Part shown: one piece after another, positions 1 through 64,000 of the stretch
How the letters are laid out: each line of letters begins with the position of its first letter
How positions within the stretch are numbered: position 1 is the stretch's first letter
Source: Heterodera schachtii
Taxonomy: Eukaryota > Nematoda > Chromadorea > Rhabditida > Heteroderidae
Direction: 5' to 3'
NCBI GenBank assembly: GCA_023374025.1
Contig: SIJG01000018.1
Location: 186,001 to 250,000 of the forward strand
Length of the DNA: 64,000 nucleotides
Position numbers and translations under genes: made by a program
The notes under the pieces: generated by a model
Databases searched by the model: none
Told to the model about the DNA's origin: nothing
The model's input: only the letters and a program-made list of their open reading frames with translations

Positions 1-503
1 ATTTAAAATATTTAAAGTTAAAAAAATTATATTTAAAATAATTTAGTTAGGGCTTATTGAATTTTCCTTCTCATCCGATTAAAAAGATTTTTTATTTATT
101 GTTCACTTAAAAATTAAACTTTGAAATTGATCAACGTCCGTTCACGGTCCCATGGAAATTAGTTTTGTTTTCGAAATATTTTAAATAAAAAGTCAATAAA
201 AATTGAAGGATAGCCTGTAAATTAAAAAAAAAATTTAATTTAAAACTTCTTACGAGAAAAATCAAAATGAAAAGAATTGAATCAATTATTTTATTGCTTA
301 ATTTTTACGTGCTAATTCAAGAAATACAATGATCCGTACCTTTAGATCTTATTTCAAAGATTTTCAAATCCATAAAATCTTGCCCTTTTTAAGACAGTGT
401 TTCAACATAATTATATTTGTAATAAGTATAAATTATATTACTGTGCTTTTAGAATATCCAAGGAATTTAAAAAGTTTGCCCTTTTTTCAAAGTGGCGTTT
501 CCT

Positions 504-923
504 CTATTCCATCGGTTCTTCATCCGACTCCTTCAAGTTTGCTTTATGCTGTTCAACTTCGGCTGCAGGTGCAATGGATGGTTCAGCGTTCAGTTCGGGC
601 ACATCCTTTGGTGAAGCGGGCTTCACAGCATTGCTTGGCTTGACTTAATTAAATTTTGTTTTGATTGGCACAATGTCACAAATTGGCAAAAAACAATGGC
701 TGCAAAAATCATATATTTCATTTAATTTTATGTTAGTTCAATGACCAGATCCCGGATTTAGATTTGCTAAAAAACATTTTGTTGGTTGTTGAGTAGTGCA
801 ATTGTGATTCTGCTCCCTTTCCCACGTCTCGATGTCGTCTGCCGATGCGGATGCAAAGTCCACCAAAAAAAATGCCGCTGCAATCAATGGCAGAAAACGC
901 AAGAAATTTACGTGGTTGACCAT
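504..923 (-). CDS. small secreted protein, two exons (hypothetical)
   Basis: Not a family I recognise. The first exon (923 to about 746) opens with a clear signal peptide: about 28 residues with a hydrophobic core (FLPLIAAAFFLV) and an ASASA cleavage site. A short acidic stretch with two cysteines (NHNCTTQQPTKC) follows. Read through, this frame stops after GSGH. A donor at about 745 and an acceptor ending at about 644 join it in frame to a second exon rich in Ala, Pro, Lys and Glu that ends DEEPME and a TAG at 504-506. The spliced product is about 105 residues, mature part about 77, with no membrane segment. The biased composition of the second exon supports real coding in otherwise random AT-rich DNA. 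Secretion is inferred; a function is not. The donor context is weak, so the junction is the least certain part. Confidence 0.5.
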
Positions 924-1803
924 TTTTGTAAAATCGTTCTAAAATGCTTTTAAATTTATTTGACATAGGGAAAATTTTAAAAAAAGGAAAATGTAAAAAT
1001 AATCGAAATTATTTTCACTAAAAATATATTGAGGGGATAAAAGAATGATTTGATGGCTTTTCGTTATTCATTTTATTTTTGTTCACTGGGAAAAGTGGAA
1101 AATGAAAAGAACAAATCATCACTAAAGTGTATTTCCATTGGATGGGAATGGGCAATCAAATAATTTTTTGCATTAATTAATATTCCATTGACTTTAAAAA
1201 TATTGACAAACGAACGAACGAACAAAGTAATGAATAATTAAAAAAAAAGAAAATATATTAACCGCTTTAATAAAATACGACCAAAAATGAGTAAAGTTGG
1301 ATTGGACTATTTGCATATGTATATTTTTTCCTGTTCTGGAAACAGCATTAAATGCATAAAAAACACCTTTTTAGCAAGTTTGGCAACTTATAAAGCGAAG
1401 TTCCATTTGCAAATTTTGGCATTTTAAAAGAAATCCAATATAAAGGGCCTCCTATTTTAAAGCAGCCTTTTTCACCTCAAAGAACCGAAAATAATTTTTT
1501 TTTTTAGATATTTTGGAAATTATTAATAAAAATAAACAACTTTCTAATAAAATTTTTAATTTATGCTTAAGATAATTTCAAAAAATGAAAATTTTCGATT
1601 TTTCGTAATTTTCTTTAAAATAATAAATTTTATTTACGCATTAATTTTTTATTCAATAAATTTTCATAAAATATTTAATTTATTTTTGATAAATTAAAAA
1701 TTTTGACAATATTATTACTAGAGAATTGATCGCCAAATTTAATTTAATTTTTTAGTAAAAAATTTCGGTTTAGTATTAAAATATTTACTTTTCACATTTT
1801 TAG
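924..1803. other. AT-rich spacer, no gene seen
   Basis: Long runs of A and T with stops in all frames. It contains the upstream region of the small secreted gene and a short ACGA run near 1208-1225. I see no conserved exon, RNA gene or mobile-element end. Confidence 0.6.
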
Positions 1804-2021
1804 CACCGTTTTATTTGGATTTGCATTTAAACACAAGGCAAAATTAGATGAACCAATTCATTTAATAACCGGCACTTACGCACGCGTAAGCAGTGGCAAT
1901 TTTTGGGTTAACAGTTAGAGAAGAGGAGATACCCAATATGCATACGGTTGTGGTGATACTATAGGATTTGGCGTTAATTTGGCCACTCATCAGTTAATTT
2001 TCACTAAAAATGGACTTCTTT
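1804..2021 (+). pseudogene. SPRY-domain exon remnant (SPRYSEC-like)
   Basis: One reading frame from a TTTTTAG acceptor at about 1803 to a GGGTTT donor-like site near 2021 encodes recognisable SPRY blocks: FGFAFKHKAKLDEP, then GTYARVSSGNFWV, then YGCGDTIGFGVNLATHQLIF followed by TKNG. The last block is the typical core strand pair of RanBPM-type SPRY domains and of the secreted SPRYSEC proteins expanded in cyst nematodes. The frame is broken by an in-frame TAG at 1916-1918, and no neighbouring exons are evident, so I call it a pseudogene. A retained exon of a working gene with a sequencing error is possible but less likely. No signal peptide exon is visible nearby. Confidence 0.72.
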
Positions 2022-4190
2022 TGGGTTTGTTAAATCAAATGAAATTATTTTTATTTAATTTTCACACCTTTTTATATTCAAATGGGGATTATAAAAGAAT
2101 TATTTTTATAAATAATTTTAAAAAGATTCAAATAAATACTAAAATTATTTTTAATTTTTATCAAATTTTATACATTTAAATTGTTACCATGATTAATATT
2201 TATCCAGAACATTATTCATCTAAAAATTGAGATTTAAATGCTTCATAATGTACGTTGATCATTTCGTTTATGTTTCGGATCGGCCAAATCCCATGATCGA
2301 TAGGTTAATTTCTAAAAATTAATGAGCGCATTTAAAGAGCACAACAAGATTTATAAAATGCAATAAAACGGGTCCAGCAAAGACGGAGCCGCCCATTTTG
2401 TTTAATGCAATAAATTTAATGGTTTATTATTAGATTAAGAAATAATTAGCATATTTCTTCTTTAAAAATAAATTTATCTAGTAGTTTCATTTCTCATGAT
2501 GAATCGGTAACTTTTCTGAAGTTCCTTTGTCCTTCGTGAATTTTTATGTAAATTATTTTTTTAACATGATTTTAATTAAAATATATATACATTAATATGA
2601 TTATTTATTATTTGTCATGATTTAACCGATAAAAATAAAATTATAAAATTCAAATAAATTTTACGAACTCTCTGACGAATGTTTCTGCTTTTTTAGTTAT
2701 TTTATTTTTTATTACTAATTTAAACCAAATTCTGGATATTAATTTATTTTAATTCCTTTGTCAATTGCTTTATCATTTCCATATATATTATTTATATATA
2801 ATGTGAATATTTAATTTTTTAAATTATTCGTTTTGCCGAGGCCTAATCAATTCTTGTCTTTCTTATAAATTATTTAATTGGTTTGCATATGTATAAAACT
2901 TTGTAGAAATAGGTTTTTTATTAAATTGTCTTTTAATTTTTTAAAAACAAATATTAATCTACCGACGGTCCATTTTTCTTCACAGCACCTATCGTTTGTA
3001 GATATGTTTTTATTGTATATATTTATATTAATATCTTCGTTATTAATAATCCAGCACAATATACTCAAATTCGTTTTGGAAATGTTGTTGTCTCATTTAA
3101 ATGTTGTTTTACGAATTTGAATCTTCATATTTTTTATGCGATATTTGAATAATAATTATTTTTAATATAATTTATTCAATTTATTTCGGCGTTTAAATCA
3201 CTTTATTTATTTTTTTGCTATTAATAAATATTGAACAAATGTTTTTGTTTGGTTTTTTTGTTGTTTTTAATTTCATATAATTTGCGCTCCATTCGTTAAA
3301 GATTAGTTTTTTAGTTAATTTCTATATAGTAAAATTTGTGCTTCTTCTGCATTATAAATGTGTTTGCAATATATTTTTCACAAATAAAAACTATTAAAAT
3401 ACTTATAAAACTATAAACAAAACAAAACTTAATATATAAAATTCTAAATGATTTTGAACTTCAATAAAAAAATTGCTATAAATTATTTAATTTATTTTTA
3501 TGGATATTTTTGTTCGGACTTCTGAGCACTTTCTTAATTTTTAATGTGTATCAGTAGAAAGTAATTTTAATCAAAATCTAATTCCAAATAAATATTTTCT
3601 CATGGCTAATTTATATTGTTCTAATATTTATTATCATGCAATTACTTAATTATTTGTTAAAGTTTTGTCTTTAAAGATATCTCTATTATATTGAATCAGC
3701 AGTAATTTTATGCTAGTTAATTTTTACTATATCCATAATCTTTTGTTTATTTAATAGAAAATAAATTAAATGATAGTTAAAATTTTTAATTTATTAATAT
3801 AAAAATCTTATATTTCATTGTTTAATTTAAATTTCCTCTATCTTCGATATAAAGAAACATTTTTGCTAATAATTATCTATTTAATATTTAATTCTAAAAG
3901 TATTTAATATTTTTTTGATTTAAAAAAATATGTTGACTGATTATTTTCTTTTTGTTATATCACTTAAATAGTTGCTCTGTGAGTGTTATTTTTATTATTA
4001 TTAGATCATAAATAAGTTATTTACTAAATAATTTATAATAATTTTTGTTTTCAATGTCAGTTAATAAATATTTATATACAAAAATATTGCATTTTCTTTC
4101 TTATAAAAAAATTATTTAAATTATGCGTTTATTTACTCGCGTCCAGAATGTTGAGATGTGTTTCAACAACTTTGAGTATTTAATATAATT
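2022..4190. other. AT-rich gene-free stretch
   Basis: About 2.2 kb of very AT-rich sequence. The open frames of 60-80 codons here have Asn/Ile/Phe/Lys-rich random composition and no homology that I can see. No tRNA boxes, terminal repeats or satellite structure were noticed. Confidence 0.6.
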
Positions 4191-4204
4191 TTAATGAATA
4201 TAAG

Positions 4205-4362
4205 TAGGAAGTAGAGTGCCACGGGACCGGGACCTGGTAGCGGACAACTGAGTACAACTGAGTACCAAGGTCCCGGTTTTGACCGGGACCGGGACTAGTC
4301 CCGGTTTTTTCCCGGTTTTCCTAGCCAAAAATTCCCGGTTTTGGTACGGTACCGTAGTTTGG
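4205..4362. repeat. CCGG-rich palindromic repeat at the Gypsy integrase break
   Basis: A GC-rich block made of variations of TCCCGGTTTT and GGACCGGGAC, with many short inverted pairs, sits exactly where the Gypsy integrase frame stops resembling an integrase. It contrasts sharply with the AT-rich DNA on its left. It is probably a separate short repeat that inserted into, or recombined with, the retroelement. No target duplication could be assigned. Confidence 0.5.
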
Positions 4363-5780
4363 TGTTTAAAGCCCCAATTCTCGGCGAGTGACTCAAAAGT
4401 CGCACTCAAAAATTGTGTGCCGCAGTCTGTTATCACAATTTTTGGTAGCCCAAATAGACATAGAAATTTTTCTACGGATGCTGAAGTAACAGTTGTCGCT
4501 GTTTGTTCCCTCAGTGGGATAGCGGCCATAAATTTGGAAAATGAGTCAATAATCATTAAAACGTATTGGAATCCTCCCTTAGACATTCTTAGGGGTCCCA
4601 TTAAGTCGAGATGAAGTCTTTCAAATGGGCGAGCTGCCGGTTCTATTGGACAAATTGGTTCCGCGCTTTTATTAATGCCAATAATTTTCCTCCTTTGGCA
4701 TGCGTCGCAGTTTTTGACCTGCTTTTGAATATCTTTGTCCATTCCTTCCCAAAATAAACTTCGTCTAATTTTTTCTTTCGTTCGTTTCTCGCCCAAATGG
4801 CCTCCTTGGAAAGGGTCAGAATGATATTCACTCATTACCCGGCGTCGCATACACTCTGGGACATAAATTTTCCACTCTCCCCTGTCTGTAACGCACAAAA
4901 GTCCCTCAAAAAGCTTCCATCTTCCGAATGTCCCCTCAGAATTACCTTTTTCGTCCGCATTTTTTATTAATTCGCAAATTCTCTGCGATTCTTTGTCCTG
5001 TTTTTGTGCTGCGATCATTTCTTCTCGTGTTATTTTCTGGTCGAATTTTAATGAATTAATTTATTGATCCGTTTTGTCGTCCAAATATCGAGATAAATAG
5101 TCACAGAATTGGTTTCGTTTTCCCGGTCTTTGAATAATATCTACATCGAATGCCATAATTGCCAGCTGGTATCTGCTTAACCGTCCTTCTAAATCCTTCC
5201 TTCGGAATAGTGATGTTAATGCTGAATTATCTGTTACCACCGTTGACCTTCCAGCTCCCTCCAAATATGGGCGGAAATTTTTTAATGAAGCGCAAATGGC
5301 AAGTGCTTCTAATTCCACTACTGAATATCGTTTTTCATGTTTAGTTAGAACTCTGCTAAAGTAGCAAATGGGGTGGATTTCCTCCTTTTTGTTCTTCTGT
5401 AGAAGACATCCGGCGATTGCTTTGGTGCTGGCATCTGTTTCAACTACAAATGGGTGTCCAAATCTTGGTGGGGCTAACACTGGCGCTGTCATCAATCTTT
5501 CCTTTAACTCTTGCAACGCTTGCTCGTGCAATTCTCCCCATTCCGTTGTACTTTCATTCTTTGTTAGTTCATAAATGGGTTGCAGTATTTCAGCGAATCC
5601 GAAAATGAATTTTCGAAAGTATGATAAGACACCGATCAACGATCGTAGCTCAGTTATATTGTTTGGTTTTTTGATTTTTTGGATCGGTTCCAAATCCTTT
5701 GGATCAATTCGCACACCCTTTTCCGAAATTAAATGTCCCAAATATCGTATTTCTCCGAGTGCAAATCGGCACTTTTCTGG
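4360..5780 (-). pseudogene. Gypsy pol, distal half: end of RT, RNase H, integrase
   Basis: The frame starts with the RT thumb/connection region (YLGHLISEKGV), then RNase H with TDASTKAIAGCLLQ, the VVELEALAI block and VVTDNSAL. A TAA at 5061-5063 interrupts the frame just before integrase. The integrase part keeps the zinc module (His-His, then CDACQRR) and the first two catalytic aspartates (HLDLMGP and TDCGTQF). It then ends after HQTTVPY, before the third catalytic residue, where the CCGG-rich repeat takes over. No function is possible without the C-terminal half of the core. Confidence 0.85.
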
Positions 5781-5784
5781 CTTT

Positions 5785-6605
5785 TGTCCGATCACCACCC
5801 GTTGATTGATTGATTGGTTGAGTGCGCTTGAGTTGAGCTGCTTGAGTTGGCCGAGTGCGCTTGAGTTGAGTGCGGTGCAGGTCGCCGCGGTGGTGTCGAC
5901 AAGGCCCGAGGAGTTCGGGCGTTGAAATTTGCCGGGAGGGGAAGCAGGAGTGGGACGGGAATTGTGCCGGGGGTCAAACGTGGGCAAGTGCAGAGGAAAA
6001 ATTCACACCAAATTTTATCTCAAACTTGGGTAATTAAACCGAAAAGTGGACAATGGGCGGACAAATGGGGGAGGAAAATCCGGCCAAAGGCCACAAATTG
6101 AAATGTGAATGCAAAACGGCCCTATTGGCTGATCACACAAAAAATCGCAATTGAAATGGTGAAAATTGGGCCAAAATTGGAGGACATGAAGTTGGAGCAG
6201 TACAAGCAGTACAACAAGGGAATGTGAGCGAGGCAATTGGGACAGGACAAATGAGCGCATGGAAATGGGGGAGGTGCGCATGAAATGAATTGGCCAGAGA
6301 GGGCCAAAAATGGGACAAATGTGGCGGTGAACGGGGGCCAAAGAGTTGGAGCTGTTCAGCTCCCAAAAAGTGGTCGATTGGGGAAATGAAGTGCTGTTTG
6401 TGAGCACACATTTAAAGGGAACGGAAAAATGGGGAGAGAATTTTTGGGTGATAAGGAACGGAATTTGCGGGGGGGAGTGACAGCCGCTGATAAGGCGGCA
6501 ATTGCACATCGGACCATTTTTAAATTGAATTGATTTTTGGTTTTTGTCCGATGTGCATTTTGGCACAAATCAAATAATTTGATTTTCGAAACCCGTGTTT
6601 CGACA
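5785..6605 (-). repeat. 3' LTR of the BEL/Pao element
   Basis: Shares almost its whole length with 16495-17318. Outside one block (about 6225-6300) the two copies differ at only a few positions. Within that block they differ at more than ten positions in about 70 bp. The LTR includes the pair AGCAGTAC/AAGCAGTAC near 6197-6212, which recalls the stem sequences in the leader hairpins. Confidence 0.93.
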
Positions 6606-6690
6606 CTCCCGAGCGGCAAGGAAAAGGGGCTCATCCGTTCTTCCTTCTTCTCTCTTTCTTCTTCCCTCTTGGTTCTTTGTTTTGGGCCCA

Positions 6691-9600
6691 TCAGTAGTCC
6701 GCCAGTTTCATCGGTCGCAAGCGTCCGAAGGGCGTGTCCTCTGTTGCGCTGTGCGCTCTCGCTCGTGTTCGGAATGATGCCGTTCCCGTCGTCGTGTCCA
6801 GTCGGATTAGTGGAGTCGATTGCTCTGGCAATTGTCGTCGTTTCCGCCGGATCGGGGTGCTTGGCATCTCCCGCAATGGCATGTCCTCGTGTTGGGCTTG
6901 AATTTGGTGCGTCGTCTGATTCTTCGGTCGAAATCCGATCAGGGTCATGAGTGTGATGCGGATTGGGTTGAGGAAGTATGCGATTAAGCATGGTAGGATG
7001 ACGTCTCGGAAAAGTAGGAATGTGGAGTATGCCGAGGCGAGACGTATCCACCATTGAATGGCTTCCTGTAGTCGGTCTTGGAGCCATCTGACGGTCCATC
7101 CTTCGATTCCGTCGGGTAAGGCGCCGAGTGCTTCCGCTCGTTGCGTTGTTTGTTGTTCCAGCTTGTTTTTGAACTCTTCCGAATCTTCGAATTCGTCGAT
7201 GTGTGGAAGGCTGGCGAAGTCGGTATCGTTGTCGAGCTGCCACTGATGGAAGATCAGTGGGTGGAGATCCAAATCGTTGTCGGTTTTGTTGAGGATCGTC
7301 TCGTAGAGCTCATGGATGACTGTTTGTGCCAGTCGTTGGACGTTTCCATTTCTTGAGTCGATTCGCACCCACAAGTTGGGGTTTTGTTGCACTTGCAGGT
7401 GATGGTAGCGAAATGGTGAGCAACTTGCGATCTTTGAGATGAGTGAGAGGATGCGCGTCTCCGGGTCAAGGAATGCGTCTCTTGTTGCGTTTGGTAAATG
7501 GATTGTGACCGGAATGAACTTGTAGCAGTCTTTTGTTGTCCGGTAGCTGATGTTGGAGAGGGAGATTGGAACGCAGGGAAATACTTCGATTGTTGTTTCG
7601 CTGATCCATCGGGCTTGCAGATTATCGCGCTTGAGGAGTTTCCGTGCCTGAAGCGTTGGGTTGCTGACGCGCACATTGCGCTGGCATTCCTTCAAGTAGA
7701 GCTGCGAGAGTGCCATTGTTGTGGCAAGTTGAGCAGCTGAAAGCTGCGAAGCGAGTTGCTCGGGTTGCACGTTGCGTCTCGCTCTTGTGTGGTTGCTCAT
7801 GATGATGTCATATTGCTCTTTTGGAATGCCGAAGTTCTGCTCCGATAGGACGATTTGTCTCCCGTCGCATGCTTGCACTGCATGCGTCTCGGTGAAGGTC
7901 AGTGCCTTTTGTCGGTCTTCCGAGATCCAAAATGCTGTTGTTTGACCGTTGAGCGTGGTGAATTCTCCGTGGATTTCTTCTGCTTCTTGAAAGTCGCACA
8001 TGAAGCAGTTGTCGTTTGGACATGCTGAAGTCCAGATGAGTGAACTGTTGTCTTGCAGTTGGCAATACTCGGAGGCGTAATTGCAATGGTCTGCGCGATG
8101 GATTGGTGACAAGAGTTGGAGACTGTGCCATTTGACAAACAGAGTTGCTGGTTGCGCAAAGCAATTTGTTGCTGAGCTGGTTTGCTTCCATTTGAAGAGT
8201 CCGGTGATTGGTCCGGGGAAATCCACTTGGAGTTGGTCGTTTGTTGCCCAAATGTGCTTGTTGTCGTCGTGGTGCATTTCCGTTTTGGCGAGTGGGCATT
8301 CTTGCTGGTGTGCCATTCGTTGGCAGAGTCGTTTGGAGACCAACGGAAATTCTTTGTTGATTTCGACGAACTTATCGCCGACGATGTTTGTGTAGTAATT
8401 TTCCGTTGTCGTTTTGATGGAACAGTGCCATGCCGTTGCGATTGGTTCCGGCCGGTGGATCTTGGTGTACAGCGTGATGGTCAGTGGTGTCCATTGCGCG
8501 GTGAGTGCTGGTGGTGGACGGCAGAATGGCGAGTTTTCCGGGCCTTTCAGTTCCCAGAGAGTGCTGCCGTGATTCGAGCACCAGAAGACTTCGCGTCCTT
8601 CTTCGGTTGTGATTGTGCTCTTGGGCCAGCGAATCAATTTGATTCCTGGACGGGGCCTTTGTTGTTGCCGTACCCGCGATACTGTTGTCGTTCGGTGGTC
8701 CATTGACCATGGCATTGGCGTTGTCGTGGCTGTGCGTGCGGTTGGCCGTGTGGTTGATCTGGTTGGCCAATTTGTTGTGCGTGTGGTCGTTGTAGTCGCG
8801 GTTGTTGTCGTTGTGCGTGGACGATTTGTGGTTGTTGTGAGTTGTGTCGTTGTCCATGGCGGAGTTGTCGATGTCAGCGGATTTGTTGATTGGCTCAGAC
8901 TTCGGTTCAGTGCTAGAACCTTGTCTATGTATCGCTGGACGTAAGGGCTGTATTTTGTTGATGCCCGTCGGTCGCGCTCCGTGAAGATGTTGAGGAAGTT
9001 TGAAACATGGCCGCCATGCCACGCTTTGACTTGCGTAATTCGCTTTTGTCGATTTGGTAGTCCTTGTGCAGTGCCGGTGAAGAGTAGGCAAAGCATGCTG
9101 ATCAGCATTAGCGAGCTGATCACTTGTCGGCTTGTTGATGGACCTTGTCGGGACGTGTTTGTTGACGAGGATGGTCCCGGCTCTTGTTCCAAATCCATTG
9201 GTTCCGGAATGGCTTGTCGGATCCGGTTGGCGATTTGTCTTGCTTCTCCCATTTCTCGATTGAAAACGAAGAAGCCCGCCTTCAATTCTCGGGTGATGTC
9301 GATCAGGTACTTCTTGTTGTTGATCCATTGCGCATTGTCGTCCTTGGCGACGATCAATGTGATTTCGATGTCTGATCGCAGAAATCGGTGGAGCATCGGT
9401 GCGATTTGAACCGCCATGTTGTCGGCAGTTGCTTGGTAGGCGAAGATCATATGTTTGACCTTTGGTCCCGGGATGAGTCGGAATTCATCTGCTGGGAAGT
9501 GGGTAAACCACTTGGCGTCGTAGAAGAGTGGCTTAAACACTTCTGCAACGTTGTCTCCGATGAGAATGGTTGTGCAGTTGTAGTTCAAGAAGGTCGGGTG

Positions 9601-11433
9601 CTGCACTTTTGCTCGAGCTTTTGTGAGGATTTCCGCCGTTCGGTTGTTGAGTCGCTCGATCCATTCTTCGTAGTCGGTTGGTTGCTCCTTTTCTGGTATG
9701 ATTGGTCGAAACTTGACTTGTTTGTGTGCCGGTTGATTGTAGAGCTCGCCGAAGCGATCGCATGAGTTGCGCCAGACATTGATGACCTCTGTCAAGTGCT
9801 GGTCGCGTCCGATTTGTCGTCCTTTGCTGACGACTTGTTGCTGGTGGAACTTTTTGGCGATTTCTTCCGTTACGGCGTTGAGTTGCGTGTAGTTGTCGTG
9901 AGCTGCCCAAATCTCATCAGCTGGCAAGTTCATGTTCCGGGTGAGCCAATTGAAGATTAGGGCTTGGAAGAAATTGGTCGCGCGGCAGTTGTTGAACTCT
10001 TCCACTTGGAATCGGTTGCCGGCGATTGATCCGTAAGTTGCCGTTTTCGCGCAGGTCGTGTGAGAGTCGTCGCATGGCTCAAACAGATTGAATTCGTTGA
10101 AGTTGTTCGGCTTGGGGTCGGCCATTCGGTACTCTTCGATTGTTGGTGCCGATGTTTTTGGTTGCTTTGGCTGCTTTGCGTTGTCGGTGGCCGTTTTTTC
10201 TGTTGTTGGCGTGTCATCGAGCGTTATGATTTCCGGTTCTTCGGTTGGCACGGCCTGGAGGAAGATCACATCTTCTGGCACCATGTGTGAGTAGTATCCG
10301 CCGTCCACAAAGCGGAACTCGGCGAATGGTCGTTTTCCTCCATACAGTCGTGAGACGCTGAGTTGAAGGCGATCGGTTTTATGATGAATCATCCATCGCC
10401 CTTGGTCCTCCAGTTCATGGAGCTCTCGGAGAACACGTCCTCTTTGCCATGCTGACGTCCAATTCTCCGGTCCGTAAATGCGTTGAACGTAGCTGAGCAG
10501 CGTTTCGTTTTCCTCTGGCCATTCGTCCCGTGGCCGTTGTCGCTTCTCTTGCATGTCGATAGTCTTTTTTTTGCCGATTCGATGTCGTTCAAGCTCTTTG
10601 TCCTTTGCTGATTGCTGCTTTGACTTCGTTGGCTGATCCGTTTCTTCCGCGTGCTTCTCTGTTGGATTCGGCTGATCCATCAGATCGTAGTCAAATTGTT
10701 GTGCCAATTCTTGCCATGCCTTGCTGTGTGCTTGTTGATTGGTGGCACGTTGTTCGTCGTTTTGTTGCCTTTCGATTTGTTGACGTTCGGCTTCTCGTTG
10801 CTGTTCTTCCCGTTGTGGCTGCGGCATTTCTCGTTCGTGTTGCTCAGTGCGTAGGTGTCGTTTAGCTTCTTTTTGCGCTTTCTGCACCATTTGTTGTTCG
10901 TGTTCGATTTGCTCATGTTGCGGCGCTTTTCGTACTTCTCTGTTTTCTGCGATAGCCTGAATCGTGGCCTTGCTGCTTCCTTGTTGTTCCGCGATTGCAT
11001 GGAACAATTTTAGCAATCCGGAGTCGTGAAGTTGCTTGCGGCGTTTGTGTTGTCCTTGCAGTGGACTTTGTTGTTGTCCGATGGGTCGTAACAGTGCTGA
11101 ACGGCGTTTTGGGATTTTGAAGTCTTCGGGGTTGCGTGGTCGTTGCTCTTCGTCGTCACTGCCGGCTAAGGAGACTGAGTCTTCCATGATTGATGCGATG
11201 AGGCAGTGGACTTGTTGAATTGGTTGCTTTTGGCGCCGGGTTGCCACAATTTTGATTGGATGTGTCGGATTTGCCTTGTACGTTGGGTCGTCTGTGTCGT
11301 AACCGATGATCGACAAGTTGATTGGGCGCAGCACTTTAATCGGTTCTTGATCCGATTCGAAAGTGAGTGGACGATTGTTGATGATTGATACGATTGCACA
11401 GAGTATTGTGCCGAATTCGTCGAATGTGAGCAT
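6691..11433 (-). CDS. BEL/Pao second ORF: integrase tail, coiled-coil and unknown domain, envelope-like glycoprotein
   Basis: 1580 codons. The first about 60 residues match the C-terminal tail of BEL integrases (LTFDEFGTILCAIVSIINNR, then PLTF). A Gln/Glu/Arg-rich coiled coil and an unknown alternating strand/helix domain (around ILIGDNVAEVF, near 9570) come next. Then come a hydrophobic signal-like segment (near 9085-9130), a Thr-rich mucin-like stretch (near 8700-8850), many N-glycosylation sites and cysteines, a furin-like RARR (near 7775), and a C-terminal membrane segment (near 6950-7030) with a basic tail. This is the layout of a class of viral surface glycoproteins. Which viral family it came from I cannot tell from the residues alone. 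The frame itself is unbroken. Confidence 0.72.
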   Translation of the reverse strand: MLTFDEFGTILCAIVSIINNRPLTFESDQEPIKVLRPINLSIIGYDTDDPTYKANPTHPIKIVATRRQKQPIQQVHCLIASIMEDSVSLAGSDDEEQRPRNPEDFKIPKRRSALLRPIGQQQSPLQGQHKRRKQLHDSGLLKLFHAIAEQQGSSKATIQAIAENREVRKAPQHEQIEHEQQMVQKAQKEAKRHLRTEQHEREMPQPQREEQQREAERQQIERQQNDEQRATNQQAHSKAWQELAQQFDYDLMDQPNPTEKHAEETDQPTKSKQQSAKDKELERHRIGKKKTIDMQEKRQRPRDEWPEENETLLSYVQRIYGPENWTSAWQRGRVLRELHELEDQGRWMIHHKTDRLQLSVSRLYGGKRPFAEFRFVDGGYYSHMVPEDVIFLQAVPTEEPEIITLDDTPTTEKTATDNAKQPKQPKTSAPTIEEYRMADPKPNNFNEFNLFEPCDDSHTTCAKTATYGSIAGNRFQVEEFNNCRATNFFQALIFNWLTRNMNLPADEIWAAHDNYTQLNAVTEEIAKKFHQQQVVSKGRQIGRDQHLTEVINVWRNSCDRFGELYNQPAHKQVKFRPIIPEKEQPTDYEEWIERLNNRTAEILTKARAKVQHPTFLNYNCTTILIGDNVAEVFKPLFYDAKWFTHFPADEFRLIPGPKVKHMIFAYQATADNMAVQIAPMLHRFLRSDIEITLIVAKDDNAQWINNKKYLIDITRELKAGFFVFNREMGEARQIANRIRQAIPEPMDLEQEPGPSSSTNTSRQGPSTSRQVISSLMLISMLCLLFTGTAQGLPNRQKRITQVKAWHGGHVSNFLNIFTERDRRASTKYSPYVQRYIDKVLALNRSLSQSTNPLTSTTPPWTTTQLTTTTNRPRTTTTTATTTTTRTTNWPTRSTTRPTARTATTTPMPWSMDHRTTTVSRVRQQQRPRPGIKLIRWPKSTITTEEGREVFWCSNHGSTLWELKGPENSPFCRPPPALTAQWTPLTITLYTKIHRPEPIATAWHCSIKTTTENYYTNIVGDKFVEINKEFPLVSKRLCQRMAHQQECPLAKTEMHHDDNKHIWATNDQLQVDFPGPITGLFKWKQTSSATNCFAQPATLFVKWHSLQLLSPIHRADHCNYASEYCQLQDNSSLIWTSACPNDNCFMCDFQEAEEIHGEFTTLNGQTTAFWISEDRQKALTFTETHAVQACDGRQIVLSEQNFGIPKEQYDIIMSNHTRARRNVQPEQLASQLSAAQLATTMALSQLYLKECQRNVRVSNPTLQARKLLKRDNLQARWISETTIEVFPCVPISLSNISYRTTKDCYKFIPVTIHLPNATRDAFLDPETRILSLISKIASCSPFRYHHLQVQQNPNLWVRIDSRNGNVQRLAQTVIHELYETILNKTDNDLDLHPLIFHQWQLDNDTDFASLPHIDEFEDSEEFKNKLEQQTTQRAEALGALPDGIEGWTVRWLQDRLQEAIQWWIRLASAYSTFLLFRDVILPCLIAYFLNPIRITLMTLIGFRPKNQTTHQIQAQHEDMPLREMPSTPIRRKRRQLPEQSTPLIRLDTTTGTASFRTRARAHSATEDTPFGRLRPMKLADY

Positions 11434-11493
11434 TTGGTCGTTTGAGGGTGGATGAAGCCGCTGTGCTTCTCTGAAAATCCATTTTTCTGCCAG

Positions 11494-14400
11494 TTAGAGT
11501 TGTGCCACTGTCAGTGGTTTGTTGCTTTGGTGCTCGTCGCTGATTGTGCCGTTTTTGATTGTGCGAAGCTTTTCAATGAAGTGCATGGTGTATGCTGCGG
11601 TGGCTCTCAGCCTGTTCCAATTCGAGAACCGCTGGAATTGGATTGATGGTTGAAACTGTTCTTCGATTTGAACAGGTGTTGCCATTTCGACGATTGGTGG
11701 CTCTTCCACTTCGTTGAATTCATCTCCGGGCCGGTAGATGACGTTTGATTCTGGCCATTTGTCTGCTTTCGAAAGCCAAATGGGGCCAAAGCGCCAAAGC
11801 AGTGATGATCGAAGGCATTGAGGATCCGTTCCTCTGGATGCCATGTCCGCGGGGTTTGAGTCGGTTCTGACGTGCCGGACTTGAAAGTTTGCTTCTCGTA
11901 TCTTTTGTAATCGATTTGCCACAAATCGTTCTTGGCGCTTGTTGTCTCGAAGTCGTTCGACCGAGCATTGACTGTCGGTCCACATGATTACTTGCTGATC
12001 GGCGAATTTGATTTGAGCTTGGACGAATTTGACTGCTTTGACTCCGAGAGTCAGTGCTTGAAGTTCCAGCTTTGGAATCGTGCCGTCGTGCGCGGCCACT
12101 TTGATTGGTTTGACGAGGCTCTTTGCGTAGATGAGATTGCATTCATCCTTTCTGATCGTCGTTTTTGCCTTTTGGTACACGGCAATTCCCATGCCGTATT
12201 TGCTGGCGTCGCAGAAGCAGTGGAACTCCACTGAGTCGATGGCTTGGATGTGCCGTGGAAATTCGATTGTGACGGGTTCGCCTCTGTCCAGCCACTGTGC
12301 CATCAATTTGAGCCAGTCCTTGCAGATGTTTGCTGGCAATTCGTCGTCCCATTTTGGGTTCAAGTTTTGCACTTCTTGGAGAATGAGCTTGGCTGGCAGT
12401 AGGACGGGTGACATGAGTCCGAGCGGATCATAGACTTTGGCGATTTGCGACAGGATTGTCCGCTTTGTGATTTTGCCTTCGAAGATCGGCAACTTGAAGA
12501 TGAGCCGATTGTGCTTTGGTTTCCATCGAATGCCGAGCACTTTGTTGTCTTCGAGGTCCTTTGCCAAGTCGTCTGGTTGCAGCTTTTTCAGCTCTTCGAT
12601 GTTGCTTCCGTAGAATTCTCGGAGTTTCATGCCCGCTGCTTCGAAGATTGTTTTGGCTTGCGTCACCAAATCTTGAAGCTTTTCCGTTGGCTTGGCGTCG
12701 AACATGATGTTGTCGACGTACAGATTCTCTTCGATCCGCCTCGCGAGGTCGGAGTCGAATAGCGCGAGGTGTTCCCGTAGTGTGGCATTGAGTAGAAATG
12801 GAGACACCGTCAGGCCGAAACTGACACGGCAGAATCGGTAGATGCGCAGTTCGGAGTGGTCGATTGGATTGAGCTCAGCTGTCTCGGGGTTGTTGAGCCA
12901 AATGAATCTGCAGGCATCTCTATCCACGTATCGGATGCCAAGTTGTAGAAATGCCTTTTCGATGTCTGCCAGGATTACATGTTCCATGCGTCGGAAGCGC
13001 AGGAGGATGCCGGTGAGATCCTTCAGCAGTTGTGGTCCGGTGTGCAAGCAGTCGTTCAAGGATGGTGCTGATGGGCAATTCTTTGGTTTTGCTGACGCAT
13101 CCATGACGATTCGGATTTTGGTTGTCGCTTTATCCGCTCTGATGACTGCTCTGTGTGGCAAAAAATGCAGTGGCCATGCACTTGATGGTGACTCAGGTGG
13201 GCCGATGTATTCGATGACCGATTGTTGAACTTGCTCGTCCAAAATTGCCTGATATTCGTCAATCAGGTTGAGGCTGCGCAGCTTTTTGATCAATGAGACG
13301 AGCCTGGCCTTGGCTTGGTGTATGTTGCTTGGAAGAGCATCGACTCTGTCGTTCCAAGGCAAGGCAACTTGGTATCGGTTGTTGACGAATGTGAGGTTCT
13401 TTTTGAAGTAGACCATCACTTGATCCTGATCAGTTGGTGTTGATGTGTCGTCCATGCCGATCAGGTTTAATCCGAAGAAGTTGTTGAGCTGCTCGTCCTT
13501 CTTGACATCATCTTCGGATGTGAAGACTTCCTTATCTTCTTTGGTTGATTCGAACGTGACTGATTGATTGGCTCCTTCTTGGTCAGTGCCATGGACTGAC
13601 ATGACGAATGTCACGTTCGGCGTTTGGTGCATTTCGATGCGTCCTGATCCGCTTAGGATTTTGCCGATTTTGGAACGGCACAGTGTGAAGCCGCTTGGCA
13701 GCTTTTCGATTGGTTGAACCTGCAGTTCGTGCCAGACATCAATTCCGAGCATGATGTCTGGTTGGCGTTGCTCATGTGGAGGATTGAGCTTTTGTTGTCT
13801 CAATTCTGTCTTGTCCAGCTCTGACAGTTGAATCATTGGCATGTCGTTGACCAAGAATTTCATGGCGTTGAGGTTGAAGATGAGCTTTTCCCCGCTTGTG
13901 CAGAGAAATCCGAGCTTGACCAAATCGCTGATGTATCTCTTCGGTTCGCGTTCTCCGAAGCTGGTCAAATGGCATTCTTCGGTGTGGACCACCGGGAGGT
14001 CCATTAGCTCTGCAGCTTTTTCCGAAATGAATGACCTGTGGCTCCCTGGATCAACGAAAATTGCCGCAATCATGCTGAGATGCGGTCGTGCTGGATTGAA
14101 GACCGTTGACGTTGCGGTCATCAGCAGTGCGCGAGTGTCGCTTCCGTTGACGGCATTGCACATTTGCGATGCTGATGCTGATGGTTCGTTGCTTTCTGCT
14201 TGGCTTGTGCTTGGCACGTTTTGTTGTGGTTGCCCAAACATTGCTGCTGAGATTTGGTTTGGTGGCTTGCTGTCGCCATGGCACAATGCTGTTGGATGTG
14301 GTTGTTTGCATTTGAAGCATCTTTTTGGTTGCGGACAATTTCCTGCTTGGTGATTGCTTTTGAGGCATTTGAAGCATAATGCCTTTGTGCGCAGCACTTC

Positions 14401-15423
14401 TCTTCGTTGTTGAATTGTGCTGAATTTCCGGCATTCTTCGTTCCAGTGGTCGTTACCACAGAAAATGCACGGACTTGGAGGTTTGCGTTGATTGAATGTC
14501 GCATTGGCCTGTTGAGTTGGGAATTGCGTTCGATTGTTGAAAGTGCGCGAGTTTCTTTGTTGCGTTTGTGGTGCGCGAGGCCTTTGTTGCTGCGGCCTAT
14601 ATTGAGGCTGTCTGCCATGCAGCCTTTTGTGATTGTCATCCACCGCTGAGGTGATGAATGTGCGTTCCCTTTGCTGCGGGATTGGTGCGCGGTCTCGGAA
14701 TTTTGATGCCGAGAAATTTGGCTTTTGCGGTTGCGGCCGTTGTTGCTGCGAGTGTCCGTACTCGCCCATGACTTCTTGAATTTGTGTTTCTTTGCGCACC
14801 GCTTCGTTGAGTACGTCTCGGAACTTCGTGGTGTTCCAGTGTGCCGGATTTTCTCCCTTTTTGGTGAGGATTGTGCGCAGAAATCCGGGAGTGAGCTTCT
14901 TTTCAAGCATGAGGAAGGTTGGCGGGCCTTCAATGTCTTCTCCTGAGTTGTTGAGTTCGCGTGTGAGCCTTTCGAGTTGCAGGAGGAATTCTTTGGTGTC
15001 GCGCAGGTTTTTGCAGGGCTTGAGGTTTGCCAATTCGAAATGAAGTGCCCTGATGTGTTCGTCCGGTGCGCCGTATGTGTCCTTCAGTAATTGGAGGGCC
15101 GTGTCGTAATTGTTGTCCTCCAGCCGAAATCCGGCCACGAGTTCACGGGCCTCTCCTCCGAGCAGGTTGCGCAGGAGATTGAACTTCTTCGCTTTGCTGA
15201 GCGCATGTGTGCCGATTGCCGATTTAAACGATTCGTAGAACTCCGGCCATTTGCGTTTGTTGCCGAAGAACTTGTCCAGCTGAATGGGCTGGAATTGGTA
15301 GAACGGAGGAGTGAAGGACGGCGTCTTTGTTGTTTGTTGCTGCGTGGTGTGTTGTGTTGCTTGTGCATGGGCTATTTGAGTGTCCCGCTCTTCTTTGTCC
15401 GCCTTGCTGCGGAAGAGTCGGGC
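11494..15423 (-). CDS. BEL/Pao Gag-Pol polyprotein (nucleocapsid, protease, RT, RNase H)
   Basis: The frame is open from 15423; the first ATG is at 15138. Order: DUF1759-type capsid domain; three zinc knuckles ([40 protein letters not shown], near 14460-14285); an A17-type aspartic protease region with [10 protein letters not shown], where most relatives have DSG; BEL-type RT with [12 protein letters not shown] and YVDN (12711-12722) in place of YVDD; RNase H with [17 protein letters not shown] and WTDSQC. The frame ends in TAA at 11494-11496, just after RNase H. It continues in the same phase into an integrase C-terminal fragment 60 bp on, so zinc-binding and catalytic integrase domains are gone. 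Confidence 0.9.
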
Positions 15424-15789
15424 TTAAAACGTGAGTGTGCCGATTAAGTCGCGTAAGTCGCGCAGCTTGAGTGCTGCTTCGTCGACTTTGTCGTTGATTC
15501 GCTCCTTCTTTTCGAATTTGTTGAAGTCTGCTTCTGCCGGATCGCGTTCCAGTGCAGGCAGCTTGCGGAGTAAATCTGCCCATGCAGTGAGTGCTTCGCG
15601 CACGTCGTCGAGGAAGATGTCCATCGTTTTGGCATCTTTTTGAACTTTCTCCAATTGAATTTCGAAGTTGAGGGCATTTTCGAGATTTGATGCCGTTTGG
15701 TCGGCTTGGATGTTCAGCTCCGCCGCAGTTCGGCTGCGGGAGAGAACTTTGAGTGCAGCGCCGAGTTTTTGTTGAATTGGTGCGGCCAT
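15424..15789 (-). CDS. BEL/Pao Gag N-terminal part, ended by in-frame TAA
   Basis: 121 codons, starting at the first ATG after the hairpin leader, mostly helical and charged, with coiled-coil-like heptads (residues about 25-75). The TAA at 15424-15426 is in the same frame as the downstream Gag-Pol. The 285 bp between this stop and the next ATG at 15138 are open and encode the start of a DUF1759-type Gag domain ([11 protein letters not shown]). So the stop splits one long ORF. It may be a nonsense mutation or a leaky stop; nothing next to it marks readthrough. Confidence 0.75.
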   Translation of the reverse strand: MAAPIQQKLGAALKVLSRSRTAAELNIQADQTASNLENALNFEIQLEKVQKDAKTMDIFLDDVREALTAWADLLRKLPALERDPAEADFNKFEKKERINDKVDEAALKLRDLRDLIGTLTF

Positions 15790-15942
15790 TGATTGTTGGT
15801 TTGCTGTTGCTGTACTGCTTGATCAGCTCGGGTGCGGCTGCTGTTTGTTTGTCGTTGCTTGCTGCTTTTGTTTTGCCGCTTGTGTGCTTGTCGTTAGCCG
15901 CTTTGCTTTGTTGATTTGCCGCACTTGCTGCACTTGCGTGGT

Positions 15943-16380
15943 TGTACTGCTGACACGGAGGTCAAGCAGTACACCTTGGGGTTCCCGCCGTTTGACTTGT
16001 TTGTTTGAGTTGTTTGTGCAACTGCTGCCACGAAGAGCTAGCAGTTCACACCGACTTCCCCTTGGTGAGGATTGGGTACTGTCACTACGGAGAGCGAGCA
16101 GTACTTGAATTACTGATGGCACAAAGACCGATCAGTAATTTTACCGTTTACTTATGGCACAAAGACCAGTAAGTAATTTGACCGATTACTTATGGCACAA
16201 AGACCAATAAGTAATTTGAAAGTGAAATACTAATGGCACGAAGACCAAAGTAGTAAGTCACTGTTTCCCCCGTGAAACTACTGCTGGCACGGAGACCAAG
16301 CAGTATTCCACAATTTCCCACTTTTGCTCCCCCCTTTTTGATGTATTCAAGTTTGGCTACGGAGAGCTCAAACTTGATAC
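15943..16380 (-). repeat. array of nine stem-loops with conserved 13-nt loop in BEL/Pao leader
   Basis: Between the primer site and the first Gag ATG, nine short inverted repeats follow each other at 15943-15973, 16020-16046, 16076-16104, 16108-16140, 16148-16176, 16185-16215, 16228-16255, 16279-16305 and 16343-16380. Stems are 5-12 bp (for example AATTACTGAT with ATCAGTAATT, and CAAGTTTG with CAAACTTG). Their sequences differ from one unit to the next, yet each pairs with itself. The unpaired centre is 13 nt in nearly all and conserved: GGCACAAAGACCA on the plus strand, with variants such as GGCACGGAGACCA and GCTACGGAGAGCT. The sense RNA carries the complement. Changing stems around a constant loop argues for selected RNA (or DNA) structure. 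Confidence 0.85.
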
Positions 16381-16474
16381 TTTTTGGAATTTTTTTTCTC
16401 AAAAAATTCCCCACCAGTTGCAGTTCCACTACTGCTTGAAGTCGTTCAGTTGCTGGTGCTGTCGAGGGAGTCGG

Positions 16475-16492
16475 TCCCTGCCCAGGTCGCCA
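16475..16492 (-). other. primer binding site (putative)
   Basis: Two bases inside the 5' LTR the sense strand reads TGGCGACCTGGGCAGGGA. Starting with TGG, the complement of a tRNA CCA end, right after an LTR is the position and form of a tRNA primer site. Which tRNA ends ...CAGGTCGCCA in this species cannot be told from the window. Confidence 0.65.
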
Positions 16493-16494
16493 CT

Positions 16495-17318
16495 TGTCCG
16501 ATCACCACCCGTTGATTGATTGATTGGTTGAGTGCGCTTGAGTTGAGCTGCTTGAGTTGGCCGAGTGCGCTTGAGTTGAGTGCGGTGCAGGTCGCCGCGG
16601 TGGTGTCGACAAGGCCCGAGGAGTTCGGGCGTTGAAATTTGCCGGGAGGGGAAGCAGAAGTGGGACGGGAAACTTGTGCCGGGGGTCAAACGGGGGCAAG
16701 TGCAGAGGAAAAATTCACACCAAATTTTATCTCAAACTTGGGTAATTAAACCGAAAAGTGGACAATGGGCGGACAAATGGGGGAGGAAAATCCGGCCAAA
16801 GGCCACAAATTGAAATGTGAATGCAAAACGGCCCTATTGGCTGATCACACAAAAAATCGCAATTGAAATGGTGAAAATTGGGCCAAAATTGGAGGACATG
16901 AAGTTGGAGCAGTACAAGCAGTACAACAAGGGAATGTGAGCGAGGGCAAGTGGGACCGGAGAACTGAGCGCAGGGAGATGGGGGAGGCGCGCAGGAAACG
17001 GATGGGGCAGAGAGGGCCAAAAATGGGACAAATTGTGGCGGTGAACGGGGCCAAAGAGTTGGAGCTGTTCAGCTCCCAAAAAGTGGTCGATTGGGGAAAT
17101 GAAGTGCTGTTTGTGAGCACACATTTAAAGGGAACGGAAAAATGGGGAGAGAATTTTTGGGTGATAAGGAACAGAATTTGCGGGGGGGAGTGACAGCCGC
17201 TGATAAGGCGGCAATTGCACATCGGACCATTTTTAAATTGAATTGATTTTTGGTTTTTGTCCGATGTGCATTTTGGCACAAATCAAATAATTTGATTTTC
17301 GAAACCCGTGTTTCGACA
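16495..17318 (-). repeat. 5' LTR of the BEL/Pao element
   Basis: Near-identical partner of 5785-6605, ending at the second CTTT copy (17319-17322). Transcription would start here and run leftwards. Core promoter elements were not identified. Confidence 0.93.
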
Positions 17319-17322
17319 CTTT

Positions 17323-18419
17323 AATCGAAAGCCAACCTCGGCCATCGTTTTCAGAAATGTTTCAATGTCTTTTAAGTGTTCGTCCTCTGTCATTGAACCA
17401 ATAATACAATCATCCAAATATACAAGGAAAGTAGCCGAGCACAATTGGCGTACTTCTTCCATGGCTTGTTGGAATGTTGTTGGTGCGCCTGCCAACCCAA
17501 ATGGACTTCGAAGCCACTCGAATAATCCCATATGACAAATAAAAGCACTTCTTTCTTCGTGTCCTTTTGCCAATTTGATGTGAAAAAAGCCGCTAGAGCA
17601 ATCTGCCACGGAAAAATATTTTTTTCCCGACACTTCGTCAAGGATCGATTGGATTCTTGGCAAATAATAAGTCGAACGCTTCGTTAGCTGATTAAGTTTT
17701 CTGTAATCAACACAGAATCGGTACGACCCATCGGGCTTTCGAACGAGAACAATCGGAGAAGACCAAGCCGACGAAGAAGGCCGAATAACGTTTTGTCGGA
17801 GTAATTCTTTTACCTGTCTTTCTATTTCTGGTTGTAATGCTACCGGATATCTATACGGTCTTTGCTGAACTGGCCGCGCTCCGTCAATTAAGTCGATGCG
17901 ATGAATTGTCTTGCCTTTAAAGAGTCCCACTTCGCCTGGCTTAATGAAGGCTTCTTCGTTGTCCTTAATAATCCCCTTCAGTTTTTGCATTGAGTTAGGA
18001 CTGAATATGGCCTCATTTAAGGAAATACGTTCTAAAATAGGCTTAATTTTGTCATCCTTTTTTGGAAATGCCAAGGTTTCGTCGGTCCAGTCCGCCTCTG
18101 GCGGAATTTGGTCTCTTTCTGATTTAAATTTTCCCCATTCTTCGTCATTCATTAGCATGTTTGGATCGTCAGGATTTTGATCCCTTCGTAAAGAATTTAT
18201 TTCTGCTGAGTCGGAAATAGGCTCAATAAATGCCAGTCGCGAGCCGGCGTGGACTTTCACAACACAATTACCGAAATTAAGTAATCGAAGCGGAATAACT
18301 CTGGTAGACCCGGGACAAATTAAGCACTTTCCGACACGAATAGGAAAATAGCCGTGCTCTTTTTCGACAGTGATGAATGTGTCGTCGGGGTCAAAACTTC
18401 GATTTATCTGCCCCCACAC
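17323..18419 (-). pseudogene. Gypsy pol, proximal half: reverse transcriptase
   Basis: Contains the RT fingers and palm of a Ty3/Gypsy element: YRFCVDYRKLN, the AFICHMGLFEW block and the catalytic YLDD in FLVYLDDCI. The frame runs into the BEL/Pao LTR at 17318, so its last residues are LTR-encoded and foreign. It begins without an ATG in the overlap with the protease ORF, which lies in a different frame. The shift falls near a run of five Gs at about 18411-18415. Confidence 0.85.
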
Positions 18420-19105
18420 GAATGAGTCAGATAATGGGGGAGTGTCTGAGTTTGTAAGAGTCGAACTTCGGTTGGCTTATTTTCGAAGTTTATTGCGCCA
18501 ATCATTGGAAGATGAATATGGCCGACTCTAACAGTTCCCTTTTTAAAATTAAGCCCAATTTCCTCTTCTCCTCCTTGTTCACTGATGTGGTCCATCAAAT
18601 CCGTCCCGATTATCGCTGCGCATGCACATCCTTCGTCTTCGCTTACTAATATCGGAAATTTGCCTTCAAATTCACCCATTTTGATGTTTACAATTGTTGA
18701 CCCAATAAAACGGATTGCTGTCGAATTAGCTGCTCGAGCTTGCGGAAAATCCCCACGGCGGACCTTCAGAAGACACTTATTGGCAGTTGATGACTTAATG
18801 TATGTAACGTCTGCTCCGGTGTCAAATAATGCCCTCACAATTTGGCCATTCAGAAATATATTCACGTAACATCTCTTTTTCTTCAGTCCTAATCGATTTA
18901 TTTGGCAGATTTTTGGTATATAATTTAAAAGGTAGGCTTTTTGTTCGAGTAAAGCTTCTTCAGGGGGTGCCGTTGGTTTTGTTTGTTCCCGTAATTCTAC
19001 TTCCATTACCATTGGATAACGGACCTGGTCCGCAATTTCTCTGCCGGATGAAAAGCAGCTCACCAAAGTGGTGATAAGCGAGCGGATTAATTGGAGAGGC
19101 AGCAT
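18404..19105 (-). pseudogene. Gypsy protease region
   Basis: A 233-codon frame with the retropepsin active site LFDTGADVTYI, flanked by strands typical of retroviral-type aspartic proteases, and a second hallmark block (AAIIGTDLMDHI). The first 70 residues may be the end of Gag. The frame shifts at its end relative to the RT frame. In most Gypsy elements protease and RT share one frame, so this is probably a mutation rather than programmed frameshifting. Upstream Gag is missing: the satellite starts about 15 bp beyond the ATG. Confidence 0.8.
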
Positions 19106-19120
19106 TAATGCTGAGGCATA

Positions 19121-22100
19121 ACTATAAAACTGTAGGAGAGAAACTAAAAAATTTTCTCTTAAAAAGCAACGCGAATTAAATGTAAATTTTCGAGTTGATT
19201 AATCAATTGGCTGATATTTTTATTTTTTAAAACAATATTTTTATTTACGCATTTTTATTCTGGAGTTAATTATTTCGCTTGTTGAAATTTGATACATCAA
19301 ATCTATCATGTCCTAGGCTAATAAACAACGGAACTGGCATTAAAATTGAGGTGGCCTCTCCACCACACTATCACTTTAACAAATTTTTTACCAATTTGAG
19401 GGCAAATGCAAATGAGCTTGCAGCAGGTCGTGAAAAGTCTGTGCAATTAATTTTATAGCAATTAAATAAATCTCAATGGACTTAATGGTGACAAATGCAC
19501 TATAAAACTGTAGGAGAGAAACTAAAAAATTTTCTCTTAAAAAGCAACGCGAATTAAATGTAAATTTTCGAGTTGATTAATTAATTGGCTGATATTTTTA
19601 TTTTTTAAAACAATATTTTTATTTACGCATTTTTATTCTGGAGTTAATTATTTCGCTTGTTGAAATTTGATACATCAAATCTATCATGTCCTAGGCTAAT
19701 AAACCACGGAACTGGCATTAAAATTGAGGAGGCCTCTCCACCACACTATCACTTTAACAAATTTTTTACCAATTTGAGGGCAAATGCAAATGAGCTTGCA
19801 GAAGGTCGTGAAAAGTCTGTGCAATTAATTTTATAGCAATTAAATAAATCTCAATGGACTTAATGGTGACAAATGCACTATAAATCTGTAGGAGAGAAAA
19901 TAAAAAATTTTCTCTTAAAAAGCAACGCGAATTAAATGTAAATTTTCGAGTTGATTAATCAATTGGCTGATATTTTTATTTTTTAAAACAATATTTTTAT
20001 TTACGCATTTTTATTCTGGAGTTAATTATTTCGCTTGTTGAAATTTGATACATCAAATCTATCATGTCCTAGGCTAATAAACCACGGAACTGGCATTAAA
20101 ATTGAGGTGGCCTCTCCACCACACTATCACTTTAACAAATTTTTTACCAATTTGAGGGCAAATGCAAATGAGCTTGCAGAAGGTCGTGAAAAGTCTGTGC
20201 AATTAATTTTATAGCAATTAAATAAATCTCAATGGACTTAATGGTGACAAATGCACTATAAATCTGTAGGAGAGAAACTAAAAAATTTTCTCTTAAAAAG
20301 CAACGCGAATTAAATGTAAATTTTCGAGTTGATTAATCAATTGGCTGATATTTTTATTTTTTAAAACAATATTTTTATTTACGCATTTTTATTCTGGAGT
20401 TAATTATTTCGCTTGTTGAAATTTGATACATCAAATCTATCATGTCCTAGGCTAATAAAACACGGAACTGGCATTAAAATTGAGGAGGCCTCTCCACCAC
20501 ACTATCACTTTAACAAATTTTTTACCAATTTGAGGGCAAATGCAAATGAGCTTGCAGAAGGTCGTGAAAAGTCTGTGCAATTAATTTTATAGCAATTAAA
20601 TAAATCTCAATGGACTTAATGGTGACAAATGCACTATAAATCTGTAGGAGAGAAAATAAAAAATTTTCTCTTAAAAAGCAACGCGAATTAAATGTAAATT
20701 TTCGAGTTGATTAATCAATTGGCTGATATTTTTATTTTTTAAAACAATATTTTTATTTACGCATTTTTATTCTGGAGTTAATTATTTCGCTTGTTGAAAT
20801 TTGATACATCAAATCTATCATGTCCTAGGCTAATAAACCACGGAACTGGCATTAAAATTGAGGTGGCCTCTCCACCACACTATCACTTTAACAAATTTTT
20901 TACCAATTTGAGGGCAAATGCAAATGAGCTTGCAGAAGGTCGTGAAAAGTCTGTGCAATTAATTTTATAGCAATTAAATAAATCTCAATGGACTTAATGG
21001 TGACAAATGCACTATAAATCTGTAGGAGAGAAACTAAAAAATTTTCTCTTAAAAAGCAACGCGAATTAAATGTAAATTTTCGAGTTGATTAATCAATTGG
21101 CTGATATTTTTATTTTTTAAAACAAGATTTTTATTTACGCATTTTTATTCTGGAGTTAATTATTTTGCTTGTTGAAATTTGATACATCAAATCTATCATG
21201 TCCTAGGCTAATAAACCACGGAACTGGCATTAAAATTGAGGTGGCCTCTCCACCACACTATCACTTTAACAAATTTTTTACCAATTTGAGGGCAAATGCA
21301 AATGAGCTTGCAGCAGGTCGTGAAAAGTCTGTGCAATTAATTTTATAGTAATTAAATAAATCTCAATGGACTTAATGGTGACAAATGCACTATAAAACTG
21401 TAGGAGAGAAACTAAAAAATTTTCTCTTAAAAAGCAACGCGAATTAAATGTAAATTTTCGAGTTGATTAATCAATTGGCTGATATTTTTATTTTTTAAAA
21501 CAATATTTTTATTTACGCATTTTTATTCTGGAGTTAATTATTTCGCTTGTTGAAATTTGATACATCAAATCTATCATGTCCTAGGCTAATAAACCACGGA
21601 ACTGGCATTAAAATTGAGGTGGCCTCTCCACCACACTATCACTTTAACAAATTTTTTACCAATTTGAGGGCAAATGCAAATGAGCTTGCAGCAGGTCGTG
21701 AAAAGTCTGTGCAATTAATTTTATAGCAATTAAATAAATCTCAATGGACTTAATGGTGACAAATGCACTATAAAACTGTAGGAGAGAAACTAAAAAATTT
21801 TCTCTTAAAAAGCAACGCGAATTAAATGTAAATTTTCGAGTTGATTAATCAATTGGCTGATATTTTTATTTTTTAAAACAATATTTTTATTTACGCATTT
21901 TTATTCTGGAGTTAATTATTTTGCTTGTTGAAATTTGATACATCAAATCTATCATGTCCTAGGCTAATAAACAACGGAACTGGCATTAAAATTGAGGTGG
22001 CCTCTCCACCACACTATCACTTTAACAAATTTTTTACCAATTTGAGGGCAAATGCAAATGAGCTTGCAGCAGGTCGTGAAAAGTCTGTGCAATTAATTTT

Positions 22101-24992
22101 ATAGCAATTAAATAAATCTCAATGGACTTAATGGTGACAAATGCACTATAAAACTGTAGGAGAGAAACTAAAAAATTTTCTCTTAAAAAGCAACGCGAAT
22201 TAAATGTAAATTTTCGAGTTGATTAATCAATTGGCTGATATTTTTATTTTTTAAAACAATATTTTTATTTACGCATTTTTATTCTGGAGTTAATTATTTT
22301 GCTTGTTGAAATTTGATACATCAAATCTATCATGTCCTAGGCTAATAAACCACGGAACTGGCATTAAAATTGAGGTGGCCTCTCCACCACACTATCACTT
22401 TAACAAATTTTTTACCAATTTGAGGGCAAATGCAAATGAGCTTGCAGCAGGTCGTGAAAAGTCTGTGCAATTAATTTTATAGCAATTAAATAAATCTCAA
22501 TGGACTTAATGGTGACAAATGCACTATAAAACTGTAGGAGAGAAACTAAAAAATTTTCTCTTAAAAAGCAACGCGAATTAAATGTAAATTTTCGAGTTGA
22601 TTAATCAATTGGCTGATATTTTTATTTTTTAAAACAATATTTTTATTTACGCATTTTTATTCTGGAGTTAATTATTTCGCTTGTTGAAATTTGATACATC
22701 AAATCTATCATGTCCTAGGCTAATAAACAACGGAACTGGCATTAAAATTGAGGTGGCCTCTCCACCACACTATCACTTTAACAAATTTTTTACCAATTTG
22801 AGGGCAAATGCAAATGAGCTTGCAGCAGGTCGTGAAAAGTCTGTGCAATTAATTTTATAGCAATTAAATAAATCTCAATGGACTTAATGGTGACAAATGC
22901 ACTATAAAACTGTAGGAGAGAAACTAAAAAATTTTCTCTTAAAAAGCAACGCGAATTAAATGTAAATTTTCGAGTTGATTAATCAATTGGCTGATATTTT
23001 TATTTTTTAAAACAATATTTTTATTTACGCATTTTTATTCTGGAGTTAATTATTTTGCTTGTTGAAATTTGATACATCAAATCTATCATGTCCTAGGCTA
23101 ATAAACCACGGAACTGGCATTAAAATTGAGGTGGCCTCTCCACCACACTATCACTTTAACAAATTTTTTACCAATTTGAGGGCAAATGCAAATGAGCTTG
23201 CAGCAGGTCGTGAAAAGTCTGTGCAATTAATTTTATAGCAATTAAATAAATCTCAATGGACTTAATGGTGACAAATGCACTATAAAACTGTAGGAGAGAA
23301 ACTAAAAAATTTTCTCTTAAAAAGCAACGCGAATTAAATGTAAATTTTCGAGTTGATTAATCAATTGGCTGATATTTTTATTTTTTAAAACAATATTTTT
23401 ATTTACGCATTTTTATTCTGGAGTTAATTATTTTGCTTGTTGAAATTTGATACATCAAATCTATCATGTCCTAGGCTAATAAACCACGGAACTGGCATTA
23501 AAATTGAGGTGGCCTCTCCACCACACTATCACTTTAACAAATTTTTTACCAATTTGAGGGCAAATGCAAATGAGCTTGCAGCAGGTCGTGAAAAGTCTGT
23601 GCAATTAATTTTATAGCAATTAAATAAATCTCAATGGACTTAATGGTGACAAATGCACTATAAAACTGTAGGAGAGAAACTAAAAAATTTTCTCTTAAAA
23701 AGCAACGCGAATTAAATGTAAATTTTCGAGTTGATTAATCAATTGGCTGATATTTTTATTTTTTAAAACAATATTTTTATTTACGCATTTTTATTCTGGA
23801 GTTAATTATTTTGCTTGTTGAAATTTGATACATCAAATCTATCATGTCCTAGGCTAATAAACCACGGAACTGGCATTAAAATTGAGGTGGCCTCTCCACC
23901 ACACTATCACTTTAACAAATTTTTTACCAATTTGAGGGCAAATGCAAATGAGCTTGCAGCAGGTCGTGAAAAGTCTGTGCAATTAATTTTATAGCAATTA
24001 AATAAATCTCAATGGACTTAATGGTGACAAATGCACTATAAAACTGTAGGAGAGAAACTAAAAAATTTTCTCTTAAAAAGCAACGCGAATTAAATGTAAA
24101 TTTTCGAGTTGATTAATCAATTGGCTGATATTTTTATTTTTTAAAACAATATTTTTATTTACGCATTTTTATTCTGGAGTTAATTATTTCGCTTGTTGAA
24201 ATTTGATACATCAAATCTATCATGTCCTAGGCTAATAAACCACGGAACTGGCATTAAAATTGAGGTGGCCTCTCCACCACACTATCACTTTAACAAATTT
24301 TTTACCAATTTGAGGGCAAATGCAAATGAGCTTGCAGCAGGTCGTGAAAAGTCTGTGCAATTAATTTTATAGTAATTAAATAAATCTCAATGGACTTAAT
24401 GGTGACAAATGCACTATAAAACTGTAGGAGAGAAACTAAAAAATTTTCTCTTAAAAAGCAACGCGAATTAAATGTAAATTTTCGAGTTGATTAATCAATT
24501 GGCTGATATTTTTATTTTTTAAAACAATATTTTTATTTACGCATTTTTATTCTGGAGTTAATTATTTCGCTTGTTGAAATTTGATACATCAAATCTATCA
24601 TGTCCTAGGCTAATAAACCACGGAACTGGCATTAAAATTGAGGTGGCCTCTCCACCACACTATCACTTTAACAAATTTTTTACCAATTTGAGGGCAAATG
24701 CAAATGAGCTTGCAGCAGGTCGTGAAAAGTCTGTGCAATTAATTTTATAGCAATTAAATAAATCTCAATGGACTTAATGGTGACAAATGCACTATAAAAC
24801 TGTAGGAGAGAAACTAAAAAATTTTCTCTTAAAAAGCAACGCGAATTAAATGTAAATTTTCGAGTTGATTAATCAATTGGCTGATATTTTTATTTTTTAA
24901 AACAATATTTTTATTTACGCATTTTTATTCTGGAGTTAATTATTTTGCTTGTTGAAATTTGATACATCAAATCTATCATGTCCTAGGCTAAT
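19121..24992. repeat. 378-bp tandem satellite, about 15.5 copies
   Basis: Monomers start at 19121, 19499, 19877, 20255 and so on every 378 bp to 24791, giving 15 full copies and a 202-bp partial. Copies are about 97-99 % alike by eye. Variant sites group the array: copies from 19877 to 21010 share AAATCTGTAGG and GCAGAAGG, and alternate in two further positions (AAAATAA with GAGGTGG, AAACTAA with GAGGAGG). That suggests past duplication of a 756-bp dimer. Each monomer has an inverted repeat AGAGAAA...TTTCTCT and a GGTGG/CCACC pair. There is no coding potential. Confidence 0.97.
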
Positions 24993-25267
24993 TGTTGGAT
25001 AATGGACAACCAATTATCGATTATATCTTTCCCTTCTTTCCTTCTTCCATTGTCTCTCCCTCTGCCCTCTTGACCAGCCCCATAAATATGTCTCCCTTTC
25101 CCCAATTCTGGCATTTCTCCCATTCATTCCACCAATTCATTATTTTATTTATTTATTCCTGCTGTCCTCCATATTTATTTGTTTAATAAATTATTTATTT
25201 ATTTATTTGACAACATTGGTTTTGGTCGAAGACCAAACATTTTTATTGTTGTAGTAAATACACAACA
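24993..25267 (+). mobile_element. 5' LTR and start of a second LTR retrotransposon
   Basis: The satellite stops abruptly at 24992. The next 275 bp begin TGTTGG and end ACACAACA, the inverted TG...CA ends of an LTR, and contain AATAAATTATTTATT near 25186. Three bases later TGGCGCAGTCACAAAC has the form of a primer binding site. The internal region then runs into the assembly gap, so coding parts and the 3' LTR are not visible. Orientation is opposite to the other two retroelements in the window. Confidence 0.72.
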
Positions 25268-25269
25268 AT

Positions 25270-25286
25270 TTGGCGCAGTCACAAAC
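25270..25286 (+). other. primer binding site of second LTR element (putative)
   Basis: TTGGCGCAGTCACAAAC lies directly after the LTR end. TGG at the 5' end matches a tRNA CCA terminus. The tRNA was not identified. Confidence 0.5.
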
Positions 25287-25350
25287 AAAGGACCTGCTCT
25301 ACATCTTCGGGTGAGAAAAAGGGCATCAAATTTTGTTTTAAGGACCAAAA

Positions 25351-25649
25351 GCCGAGACGGCAAACAAATTCACCGAAAAGCCGGGATTGGCTGTGAATTG
25401 TTTTAAAGCCTAATTGGCAAATTCTTCAAAAAGCAGTCAAAGAAACTGCTAGACGTCAAAGCCGAGTCGGCTCATCAAATTCATCAAAAGCCGGGTCGGC
25501 TCATCAAATTCATCAAAAGCCGGGTCGGCTCATCAAAATTCGACAAAAGCCGGGTTGGCTAGTCAATTTCGTCAATAAGCAGTCAAAAGAACTGCTCATT
25601 CAACAAAAGCCGGGTCGGCGCGACAAGTTCTTCAAAAGCCGGGGCTGGC
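25351..25649 (+). repeat. array of short palindromes in the leader of the second LTR element
   Basis: At least eleven short inverted repeats follow at about 30-nt intervals with AT-rich spacers (CATCAAATTCATC type). Most have the core AGCCGGGTCGGCT or a variant (GCCGAGACGGC, AGCCGAGTCGGCT, AGCCGGGTTGGCT, GCCTAATTGGC). Two are of another kind, AGCAGT...ACTGCT (25432-25450 and 25578-25596). Substitutions on one arm are often matched on the other. The array continues to the edge of the gap. Confidence 0.82.
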
Positions 25650-25946
25650 NNNNNNNNNNNNNNNNNNNNNNNNNNNNNNNNNNNNNNNNNNNNNNNNNNN
25701 NNNNNNNNNNNNNNNNNNNNNNNNNNNNNNNNNNNNNNNNNNNNNNNNNNNNNNNNNNNNNNNNNNNNNNNNNNNNNNNNNNNNNNNNNNNNNNNNNNNN
25801 NNNNNNNNNNNNNNNNNNNNNNNNNNNNNNNNNNNNNNNNNNNNNNNNNNNNNNNNNNNNNNNNNNNNNNNNNNNNNNNNNNNNNNNNNNNNNNNNNNNN
25901 NNNNNNNNNNNNNNNNNNNNNNNNNNNNNNNNNNNNNNNNNNNNNN
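25650..25946. other. assembly gap (Ns)
   Basis: 297 undetermined bases. The sequence goes from retroelement leader on the left to a CT microsatellite on the right, so the true missing length may be much larger. Confidence 1.
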
Positions 25947-26296
25947 TCTCTCCCCCGATCTCTCCTCGCCTCTCCGTTTCTGTCTCTCTCTCTCTCCCCT
26001 CTCCTCTCTCTCTCTTGTTCCCCCCCCCCGCCCTGAGTTCCCGTCTCTCTCCTCTCTCCTCTCTTTCCCCTCCCTCCTCTTTTTTTTTTTTTCTCCGTGC
26101 TTCCGTCTCTCTCGTCTCTCCATCTCTCTATTCTCTCTGTTCTCCTCTCTCCTCTCTCCTCTTTCTCTCCGCTTACCCCTCTCTCTCTCTTTCTCCTGTC
26201 CGTCTCTCTCTCTCTCTTTCTCCTGTCCGTCTCTCTCTCTCTCCCTCTCTCTCTCTTTCTCCTGTCCGTCTCTCTCTCCCCCTCTCTCTCCCCTAA
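25947..26296. repeat. CT-rich microsatellite
   Basis: Almost pure TCTCTCTC with interspersed CCC, TTT and CGTC, including TTTCTCCTGTCCGTCTCTC repeated at least three times. The long open frames on both strands are by-products of the repeat. Confidence 0.95.
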
Positions 26297-26448
26297 TTTT
26301 TCCGCATTTCTGTGCCACAATTAATTAATTAAATTCAATGCCGAGTTTTTCCGAGACTCCCGAACAAAAGAACTTTTAATTGTCCCTCCCTTAATATACG
26401 TTCTTCCGATTGCGCTCCCATTTACTTTCTCACCTCCGTGCTGTTCAG

Positions 26449-26695
26449 CTGAGTCGGCCTTTGCTCGTCTCCTCCTCCTCCTCTCTTTCCTCCGCGCCGT
26501 CGTCCCATCGCCCCAACGCGCAAATCCATCGCCTTTCGCTGTCCACAACTTCTTCCTCTTGCTACTCGCCCCCCTCGGAAATTCAACTATTTTCGCTTAC
26601 GGACGATTTGGAACTGGACGAAGTGGAGCAGCAGCAGAAGAAAAGGGAGGACAATGGAAAACGGGAAAATGGCAGAGAAAGCGATGGCGGAAAGG
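26449..26695 (+). CDS. isolated possible exon, Ser-rich then acidic (hypothetical)
   Basis: An open frame with acceptor-like GTTCAG at 26443-26448 and donor-like AAAGGTGGG near 26695. It encodes a Ser/Pro-rich stretch (STTSSSCYSPPSEIQL), then an acidic DDLELDEVEQQQKKRE. Composition changes within the exon in a way that looks coding, but no start codon, neighbouring exon or known domain was found. It could also be chance in biased sequence. Confidence 0.22.
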
Positions 26696-26699
26696 TGGG

Positions 26700-27656
26700 G
26701 GTAAAAAAGAGAGGAGCGGAAAGAAAGGGGGGGGAGAGGGAGGGGGGAGGGGAAGGGAGGGGGTGCGGGGAAAACGGGGTGATTAGGGGAAGGGGAAGGG
26801 TAGGGGTGAGAGAGAGGGAGGGAGTACGGGAAACGGGGTATTAGGAGAGGGCGGAAGTGGAAGGTGAGGGAGGGGAAAACAGGGTAATTGGACGGCGGTA
26901 TAGGGGAGAGGAGAGAGAAAAAAGGTGGTTGGCGGGGGGGGGGGGGGGCTGAATTAAACGGACATTTTAATGGCACTGATATGTCAAATTAATAACGAAA
27001 ATGAAATTTCAATAAATTTGTTGTCTATTGGAATTATAAAAACAAATGATATAACTCACTTTCAATGGTTTTAAAATCGAAAATTCATTCGGAGATATTG
27101 TCCTTTGGTCCCCCGCTCCTCCCCCATTTACGCGTCTCCCAAAAATTTTAGGGCATCCAAATAATATCTTTTCAGAAAAACTAAATTAAATTGAAGAAAT
27201 AACATATTGAAGCACTTAAAACGAATCTTTACACTTAGAAAATGGGGGAGAACAGATGGAAAAGCAAACAGAACAAAAGGGGCGGAAGAGAAAGTGAAGA
27301 GCCATCGCAAAGATAAGTTAAGACAAGAAAATGATGGGAGGAATTGGAAGAACGGACGGACGGACGGAGGGAGGGACAAATGAATGAATGGGCAGACGGC
27401 GGAAGTGATTGGCTTTTATGCGGTTTTCCCGCACTGTCCTTCCCCCCCCCCCCTCCCTCTTTTCCCTCTTTTCTCCCTCCTTCCCCCCCCCCACCTCCTC
27501 TTTTCTCGTACCCCTAAATTCCTTTACCCCCTCCCCAGCCCTTCTCCACCCACCACTCCCAACGATTCTTTCCGGCAAAACAGAGGACAATCAACCGGCC
27601 GTCCGCTCTTCTCCAACACATCATCCCTGGGGAGTCCCCCCCTCCCCTCCCCTCCC

Positions 27657-27695
<39 letters not shown>

Positions 27696-28852
27696 TCCCA
27701 TTTCCCCCTTTTGCCCCTCTTTTTGCCCCCCCCCCCCCTTCTCTTTTCCCTTTTCCTTCATTATTCGTCCCTTTTTGGTGGCCTTCATTATCCATTCCAA
27801 CCAAAATTCTGAGGCTAACAATTCCAAGTTGATGCAATAAGACGGCAAACTCTCGACGTAAGTCACGCGAATGCCGAGACAAATCATGCAAAATTCCCTC
27901 ATTTTTTAGGGGTTACTAAATTATTCTCAGTCGGTCAATGCCATTTCATCGGCGGGGGGGGGGGCACTCCCTTTATGGACACTGTCAATTCTTCACCCCC
28001 ACCCTATTTAAGCTCATTACGTCCATCAAATTCATCAAATTCTCTCCTCCACTCATCGCACATTTCGGTCATTCTCTCCGCTTTTTCACTTCTCTCCGTA
28101 ATTCATTTTATTCCATTTTATTGAATTATGGGTCAGAAATGGGTTAATGAATAATTCGTAATGATCAATTGTATTTAAGTGAATTCTTATATTGATTTAT
28201 CAATGACTGATAAAAGATTAACAAATAAACTTATTATTATCACCAGAAAGAGCGGGCCAAATAAAGGAAAAGGACGCGCGGACCGATCACAGCCAAAAGC
28301 AGCAATTAGCAAATGGGCAGAAAACAGCTCCACTCACGGGGAAAGCGGGGAAATGATTTGATTCACTAAGTGCTTCTGGTCTTTTTTCGGCTTTATAATG
28401 ACTCAAAACCCGGACTTTTTAGATGATTAGAGGTCACTAGCAGAGATTGAATGAACCCATTTTTTAGCTTACTCTTCAGCTCATTTGTCAGCAGAGATTT
28501 CTCTTCCCTTTTCTCTCTCTTTCTTTGCTTCTCTCTCTGTTCCCCTTTCTCTTCATAATCACTTTTTTTTGTTGTAAATCCCTTCATCTGCCGAAATTGT
28601 TGCACATTCGCCGGTGTCAAATTTCATCCGACCCTCCGTCGTCCCCCCCCCCCCCCCCCGCCAATCCTCCAATATTTCATTGCCCCCCCCCGCCAATCCT
28701 CCAATATTTCATTGCCCCACTCCCTCCCCTCCCCCAAATATTTTACCCTTCGCCCCTCCCTTCCCCCCCCCCCCCCGTTTTCTCCCCTATTTTCCCTCTC
28801 CAACTTTTAGATCGGTCTCCACTCCGACCATCGTCCCCCTGGGCAACTTTCC
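26700..28852. other. low-complexity spacer upstream of the aminopeptidase
   Basis: Holds G-rich (26700-26950) and C-rich (27440-27740, 28645-28780) homopolymer blocks, including a run of roughly 35 Cs near 27658-27694 and a duplicated CCAATCCTCCAATATTTCAT unit at about 28660-28715. Between them lies ordinary AT-rich DNA. No convincing exon was seen. Confidence 0.6.
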
Positions 28853-31800
28853 ATGCCCTCCGCCTCTCCCCCCACCTCAGTGTCTCCCCATTCGCTGCCA
28901 ATGGCCAAACGCGTCAAATCGCCGTCCCCCGCCCTCTCTCTGTCCCATTGTCAGTTGTACTGCTCGCTGCTTCTGTTCCTCCTCTCCATCCTCCTCTCCG
29001 TCCTCATCACCTTTCTTCTCACCCGGAATGCCATTCGATCTCAAATGGAAAGGGTCGACCAAAATGAAGCGGTGACGGCAAAACTCGTCGCCCCCCACGG
29101 GGCCATTGCTTCGCTGAACGCGGGTCACGACATGTGAGTTTTTGGAAGGAGTTCAACCCGTAATTTGATCGATCAGAACACGGCTACGCATGCCGGGAAA
29201 GTCACTGTTGGCCAACGCACGGCCGCGCGGAAACGAAACGGCGGACGAAGCAAAGGAAGAACGGCCGGAGAAGCGGAAGGAACCGGGCGCGGAAGAGCTG
29301 AGACTGTCCGGAGAGGCGCGTTCGGCCTCTGCTTCTTCGTTCCCTTATTTTGCCATTTCAGCTTTTCCCCATTTGGTACAATTTGTCTCTGAAAGTTTTC
29401 GTCCCCGGCTTTGGTGCCGAAATTTTGCCCCAACTCAATTTGACCTTTAACGGAGATTTGCTTCTGAATTTTGCCGTTAATCGGACAACCCGAACAATTG
29501 AATTGAACGCGCTAAAACTGCGTTTTGATCCGAGTAATTTGACGGCGTACGAATTGAAAAGGACGGACAATTTGGCAACTGGGGACGAGGTGGACAGAAC
29601 GCCGAAAGTGATCGGAATTCGGGTGGACGAAGCGCGAGAAAAGGCGAGCGAAAGGGCGGGCAAACTGTCGATCGGAGTGCCAACATTTGTTAAAACGGTC
29701 CTTTTGAAGGTGTTCTTCGACTTGGACGGCGATTTAACCCTGGGAAATCACTACGCCCTGCGGGTGATCGGAGCCAACGAATGCCCCGCTAATGCTCCCC
29801 TTTCTCTCCTTCTCGTCAGATTCCCTATTCGGGCCCAATCGCCTCCAAATTGTCCGGCCTTTACCTGACCACGTACACAACGCTTTCCGGAGAGCACAAA
29901 TGTGCGGCAGTCACTCAAATGGAACCGACGGATGCGCGCAGAATGGTAAAAAAGGGGGAGGGGGGAAGAGATGGGCCTAATTGGGCAATTTGTAAGTGAT
30001 TAGAGGCGAATTCATTTGTGCTTATGGTTGGTCAGCCTAATAAGCTTGCTAATGAAGGTGCCCTCCTTCGATGAGCCCGAATTCAAAGCGATCTTTCGGC
30101 TGAGTGTCACTCATCCGAAAGGGTCGCGGGCGGTGAGCAACGCGAAGGAATTGCGGGAGCAGCAGCAAACGTGGGGGAGGGGTGGACGAATTTGCAAATG
30201 GATGAAGCGTTTTCCAGGGAAGAGACGGAATGGATTCGGACGGACTTTGAGGAGACTTTGCCAATGTCCTCTTATCTTTTGGCGTTGGTCGTTTCCGACT
30301 TCGAATTCGTCGAGGGGAACACTTCCCGTGGCACCCGCGTTTGTTTTTCCTTTCCATTGGCACTTTTTCCTCATTTTGTTTTTTCATTTAGTTTCGCATT
30401 TGGTCTCGTAAAGATGCACTTAATTTGGTCTATCCCCCCATTTTTTCTTTGGCATTTCGTTTTGCTTTTGTTCAGACTTCGTATGCCCTCCGGGCGGGCA
30501 TAAAAGTATTGGAGTTTTACGAGCAGTACTACGGCATTCCCTTCCCTCTCCCCAAACAGGACATGGTCTGTGTGTCCCCTCTCAACTCTTTTCTATTCGC
30601 TTTGTCCTTCCCTTTCAGATGGCTTTTCCCGATTTTGCAGCCGGCGCAATGGAAAATTGGGGCTTGGTGAGAAAACATTCGGTTTTCAATTAATCCAAGA
30701 TTTGAAGGTCACCTACCGGGAGAAGTATTTGCTGTACAGCCCCGAACTTTACACGGCGCAACAGAAACAAGCGGTGGCATCGGTTGTCGCGGTACGGTGG
30801 CGAAGGGCATAGCAACGAGGGAAAGGGGGGGGGGAAGGGGAGACGGATTGGCAAAAATAGCCAAGGGGACGGGGGACGAATGCCAGTGATGGGTCAAGGG
30901 GACGGGGGACGAATGCCAGTGATGGGTCAAGGGGACGGGGGACGAATGCCAGTGATGGGTCAACGGGACGGATTGGCAAATAATTGGGCGTTCATTTAGC
31001 ACGAATTGGCACACCAATGGTTCGGCAATTTGGTCACTATGCGTTGGTGGAGTGATTTGTGGTTGAACGAAGGCTTCGCCACTCTTATGGTGTCGCATTT
31101 ACTTACAATCACTTCCAATGGAATTGGCTGCTTAAGGAGTATCTCGGCACGAATGCGATTAGCGACGGAATGTTCCGCATGGACGACTATTTCCTCGTCG
31201 AGGCTCTCGACTCGGCATTCGACCGCGACTCGCGTGCCACTTCCCACCCGCTGTTTTTCGAAATCCGAAAAGCAGAAGTGCGGCTTTTTTGATGAGCTTT
31301 CAATTTTGCTGTTGCATTTTCAGGATGTGACCGAAGCATTCGATTCGATCACTTACAGCAAAGGCGCATCTGTTCTGAGAATGATCCGCGCAGTGATGGG
31401 CGAAGAGCACTTCAAGAAGGGGCTTAATGTTTGTGCAAATTGAGGGGTCGGAAGAAAATGTTGCGACGCAATGCGACGGCATTTTGAAATTGGACCCATT
31501 GGCAGTGCCTTTTGGCATTTGTCGGCTCTTTCAGATTTACCTCACCCGCTTCAAATACCGAAACGCGGAACACTCCGACCTTTGGGACGCACTGACCGAA
31601 GCGGTGCCGGAGGGAATGAAGGATTGGAAGGGCGACAAATTCAGCGTCAAGCAATTCGCCCGCCAATGGACGGAACGGACGGGCTTTCCGATTGTGCAGG
31701 TCCCTTCGGCCAAAAGTCACCAAATTCCGTCCCCTCTTTTTGTCCAGGTGAAACAAATCGACGGGCAGCGAGTCCAACTGAGTCAGCAGCGATTCCGAAT

Positions 31801-33783
31801 GAATGCGGACGCGGCAGAAACGGGCGCAGGGGGAAACAGCAGCGGCACTTGGGAAGTGCCGGTGTGGTGGAGCAAAGACGGACAGAACGGCCCCATGGAA
31901 TGGCTGAAGGACGGTGGGTCCCCCGCCTCCGTTTGCATTGGCCACCCAATTCATTGTCAGAGTTGTCCATCAACGCGTCCGACTCCGCCGTTTTGGTGCT
32001 GAACAGCCAATCCCATGGCTTTTATCGCGTTCATTACGCGGCCGAGGCGCTGCAACGCATTCAGAGACAGCTGTTCAATGACCACAAGGCAATTCAGAGG
32101 AACCCCCGCCACTTCTCATGGCCTTCCTTCCCCGCAGAATTTGTCGTTGGCTTCGCGCACTCGGATCATTGACGACGCGTTCACTTTGGCAGAAGCGGGT
32201 TACATCGCCTACGAAGCGCCGTTGAATCTGAGCAGATATTTGGTGGCGGAGGAGGAGTATCCGCCCTGGGAGATGGCATTGGCCGGCTTTTCGACCATTC
32301 AAAACTTTTTCGAGGATGAGCCCGAAGCGGGGCCAATGCGAGTGAGCAAAGGGAAGGGCCAAACGAAGGCCAACTGACCGACCATTTGCAGGCGTACATC
32401 AAGCAGATAATCAACGCACTGTTCGAGCGGGCATTGCCCCGAATTAGCGACCAAAAGGACGACGAGCAGCACTTTTTTGACAAGTGAGCGAACGGACTGA
32501 ACAATTTTGCATTTTGGCGAGTCATCGGACTGTCCGAGTTGTTCAGCTTGTTACGGCAACGGGTGGTGCAAAGGATGTGCACTCTGCGCGACGACCGTTG
32601 CATTTCGGCCATTTTGAACCTTTACGCCGATGGGTTCGTCCGCCCGTGCCAATCTCAGCCCGACCCACCGATGGCTTCCGCCTGCTCGCGCGTCCCCGCG
32701 CCTTTCCGGACATTAGCCTATTGTGAAGGCATTCACTACGGGGCGGAGCGCGACTGGGACTTTGTGTTTAAGTGGGTGCCATTTGCTTTTTTAATTTTCA
32801 GGGCGTTTAATTGCAGCGAATACTGTAATTAACTGGGTGTACCGTATGCCTTTTAGAATGTTTCGCATGGAAACGGTCCAAGTGGAGAAGGAACGTCTTC
32901 TGCTCGCTTTGGCATGCTCACGTGACACGTACACTCTCAAAAGGTGGACAATGGGCGGCGATTTGCCTCGGGGTGCGGGCGGAAATATGGGGAACCTTTC
33001 ATTAGTCTGTGTAATTGGCCACTTTTGGCTTGGTAATTTGTCCCCTCCCCCCCCTCCTTTTTTAGGCTTTTGGCATTGGCAAGCGACGCGAATAGTTCGG
33101 TGATCCGACTGCAGGACAAACCGTCGGTGTTTTCGCACGTTTCGAGTCGAATCATTGGCAAAAAGGTGCCCTCCTCCGCCCATTTCCTTCCACCTTTTGC
33201 CAATTGCTCATTTGTCAGATTGTCCTCGACTTTTTCATTGACCATTGGGACGAAATTTACAATGACTTCAAAGAGCAGCAAACGCTTCTCCGTTCGATCA
33301 TTTCGAGTTCCGTCGTTGGCAAGTCGAAACGGGTCCTTGACCAAGTGAGCAAAAAAATGACAGCAAATTAAAGTTTTAAAGTGACACTTTTGTGATTTGA
33401 GGTAGAACACTTTCTCCGGGAGAATGAGCCGACGACAAAGAATTTGGACGTGTTCAAACAACGAATGGAAGTGCTGCAGACGAACAGGTCGACCGAATCC
33501 CAACTTTTTACGAGTCCAAATCCTTTTACTGATTGATTGGAATGTGCAAATGAATCCGAAAATGCTCTCTAAACTGGACCCAATGACTCTGTTTTTGTGT
33601 TAAGGCGTTGGATGGAACGAAACTTTTCGCCCCTCGCTGGATGGTTCAGGTAAAACGCTTTGAATGCTTATGGCCAATTCTCATGGTAACTCATTCATCA
33701 CCCACAGGCAACAGAGTCTTCCCATGGAAAACGAAGAACTGTTCAAGCCAATCGAAGGTCCCACACCATCGCCTATCGCTTAG
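28853..33783 (+). CDS. M1 zinc aminopeptidase, type II membrane protein (aminopeptidase N-like)
   Basis: Cleaves N-terminal residues from peptides outside the cell. About 24 exons give about 1079 residues, normal for membrane M1 enzymes. The ATG at 28853 precedes a Ser/Pro cytoplasmic tail and a signal anchor ([18 protein letters not shown]). Then come the N-terminal domain ([13 protein letters not shown]), the exopeptidase motif GAMENWGL (30640-30666), the zinc site HELAHQWFG with NEGFA (31000-31077) and the ERAP1_C-like domain ending at TAG 33781. Two introns appear to use GC donors (29316, 32089). Two apparent frame breaks, near 30133 and 31090, vanish if 47-nt introns are removed; the second removal restores [12 protein letters not shown]. 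It is convergent with the HSP70 gene. Confidence 0.93.
30865..30963 (+). repeat. 33-bp minisatellite, three perfect copies, in aminopeptidase intron
   Basis: GGGGACGGGGGACGAATGCC and 13 further bases repeat exactly at 30865, 30898 and 30931, within the intron just before the exon with the zinc-binding site. A partial fourth unit (CGGGACGGATTGGC) also resembles sequence at 30841-30852. Confidence 0.95.
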
Positions 33784-34135
33784 GCAAAGTTCCAAAACAT
33801 TCCATCTCAGCTCAATGTGATACTTACAAATGATTTTCATGTACATTAATCAGAATTGTTTGTTGTATATTGCCTATATCTCTAACAAATCATTTTCTTT
33901 ACTAAAATTTAAATAAAAGTACTGGTGATTTCCCGTTAATTCCTCATCTTGTCAGGTTATTTTTGTTCACCCCCTTATGCTCTTACATTAGTTGTATTCA
34001 CAACTACACCACGCCCCTGATAGCAAAACAGTTGATCAAAGTCAGAAATGAAATTGACAAACAAAATAAAACTAGAACAATAATTAACCAAAAACAAAGG
34101 TCGGGCGGACTTGGATAAATAAGCCAAAAATCTTA
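33784..34135. other. intergenic, convergent 3' ends
   Basis: About 350 bp between two converging stop codons. AATAAAAG at about 33912 is a plausible polyadenylation signal for the aminopeptidase. AT-rich, nothing else seen. Confidence 0.6.
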
Positions 34136-36683
<2,548 letters not shown>

Positions 36684-37035
36684 TTTAAGATTTATGACGA
36701 ACCAAATTTATTTTATTACTCTTAACAAAAATTGTAATCACAATGACTGTCAGAAACTATGGAATCGATTCAAAATAGGAAATCAAAAAATAATTAGTCC
36801 TTATCTACAAATTTATGGAATTTCAGAGAATTTCGTTTCAAAAATTAAAATTGTATTTTTTTACTACATATTAATTTAAATTTGGGATCATGTCTCAATT
36901 GTAGGTTGTTTTTGCTCGTTTTACTGTAAATTCCCGAGACTATGTTTTAAATTTTTGGGATTGTGACATTGTCTTTTTTGCTTGATTTAGAACCAGGTGT
37001 AAAACTATTAATTTTCTCAGATATAAATTATTGAA
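36684..37035. promoter_or_regulatory. shared divergent upstream region of HSP70 and BUB3
   Basis: 352 bp between two start codons on opposite strands, AT-rich. It must hold 5' UTRs and promoters of both genes. No heat-shock element array (repeated nGAAn) or clear TATA box stood out. Confidence 0.5.
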
Positions 37036-38365
37036 ATGAATGCTCATTACGTTGCTTCGGCAAATGAATTTCCTGTTTCTCTCAAAACTGCTTATGGTAT
37101 TTCTAAAATTCAGGTATCTATTTTCTTTTTTTATCCTTTTCATCATTATTATTCAGTTTTCTCCTGACATTACTAGACGATTAATTGCCGTCTCAACTTG
37201 GGATACTTTTGTTAAAATTTTCGATGTCACCAACCCGGGGGCACCAATGGACATGCGCACATATTACCACACTAAATCTGTGCTTTGCTGCACTTTTGTC
37301 GTAACATTTTGTCTTGAATTTTGGTTCTTTTCTTTTTTGAACAACTTCATTTGAGGATGCAATAAAAGTTGTCAGCGGTGGTTTGGATGAGGTGGTCAAA
37401 GTGTGTGACTTGGAGAGTGGACGTGGTATTGACAGATATCCAAATAACTTGGGCAATTATTTCTTTTCAGAGACAGTTATGGGCCAACACACCGATGGAG
37501 TGAGATGCATGGAGTTTTGTGCCACTATGCGTGTTGCAGTTTCGGGTGGATGGGACAATCTAATGAAGGTCCTTTACACCCCTTCCCCCCAATAGCTCTC
37601 TAATTTATTTTAACAGTTGTGGGACATTCGCGCTTTGATGCCAGTCGGTGCCATGGAATGTGGAGACAAAGTGTATGCACTGGACGTTGTAGACAACAGA
37701 GCTGTTGTTGGAACAAAAGATCGGCGAGTGATTGTTTGGGATGTTCGGAATATGAAAGCCCCATTGCAGACAAGAGAATCGCCACTGAAAGTTTGAAAAG
37801 CAAAATTACAGTTTTCTGATTCAGGCATTTAGTTCCAAACCCGTTCTATCAAATGTTTCCCCTCTGGCGAAGCGTTTGTTTTGTCTTCAATTGAAGGCCG
37901 CGTGGCTGTTGAATACTTCGACCAGGACCCGGAAGTACAGAAAGGAAAGGTAAATTCTTTTTTGGTTTTGTGATGACAACTTCTCACAATCAGTATGCTT
38001 TCAAATGCCATCGCGTGAAGGAGGAATTCGGAGAGCTTATTTACCCGGTCAACGCTGTTGCCTTCCATCCGGTCCACCGAACTTTCGCCACGGGAGGGAG
38101 CGATTACATCGTTAACATGTGGGACCCGTTCAACCGGAAGCGCTTGTGCCAATTTAGGAAGTATTAACGCCTTTTTTTTGCTTCACTAAATTACCTCTTT
38201 TCAAGGTTCCCAAGCTCCGTTGTAAGCCTCTCATTCTCTCCTGATGGCGGAATGCTCGCAATTGCTTCGACTTATATGTACGAGGAGGAACGCGATCCGA
38301 ATCCAATCCCCGAGAGTTCATTAACGATTCGTCGTATGACAGAGCTAGAAGTCCGTCCAAAGTAA
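37036..38365 (+). CDS. bub-3: mitotic checkpoint protein BUB3 (WD40)
   Basis: Seven-bladed WD40 protein that brings BUB1 and BUBR1-type kinases to kinetochores. Eight exons, 333 residues, the usual length. Visible blocks: VSTWDTFVKIFDV, VSGGLDEVVKVCDL, LWDIRALMP, FVLSSIEGRVAVEYF, YAFKCHRV, AVAFHPVHRTFATGGSDYIV and the C-terminal LSFSPDGGMLAIASTYMYEE ending in EVRPK. The SSIEGRVAVEY and FHPVHRTFATGGSD blocks separate BUB3 from RAE1, its closest relative. The splice choice at 37833 (TTTAG acceptor) gives FQTRSIKCFPSG, the expected BUB3 sequence. It converges on KRR1, with stops 240 bp apart. Confidence 0.95.
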
Positions 38366-38603
38366 AATTTGTTTTATTTTTCATCTTGTTATCTCATTCC
38401 GAACAAAGCTCAGGTTCAATATTATTTTTATATTTTGCAAATAAATTCACTTTGTTTAAGCTTCCAAATCTTCGATTTCGTAAAGCTGCTTATTTGATAA
38501 GGCAGACAATTTTATTAGCAAACAATTCAGTACGTTTGAAAATGAAAAGCATGGGAGGGTTGGTGCCCCTTCCAGTTGTTGAGTTATTTCCTTTTTCTGT
38601 TCG

Positions 38604-40058
<1,455 letters not shown>

Positions 40059-40300
40059 TGCAAACTCAGCAATTAATTTGTAGTTTGGTCATATTGTTTG
40101 AATTTTAATAAATAAATAAATAATGAATCCGTTTGAATTACTGCAAAAAACATCAAAGCATTATTTGCCCATAAATTTATTGATCAAACAAAGATGAACA
40201 ATTTAGAAAATTTACAGTTTGAATTAAATGAATGAACGTTACTTTATACGTAATAACAAAAATTGCATAAATGGCGATTTTGCCAAAATAAATAGTAAAT

Positions 40301-42178
40301 TCATTCAACAATCTTGACAATTTTTCCGATTGCGATAGTTTTCCCCTCGTCCCTGAGCATAAACCGTCCCATTTGCGGAAAACCCTTGAATAAATCCATG
40401 CAAAACTGCTCCGCCGATTCGAGCCTCAGAATGCATTTGTCATCCTGCTTCACAAACTTTGTCCTCTTCTTGTTGCTCGGGTCTTTTTTGTCTACCGTAC
40501 AAATCACAGCCTAACGGACATTAAAAAGCATTATAAAGACCAAACGAATTGGTCGGTCACCTTCACTGTGACTTCCTCCACGGCTTCGTGAATGTGCAGC
40601 ACACAGCCAAAACCCGACGTTATTATTGACTTATAGTCCAAAATAAGCACCTAAATATAGCTAAAACATGAAAATACAAAACAGCGTAAGCTATCAGCTT
40701 ATTTATTTTTTACCTCCGCGTCGAATATGCGACCAATTGGACACGGAGAATCGGAAGTACAAAGCACAAAGCCGGGCATTATTTCCGTGTCCTCGACTCC
40801 TTTTATTTTCAGTTGGAAACTATCACCCGCATAAACAAGTTCGGTCTCAACGTCGTTTACAAAGCAATTTAGAACTTGCACAGACACTCGATTAGGCATT
40901 AATGTCAAAGTTTGTCCTTTTGAAATTGAACCGGACTCGAGTTTTCCAAAAACGACTGTGCCCATGTCCTGTAAAATCGGCTCTAATAAATAAGAAAGTA
41001 AAATTATACAGAGAATTTGTTTGCTATTATGCCGCGCACTGGGCCATTGAAATCCCTCGCGATCAGAGGGAGGGAGTCGATGTATTCCAAGAAGCACATC
41101 CCGGTGTACCAAGGGCATAAGTCGGAAGAAGGCCGTTCCTTAAGGAAGGCGCCTGTGAGTCCGGAGCATGGCATAAACATGATGTCATTCTTCGGGTTGA
41201 AGCCGCACTTCCTCAAGAAAGGCGTCAACTCCTCCTGGATTTGGCTGTAACGGCCAACATCCCAATTGACCGTTGGGTCGTCCATTTTGTTAACAAGTAT
41301 TATCATGTGCTTCACTCCGGTTGTTTTTGCCAACATGACGTGTTCTCTTGTCTGTCCGCCACGGTCAAAACCCGTCTCAAATTCTCCCTTTCGAGCACTG
41401 ATAACCTAAAATGGAAAACTCGGGTCAGGGAGAATAACAGGCGAAATATTCATTAATAAATTTGAAAACCCTAAAAGTATGTAACAATTTCTTTATATTC
41501 GCATATTTATTCGCCATCATTTTCAACTCAAAAATTATTTTTTTTTAAAAAAACTAAATTAAAAGATTTATAAAATTAATACAATTCAAAAAATAATGTT
41601 AAATGCTCTCCATTTTGAAATAATCAAAATACTACCGACCAATACTGCCAAATCGGCTTGTGCAGCTCCAGCGATCATATTCGGTACAAAAGACCTATGA
41701 CCAGGGGCATCCAAAATGGTAAAATGTTTCTGATCCGTCTCGAAGAATGCTCTGCCGACTTCAACTGTTTTACCCTTTTCCCGTTCCTCTTCATCTAAAA
41801 ACATTACATCATAAAATTGACAAAATGAATAATTAATTCTCTATCGAAAAAACTACCAATAATATCTTTCTTACTTGTGTCCAATGCCCAGGATAAGTAC
41901 CAACTCTCACGGCCCTTCTCTTTCGCTTCTTTTTCATACTTTTCCAATGTCCGTTTATCAACCATTCCAGTCAAATACATTAATTGGCCTCCAATTGTTG
42001 ATTTGCCGGCATCAACATGTCCAATGAAAACCTGAGAATGCGTAAAGTTAAGAGTGTTGATTTAAAAAACAGGTCGGGATTTAGGAAATTTTATAAAGGA
42101 CGAGGAAATGTTGTAGCATATTTGGTAAACATAAACACTTACAATGTTGACACGCTCTTTCCGACCTTCTGCTGACAT
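40301..42178 (-). CDS. erfa-3: eukaryotic release factor 3 (eRF3/GSPT), GTPase
   Basis: GTPase that works with eRF1 to release the peptide at stop codons. Seven exons, 429 residues. G1 [14 protein letters not shown]3 DAPGH with [19 protein letters not shown]4 NKMD, then [25 protein letters not shown] and C-terminal [12 protein letters not shown] and [20 protein letters not shown]. The match to GSPT1 rather than HBS1 or EF-1alpha is clear from the last block. The fourth intron seems to have a GC donor (41032). The frame starts only 12 codons before the GTPase, so the usual N-terminal extension is absent. CACAG|AATG at the start could be a splice acceptor from an upstream exon. Confidence 0.93.
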
Positions 42179-42269
42179 TCTGTGAAGATGAACACTGCTC
42201 TATATATAATATAGTAATGAAAATAGACAATATTAACCTAAAAAATATTAAAATTTATTAATTTTCTTA

Positions 42270-42808
42270 CAAGGGAAGGGCGCGAACTGTAAGTCGGAAA
42301 ATGCATATGTGTTATATACCATTCGATAAAGCAGGGTCGACTTCTATTGTGGATTTTTAATATTACGCCCCCATAGGAAGAAATAAAAAAGTTATGAGGC
42401 CTCAAAAACGGAATTTTAAGCCTAATGGCCGATTTCAAGCTTTTTTCACTTTCTATTAATTCCCAACCTTTACATTTATTATTATTTTTGCTTATTTTAA
42501 CTAAAGAAAAACTATCATACATTTTTTAGTGTAAAAAGTGATTTTTAAAATTATTTAATTATATTATAAATTTATTGATTTTTATGTTGGATTTGAACCC
42601 AAGCTCCAAGAATGCGAGTTTAACCAACTGAGCCACCAATTTTAAGTGAAAATACAGCCGAAATTGCAATCTTCGAGGCCTCATAACTTTTTTATTTCTT
42701 CCTATGGAGGCGTAATATTAAAAATCCACAATAGAAGTCGACCCTGCTTTATCGAATGGTATATAACACATATGCATTTTCCGACTTACAGTTCGCGCCC
42801 TTCCCTTG
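42270..42808. mobile_element. MITE with 134-bp terminal inverted repeats, TTA duplication
   Basis: 42270-42403 and 42675-42808 are inverted copies that differ at about one position, starting CAAGGGAAGGGCGCG. TTA flanks both ends (42267-42269 and 42809-42811). A 3-bp TTA duplication is typical of PIF/Harbinger. There is no transposase; the 271-bp centre is AT-rich and holds a tRNA-like segment. It sits about 90 bp upstream of the eRF3 start codon. Confidence 0.85.
42586..42637 (-). other. degenerate tRNA-like segment inside the MITE
   Basis: On the minus strand TGGCTCAGTTGG matches the pol III A box and, about 35 nt on, GGTTCAAATCC matches the B box. But the acceptor arms do not pair, the D-stem is broken and the T-stem has two mismatches. 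So this is a relic of a tRNA or a tRNA-derived SINE head, not a working tRNA gene. Confidence 0.5.
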
Positions 42809-42811
42809 TTA

Positions 42812-43288
42812 GCATCTTTAATAGAGGGTGAAGAAGATTCAGCCTTGGATGGGGTAAATAATGTAAATGTGAGAAAGAAAGTTTGTCATTTTTTGAAACT
42901 CCTATTCACTTGTGACCTGCGTGAACCATTTGTGAATAAATATCCTTGACCTGGATCCAGGTACATATGTTTTTTTTCGTCGGCCTGGATTTTCCAAGAA
43001 CTTGCTTTTTGTCCATAAAATCCAATCAATGTGTATAAAAAAAAAACTCAGGTCCTTGTAGGCACTAAAAACCTGGATTTTTTGAGATATTTTTAATTAC
43101 CTATTATTGTCAGTTAGATATTTAGATAAAATTAGGTAATTAAATACATAATTTTTTTAAACTATTTAAAATCCAAGTCGAGGCCAGGTCCCACATGGGA
43201 TTCTTGTCCAGGCTTTCTCAAACCACCGAATTCTAGTTACATAAAATTTTTTAAGCTCTGTTCATTTATTTTGTTTGAATGCGATTCT
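42812..43288. other. spacer upstream of EIF1AD
   Basis: AT-rich, with a repeated CCTGGATCCAGG / ACCTGGATTTT motif and its partial inverted copies at about 42950-43080. No exon was recognised, although 42815-42857 is open on the plus strand up to a GGGGTAAAT donor-like site. Confidence 0.45.
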
Positions 43289-43824
43289 ATGTCAAAAACA
43301 TCGAAGAAAAATTTTGTGACAAAGCAACTCGTTAAAGAAATTGTTGTTCCAGCCGACAATGAATTTGTTGGGAAAATTTTAGCTTCACGAGGCAACAACC
43401 TCCACGAAGTAGAAACCGATGAAGGGGAAAACTTCCTTGTGTAATTTAAAATTTGTTTTAAAATACTTTTCAATTTTTTAGGAGTATGCCCACAAGATTT
43501 CGAAAGAAATTATGGGTTCGTCGCGGCACTTATGTGATTTTACAGTCAATTGAAGAAGGAGACAAAGTGCGAGCTGAAATTGTTCATGTTTTGGACCCGG
43601 AAAACATTGCGTTTTTGATGGAAAAAGAAGTTTGGCCGGAGAGATTTATTGTAGAAGCTGCGCAATTGACCAAGCGAGGGCAGCGAACTGAAGAAAATGA
43701 CGATTCGGACCTATTCCCCGCAACTTCGGAATCTGAAAATTCGGCTGAAGAGAGTTCTTCCCTCGTTTCTGAAGATGAAGCTTTGAATGGCCAGACAAAT
43801 GCCAAAAATGAAACAACGATTTAA
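43289..43824 (+). CDS. EIF1AD: EIF1A-domain protein EIF1AD
   Basis: Small OB-fold protein related to translation factor eIF1A that acts in late 40S maturation. Two exons, 164 residues. NNLHEVETDEGENFLVSMPT and RFRKKLWVRRGTYVILQSIE followed by EGDKVRAEIVHVL are the diagnostic EIF1AD blocks. The C-terminal third is acidic and Ser-rich (SDLFPATSESENSAEESSS), as in the animal proteins. The start is at 43289. AATAAA-like signals follow at about 43857. It is first in a same-strand series with a 143-bp gap to the next ATG. Confidence 0.93.
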
Positions 43825-43967
43825 AAGAAATTTAATTTTGTTGCAAAGAATTTTTAAATAAATTTTTTAACAAAAATGTTTATTAAAATGACTTTGTTGA
43901 CCTCAAATGTATATGTATTTGTAGCGTTATTATTGCTTAATTAAGAAATTGTCATTATTTGAAGAGA

Positions 43968-45010
43968 ATGGGCAACAGTTCCACTTCGCTTATGCTGCAG
44001 GAAGAGGAAGTCGTTGGAATTGCGAAGGAAACGGGATGTAAGTGTTTGATGGAATATAAAAGGAAAGTGATTGGGCAACGGTTAAGTTTTTCAGTTTCTC
44101 GAAATCAAATTGTCCGTCTGTACAGTCGCTTCCTTTCGCTTGATCGACAGGGTTCGTTCGTTCAGTGTTTCTCTGTGGTTAAATATGGTTTAAGGACGTG
44201 GATATTTGGATCGGGATGATTTTCAACGGATCCCTGAGTTGGCCATAAATCCGCTCGGTGATCGCATTGTCGACGCTTTTTTCTCCGAATTGTCAGTTTT
44301 GCGAAGTTTTTGGATTAATTTGAAAAAAGAATTTAGCGGAGATTCCGGTGCCAAAGTTGAACTCATAAACTTCCGCCAATTCGTCAAAGTCCTTGCTCAT
44401 TTTCGTCCTCTCAGCAAGTCGAAGCCGAACACCGTAAACAGCAGAGAGGAAAAATTGAAATGTACGGTATTTTGGCATTTTTTTTTTCTTTTATGAAAGT
44501 CGAAATCAGCGTTCCTAATGTTTAGTCGCTTTTTCCATGTACGACCTGAACAAGAATGGTTACATAACGCGCGACGAATTCAAAATCATTTTGAATATGA
44601 TGGTGGGGACGAACATCACCGCCGACCAAGTCAGAAGCAACACATGACAAATCGTTATCGAATGCTTTTACACTTTTAATATCAAAGCCCATCCAAATAA
44701 AATTTTTATAATGCTCCTTTTTTTAGCTTGACAGCATTGCTGACCGCACGATCACTGAAGCTGACGCCGACAAAGACGGGAAAATTTCGTTCGAGGAATT
44801 TTGCAAGGTTCTACCAAAAAAGAAATGGAAGTATTAGATAGTACGCCAAAAGGAGAGAAAAAATATAGATTTTTCTCTGCACTCTCTTAATTGGTACACA
44901 TCTCATTTTGCAGGACGGTGTGTCTTTTGTCTTCCTTTTTAACTTTTGTTTTTAAGGCAATGGAGCGCACTGATGTTGACCAGAAAATGTCGATCCGATT
45001 TCTAAATTGA
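43968..45010 (+). CDS. calcineurin B homologous protein (CHP1-like, PBO-1 type)
   Basis: EF-hand calcium sensor that binds and stabilises Na+/H+ exchangers. Seven exons encode 195 residues, exactly the length of CHP1. MGNSSTS is an N-myristoylation site. DFQRIPELAINPLGDRIVDA is the CHP signature that separates it from calcineurin B. EF3 DLNKNGYITRDE and EF4 DADKDGKISFEE keep all calcium ligands, while the N-terminal pair is degenerate. The C terminus DVDQKMSIRFLN comes from a final exon at 44957-45010, after an intron whose readthrough would end early (PKKKWKY). Confidence 0.94.
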
Positions 45011-45213
45011 GTTCAAAAATGCAAATAATGCGAGCACATTGTGATTTTGTCTAATGACTAATTTCCCCAATTAAGAGTCGGATTTATTGTAGAGTAAATT
45101 TATTGTAACTTTTACTAAAAGTCTTCAGGAATTTTAAAAACCGCTGCATCTTCGCTTACCAAGATATTTAAAAGAATTTTTTTTCTCTATTTTTTTTTTG
45201 ACTTTTGAAAAGA

Positions 45214-46010
45214 ATGAGACCCGTTGTAGTGAAAGTGCAAAGAGTGGCCAAGGGGAAGAGGAAATTGGACCCGTCCAAAATTCAATTGGACCCGACTTTG
45301 AACGCGCAGATAAAGTGAGTTTTGAATGGTTTAAACTGAGTACCAATTGTCGGCTGTGAGTACGTTTCAGGGCTCAGATGGCTTCGGCCGCGCCGCCCCT
45401 CGGCCCTTCTTTGGGGCAGCGAGGCGTAAACGTGGCGAACTTCTGCAAGGAGTTTAACAATTTGACTTCGACTATTCGATTTGGTGGGTTTTCGCGTTTG
45501 TGTTTTCCTACATTTGATTTAAAAGGTACAAATTTGCCGGTGTCTATCCACGTCAAACCGGACAGAACTTACGAAATTGACATTAGCACTCCGACCACCG
45601 AGTGGCTTCTGCAACAAGCGGCGGGGATACGACGTAACCGGCAGGAAGAAGGTGGGAAATTCAATCACTCCTTTCTTTCCCTGGCCAACCCTTTCAATGC
45701 TTTCCAGGAGAAATCGTCGGAATGATTTCGGTGAAACACGTATACGAAATTGCCAAAGTCAAATCTCAAGACAAATCTCTCATTGGAGTGCCGTTAAAAG
45801 TAAACGAAAGACAAAGTTGGTAAATTAACCTATTTTAAGGAAATTTGTCAATTGGTCATTGAGAGAGCGGATTCGATTGGCATCAAAGTGCAAAATGAAG
45901 ATTTAGACCCGGAAGAATATAGGAAATTCCTGGAACATCGTCAGGAAGTTGTGCAAAGACAATTGGAGGAAATAGCGAAACAAGAAGAGGCCAAACTGGC
46001 CAGAACATGA
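45214..46010 (+). CDS. mrpl-11: mitochondrial ribosomal protein L11
   Basis: Large-subunit protein at the GTPase-associated centre, imported into mitochondria. Five exons, about 200 residues. SAAPPLGPSLGQRGVNVANF is the L11 signature; the RNA-binding C-terminal part has VGMISVKHVYEIAKVKSQDK. The N terminus is basic (MRPVVVKVQRVAKGKRK) and could serve as targeting signal. It ends in a coiled Gln/Glu tail (RQEVVQRQLEEIAKQEEAK), as in metazoan mitochondrial L11. It starts 203 bp after the CHP stop on the same strand. Confidence 0.93.
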
Positions 46011-46250
46011 TCGGATTTTGATTCATTGTTTTCCTTTTTCTCTTCAGCTTATGAATGAACGTCAAGTTGTGTAATTACACTCATTCGTTCGCTTCCAAAT
46101 TACCCTTTTGAATGACTTTTCCGATGAGTGAGGGGAGCGGAGAGAATGGTCCTTCCCAAAAGAGTTTCTTCCGCCCGCGCAATTATCCGTCACCAATTAG
46201 CGCATTGGGTTACCATCGCATGCCACCAATCCGCACAAAATCCTCTTCCA

Positions 46251-47648
46251 ATGGAGGCGTCCCTTAGCTTTTCCGTCTTGCTTCTTCCATTGGCTTTTTT
46301 CTCGTCAAATGCCTTTTTTGGTGGGTCCCCTTTTTGCGGTGCTCCTCCATTCCATAGGTCCGTGTGCGCTCGCTGTTTTTGCTGTCGCCCGTGAGACTGT
46401 CCGTCCCTTACTGATTTTGCCTGCCTCCCTTCCAAAGGCCACCCTTTGTTCGTCCGTGCTGCTTTAATTGTCAGTCTCCGCCGGTGGTGCCGTTGGCCCC
46501 TGCCGTGCCCTCCCCCTGCTCCGTTTGGCATCCCATCGCCCGTAGGTGCTGCCCCGGCGCCGTTTCTGTTCCTTTGCCCCAACAATTCCCGCAGCAGCAG
46601 CTGATCATGGCCAATGCCAATGAGTTCGGTGGAATTGCGCCAGCGCCGTTCGCCGTGGGAGGTGAAAGGGCCGCGCAATTTCCAATCGGACCGATGGAAG
46701 CGCAGCACCAAATTCAGCCAATCATTTATGTGATCGAAAGTGAGTCGTACGAAAGAAAAAAAAATGCCAAAAAGTGAAATAGACGGAAAGGGCGGACAAA
46801 TGCCAACGGAAAACGAAAGCGCAAGCGAAGGGACAACGACACAAAAGACGACGGAGGAAGGAAAAGCGGAGGAAAAGGGAAGCCAAAGGATGACGGAGGA
46901 AGGAAAAGCGGAGGAAAAGGAAGGGCCAAGCAGCGAAGAATCGGCTGAAGAAAGCGTGACGGAGGAAAGTACAACAATAAGGACGACAACGGAGGAAGAA
47001 AAACTATTGGGGGAGGAGGAACAGAGCAATTCAACGCGGACAACGACCAAAAGAGTGACAGCGAAAGGGGCAAATTTGAAACGGAAAGTGCCCCCGGGGC
47101 CAAAGCATAACAGACGAAGGGTCACAGTGAAAACGCCAATCGCCGAGGGAAAGCGCCAAAAACAATTCGACGAAAGTGGGGGAGAAACCACAGAAAGGGT
47201 GGATAAAAGAACCACTGTTCAGTGGAAGGCGAGGCACAAGCACTTTACGACTACGAAGAGGCAAAAAGCGGGGAGGACGGACCCACGGGGAAAAAGAAAA
47301 GCGCCGCTTCAAAACTTTTCGAAATGGAATTTTTGGCATGGAAAGACAAATTTTTGCGCGGGCTGAAAGTATTTGCAGGCATTTCCAATTATGCCGAAAT
47401 ATTGAAGTTTTTTAAAGGAAAGGAAACAAAACGCACGACAAAAGCGAATTCCGAAAGGCGAAACGAAAGAATGCAATAACGGACTAATGGCACAAATAAT
47501 GGACAGTGCCATTGTTGAGGACAGTTCAATATCGAAAAGGCTGATCAAAAGAGCACTTAAATTTTCTTTCCCAGAATCGCAGTTTGACATCATTTGCGCC
47601 GCAGGAGGTGCCCTTTCCCTTTTTAATGGAGCAGAAAAAGACAATTGA
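46251..47648 (+). CDS. unknown protein, signal peptide then Pro/Gln, Glu/Thr-rich and basic regions
   Basis: No family recognised. The ATG at 46251 opens a clear signal peptide (LSFSVLLLPLAFFSSNAFFG). The next exon (46475-46739) is Pro/Gln-rich. Then come a Glu/Thr/Lys-rich exon with repeats of TTEEGKAEEK (46783-47175), an exon with LYDYEEAKSGEDG and LFEMEFLAWKDKFL (47223-47368), and a last exon (47418-47648) ending GALSLFNGAEKDN. Introns of 43, 47 and 49 nt join these in one frame, which is why I trust the chain. The junction from the signal-peptide exon to the Pro-rich exon is unresolved (a donor at about 46364 would keep frame). Confidence 0.5.
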
Positions 47649-47802
47649 AATTTCAGGAGTGTTCAGTTATGCCATTTATGGAAGAAGACATTGCCAAGTG
47701 AAACGGAGAAGTGTGACTTGTTTGGCATTTGAATAATGACGGTCAGCAGAGATCTTTTGTCAATAATATAAGAAAAATGCATAAAAAATGAGACAAAATT
47801 TT

Positions 47803-49406
47803 TCAATCGTCGTCAAGCACAATAATCTCGGGAACCGCCTTATCATTACACATTTTCTTCGCTTCCTCCTTCATTTTTCTCTCAATTATTTCCCGCCGCT
47901 TTTTTGTTTCCTGAACATTTTAACATAAACAATCAAAAATCACTTCCCATTTAATTATTTGTGTAAAACGCACCTCCTGAATGTCTTCCATGTTCTTTTT
48001 GTAGAAGGAATTGACCATGTCCTCTGTTTTGGTCCCGATCAGTTCAGCAACAATTTTACAATCCCCGCCAAATCGGATCAATGCTTGAATTTTATCATTT
48101 GCATTAGCAATTAGGCGTCTCCATTTGTCCCTCCCCCACTCTCACCTTTCTTTGTTTCCATTTCTTCCTTGTCCGACCAATGGTGCGTTTGTCTCATGCG
48201 CTGTCCTTTGCCAAGAATCGGTGCCGTGCCCCGGACGAACTTACGCGCTTCTTCCACGATGCTTTGGTATTTCTTGTTGTCCGTCATCGCCAATTGCTTT
48301 TTCAATGCACATGCCTCCATCTGAAGCTCCTTCTGGGCCTTCGACACGACCCTTAGCAAATTCAAAAGATAAAATTGGCATTTTGCTCGTCCGTCTCACT
48401 TTATTTTCTGTTCACAAACGGTCTCGTTGTTCTGTTCCACTTGCACTTCGTCCAATCCATCGGAAGTGTCCTCAAATTGTTTGTCCATCACCACCCGCGC
48501 CATCTCCTCAAATTGTTCCGCGATATTTTTCATTTCAGGAGGACAAATTGGGATTCGTTTTTTCTCCTCGATGGGCTGAGCGCACACGCGGTGTTTGTTG
48601 GTTGCCCTGTGAAAGCACTAACATTTTGAAGCAGGGAAAACATTTATATTTCCAAACGTTACTTAAAGTAATTTTTGCATGCTCGGCAGAGCTCAAGTCC
48701 ATTGGCACTGTATAATTTGAGCACTTCGTTTTGGCAACCCTCGCAAATCAATCTGTGCAGCTCCGATTTGATTTGCGTTTGTCCCTCCTCGTCACTTAAA
48801 TTAAATGAAAAATGTATTATTTTTGAATCCACAAAATTTTAAATGTTTTAGTGTTTTCCCTGTGCCCTTTTTCACCTTTCCGATGTTCCATTTTTGCCAC
48901 ATTCATTATCCATAAAGCTTTTGTAGTTTTGTTGTTTTTTGGTGAGGTAATAATGTTCCACCAGCTCTGACAAATTTTTGTGGGAAAGCATTTGGTGGAT
49001 TTTGGCGAAATTTTTGCCGAAACATTTGTGTGCCTCTCTGAAAGCGAATTCGTCTTCTACGGAAAAGCGCTTCTTCACACTGTTTCTTAAAGCCAATTCC
49101 GACTTGGCTCTTTTTAGATTGTGGTCAGACTTTAGCAAGATGTAAAGTGCCTGAAAATTAGTGTAATTTTGCATATTTGTATTATCCCAACAACCGACTG
49201 ACCCTATCAGGGCCGATCCCATAATGATTTAATGCGTCACGACAAAACTCAACAATTTCCGTGTCGCCCAATTTTCCTTGATTCCACAAACATTCGTCTC
49301 TTTCCTCGTCGATTTTATCGTCTTTTCTTATTTTTTTGTTACACTCGGGCAGCATAACTTGGTTACCACTGCCAATAATGATCTGCTTGCTCTTGTAACT
49401 GTTCAT
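47803..49406 (-). CDS. spr-1: CoREST/RCOR corepressor homologue (SPR-1 type)
   Basis: Scaffold that joins LSD1 and histone deacetylases to repress chromatin. Seven exons, 413 residues. ELM2 domain first (IIIGSGNQVMLPECNKKI); SANT1 with FSVEDEFAFREAHKCFGKNF, then AKIHQMLSHKN and LVEHYYLTKK; then an interposed CxxC...CxxC module (ICEGCQ and CRACKN); the LSD1-binding coil (KAQKELQMEACALKKQ); and SANT2 (ALIRFGGDCKIVAELIGTKT). It ends VPEIIVLDDD with TGA at 47803. Domain order matches CoREST, not MTA, although the cysteine module is unusual. It is convergent with the unknown gene upstream. Confidence 0.88.
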
Positions 49407-49844
49407 TACCGGACTCTTTTTTGCTAAAGGTATTTATGTAAGAAGCATTAAAATCACGGCTCTATTGCAGTTTACACGACCATGAAAAAATTTGGCAACT
49501 CTAATAAACTCCAAAAGTATTTTTCTGATATTTTGAACCATAAATTTTTGAATCATTGAGAATTTTTTTTTCATCTTTCGTAGATTAATAGAGGACTCTT
49601 GGAGCTATCAAATGACACCAAGAATAATTTCTTATTGCACTTTATGTGTCCAATCAAAATTTTACGTGTCCAATTAGTTTAATTTTTGGTATCATTTAAG
49701 TGCAACTACCTAGTTGCCTTGCGGTTTGCTCTTAACAAATAAAAAGCCATTGGATTCATAAAGTCCAATAGAACCAAAAACAATAATGTTTATTCATTAT
49801 TTTTTATGAATTGAATCAGTTTGGGAAGGGATACCTAAACGCCT
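49407..49844. other. intergenic, AT-rich
   Basis: Upstream region of the CoREST gene. Contains GAGGACTCTTGGAGCTATCAAATG, cut here to say that 49589-49612 resembles the arms of the palindrome at 50811-51122, so it is probably a relic of that repeat. No gene was seen. Confidence 0.5.
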
Positions 49845-49847
49845 TAC

Positions 49848-50735
49848 GAACATTTGCGGACGGACACTTGCGGACGGACATTTGCGGACAATTTCGTGAA
49901 AAAATTAAAAAAAATTTCGTAAAAAATTTTTAAAAAATTACTGAAAATATGGAACGGAGACTGAAAACTAAATAAAACTTTGTTTTTGGGCTTTAAGCCT
50001 AACATCTTATTTTTACATTTCTAAGAAATTAATTTCACTACTGGTATTTTAAGTGATTAAAGTAAAATTGGTCCCCAACATCGGGGAAGTGTGAATGTCG
50101 CCTGTTACACTCAAATTCGGTGAGCGTGCTATTTTTATCTTTAGAAAAATCCAAAAATTTATGAAACTTTATTTTCCAACGAAGATTTTTCCACCGACAT
50201 TTTTTAAATTTCTCTAGCCATACAGACAAATCTTGTAGCGGAATTTGCTACCCGCCACCTGAATTTTTTTCCCTTATTTTTTCGGGATGGAGAAGAACCC
50301 AAGACACATATCTTGCTCTACTGTTCATCAACAGGGAAAGCATTTCGAGGCCCCAAAAATTTCAGAAAAGAAATCGGATATCTGATGCCCAAAAATCTCA
50401 GAATTTTTCTAAAGATAAAAATAGCACGCTCACCGAATTTGAGTGTAACAGGCGACATTCACACTTCCCCGATGTTGGGGACCAATTTTACTTTAATCAC
50501 TTAAAATACCAGTAGTGAAATTAATTTCTTAGAAATGTAAAAATAAGATGTTAGGCCTAAAAGCCCAAAAACAAAGTTTTATTTAATTTTCAGTCTCCAT
50601 TCCATATTTTCAGAAATTTTTTAAAATTTTTTTACAAAATTTTTTTATTTTTTCCCGAAATTGTCCGCAAATGTCCGTCCGCAAGTGTCCGTCCGCAAAT
50701 GTCCATCCGCAAATGTCCATCCGGAAATGTCCCAC
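49848..50735. mobile_element. foldback element 1, arms with tandem TTGCGGACGGACA units
   Basis: 49848 to about 50150 and about 50405 to 50735 are inverted copies at roughly 95 % identity around a centre of about 250 bp. The outer ends are short tandem arrays of a 14-bp unit (CATTTGCGGACGGA), with more copies on the right. There is no coding sequence. This arm structure is that of foldback elements. A clean target duplication could not be found. Confidence 0.8.
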
Positions 50736-50810
50736 TGCGACCTATAAACATTTACAATACAATATTTGATTTGGTTGGTCACATGCGTTTTATACCAGAC
50801 CGTTTTCATA

Positions 50811-51122
50811 CGAGCACAAGTTTTTGGCTATAACTTTTTTCTTTGCCAACCAAATCCAACAATATTTGAATTATTCAATAGTCCTAAGTGTCCTCTACAT
50901 CTTCTGCAAAATTTCAAAAATATCATTAAGGTTCAAGAAAGTTATTCCAAAAAATGTTCGAACTATCTTTTTGAATTCTTATGGACATCTTTATTGAACC
51001 TTAACAAAATTTTTCAAAATTTTGCAGGCTAATAGAGGACACTTAGGGCTATCGAATGATACCAAAATTGTTGGATTTGGTTGTCAAAGAAACAAGGTAT
51101 AGCCAAAAACATGTTCTCGTAC
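50811..51122. repeat. long imperfect palindrome A
   Basis: CGAGCACAAGTTTTTGGCTA at 50811 pairs with TAGCCAAAAACATGTTCTCG ending at 51122. Inner blocks AGTGTCCTCTA (about 50894) and TAGAGGACACTTAG (about 51031) also pair, as do ACCAAATCCAACAAT and TTGTTGGATTTGGT. Arms are about 95 bp and diverged. Confidence 0.75.
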
Positions 51123-51235
51123 GAAAAAGACCCCGACCCTGCTTATTCTCTTGTAAAGCTTTTGTGTGGTAAAATTGTTCAAATAGTGCACAGTCTGACT
51201 GTCTGTCTACGTGGGGCTGCGGCGCGGTAGGGGTC

Positions 51236-51590
51236 AGTTCCGTCTTGCCAGTTCCGTCTGAGCAAGCTTAAAGCATTATAACTTTTTTTTCAATAGGTCA
51301 AATTTTATAAGTTTGGCATCATTCAAAAGCTATGCATGTTTAGAAGCTTTTGATAAGCTAGTTCTAAGCGATTGAACAACTTATAAAAAAGTTGCAACAT
51401 GAATATTACCAAAAAGTCAGAATTTTTGTATATTTTAATTCGGTATTTCTTTGTGATTTTTGGGAAGCCGATAGAGCATGTTAAGAGCTTTCGAATGATA
51501 CCAACTTTGTTGGATTTGGTCAACAAAGAAAAAAGTTATGATGGTCTAAAGTTGGCTCAGACGGAACTGGCCAGACGGAACTGGCCCGTT
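51236..51590. repeat. long imperfect palindrome B, CAGTTCCGTC units
   Basis: CAGTTCCGTCTTGCCAGTTC (51236) is matched by the inverted AACTGGCCAGACGGAACTGG near 51565-51588. Inside, weaker inverted similarity continues (ATCATTCAAAAGCT with AGCTTTCGAATGAT). Arm ends again hold a repeated unit (AGTTCCGTCT / AGACGGAACT). It shares GCTWTCGAATGATACCAA-like sequence with palindrome A. Confidence 0.72.
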
Positions 51591-51599
51591 CCGCTGCGG

Positions 51600-52519
51600 C
51601 GGGTTGGAAGGGCAGACAGTAAACAGCCGTGTGCTGGCTGTGCAGCAGCATTATGAGAAAAAGAAAGAAGGAAATAGTGCATTGTCTGCCTGTTACGCTT
51701 TTGTAAAATTTCGACCCAAAAGGGGGACCCAAACCCAATTAGTACCAAAAACGGTTTTAAAATTTAAAAAAAAATTTATGGGGCGTAAACTGCACAAGTA
51801 CCAATTTTTTCAAGTTAGTGTTAACTGTAATAGAGCTGAGAGCATTTTGTGGCTCCCCAATGAATTTTTCTAAGCTTACTGTTTTGTGGCTCATTTTTTT
51901 TGTTCGCTGTTGATCGTGTTCGCCTTGATATTTCAGATTTTATCTTGAATAAATTTGCGGACGAATTATCGTTGAAAACATTGAACATACTTTGTCTTCT
52001 CTCCGTTGAGAATTTCCAGAAAGCGACATTTAAACGAATTTAAATTGAATTTTCTATTAACAGTTTTAGCAAAAATTCATTTTATAAAGGATTTGCGTGT
52101 CAAGATTTTTGAATGTTTAGCGATGTCGGTAGTATGTGCTGACAAGTTTCTTAAATCTGCCAAAATGGAGTTGGGTAAAATACTACCGAACTGAATGCAC
52201 CTCTCTGAGCTTGGTTTTCGATTTTTCTTCGAGTTCAGGTCGGGGTTTGGAAAAAAATGTGTGATACCATCGGTAGTAATACCGAAAAATGTCTGGTCAT
52301 GGATTCTTTTCTTGTATTTACAAATTCCATTGATACCAAGAATGTATGGATTGACAAAGTCCGAAAAAATCATGACCTAAGAAACTAACAAATAAGGATG
52401 GTCACAAAAGAGTTTATATTAAAAAAGTCCATGGCATTTTGTTTAAAAATTTATTTTTTCAAATTTTCTGTTTTAAGAATAATGAAATTTATTCAAAAAC
52501 ATTGGCATTACCTATATGT
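51600..52519. other. repeat-flanked spacer, no gene recognised
   Basis: Open frames are short and AT-biased. Two GGTAGTA motifs at about 52128 and 52271 and their inverted copy TACTACC (52183) are the only local structure I noticed. Confidence 0.45.
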
Positions 52520-52528
52520 ATGTATCAC

Positions 52529-53225
52529 GAGTCGGGGGCGTTTGGGCCCCCGCGTTTGGGCCCCCGCGTTTGGGCCCCCGTTTTTGGGCCCTCGTTTTTG
52601 GGCCCCAGGCTCGTTTGGGCCCCAGGGTCGTTTGGGCCCCAAGTACAGAAAAATGAAAAATCACAGTAAAAACAACTTTTTAAATTTCAGCATAAAAATG
52701 TAAAATAAACATTTTAAAAATAAATTCAACAATAATTTTAACAATAAAAAATGCAAAAATTTAAAGAAATTCACGGGTTCATAAGGTAATTTGGACAATA
52801 AAACAAAAAATCACGGGTTCATTCGATAGTTGCGAGAAATTCCCCGGAGAAACTCCAAAAAGACAATTTTACTTTTTGTTTTTTGGTTGTAATTGGGTTA
52901 GCCATTTATGAAAAATGTCCAAATCAGAATGTACATCAAATTGGTTAACTATTAAAAAAATAGGATTTGGAATAAGTAAAAGTAAAAAAATGAGCGAATG
53001 TTAATTAAACCTAACTTATGCCAAGTGGCGAGGGATCCCTCAGGCTTAGTTTTTAGAACCTTAATTTTTAAAAAAGCACATTTTTCTATTTTTAGGTGGG
53101 GCCAAACGACCCTGGGGCCCAAACGACCCCGGGGCCCAAAAACGGGGGCCCAAACGACCCCGGGGCCCAAAAACGGGGGCCCAAACGCGGGGGCCCAAAA
53201 ACGGGGGCCCAAACGCTCTGGTCCC
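52529..53225. mobile_element. foldback element 2, arms of tandem CGTTTGGGCCCC units, 9-bp duplication
   Basis: The left arm (52529 to about 52642) repeats CGTTTGGGCCCCCG and close variants about seven times. The right arm (about 53097-53225) carries the same unit inverted (CGGGGCCCAAACG). ATGTATCAC occurs directly outside both ends (52520-52528 and 53226-53234), a 9-bp target duplication. The centre of about 450 bp is AT-rich and non-coding. Tandem-repeat arms plus a 9-bp duplication fit the foldback class. Confidence 0.85.
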
Positions 53226-53234
53226 ATGTATCAC

Positions 53235-53810
53235 ACCTATTTTGTTAAAATCAAATGTGCACATACAGTATAAAAATATTAGGGATCAGAAATTTCAAAT
53301 TGCGGGTCCCGCTGCGGGATTGGAATGGACTCAATTTTTTTAAACATCGCATTCATTTTAAATTTAGCTTTTATTTTAAGTGTAATTCTTTATTGCCATG
53401 TTTTGGCTGAAGGTCATCCTTTATAAGTTAAGATTTGCCTTTGTTCCTTCAACAGAGAACTGTGTCGTCTGATCAGTTGGATATCAATCGGGAAGCTCCT
53501 TTATTATGAAAACAGATGAGAAAGAAGGAGCAATTAAAAAAACAAAATGAAAATATTTTTTACATGTAAATTTAAAAACTAAAACAATTTTAATAAATTT
53601 GCTCGATGCTTTAATCAAAAAAGTAAGGGCGTAATTAGGGAATGGAATACTTTGACTGTTTAGTGAATTGATAAGGAATTGAAAATAAAGCGTTTAAGCA
53701 GTCTGTCGATTGTCCTTTCCTCTCTCAAATACATAAATCGCCTTTTGCTTTGTTTTTAATTGCCCATTTTAATTGTTGCGTCGTTCAATTGGTTGTTCAA
53801 AACATCACAA
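53235..53810. other. intergenic upstream of the SLC5 gene
   Basis: AT-rich, no exon, RNA gene or repeat recognised. It must contain the promoter of the transporter gene. Confidence 0.5.
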
Positions 53811-56800
53811 ATGTTTTTCGCGTTGGACTTTGTCCTGTTCGGCTTGTTTTTGCTCCTTTCTCTGTTGGTCGGTCTTTGGCACAATTTGCCGTGTTTCGTC
53901 CGGCCGTCCCTCGCCGCTTCTTCGTCCAACAAAAGTGACCCCACCGGTGACCCGTCGACCCTCAAAGTATCCCTTCCCCCCCCCCCCCCCTCCCTCCCCC
54001 CTTCTCCCCCTCCTTTAAGCATTCTTCCGCCAATGATTTCCTCGACGGTGGGCGTCGTCTCCCCGTGCTCCCCGTGTGTCTTTCGCTGCTCACCACTTTC
54101 GTCTCCGGCATTGGCCTTCTTTCGACGCCCGCTGAGATTTATTCGCGTGGTTCGGCCTTTGCTTTGTTCAATCTTTGCGGCTCTTTTGCCTTCGCTCTCA
54201 TCGGCATCTTCTTCCTTCCCATCTTTTTCAAACTGAAATGTCTCAATGCTTACGAGTACTTCGAGCTTCGCTTCCAGTCCCAGTCTCTGCGTCGTCTGGC
54301 CACTCTCGTCTTTATGGTCAACACTCTCTTTTACATGGCGGTCAGTCCCTTTCCCTCCCCTCCCTCTCTCCCTTTCCCTCCCCTCCCTCTCTCCCTTTCC
54401 CTCCCCTCCCTCTCTCCCTTTCCCTCCCCTCCCTCTCTCCCTTTCCCTCCCCTCCCTCTCTCCCTTTCCCTCCCTCTCTCCCTTTCCTTCCCCTCCCTTT
54501 CCCTCTCTCCCTTTCCCTTTCCCTCTCTCCCTTTCCCTCTCCTTCTCTCCCTTCCCCTCTTCCTCTCTTCCTTTCCCTTTCTCCCCCCTTTCCCTTTGCC
54601 CCCTTTCCCCTCCCTCTCTCCCTTTCCCTCCCTTTCCCTCCCCTCCCCTCCCTCTCTCCCTTTCCCTCTCTCCCTTTCCCTCTCCTTCTCTCTCTTCCCC
54701 TCTTCCTCTCTTCCTTTCCCTTTCTCCCCCCTTTCCCTTTGCCCCATTTCCCCTCCCTCTCTCCCTTTTCCTCTTCCTCTCTCGACCCTTTCCCCTCCCT
54801 TCCTCTTTTTCAGGTGGTGATTTACGCCCCGGCAATTGCTTTGTCCGGTGTCACTTCGTTGCGCCTTTGGCCCTTCGTTCTTCTCGTCGGCGTCGTTTCC
54901 ACAATTTATACGGCTGCCGGGGGAATTCGGGCGGTAATTTGGACGGACACTCTGCAGGCCGGCTTCATCTACGGAGGGCTAGCCGTTATCATTGTGCGCG
55001 GCACGGCACAAGCGGGCGGATTGACAAATGTTTTGGCGATTAATCAGCGGACGGGGCGACTTTGGTCCGCATTTCGTGTGCACCCGTCACTGCTGCAGGT
55101 GCTCTTAAACATTCTCATCGCATTCCCTGTCGGTCTTTTGATGCCCTTTTGATCAGTACAACAACCTGTGGGTGGCAATGTTTGGTGGCATTTTGCAATG
55201 GACGTGCATTTACGGGCTCAATCAGATGGCCATGCAAAGGTGCGGTCGGCAATTGCCACTTGCGCTTCTCCGACTTCTCTCGCACCTGCAGGTACTGCTC
55301 CATGTCGTCCCTTCGCCATGCCCGCGTCGTCCTCTCTCTGACCATGCCGGCCAACTTGCTGATCCAATTGATGATCGGCTACATCGGCCTGCTGATGGCT
55401 GCTTACTTTGACCAGTGCAATCCGCTTGCACTGGGCGAAGTTGAAACGGTGGACCAAGTGACCATTCTGATGGCTTCGCGCATTTTCGGTCTCCCAAAAT
55501 GCTGCAAATCCACCTCACCCCCCTCCCCACCGTTTCAGAAGGAGTGCCCGGGTTGCCAGGACTGTTTTTGGCCACCATTTTCAGGTGCCCGCCATTCATT
55601 CCCATTTACTTTCTCTCAAATTGTGCCATTCAGCGCGACTTTGTCCACCGCAAGTTCCGGCATCAATTCCCTTACAGCTGTTTTATGGGAAGACTTTCTC
55701 AAAGTGCCGTTAAAAGATCTGTCGGATGCCCACAAAAGTTGCGCAATGAAAGGCATTTCGGTCCCGTTGTCCTTTTGGCTTTGCTCACTTTTTGGGTTTG
55801 ACTTTGAAGGTCTTTTTCGGGGCTTTGGCCACAGTGATGGCTTTTGCTTGCTCTAATCTCGGTGGCATTTTCAACGTCGTTCTCACAATCATCGGTCCTT
55901 TTTGATGATTGCTGTTTAAAGTGCCATTTGTCCGCTTTTGCTTCGTCAGGTGCCACTTCCGGCCCTCTCGTCGGCCTTTTCTTCCTCGGCATTTTTTTCC
56001 CACGTGCCAATAAAATTGGAGCATTCGTCGCTTTCTTTCTGTCCACTTTTCTGCTGCTGTTTTGCACTTTTATGAGTAACGTACAAAAGCCGTACCAAAA
56101 TTACGCACTGACAGAATACACATCGAACAGCAGCAAAAGTGGCGCATGTGTAAATTATGATGAGGACGAAGCACAGCGGAGGGCCAATGAGAGGTGACGG
56201 AAGACAAATTGAGAAGGAGAGGTGGAAGGAATTGAAGGGGACAAATTGGGAAGGGGTAAATTCTGAGAAGGGAGAACTGGGTGAAGGGGAATGGGGGGGG
56301 TGGCAAATTTGGGGGAGGGAAGTGGCATGGGGGGAAATTGGGTGGGGATGAGCAGAGGTAATTGGAAGTTGTGGTGGCAAATTTTGTAAATGGGGCATAA
56401 ACTGTAATAATTTTGTTGGTTTAATCATGTCAAATGCCAACTTGTGCCATTGTTTCCCGTTCAGTGCCCTTTTTATGTCCACTTTCGGTGCCCAATTTCA
56501 CTTCGGCACTTCCGATAGTTCCGTCTTTTCCAAGTTGTCTCCCTTCTGCTATTCCAGCTTGGGTATGGTTTCTCTCCTTTTCTGCTTTTCCATTTCCCCC
56601 TCTTCCCTAAGGCGTTTTGCTTGTCATTTTCATCGGATTGCCAATTAGCTGTGCCTTTCGGCAACGGCAAAGTCAAGCGGAGAAAAAGTCCGACTCAGTT
56701 TCATTATTTATAGTTCAAATTTTGTTCTTTTTCAGGCTGACTTTTGCCTGCACTTATTTTGGCTTGGAAAAACTAATCGAAAGAAAGCAAAGTTTTGGCG

Positions 56801-56991
56801 AAGAGATTGGCCAAATGGAATTACAAAAGCAGGAGCAAAGTTTAAGCTTAATGTTAGCGGAGGAAGCGCAGCACGGACAGAGCAACAGAAGAAGGGGGAC
56901 GGATAATGAGCAGAAGGAAAAGCAACAAATTGGAGACGGACAGAGCGACGGAGGAGGAAAAGCACAAAGTGACAGACAAACAAATTGGTGA
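53811..56991 (+). CDS. SLC5-family sodium/solute symporter (SMCT-like)
   Basis: Multi-pass plasma-membrane sodium-coupled transporter. About 11-12 exons, roughly 660 residues. The start at 53811 opens into TM1 (LDFVLFGLFLLLSLLVGLWH). Family blocks follow: NDFLDGGRRLPVLPVCLSLL, GLLSTPAEIYSRG, NAYEYFELRF, VVIYAPAIALSGVT, STIYTAAGGIRAVIWTDTLQ, YGLNQMAMQRYCS, GVPGLPGLFLATIF, SATLSTASSGINSLTAVLWE, GATSGPLVGLFFLGIFFPRA and the last TM LGVLLVIFIGLPIS. The order and spacing fit sodium-coupled monocarboxylate or iodide-type SLC5 members; substrate is not certain. The cytoplasmic tail is long and Gln/Glu-rich. A 48-nt in-frame intron near 56687 may or may not be removed. Confidence 0.9.
54341..54800 (+). 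repeat. CCCTCTCTCCCTTTCC simple repeat filling an SLC5 intron
   Basis: Near-pure pyrimidine repeat of about 460 bp between the donor GCG|GTCAGT and the acceptor TTTTTCAG|GTG. The long Glu/Arg/Gly-rich frame on the opposite strand is a by-product. Confidence 0.95.
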
Positions 56992-57366
56992 TGCTCGAGA
57001 CTAATCTCGGCCCAATCGCGAGAAAAGTCTCGAGTTTTTTTGTGCCTCGCTGAAATGATCTGCCTGATATATATTAATGATGAAAGTCACAGATAAACTT
57101 TCTAATGGCCTTAAGCATCTTCCCTAAAAATCCAATGCCTAAGAGCAAACACTATTGAACCTTTTTGATCAGCATAAAAAGTCATAAGGATTTTATTTTA
57201 TAATTTTTAACTGTGACAGAATTTACAATAAATAATCTAAAGTGATCAAAAAGAAATGACCATTGATTATTACTGTATGACAATTGGGTGAATTTGATTT
57301 TGATGAGATAATTTGGAAAATATGGTGTTGCAATAATTTACATTTGGCGTTTTGTCGTCAATTCAT
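56992..57366. other. intergenic, convergent 3' ends
   Basis: AT-rich spacer between the SLC5 stop and the stop of the minus-strand gene. AATAAATAA at about 57226 could serve either gene. Nothing else was seen. Confidence 0.5.
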
Positions 57367-58120
57367 TCATCGCATTTCCTTTTGCGCCTTTTCCCCACAA
57401 ATCGCCGTCATTTCCATTCGCCACCGTCGCACTGATCGCGAACTGTTCAAATTGCCACGAAAACGTCCTTAAATTCCGTTCCATTAAAATGTATAGTCTC
57501 TTTTTTGTGCTTACCCTCCTCCTCTCTCTTTGTGCCCAATTCCATCGGACCGTTTTTAAGCGAAAATTTCCGCTTCGTTTTCTGCAGCGTTTGGCGCCGT
57601 TGTGCCGTTTGAATTCGTTCCTAAATTTCTTTCGAAATTTCTTTCGTTTGCTTTTCCTATGCTTTTCTTTCACCTGCAATTTCCGATACGGGCTCATTCT
57701 GAGTGCGATCTGTGCATTCCGTTCCGCTTGTTTCTCCACCAATTGCGCGTGCTGTTCGGCTTCGTCTTTCCGCTTTTGGTCGTGCGGAGAAAGCGGAAAA
57801 AATGCCATTGCATTTGTTGGTGGAGGGAAAGGCGGCACACGCGCGACAGAGTCATTGGCACAATGTTCGAATTGGTAGCGGATGTAAGCAGAGAATTCCG
57901 GGCTCAGCTGCAGCGGGTCCAACTCCAAGTCGGGCGAAGCGCCACTCGTCGAAGAGAGAAGGTCGTCCAGGGAGGGGTCGGGCGAAAGCGAACTTTCGAT
58001 GGAGGCCAAGTCCCAATCGGAGGACTGAAGCAGCGGGGCCGAGCCGAACGGCGACGGGTCGGAACAGTGCGCGAGAGCAGCGGAAGAAGGGGTAGGGACC
58101 ATCCCGAGAAGAGCGATCAT
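57367..58120 (-). CDS. unknown protein: acidic Ser-rich N terminus, basic helical C terminus
   Basis: No family recognised. Exon 1 (58120-57674) encodes a Ser/Asp/Leu-rich region (SDWDLASIESSLSPDPSLDD), like an activation domain or degron, and then a charged helix (KRKDEAEQHAQLVEKQAERN). Introns of 53 and 47 nt lead to exon 2 (57620-57515; RRQTLQKTKRKFSLKNG) and exon 3, which ends ICGEKAQKEMR with TGA at 57367. That gives 217 residues. Unspliced, the frame would stay open for 260 codons with a Lys/Arg-rich tail, so an unspliced form cannot be ruled out. Composition suggests a nuclear protein; this is inference. Confidence 0.5.
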
Positions 58121-58968
58121 TTAGCCAACCAATCAACTGACAAACCATCGCAACCAACGGCGGCCTTTTAGTGCCAATTAGGCGCCTTTGTGGCGCCAAC
58201 ACGCGCCATTTCCCCCGGGGCGGGGGGAGGCGTTGGGAGTGATAAGGCAAAAGATAAAATGGCAAATGTTAAAGAGGGGAAATTGGGGGAGAGAGCCGAG
58301 CCGACTTTTTGCTAATTGCGACTAGCAAATCAGGCAAAGAGAGAATGGCCATTTTATCAGTTGGAGGAACGAAAGATTAAAAATTAAAATTGCTCCTTCG
58401 TTTGGTTTTCTCCGCTTTTTTCCTTTTTTTCTATGATTTGCTTTTTCTCGAATTTTACTCTTTCGGATTCGCTAATTTTCGATCCTCATCACTTCTCTTT
58501 GTGATATTAATTATTCAATAATCACTTCAGCAAATTAAGATTTTGGCATAATAAAGCCCACCATTTTGACCAAAGTCCGAAAAACGGAGAAAAAAAAATT
58601 AGGGGTCGGCCGATGATAAATGATCAGTGATGAGAGAGTGAATGTCTCGTGACAATTAATTCTCCTCTCTTCCCATGGAATGATGCATTCAATTTGATTA
58701 TTGCAACATTTATTTGCAATGGGAATGCCCCGGGCGAAATGTCCATTCATTACCCCAAATTAAAAAAATCCTTTCAACTTTCTCCTTAGTTATCAGCCTA
58801 ATGAATGACATAATCAAACACCAAAACACATTTGATCAGTCGTCGTTTTTCGTAAGAATGGCCAACCAAACGGACAAATCGTTAAAAAGTGGCGAGCGAC
58901 TGAAATGCGTTAACTTTTGCTAAAATTTGCTGAAGGAGTGCACGAAAATTGGCCACACTTATAGACAA
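58121..58968. other. intergenic, no gene recognised
   Basis: Contains the upstream region of the preceding minus-strand gene (with a GCGCCTTTGTGGCGCC palindrome at about 58181-58196) and AT-rich sequence. A possible short minus-strand exon at 58535-58700 is too weak to call. Confidence 0.4.
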
Positions 58969-59187
58969 TTAATTACCAAACAAAGCGACCGCACTGATCA
59001 AAGCGATTGAAAGAGCGAAAAGGCAAAAGGCAATCAGTGGCGGAACAGCAATCGATCGATTGATCATTTGTTTTGCTGGCATGGAGCAGCAGACAGAAAA
59101 CGGAAATCGCAAGTCGGCATCCGTCTGCACTTTCTGCGCCATCAAAATTCGCTGCTGTTTGTCTGCTGCCCTTCTCTTTTCGTCCAT
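58969..59187 (-). CDS. possible first exon of a type II membrane protein (hypothetical)
   Basis: 72 codons: a charged 40-residue cytoplasmic part (MDEKRRAADKQQRILMAQKV) followed by one hydrophobic segment (LIAFCLFALSIALISAVALF). A GGTAATT donor at about 58977 comes right after the segment, so the protein probably continues in further exons that I could not identify. This could be a truncated gene or a small single-pass protein. Confidence 0.33.
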   Translation of the reverse strand: MDEKRRAADKQQRILMAQKVQTDADLRFPFSVCCSMPAKQMINRSIAVPPLIAFCLFALSIALISAVALFGN

Positions 59188-59189
59188 TC

Positions 59190-59813
59190 CAATGCATAAT
59201 AATTATGCTTTAATGAATTGGTAATGTGTTTATTTACCCCTCCCCTCCCCCTTCCCCCTTCCCACCATTACCCCCGCCCCCACCCCCACTCTCTTCCCAT
59301 TACTCTTCCGCCTCCCCCCGCCCCTTCCCCTCCCACTCCTTCCCTCCCCCCCCCCCCCCCCCCATTCCCACCATTTCCATCATTCATTCCTTCCCATTTC
59401 TCTTCCCCATCGATTGCACTCCCCCGCCTTCGTCCTCCCCCCGTCATGTCCTCCTCCCCTCCTCCCCCCTCCCCTTCCTTATGTTCCTTTAATTTATTTG
59501 GTGGATGCAATCATTTTATAGTTCTATGTTTTTGCATTTTGTAGTCATTTACTACAATATTTTTAGTCTTTTGCTTTGCCTAATTTTACTTTTATTTATT
59601 TATTTTTTTAAATTTAGACACTCAAAAAACTCTCTACGCCCTCCACTTCTTCTTCTGCTGATTTTGAATTAAACCTTTTCTCTCTCAATCGTTTGTCCTT
59701 TGCCAATTCTTCCAAAAGGGCTTTTCCAAATCCCTTTTCAATTCTCTTAAATCTCCAAATTTCCACCGATTAATCACTTCTCACTTTCCTTTCCTCTCCT
59801 AAACCATCCAAAA
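59190..59813. other. C-rich low-complexity upstream region of the bZIP gene
   Basis: 59235-59480 is C-rich with a run of about 17 Cs near 59347-59363. The rest is AT-rich. It must include the promoter of the ATF4-like gene. No upstream ORF arrangement of the ATF4 kind was established. Confidence 0.45.
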
Positions 59814-61700
59814 ATGTCGCGCATGGAAAAGATTTGCGAAGACGTGAACAGAAATGCCGCCCTGCTGAACATCTTCGGCAACTCCGATTCCGTGCTGCTG
59901 AACTGCTCCGATTTGTGCTCTGAAAATGGCTGTGGTGCGATGTCGCGTGCCCAAATGATTTGCGAAGATGTGAATTATGAAGCGATGGCCAATTCGGACG
60001 GCGGGGGAGGGACGGACGACGAAGCGTATGCGCTGATGGAATTTGGCGGCTCTCTTTTCTGCGTGCCGGCCTCCATCTTCGCCACCGCGGTCCACGTGCC
60101 ACTTCAGTCGTCGGTTTGGCCCAATCAGCCGGCCAATTTCACCGTCGGAAACCCGTCGTCCCAACCACAACAAGGAGATGTGTCGGTCGGACCTCGCTTG
60201 CCGGTGAGTGACTGTCCCACGGAGTGGCACTTGTGCCAAATTAGGGCTTAAAGCCGATGCCTTGGGGGTTGTTGATTAACTCTCATCTCTCGCTAATTGC
60301 CCAATTTCTGTAGGCCGTTCGTCACGGCGTCGGCGGCCTCAGGCAGTGGGAAACCGTCGCCGAAGATGCCGAAGGCTGCTGCTCCACGACGTTTGCGGAC
60401 GGGCCGAAGTGTCTTTTTAAGTTCGTCGCCTCAACCCCCGACGCGTCCATTCGTCGCGGAGTGCGCGGCCTCCTGCGGGGATTTATGCGGGGAGGAGCAG
60501 CAAAGGTGGGCAAATGCCGAGATTAAGTGCCCCCATTCCGTGCCGTGCTTCCCCTCAGTGTTGTCATCATCGCCGCTTCCGACGCCATCAGCGTCAGCGC
60601 TCTTCCGCTCATAAAGCCTCCACCGGAATGTCTCTCCTCGGCCTCGAGTTGTGCGTTCTCTGAGTGGGAAAAGTGTGCCGCGTCGGAAGGTGCGGAGTTC
60701 GCTTGGTGTGCGGCGGCGCAGGGGGCCCCGCGTCTTTTGCCGGCATCCGTCGGCTTTTCCGAGGGGTCCCCGTCATCCTCTCTCTTCCCTTCCTCCTCCT
60801 CCTCTTTGTCCCCTTCCTCCTCCTCTCTCTTCCCTTCCTCCTCTTCCTCTTTGTCCCCTTCTTCCTCCTCCTCTCGCTTCCCTTCCTCCGCTTCTTTGTC
60901 CCCTTCCTCCTCCTCTCTCTTCCCTTCCTCCTCTTCCTCTTTGTCCCCTTCCTCCTCCTCCCTCTTCCATTCCTCTTCACCCCCTCCGACTTCCGCTTCC
61001 TCCTCATCTTCCACTTCTGCTTCTGCTTCATCCCCCCATTCGTCCTGCTCCTCTTTCTCCCCTTCGTCCGCTTCAACTTCATCCCCGGCCTCTCTTTCTC
61101 CGCTTCCATGGCAATTATTAATTGACCAAATGATCCGTGAAGTACAGACTGAGATCCAAGCTGAGAAGGTCACCATTCCGCCGAGTGTGTTGGATTTGCC
61201 AATTCCCTTCTCTTTGTTCAGGCAATTCGCTTCAACTGTCCCAACTTCCAAATGCCTCGGAAGCGTTCGTTCGGCTCCGCTTCGCCCGGCTTCTCCTCCT
61301 CCGCTTCCTCCGCGGTGCTTTCCCTTCCCATGGCTTTTGTTTCTCACCTCCCCTCCCCCTTCTTCAGATTGACTTCCCCTCCAATTCTTCTTCGTCCTCC
61401 TCCAATTCTTCGGGATCCCCCCGTCCGTTTCTTTGCTTTTCCCAAAACACTCTGCCTCAGGCAAAACGTGCCAAAAAGAATTCGCTCATTTCGCTTTCTC
61501 ACGAGGAATTGGCCGAGCGCAAAAAGGAACAGAACAGAGCAGCAGCACAACGCTACCGAAGTCGAAAGTCGAACGTTTTGGAGCAGGAAAGGGATGAGAT
61601 TTGGCATTTGGAGACGGACAACGCGAAAATGAGGGAAGAAATGGCACAAATTGCGGATCAAATTGCCAAACTGCGGACGAAACTTTCACTAGGGAGATAA
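59814..61700 (+). CDS. ATF4-like bZIP transcription factor
   Basis: Stress-response bZIP. Five exons (59814-60203, 60314-60505, 60617-61168, 61222-61314, 61368-61700) give a 519-residue frame. The C terminus holds the bZIP: basic region KKEQNRAAAQRYRSRKSNVL (QN..AA.RYR is the ATF4/ATF5 form) and a zipper through EIWHLETDNAKMREEMAQIA to LRTKLSLGR. N-terminal exons are acidic and Cys-rich (ICEDVN occurs twice). The third exon is dominated by a Ser/Pro tract from a TCC repeat. The start of exon 3 was chosen at the ATAAAG acceptor (60616) because the earlier CCTCAG at 60558 would break the frame. The family is secure; the 5' structure is less so. Confidence 0.8.
60776..60975 (+). repeat. TCC/TCT trinucleotide-type repeat in bZIP coding exon
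   Basis: Repeated CTTCCTCCTCCTC and CTCTTCC units encode the Ser/Pro tract (LFPSSSSSLSP, repeated about seven times). The opposite strand reads as an artificial Glu/Arg/Gly protein. Confidence 0.9.
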
Positions 61701-62145
61701 AAGGGGGGCAGCGGGCTTTGTTTGTTTATTTTGACCACATTCATTCGCAAGTGTAAAGTGTCGAGCCACACACAGCCCATTTATTTTGTTTACCGTACCC
61801 CACTCGCCCCACTACCGTAAACATTTGTTAGTTTTTATCGATTCAAAAAATAAAATATTCGTCCATTTTGTTTCGTTTTGTGCTTTTTCTTCGTCCCCTT
61901 CCCTCTCTAATCCCCTAATTTACCTAATCCTCCCTTTTATCTTTTCCTTTCCCTCTGCCGTTACCCATCGACCCTCAAAATTGGCCAACATTGTCCCACC
62001 CCGCCGCTTCGGCTGTTGACAAAGCATAAATGAAGCCACTTTGCCCTGGAGGGTTCGTCCGCCCTTTTGGCTTTTCCTCACCTTTTCCGGTCCTTTGCAC
62101 TTTTTCCTCCAAATATTAACATTTCTCGTCATTCCCTTCTTCCGA

Positions 62146-62521
62146 ATGTCTTTTCCCAGCTTTTCCCTCCTCCTCTTCTGCTCCAACTTTTTGCTGCTTC
62201 CAATTTTGAGTAAGCGAAGTGAAAAAGAAAAAGCATTGCTCAGTTTGCCTTTGATCACTCCGATTGTTTCTCTTCTCAGCTTACAGCAAAGAAGCATGTG
62301 AAGGGGCTCAATTCGCGCAAATGCCGTGCCGTTGTTGCAAAATGGACTGCTGGTACTCCGTGGCGGGGTCGGCCATGCACCAATTGGGCCACGTGCCGGG
62401 CGAGGCGGGAGAGCGCGAAGCATTGGCCACACTGCGACTGATCCGTGCGTGTATGATCGCGGAATGCACGCCGTTATGTGCACACAATTTGATGCAGAAA
62501 CGGATGTCAAGACAAAATTAA
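62146..62521 (+). CDS. small secreted cysteine-rich protein (8 Cys)
   Basis: Two exons, 101 residues. Exon 1 (62146-62209) is a signal peptide (SFSLLLFCSNFLLLPIL) ending at a GTAAGC donor. Exon 2 (62280-62521) follows a TTCTCAG acceptor and encodes a mature region with eight cysteines in the order ACEG, PCRCCKMDCW, RACM, AECTPLC, then a basic tail (MQKRMSRQN) and TAA. An even number of cysteines, no membrane segment and a 70-nt intron at the signal-peptide boundary fit a disulfide-bonded secreted peptide. I know no family with this spacing. Confidence 0.62.
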
Positions 62522-62851
62522 AAACACTGAAGAAAAGAGGAAGGGGGAGGGGAGGGGGAAGAAGGACAAAAGCGGACCATCGCCGCGGGGGTGGCTTTTT
62601 CCTCCACGGCACCGTCCCCCTCCCCCCTCCTCCTTTTTTTGCCTCTTTTTGCCCCTCACCGCCCTCTCTCCGCTCATTTTATGCTATTGCCACCACTTTC
62701 CTAAATAAAAAATGCACGGATGAGGCGAATAGGAATAAACGAATCCTCGACAAATGCCGTGGGCAATACGTCAAACAGAAATAAATGGCTTCGCTCGGGG
62801 CAACCGATTCATTCCAATGGCACCAAATTAGGTCCTAAGGGATACAATTAA

Positions 62852-63082
62852 TTAATTACTTTTCAATAGCACATTATCTCTATACAATTTGTTTTGATTC
62901 TGTGTTATTTGTCTCGCTGATAAATTGGCCATCCAAAGGAGCTCATTTTTGTCCTCTGTTGTCGCCATTGGTCGGCTCTCGAATTTTCCTTCAGCCGAGA
63001 AATGTATCGGGTAAGAAAAATGCCGAGTAATTGGCCCTAATCGGTCGCGCAATTCTAATTTGGAATTCCACGCTAATGGCAC
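62852..63082 (-). CDS. possible terminal exon, unknown
   Basis: 76 open codons with non-repetitive composition (RQITQNQNKLYRDNVLL at the end), stopping at TAA near 62852. Residues SRPMATTEDKNELLWMANLS look coding. No partner exon or domain was recognised, so this is only a candidate. Confidence 0.27.
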   Translation of the reverse strand: MPLAWNSKLELRDRLGPITRHFSYPIHFSAEGKFESRPMATTEDKNELLWMANLSARQITQNQNKLYRDNVLLKSN

Positions 63083-63589
63083 CTCCGGGGAGGGGGAGGG
63101 GAGAGGAGCAGTGCCATCTTTCGCATTCCATAAGCGGTGTTTTCTGCTTCGTCGATTTTGTTACCCGGGAAATGTCTTAGGCATTCGTCCCCTGCCCTCC
63201 TCTCCTCCCACCGTTTCTCCCTCCCCCGCCCTTCGTCGCCTCCCTCCCTTTCTTTAATCTTTGCGTTAATCCGCTGATTGCGCACTCATTGGCACTAATC
63301 CGTGGCATTTTGCCCCAGGGCAAACCTTGTTCAGTTGGCCGATTATTCTTTATTGGTTTCATCGTCATAATCCACGTTAAATTTACATTTGTCGGCTCTC
63401 TCTCCGCTTTTTCTCCCCCCCCCCCCCCTCCTTTTATTATTAAATATTCCCATTTTTATAACTTTTTATTTTCCAAATCCTCTCAAGTTTTTCTCCGTTG
63501 CTGAAGAGGCCGTCAGCAGCACTTCCTCCTCCGTTTCGCCCCATTCGATTTGTCCTCTTCCCTCCGCGCCGTTTTTTCCCTTTCCCAAA

Positions 63590-63693
63590 ATGCTCGACTC
63601 CCTCCAATTGAATGTGCCCGTTTCTGGCACCAATGGAAATGCTATTTACGGGGTCGGAATCGGCATTTTGAATGGTCAGAAAGAAACTGACCA
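63590..63693 (+). CDS. possible first exon of a gene running past the window
   Basis: ATG at 63590, then MLDSLQLNVPVSGTNGNAIY and GVGIGILN, then a GGTCAGAAA donor-like site. Upstream is a pyrimidine-rich leader. The next exon would lie in or after the G-rich stretch at 63740-63915, which I could not follow. No family recognised. Confidence 0.3.
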
Positions 63694-64000
63694 ACAGCAA
63701 AAGCGATCGGTGGGTGATTAAGAGACGAGAAGGAAAAAAAGGAAAGAGGGAGGGGGGAGGGATAGGGATAGGGATACACAATAATTAGCGATAATAGGCT
63801 GGGGAAAATTGGGGGGGGGGATAATGCATGGTACAGAAGATTGAAGCGAAAGGGGGCGGGGTAAATAGGGGGGAAGGGATAGGGGTACGTAAGAGAGGGA
63901 GGGGGGGGGGGTGAGAAGCATCCGCCGATGACTCTTTAAACAGTGCCCCCAATTATGTGTCCCTTTCTTTTGCCCTTCTCCAATTGACTTTCCCCGCCTT

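Follow-up and report, generated by a model that had tools for sequence, protein, structure and literature searches.

The leader of a BEL/Pao element in the window (the whole 64-kb stretch of DNA that was analysed) contains an array of nine hairpins on the minus strand, which is the sense strand of the element, at 15945-16375 between the primer site and gag. Each unit has a lower stem of 7 bp and an upper stem of 3 bp with a bulge between them on the 5' side, and is capped by the hexaloop CUYYGU; the return strands have no bulge, and the sequence of the lower stem is largely free across the units. Nine inverted repeats between the primer site and the Gag start had been reported in a preliminary description of this DNA, and that observation is confirmed, while the interpretation offered with it is, as a whole, partly supported. 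A covariance model of the unit (R1), built partly from these same nine units and searched with default filters, gives nine matches in the window. Every one of them lies on the minus strand within the range given above, and none falls in gag, pol or LTR.

The window's minus strand carries a BEL/Pao LTR element, as had been proposed. It has the parts of the known BEL/Pao elements (Belpaoviridae): paired LTRs in direct orientation, a primer-like site, a gag segment matching DUF1759 and a pol segment matching Peptidase_A17, both above the cut-off (Table 1). The weak envelope-type match in the 3' ORF suggests that the element is env-bearing. Three CCHC-type knuckles are found in gag, within 11001-15800. 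The primer-like site was read from the sequence (TGGCGACC..., just inside the LTR); BEL/Pao primer sites are complementary to a tRNA of the host, that for Arg or that for Gly (PMC8742986). The gag copy, which begins with an ATG at 15789-15787 (minus strand), has an in-frame stop codon about 120 codons further on; because of this stop the window copy is probably not active, which leaves the argument on the hairpins untouched. Gypsy-type domains flank the element on the same strand (4191-5987 and 17283-19105, minus), with integrase and RNase H on one flank and RT and aspartic protease on the other, and a gypsy-type element seems to enclose the BEL/Pao one. The window also holds a satellite array at 19121-24992 (378-bp unit, 15.5 copies, about 99% alike).

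Table 1. Features of the BEL/Pao element and its leader hairpins in the window. Hairpins are written on the minus strand as lower stem - bulge - upper stem - loop - upper stem - lower stem.
Feature	Position	Strand	Composition	Remarks
5' LTR	16494..17320	-		97.6% identity to 5784-6607
3' LTR	5784..6607	-		pair with 16494-17320, direct orientation
Primer-binding-site-like sequence	16473..16492	-	TGGCGACCTGGGCAGGGACC	just inside 5' LTR
Leader, primer site to gag ATG	15790..16492	-	703 nt	upstream ATG 0; shuffles expect 6.5
Hairpin 1	16349..16375	-	AAGTTTG - A - GCT - CTCCGT - AGC - CAAACTT	R1 33.9 bits
Hairpin 2	16279..16305	-	TACTGCT - T - GGT - CTCCGT - GCC - AGCAGTA	R1 45.2 bits
Hairpin 3	16228..16255	-	TACTACT - TT - GGT - CTTCGT - GCC - ATTAGTA	2-nt bulge, one lower-stem C.T mismatch; R1 25.9 bits at 16228-16252
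Hairpin 4	16187..16213	-	TACTTAT - T - GGT - CTTTGT - GCC - ATAAGTA	R1 39.1 bits
Hairpin 5	16149..16175	-	TACTTAC - T - GGT - CTTTGT - GCC - ATAAGTA	one C.A mismatch; R1 35 bits
Hairpin 6	16111..16137	-	TACTGAT - C - GGT - CTTTGT - GCC - ATCAGTA	R1 41.8 bits
Hairpin 7	16077..16103	-	TACTGCT - C - GCT - CTCCGT - AGT - GACAGTA	one lower-stem C.A mismatch; R1 33.6 bits
Hairpin 8	16020..16046	-	AACTGCT - A - GCT - CTTCGT - GGC - AGCAGTT	R1 41.3 bits
Hairpin 9	15945..15971	-	TACTGCT - T - GAC - CTCCGT - GTC - AGCAGTA	R1 41.4 bits
gag segment, DUF1759 match	13939..15138	-		27.9 bits, above cut-off
pol segment, Peptidase_A17 (Pao) match	11497..12738	-		145.4 bits, above cut-off
3' ORF segment, Monjiviricetes_fusion match	6694..8277	-		weak, envelope-type; 30.9 bits, cut-off 27

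The array lies outside the LTR, and over 100 nt separate its beginning from the primer site upstream. The hairpins had been read on the plus strand with a nearly constant 13-nt loop, and both readings have to be revised. Among the 320 pairs of 32 distinct units there are 38 G.U against 2 C.A on the sense strand; since the other strand would swap the two, the structure is assigned to the minus strand. Read on that strand, the 13 nt resolve into a bulge (T, C or A; one nucleotide, or two in one unit), an upper stem that itself covaries (GGU/GCC, GAC/GUC, GCU/GGC, GCU/AGC, GAU/GUC) and the hexaloop. The stems vary and 317 of the 320 cells are paired (99.1%); hairpins 3, 5 and 7 of the window have one mismatch each. 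The motif CTYYGT occurs nine times in the leader, where 0.65 would be expected from shuffles, and the hairpins are formed in the predicted fold of the leader. A loop-agnostic detector, which looks for hairpins sharing a 5-7-nt loop (one mismatch allowed) on different stems and compares them with 50 dinucleotide shuffles, singles out the minus-strand array tile as the only one of 98 window tiles (49 places on both strands) that has at least three same-loop hairpins in a number reached by none of the 50 shuffles. Against Rfam, no match of the leader reaches the gathering score or an E below 0.1; three weak matches, the best at E 0.12, are all on the plus strand. Taken together, the RNA structure of the hairpins is well supported by sequence comparison.

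Selection on both pairing and loop, which the preliminary description had proposed, is strongly supported, for the loop at the level of its pattern, by 12 aligned leaders that include the window's own and by 32 distinct units. Units were selected for a paired upper stem, six of the seven lower pairs and a CTYYGT loop; of the 34 distinct ones, two have a 2-nt bulge and were left out of the alignment, and the remaining 32 are of 27 nt each. Because the units were chosen for pairing, the percentage of paired cells is biased upward, and the double-sided changes and the comparison of leaders L001 and L009 are less so. Two-sided changes are seen at 7 of the 10 pairs. The double-sided changed cells number 56, against 13.3 in shuffles, and none of 500 shuffles is as high. 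When the partner is slid by one to three columns, pairing falls to between 12 and 69% (maximum 68.8%).

The leaders L001 and L009, of two diverged subfamilies, differ at 62 of 199 spacer positions (31%), as compared to 20 of 120 in the lower stems, 4 of 54 in the upper stems (7%), 8 of 54 in the loops and 6 of 10 in the bulges. All eight loop differences are between C and U, at positions 3 and 4 (CTTTGT, CTTCGT to CTCCGT), and the conserved thing is the pattern C-U-Y-Y-G-U and not each letter. Of their 90 stem pairs, 68 are the same and 6 are gapped. Pairing is kept in 6 pairs with changes on both sides and in 7 with a change on one side only, while it was gained in 2 pairs and lost in 1; changes that compensate appear here as they do in the shuffle comparison. 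Among near-identical copies, loop conservation beyond that of the spacers is not seen: L001 and L006 differ at 4 of 48 loop and 5 of 196 spacer positions, L001 and L004 at 1 of 48 and 1 of 197.

We turn to the copies of this array elsewhere. The genome searched is the one that holds the window (178.5 Mb, 356 contigs), and all the evidence is confined to it because a scan of viral contigs with a pol alignment gave no relatives. It is very probably that of a nematode, with 45 matches to the nematode spliced-leader RNA SL1 (best E 3.1e-7, all under the cut-off of the family) where 14 control genomes have none. The leader matches 13 places, eight of family F1 (85-100% identity, the window's own copy included), four of F2 (72-73%) and one partial match of F3 (L013). 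The array is present in all 13: F1 copies have 8 to 10 units, F2 copies 8 or 9, and L013 has six, the sixth with the loop CTCGGT, which is the sole departure from C-U-Y-Y-G-U seen. The scan for units in these leaders required the loop [CT][CT][CT][CT][AG]T and would miss others. A first unit of the AAGTT type is retained in 12 of the 13. The leaders L006 and L007 (F1; C46:837393 and 834322) match with equal score, 3.1 kb apart on one strand, and are perhaps a tandem or rearranged copy. Genome-wide, the core GGTCTYYGTGCC has 114 matches, against 13 for the reversed pattern. Among the 100 matches listed, 83 fall into 21 groups and 17 are single; for 19 of these 21 groups a match to DUF1759 follows downstream at a distance of up to about 1.1 kb. 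By place and spacing, 8 of the 21 are of F1, 3 of F2 and 10 of F3 type. Applied to 43 loci, R1 reached E < 0.01 in four only (L018, L021, L026, L029), all F3-type. To read this as absence of arrays elsewhere proved wrong, as the loop-agnostic detector found arrays with other loops.

The detector was run on 48 leader regions upstream of DUF1759 in the genome's BEL/Pao families, a number that does not include L056 and L057 because they nearly duplicate L055. At least three same-loop hairpins, with 0 of 50 shuffles as high, are found in 16 of the 48, a number that includes the CTYYGT leaders L001, L009 and L013, put in knowingly, and several near-copies of one family; the other 32 show no array by this detector. 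None of 127 control regions is positive (98 window tiles on both strands and 30 gag stretches make 128, less the array tile itself), and two come near the threshold with 1 of 50 shuffles as high. Besides CTYYGT, the loops with statistical support are CTYYGA (L075), TTCMAG (L074), TTTNGT (L076, L077), TCTCAT (L064, L065, L066, L069), TGAAAA (L078, with four units listed, among them one hairpin of another kind), CTTTGY (L067, with hairpins upstream of its primer-like site and so outside the leader) and AACAA on CCC/GGG stems (L082, in the region upstream of DUF1759). The L082 leader, in the other BEL/Pao group, is a GC-rich tandem region with two hairpin kinds (CGGCCATCAGCAGCCG and CTTACCC-AACAA-GGGGTAGG). 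L075 has six units with a loop ending in A (CUCCGA in five, CUUUGA in one), and the detector picks up five of them, each with CUCCGA. The last loop letter is U in the units found in F1-F3, which the scan demanded and the detector and R1 did not.

In the TCTCAT and TTTNGT families, too, the stems vary with pairing kept. The units, chosen for near-complete pairing, show 10 G.U against 2 C.A in the former (23 distinct units) and 2 against 0 in the latter (6 distinct units). Strand is called from wobble pairs alone, because the antisense hairpin counts are as high as the sense counts or nearly so in several families (6 and 6 in L064, 6 and 5 in L076). Two of the 16 regions that pass the shuffle test, L063 and L073, are A-rich with mixed loops and are not taken as arrays. 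L060 is likewise set aside as a statistical array: it has three hairpins with 5 of 50 shuffles as high, and in a stricter 20-shuffle version five against a maximum of three, with seven on the antisense strand. Arrays were recognised by eye only, in a non-blind inspection, in L079, L087 and L060, and the same inspection found none in L088, L052 and L080. The L058 leader, with loop CTGAGA, is marginal (2 of 50 shuffles as high); CTGAGA is repeated there more than a dozen times, flanked by the arms GTYG and CRAC, and where one side of the stem shows C/T changes the opposite side shows A/G changes. This may be a simple tandem repeat.

An upstream ATG is lacking in all nine leaders measured (L001, L013, L074-L076, L078, L079, L087, L060), for each of which shuffles expect 2.5 to 10.9. 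Primer sites and start codons were picked by eye and the zero count comes partly from choosing the first suitable ATG, so the unusual feature is the ATG-free stretch of 397 to 822 nt. In L074-L077 the reading frame continues to DUF1759. At least one CCHC knuckle is present in 24 of 25 other gag loci (none in L059, one in L047, two in L062) in a scan that left out L074, L075, L076 and L078.

A tree of 32 pol segments, for which the query was the Peptidase_A17 segment and not the RT motif proper, places detector arrays in 10 of the 13 rows of one group and in 1 of the 19 rows of the rest; the other three of the 13 have arrays by eye, a weaker criterion. The array label needs five changes on this tree, a number that only 1 of 500 shuffles matches or undercuts when near-copies are kept in the set. 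Within a six-row clade (99/96) we find CTYYGT in F1/F2 and F3, CTYYGA in L075, TTCMAG in L074 and TTTNGT in L076, with L075 as the sister of F3 (97/95) and L074 together with F1/F2 (94/86). These four loop types require at least three changes, each common to the units found in a leader. The loop type does not go with the primer-site type: F1 and F3 have the same loop and different primer-like sites, and for F3 and L075 it is the reverse.

The hexaloops have a geometry in common. Positions 1 and 5 can pair in all eight types (C-G, U-A or U.G) and any other pair of positions in at most six; the eight types are partly dependent, as three begin CUYYG or CUUUG. CTGAGA comes from the marginal array, and the list omits the families with 4- or 5-nt loops (L060, L079, L087, L082). 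The TGAAAA loop is equally readable as a GNRA tetraloop. We regard it as a lead that the CUYYGU loop is probably closed by a cross-loop C1-G5 pair, giving a pseudotriloop.

What might such an array do? The reading that we prefer, and hold with about as much belief as doubt, is a nine-fold presentation of one recognition loop to the element's own Gag, for packaging, for assembly and perhaps for a slower translation of Gag, with a loop specific to each family. The repetition of a single loop on free stems suggests a multimeric partner, which would read the loop, the distance to the bulge and the upper stem. An element-encoded partner is favoured because, within one host, the loops of a leader change together from family to family, and Gag, which the preliminary description had named, is the obvious candidate because it is a structural protein with zinc knuckles and because retroviral packaging signals are commonly 5'; here, too, a structured leader lies between primer site and gag. 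Gag would bind through its zinc-knuckle nucleocapsid, and several molecules would dock side by side on the leader, marking the full-length RNA for packaging and nucleating the assembly of the particle. Since the leader before gag is free of ATG, ribosomes probably scan through the array; the binding of Gag may also slow its own translation and could switch the RNA from translation to packaging, a switch that is made by the coat-protein operators of RNA phages. Related families would do likewise, each loop tracking the Gag of its own family.

Against Gag as the ligand, CCHC knuckles are found in families without an array as well as in those with one, and arrays are not needed for packaging in general because 32 of the 48 leader regions are without one by the detector. 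The same loop throughout the units of a family could also come partly from the re-amplification of one unit, and a host protein family with several members could be the source of family-specific loops. An extension of the Gag reading, offered tentatively and with rather more doubt than belief, is that the BEL/Pao families in one genome each have a multivalent leader tag of hairpins whose pseudotriloop letters switch together in all its units, as a family-specific packaging code that would co-evolve with Gag and keep competing RNAs apart. With a single loop pattern presented 6 to 10 times per leader and different loop sets in sister families, the arrays are a ready-made experiment on Gag-RNA specificity, and they would offer a handle for leader annotation in other nematodes. 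The replication of BEL/Pao elements is called poorly understood in the ICTV profile (PMC8742986).

Several other readings have to be weighed against binding by Gag. The array may bind a host RNA-binding protein that the element exploits, be it for localisation in the germline, for export, for stability or for the control of translation; protein-binding RNA elements typically have a fixed loop while their stems vary, and the leaders have no ATG before gag and are probably scanned. One host protein, however, would hold the loop constant across families, and the families in this genome, some of them close by pol, differ in their loops while each leader is internally uniform. There is also no sign of wide use in host genes, since most of the listed GGTCTYYGTGCC matches group upstream of DUF1759, and we consider this reading unlikely. 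Dimerisation or contact with the primer tRNA, in which the loops would pair with another RNA, fits the L001-L009 loop changes in that a change between C and U would keep the pairing to purines. This is improbable all the same, as the loops are not self-complementary, the loop type does not track the primer-site type, and the complement ACRRAG is found once in the leader against 1.4 expected and is absent from the LTR, counts for which loop pairing with leader or LTR was rejected; a host RNA may still be the pairing partner. That the hairpins control gag translation by themselves, slowing the scanning with no specific ligand, agrees with their formation in the predicted fold and with the lack of upstream ATG, but it leaves the fixed loop and bulge unexplained and appears to us quite improbable.

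An element of transcription or elongation that works as HIV TAR does, by bringing an activator to the nascent RNA, would account for the apical geometry, which is possibly the same: a bulge on the 5' side, a short upper stem and a hexaloop whose positions 1 and 5 pair. TAR occurs as one hairpin, right where the transcript begins in R, whereas this array has many copies placed downstream of both LTR and primer site, and there is little to be said for such a role. The leader of Drosophila gypsy holds an insulator of repeated sites bound by a zinc-finger protein, and the leader location and repeated sites here would suit a similar array at the level of DNA. DNA-binding sites would conserve letters and not pairing, however, and here the stem letters vary with pairing kept (of 84 pairs compared between L001 and L009, 13 have changed and kept their pairing and 1 has lost it) and the wobble bias points to one strand, which makes a DNA-level array most improbable. 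Finally, the array could be a decayed tandem repeat without function. Three units (16109-16219) still keep a 38-nt period, unit number varies between F1 copies, and among close copies the loops change at least as fast as the spacers. The compensatory changes in the stems, the constraint on upper stem and loop above that of the spacers between subfamilies, and the retained first unit speak against it; of the signs of decay that the preliminary description had named, independent mutation of the arms is contradicted and unconserved loops are seen in close copies only. This reading is refuted in the main by the L001-L009 comparison and can hardly be right.

The iron-responsive element, with a CAGUGN loop and a C bulge 5 bp below it, is likewise a bulged hairpin of pseudotriloop type, but here the loop is CUYYGU, the bulge is T, C or A and lies 3 bp below the loop, and no Rfam match was obtained. 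In the hexaloop of HIV-1 TAR, according to the available part of PMC6189040, C30 and G34 form a pair, with A35 flipped outward, and the BEL/Pao hairpin resembles it in its 5' bulge, short upper stem and pairable positions 1 and 5. Unlike both TAR and the iron-responsive element, the array has other loop letters, a 3-bp upper stem, many copies and a different place.

As to novelty, we find no described counterpart of the array in the open-access literature, judged mostly from titles and the starts of abstracts, and this agrees with the preliminary description, which knew of none. The text of the ICTV BEL/Pao profile has no leader hairpin array (PMC8742986), the available parts of PMC3118150, PMC9094657 and PMC554778 hold nothing relevant on hairpin, stem-loop or leader, and those of PMC12992720 have no RNA leader hairpins.

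The closest likeness is to packaging signals. The stem-loops SL1-SL4 of HIV-1 have loops unlike one another, whereas the BEL/Pao leaders show nearly one loop in 6 to 10 units, with free stems and a loop set that differs by family. These four stem-loops make up HIV-1 Psi, and retroviral packaging signals are commonly located at the 5' end of the genomic RNA with several stem-loops that are read by Gag, as the available part of PMC8876502 has it; the array shares with Psi the several stem-loops near the 5' end, and the reading by Gag that is seen for Psi is proposed here. In the packaging-signal-mediated assembly of MS2, STNV and HBV, as described in the available part of PMC6281560, multiple sequence-structure motifs share one recognition motif. 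The BEL/Pao array also repeats one recognition motif; unlike those signals, which are spread over the genome, the window array is packed in a 430-nt stretch of the leader, with no R1 match elsewhere in the window. If the Gag reading is true, the array would be a natural retroelement counterpart of multiple-packaging-signal assembly.
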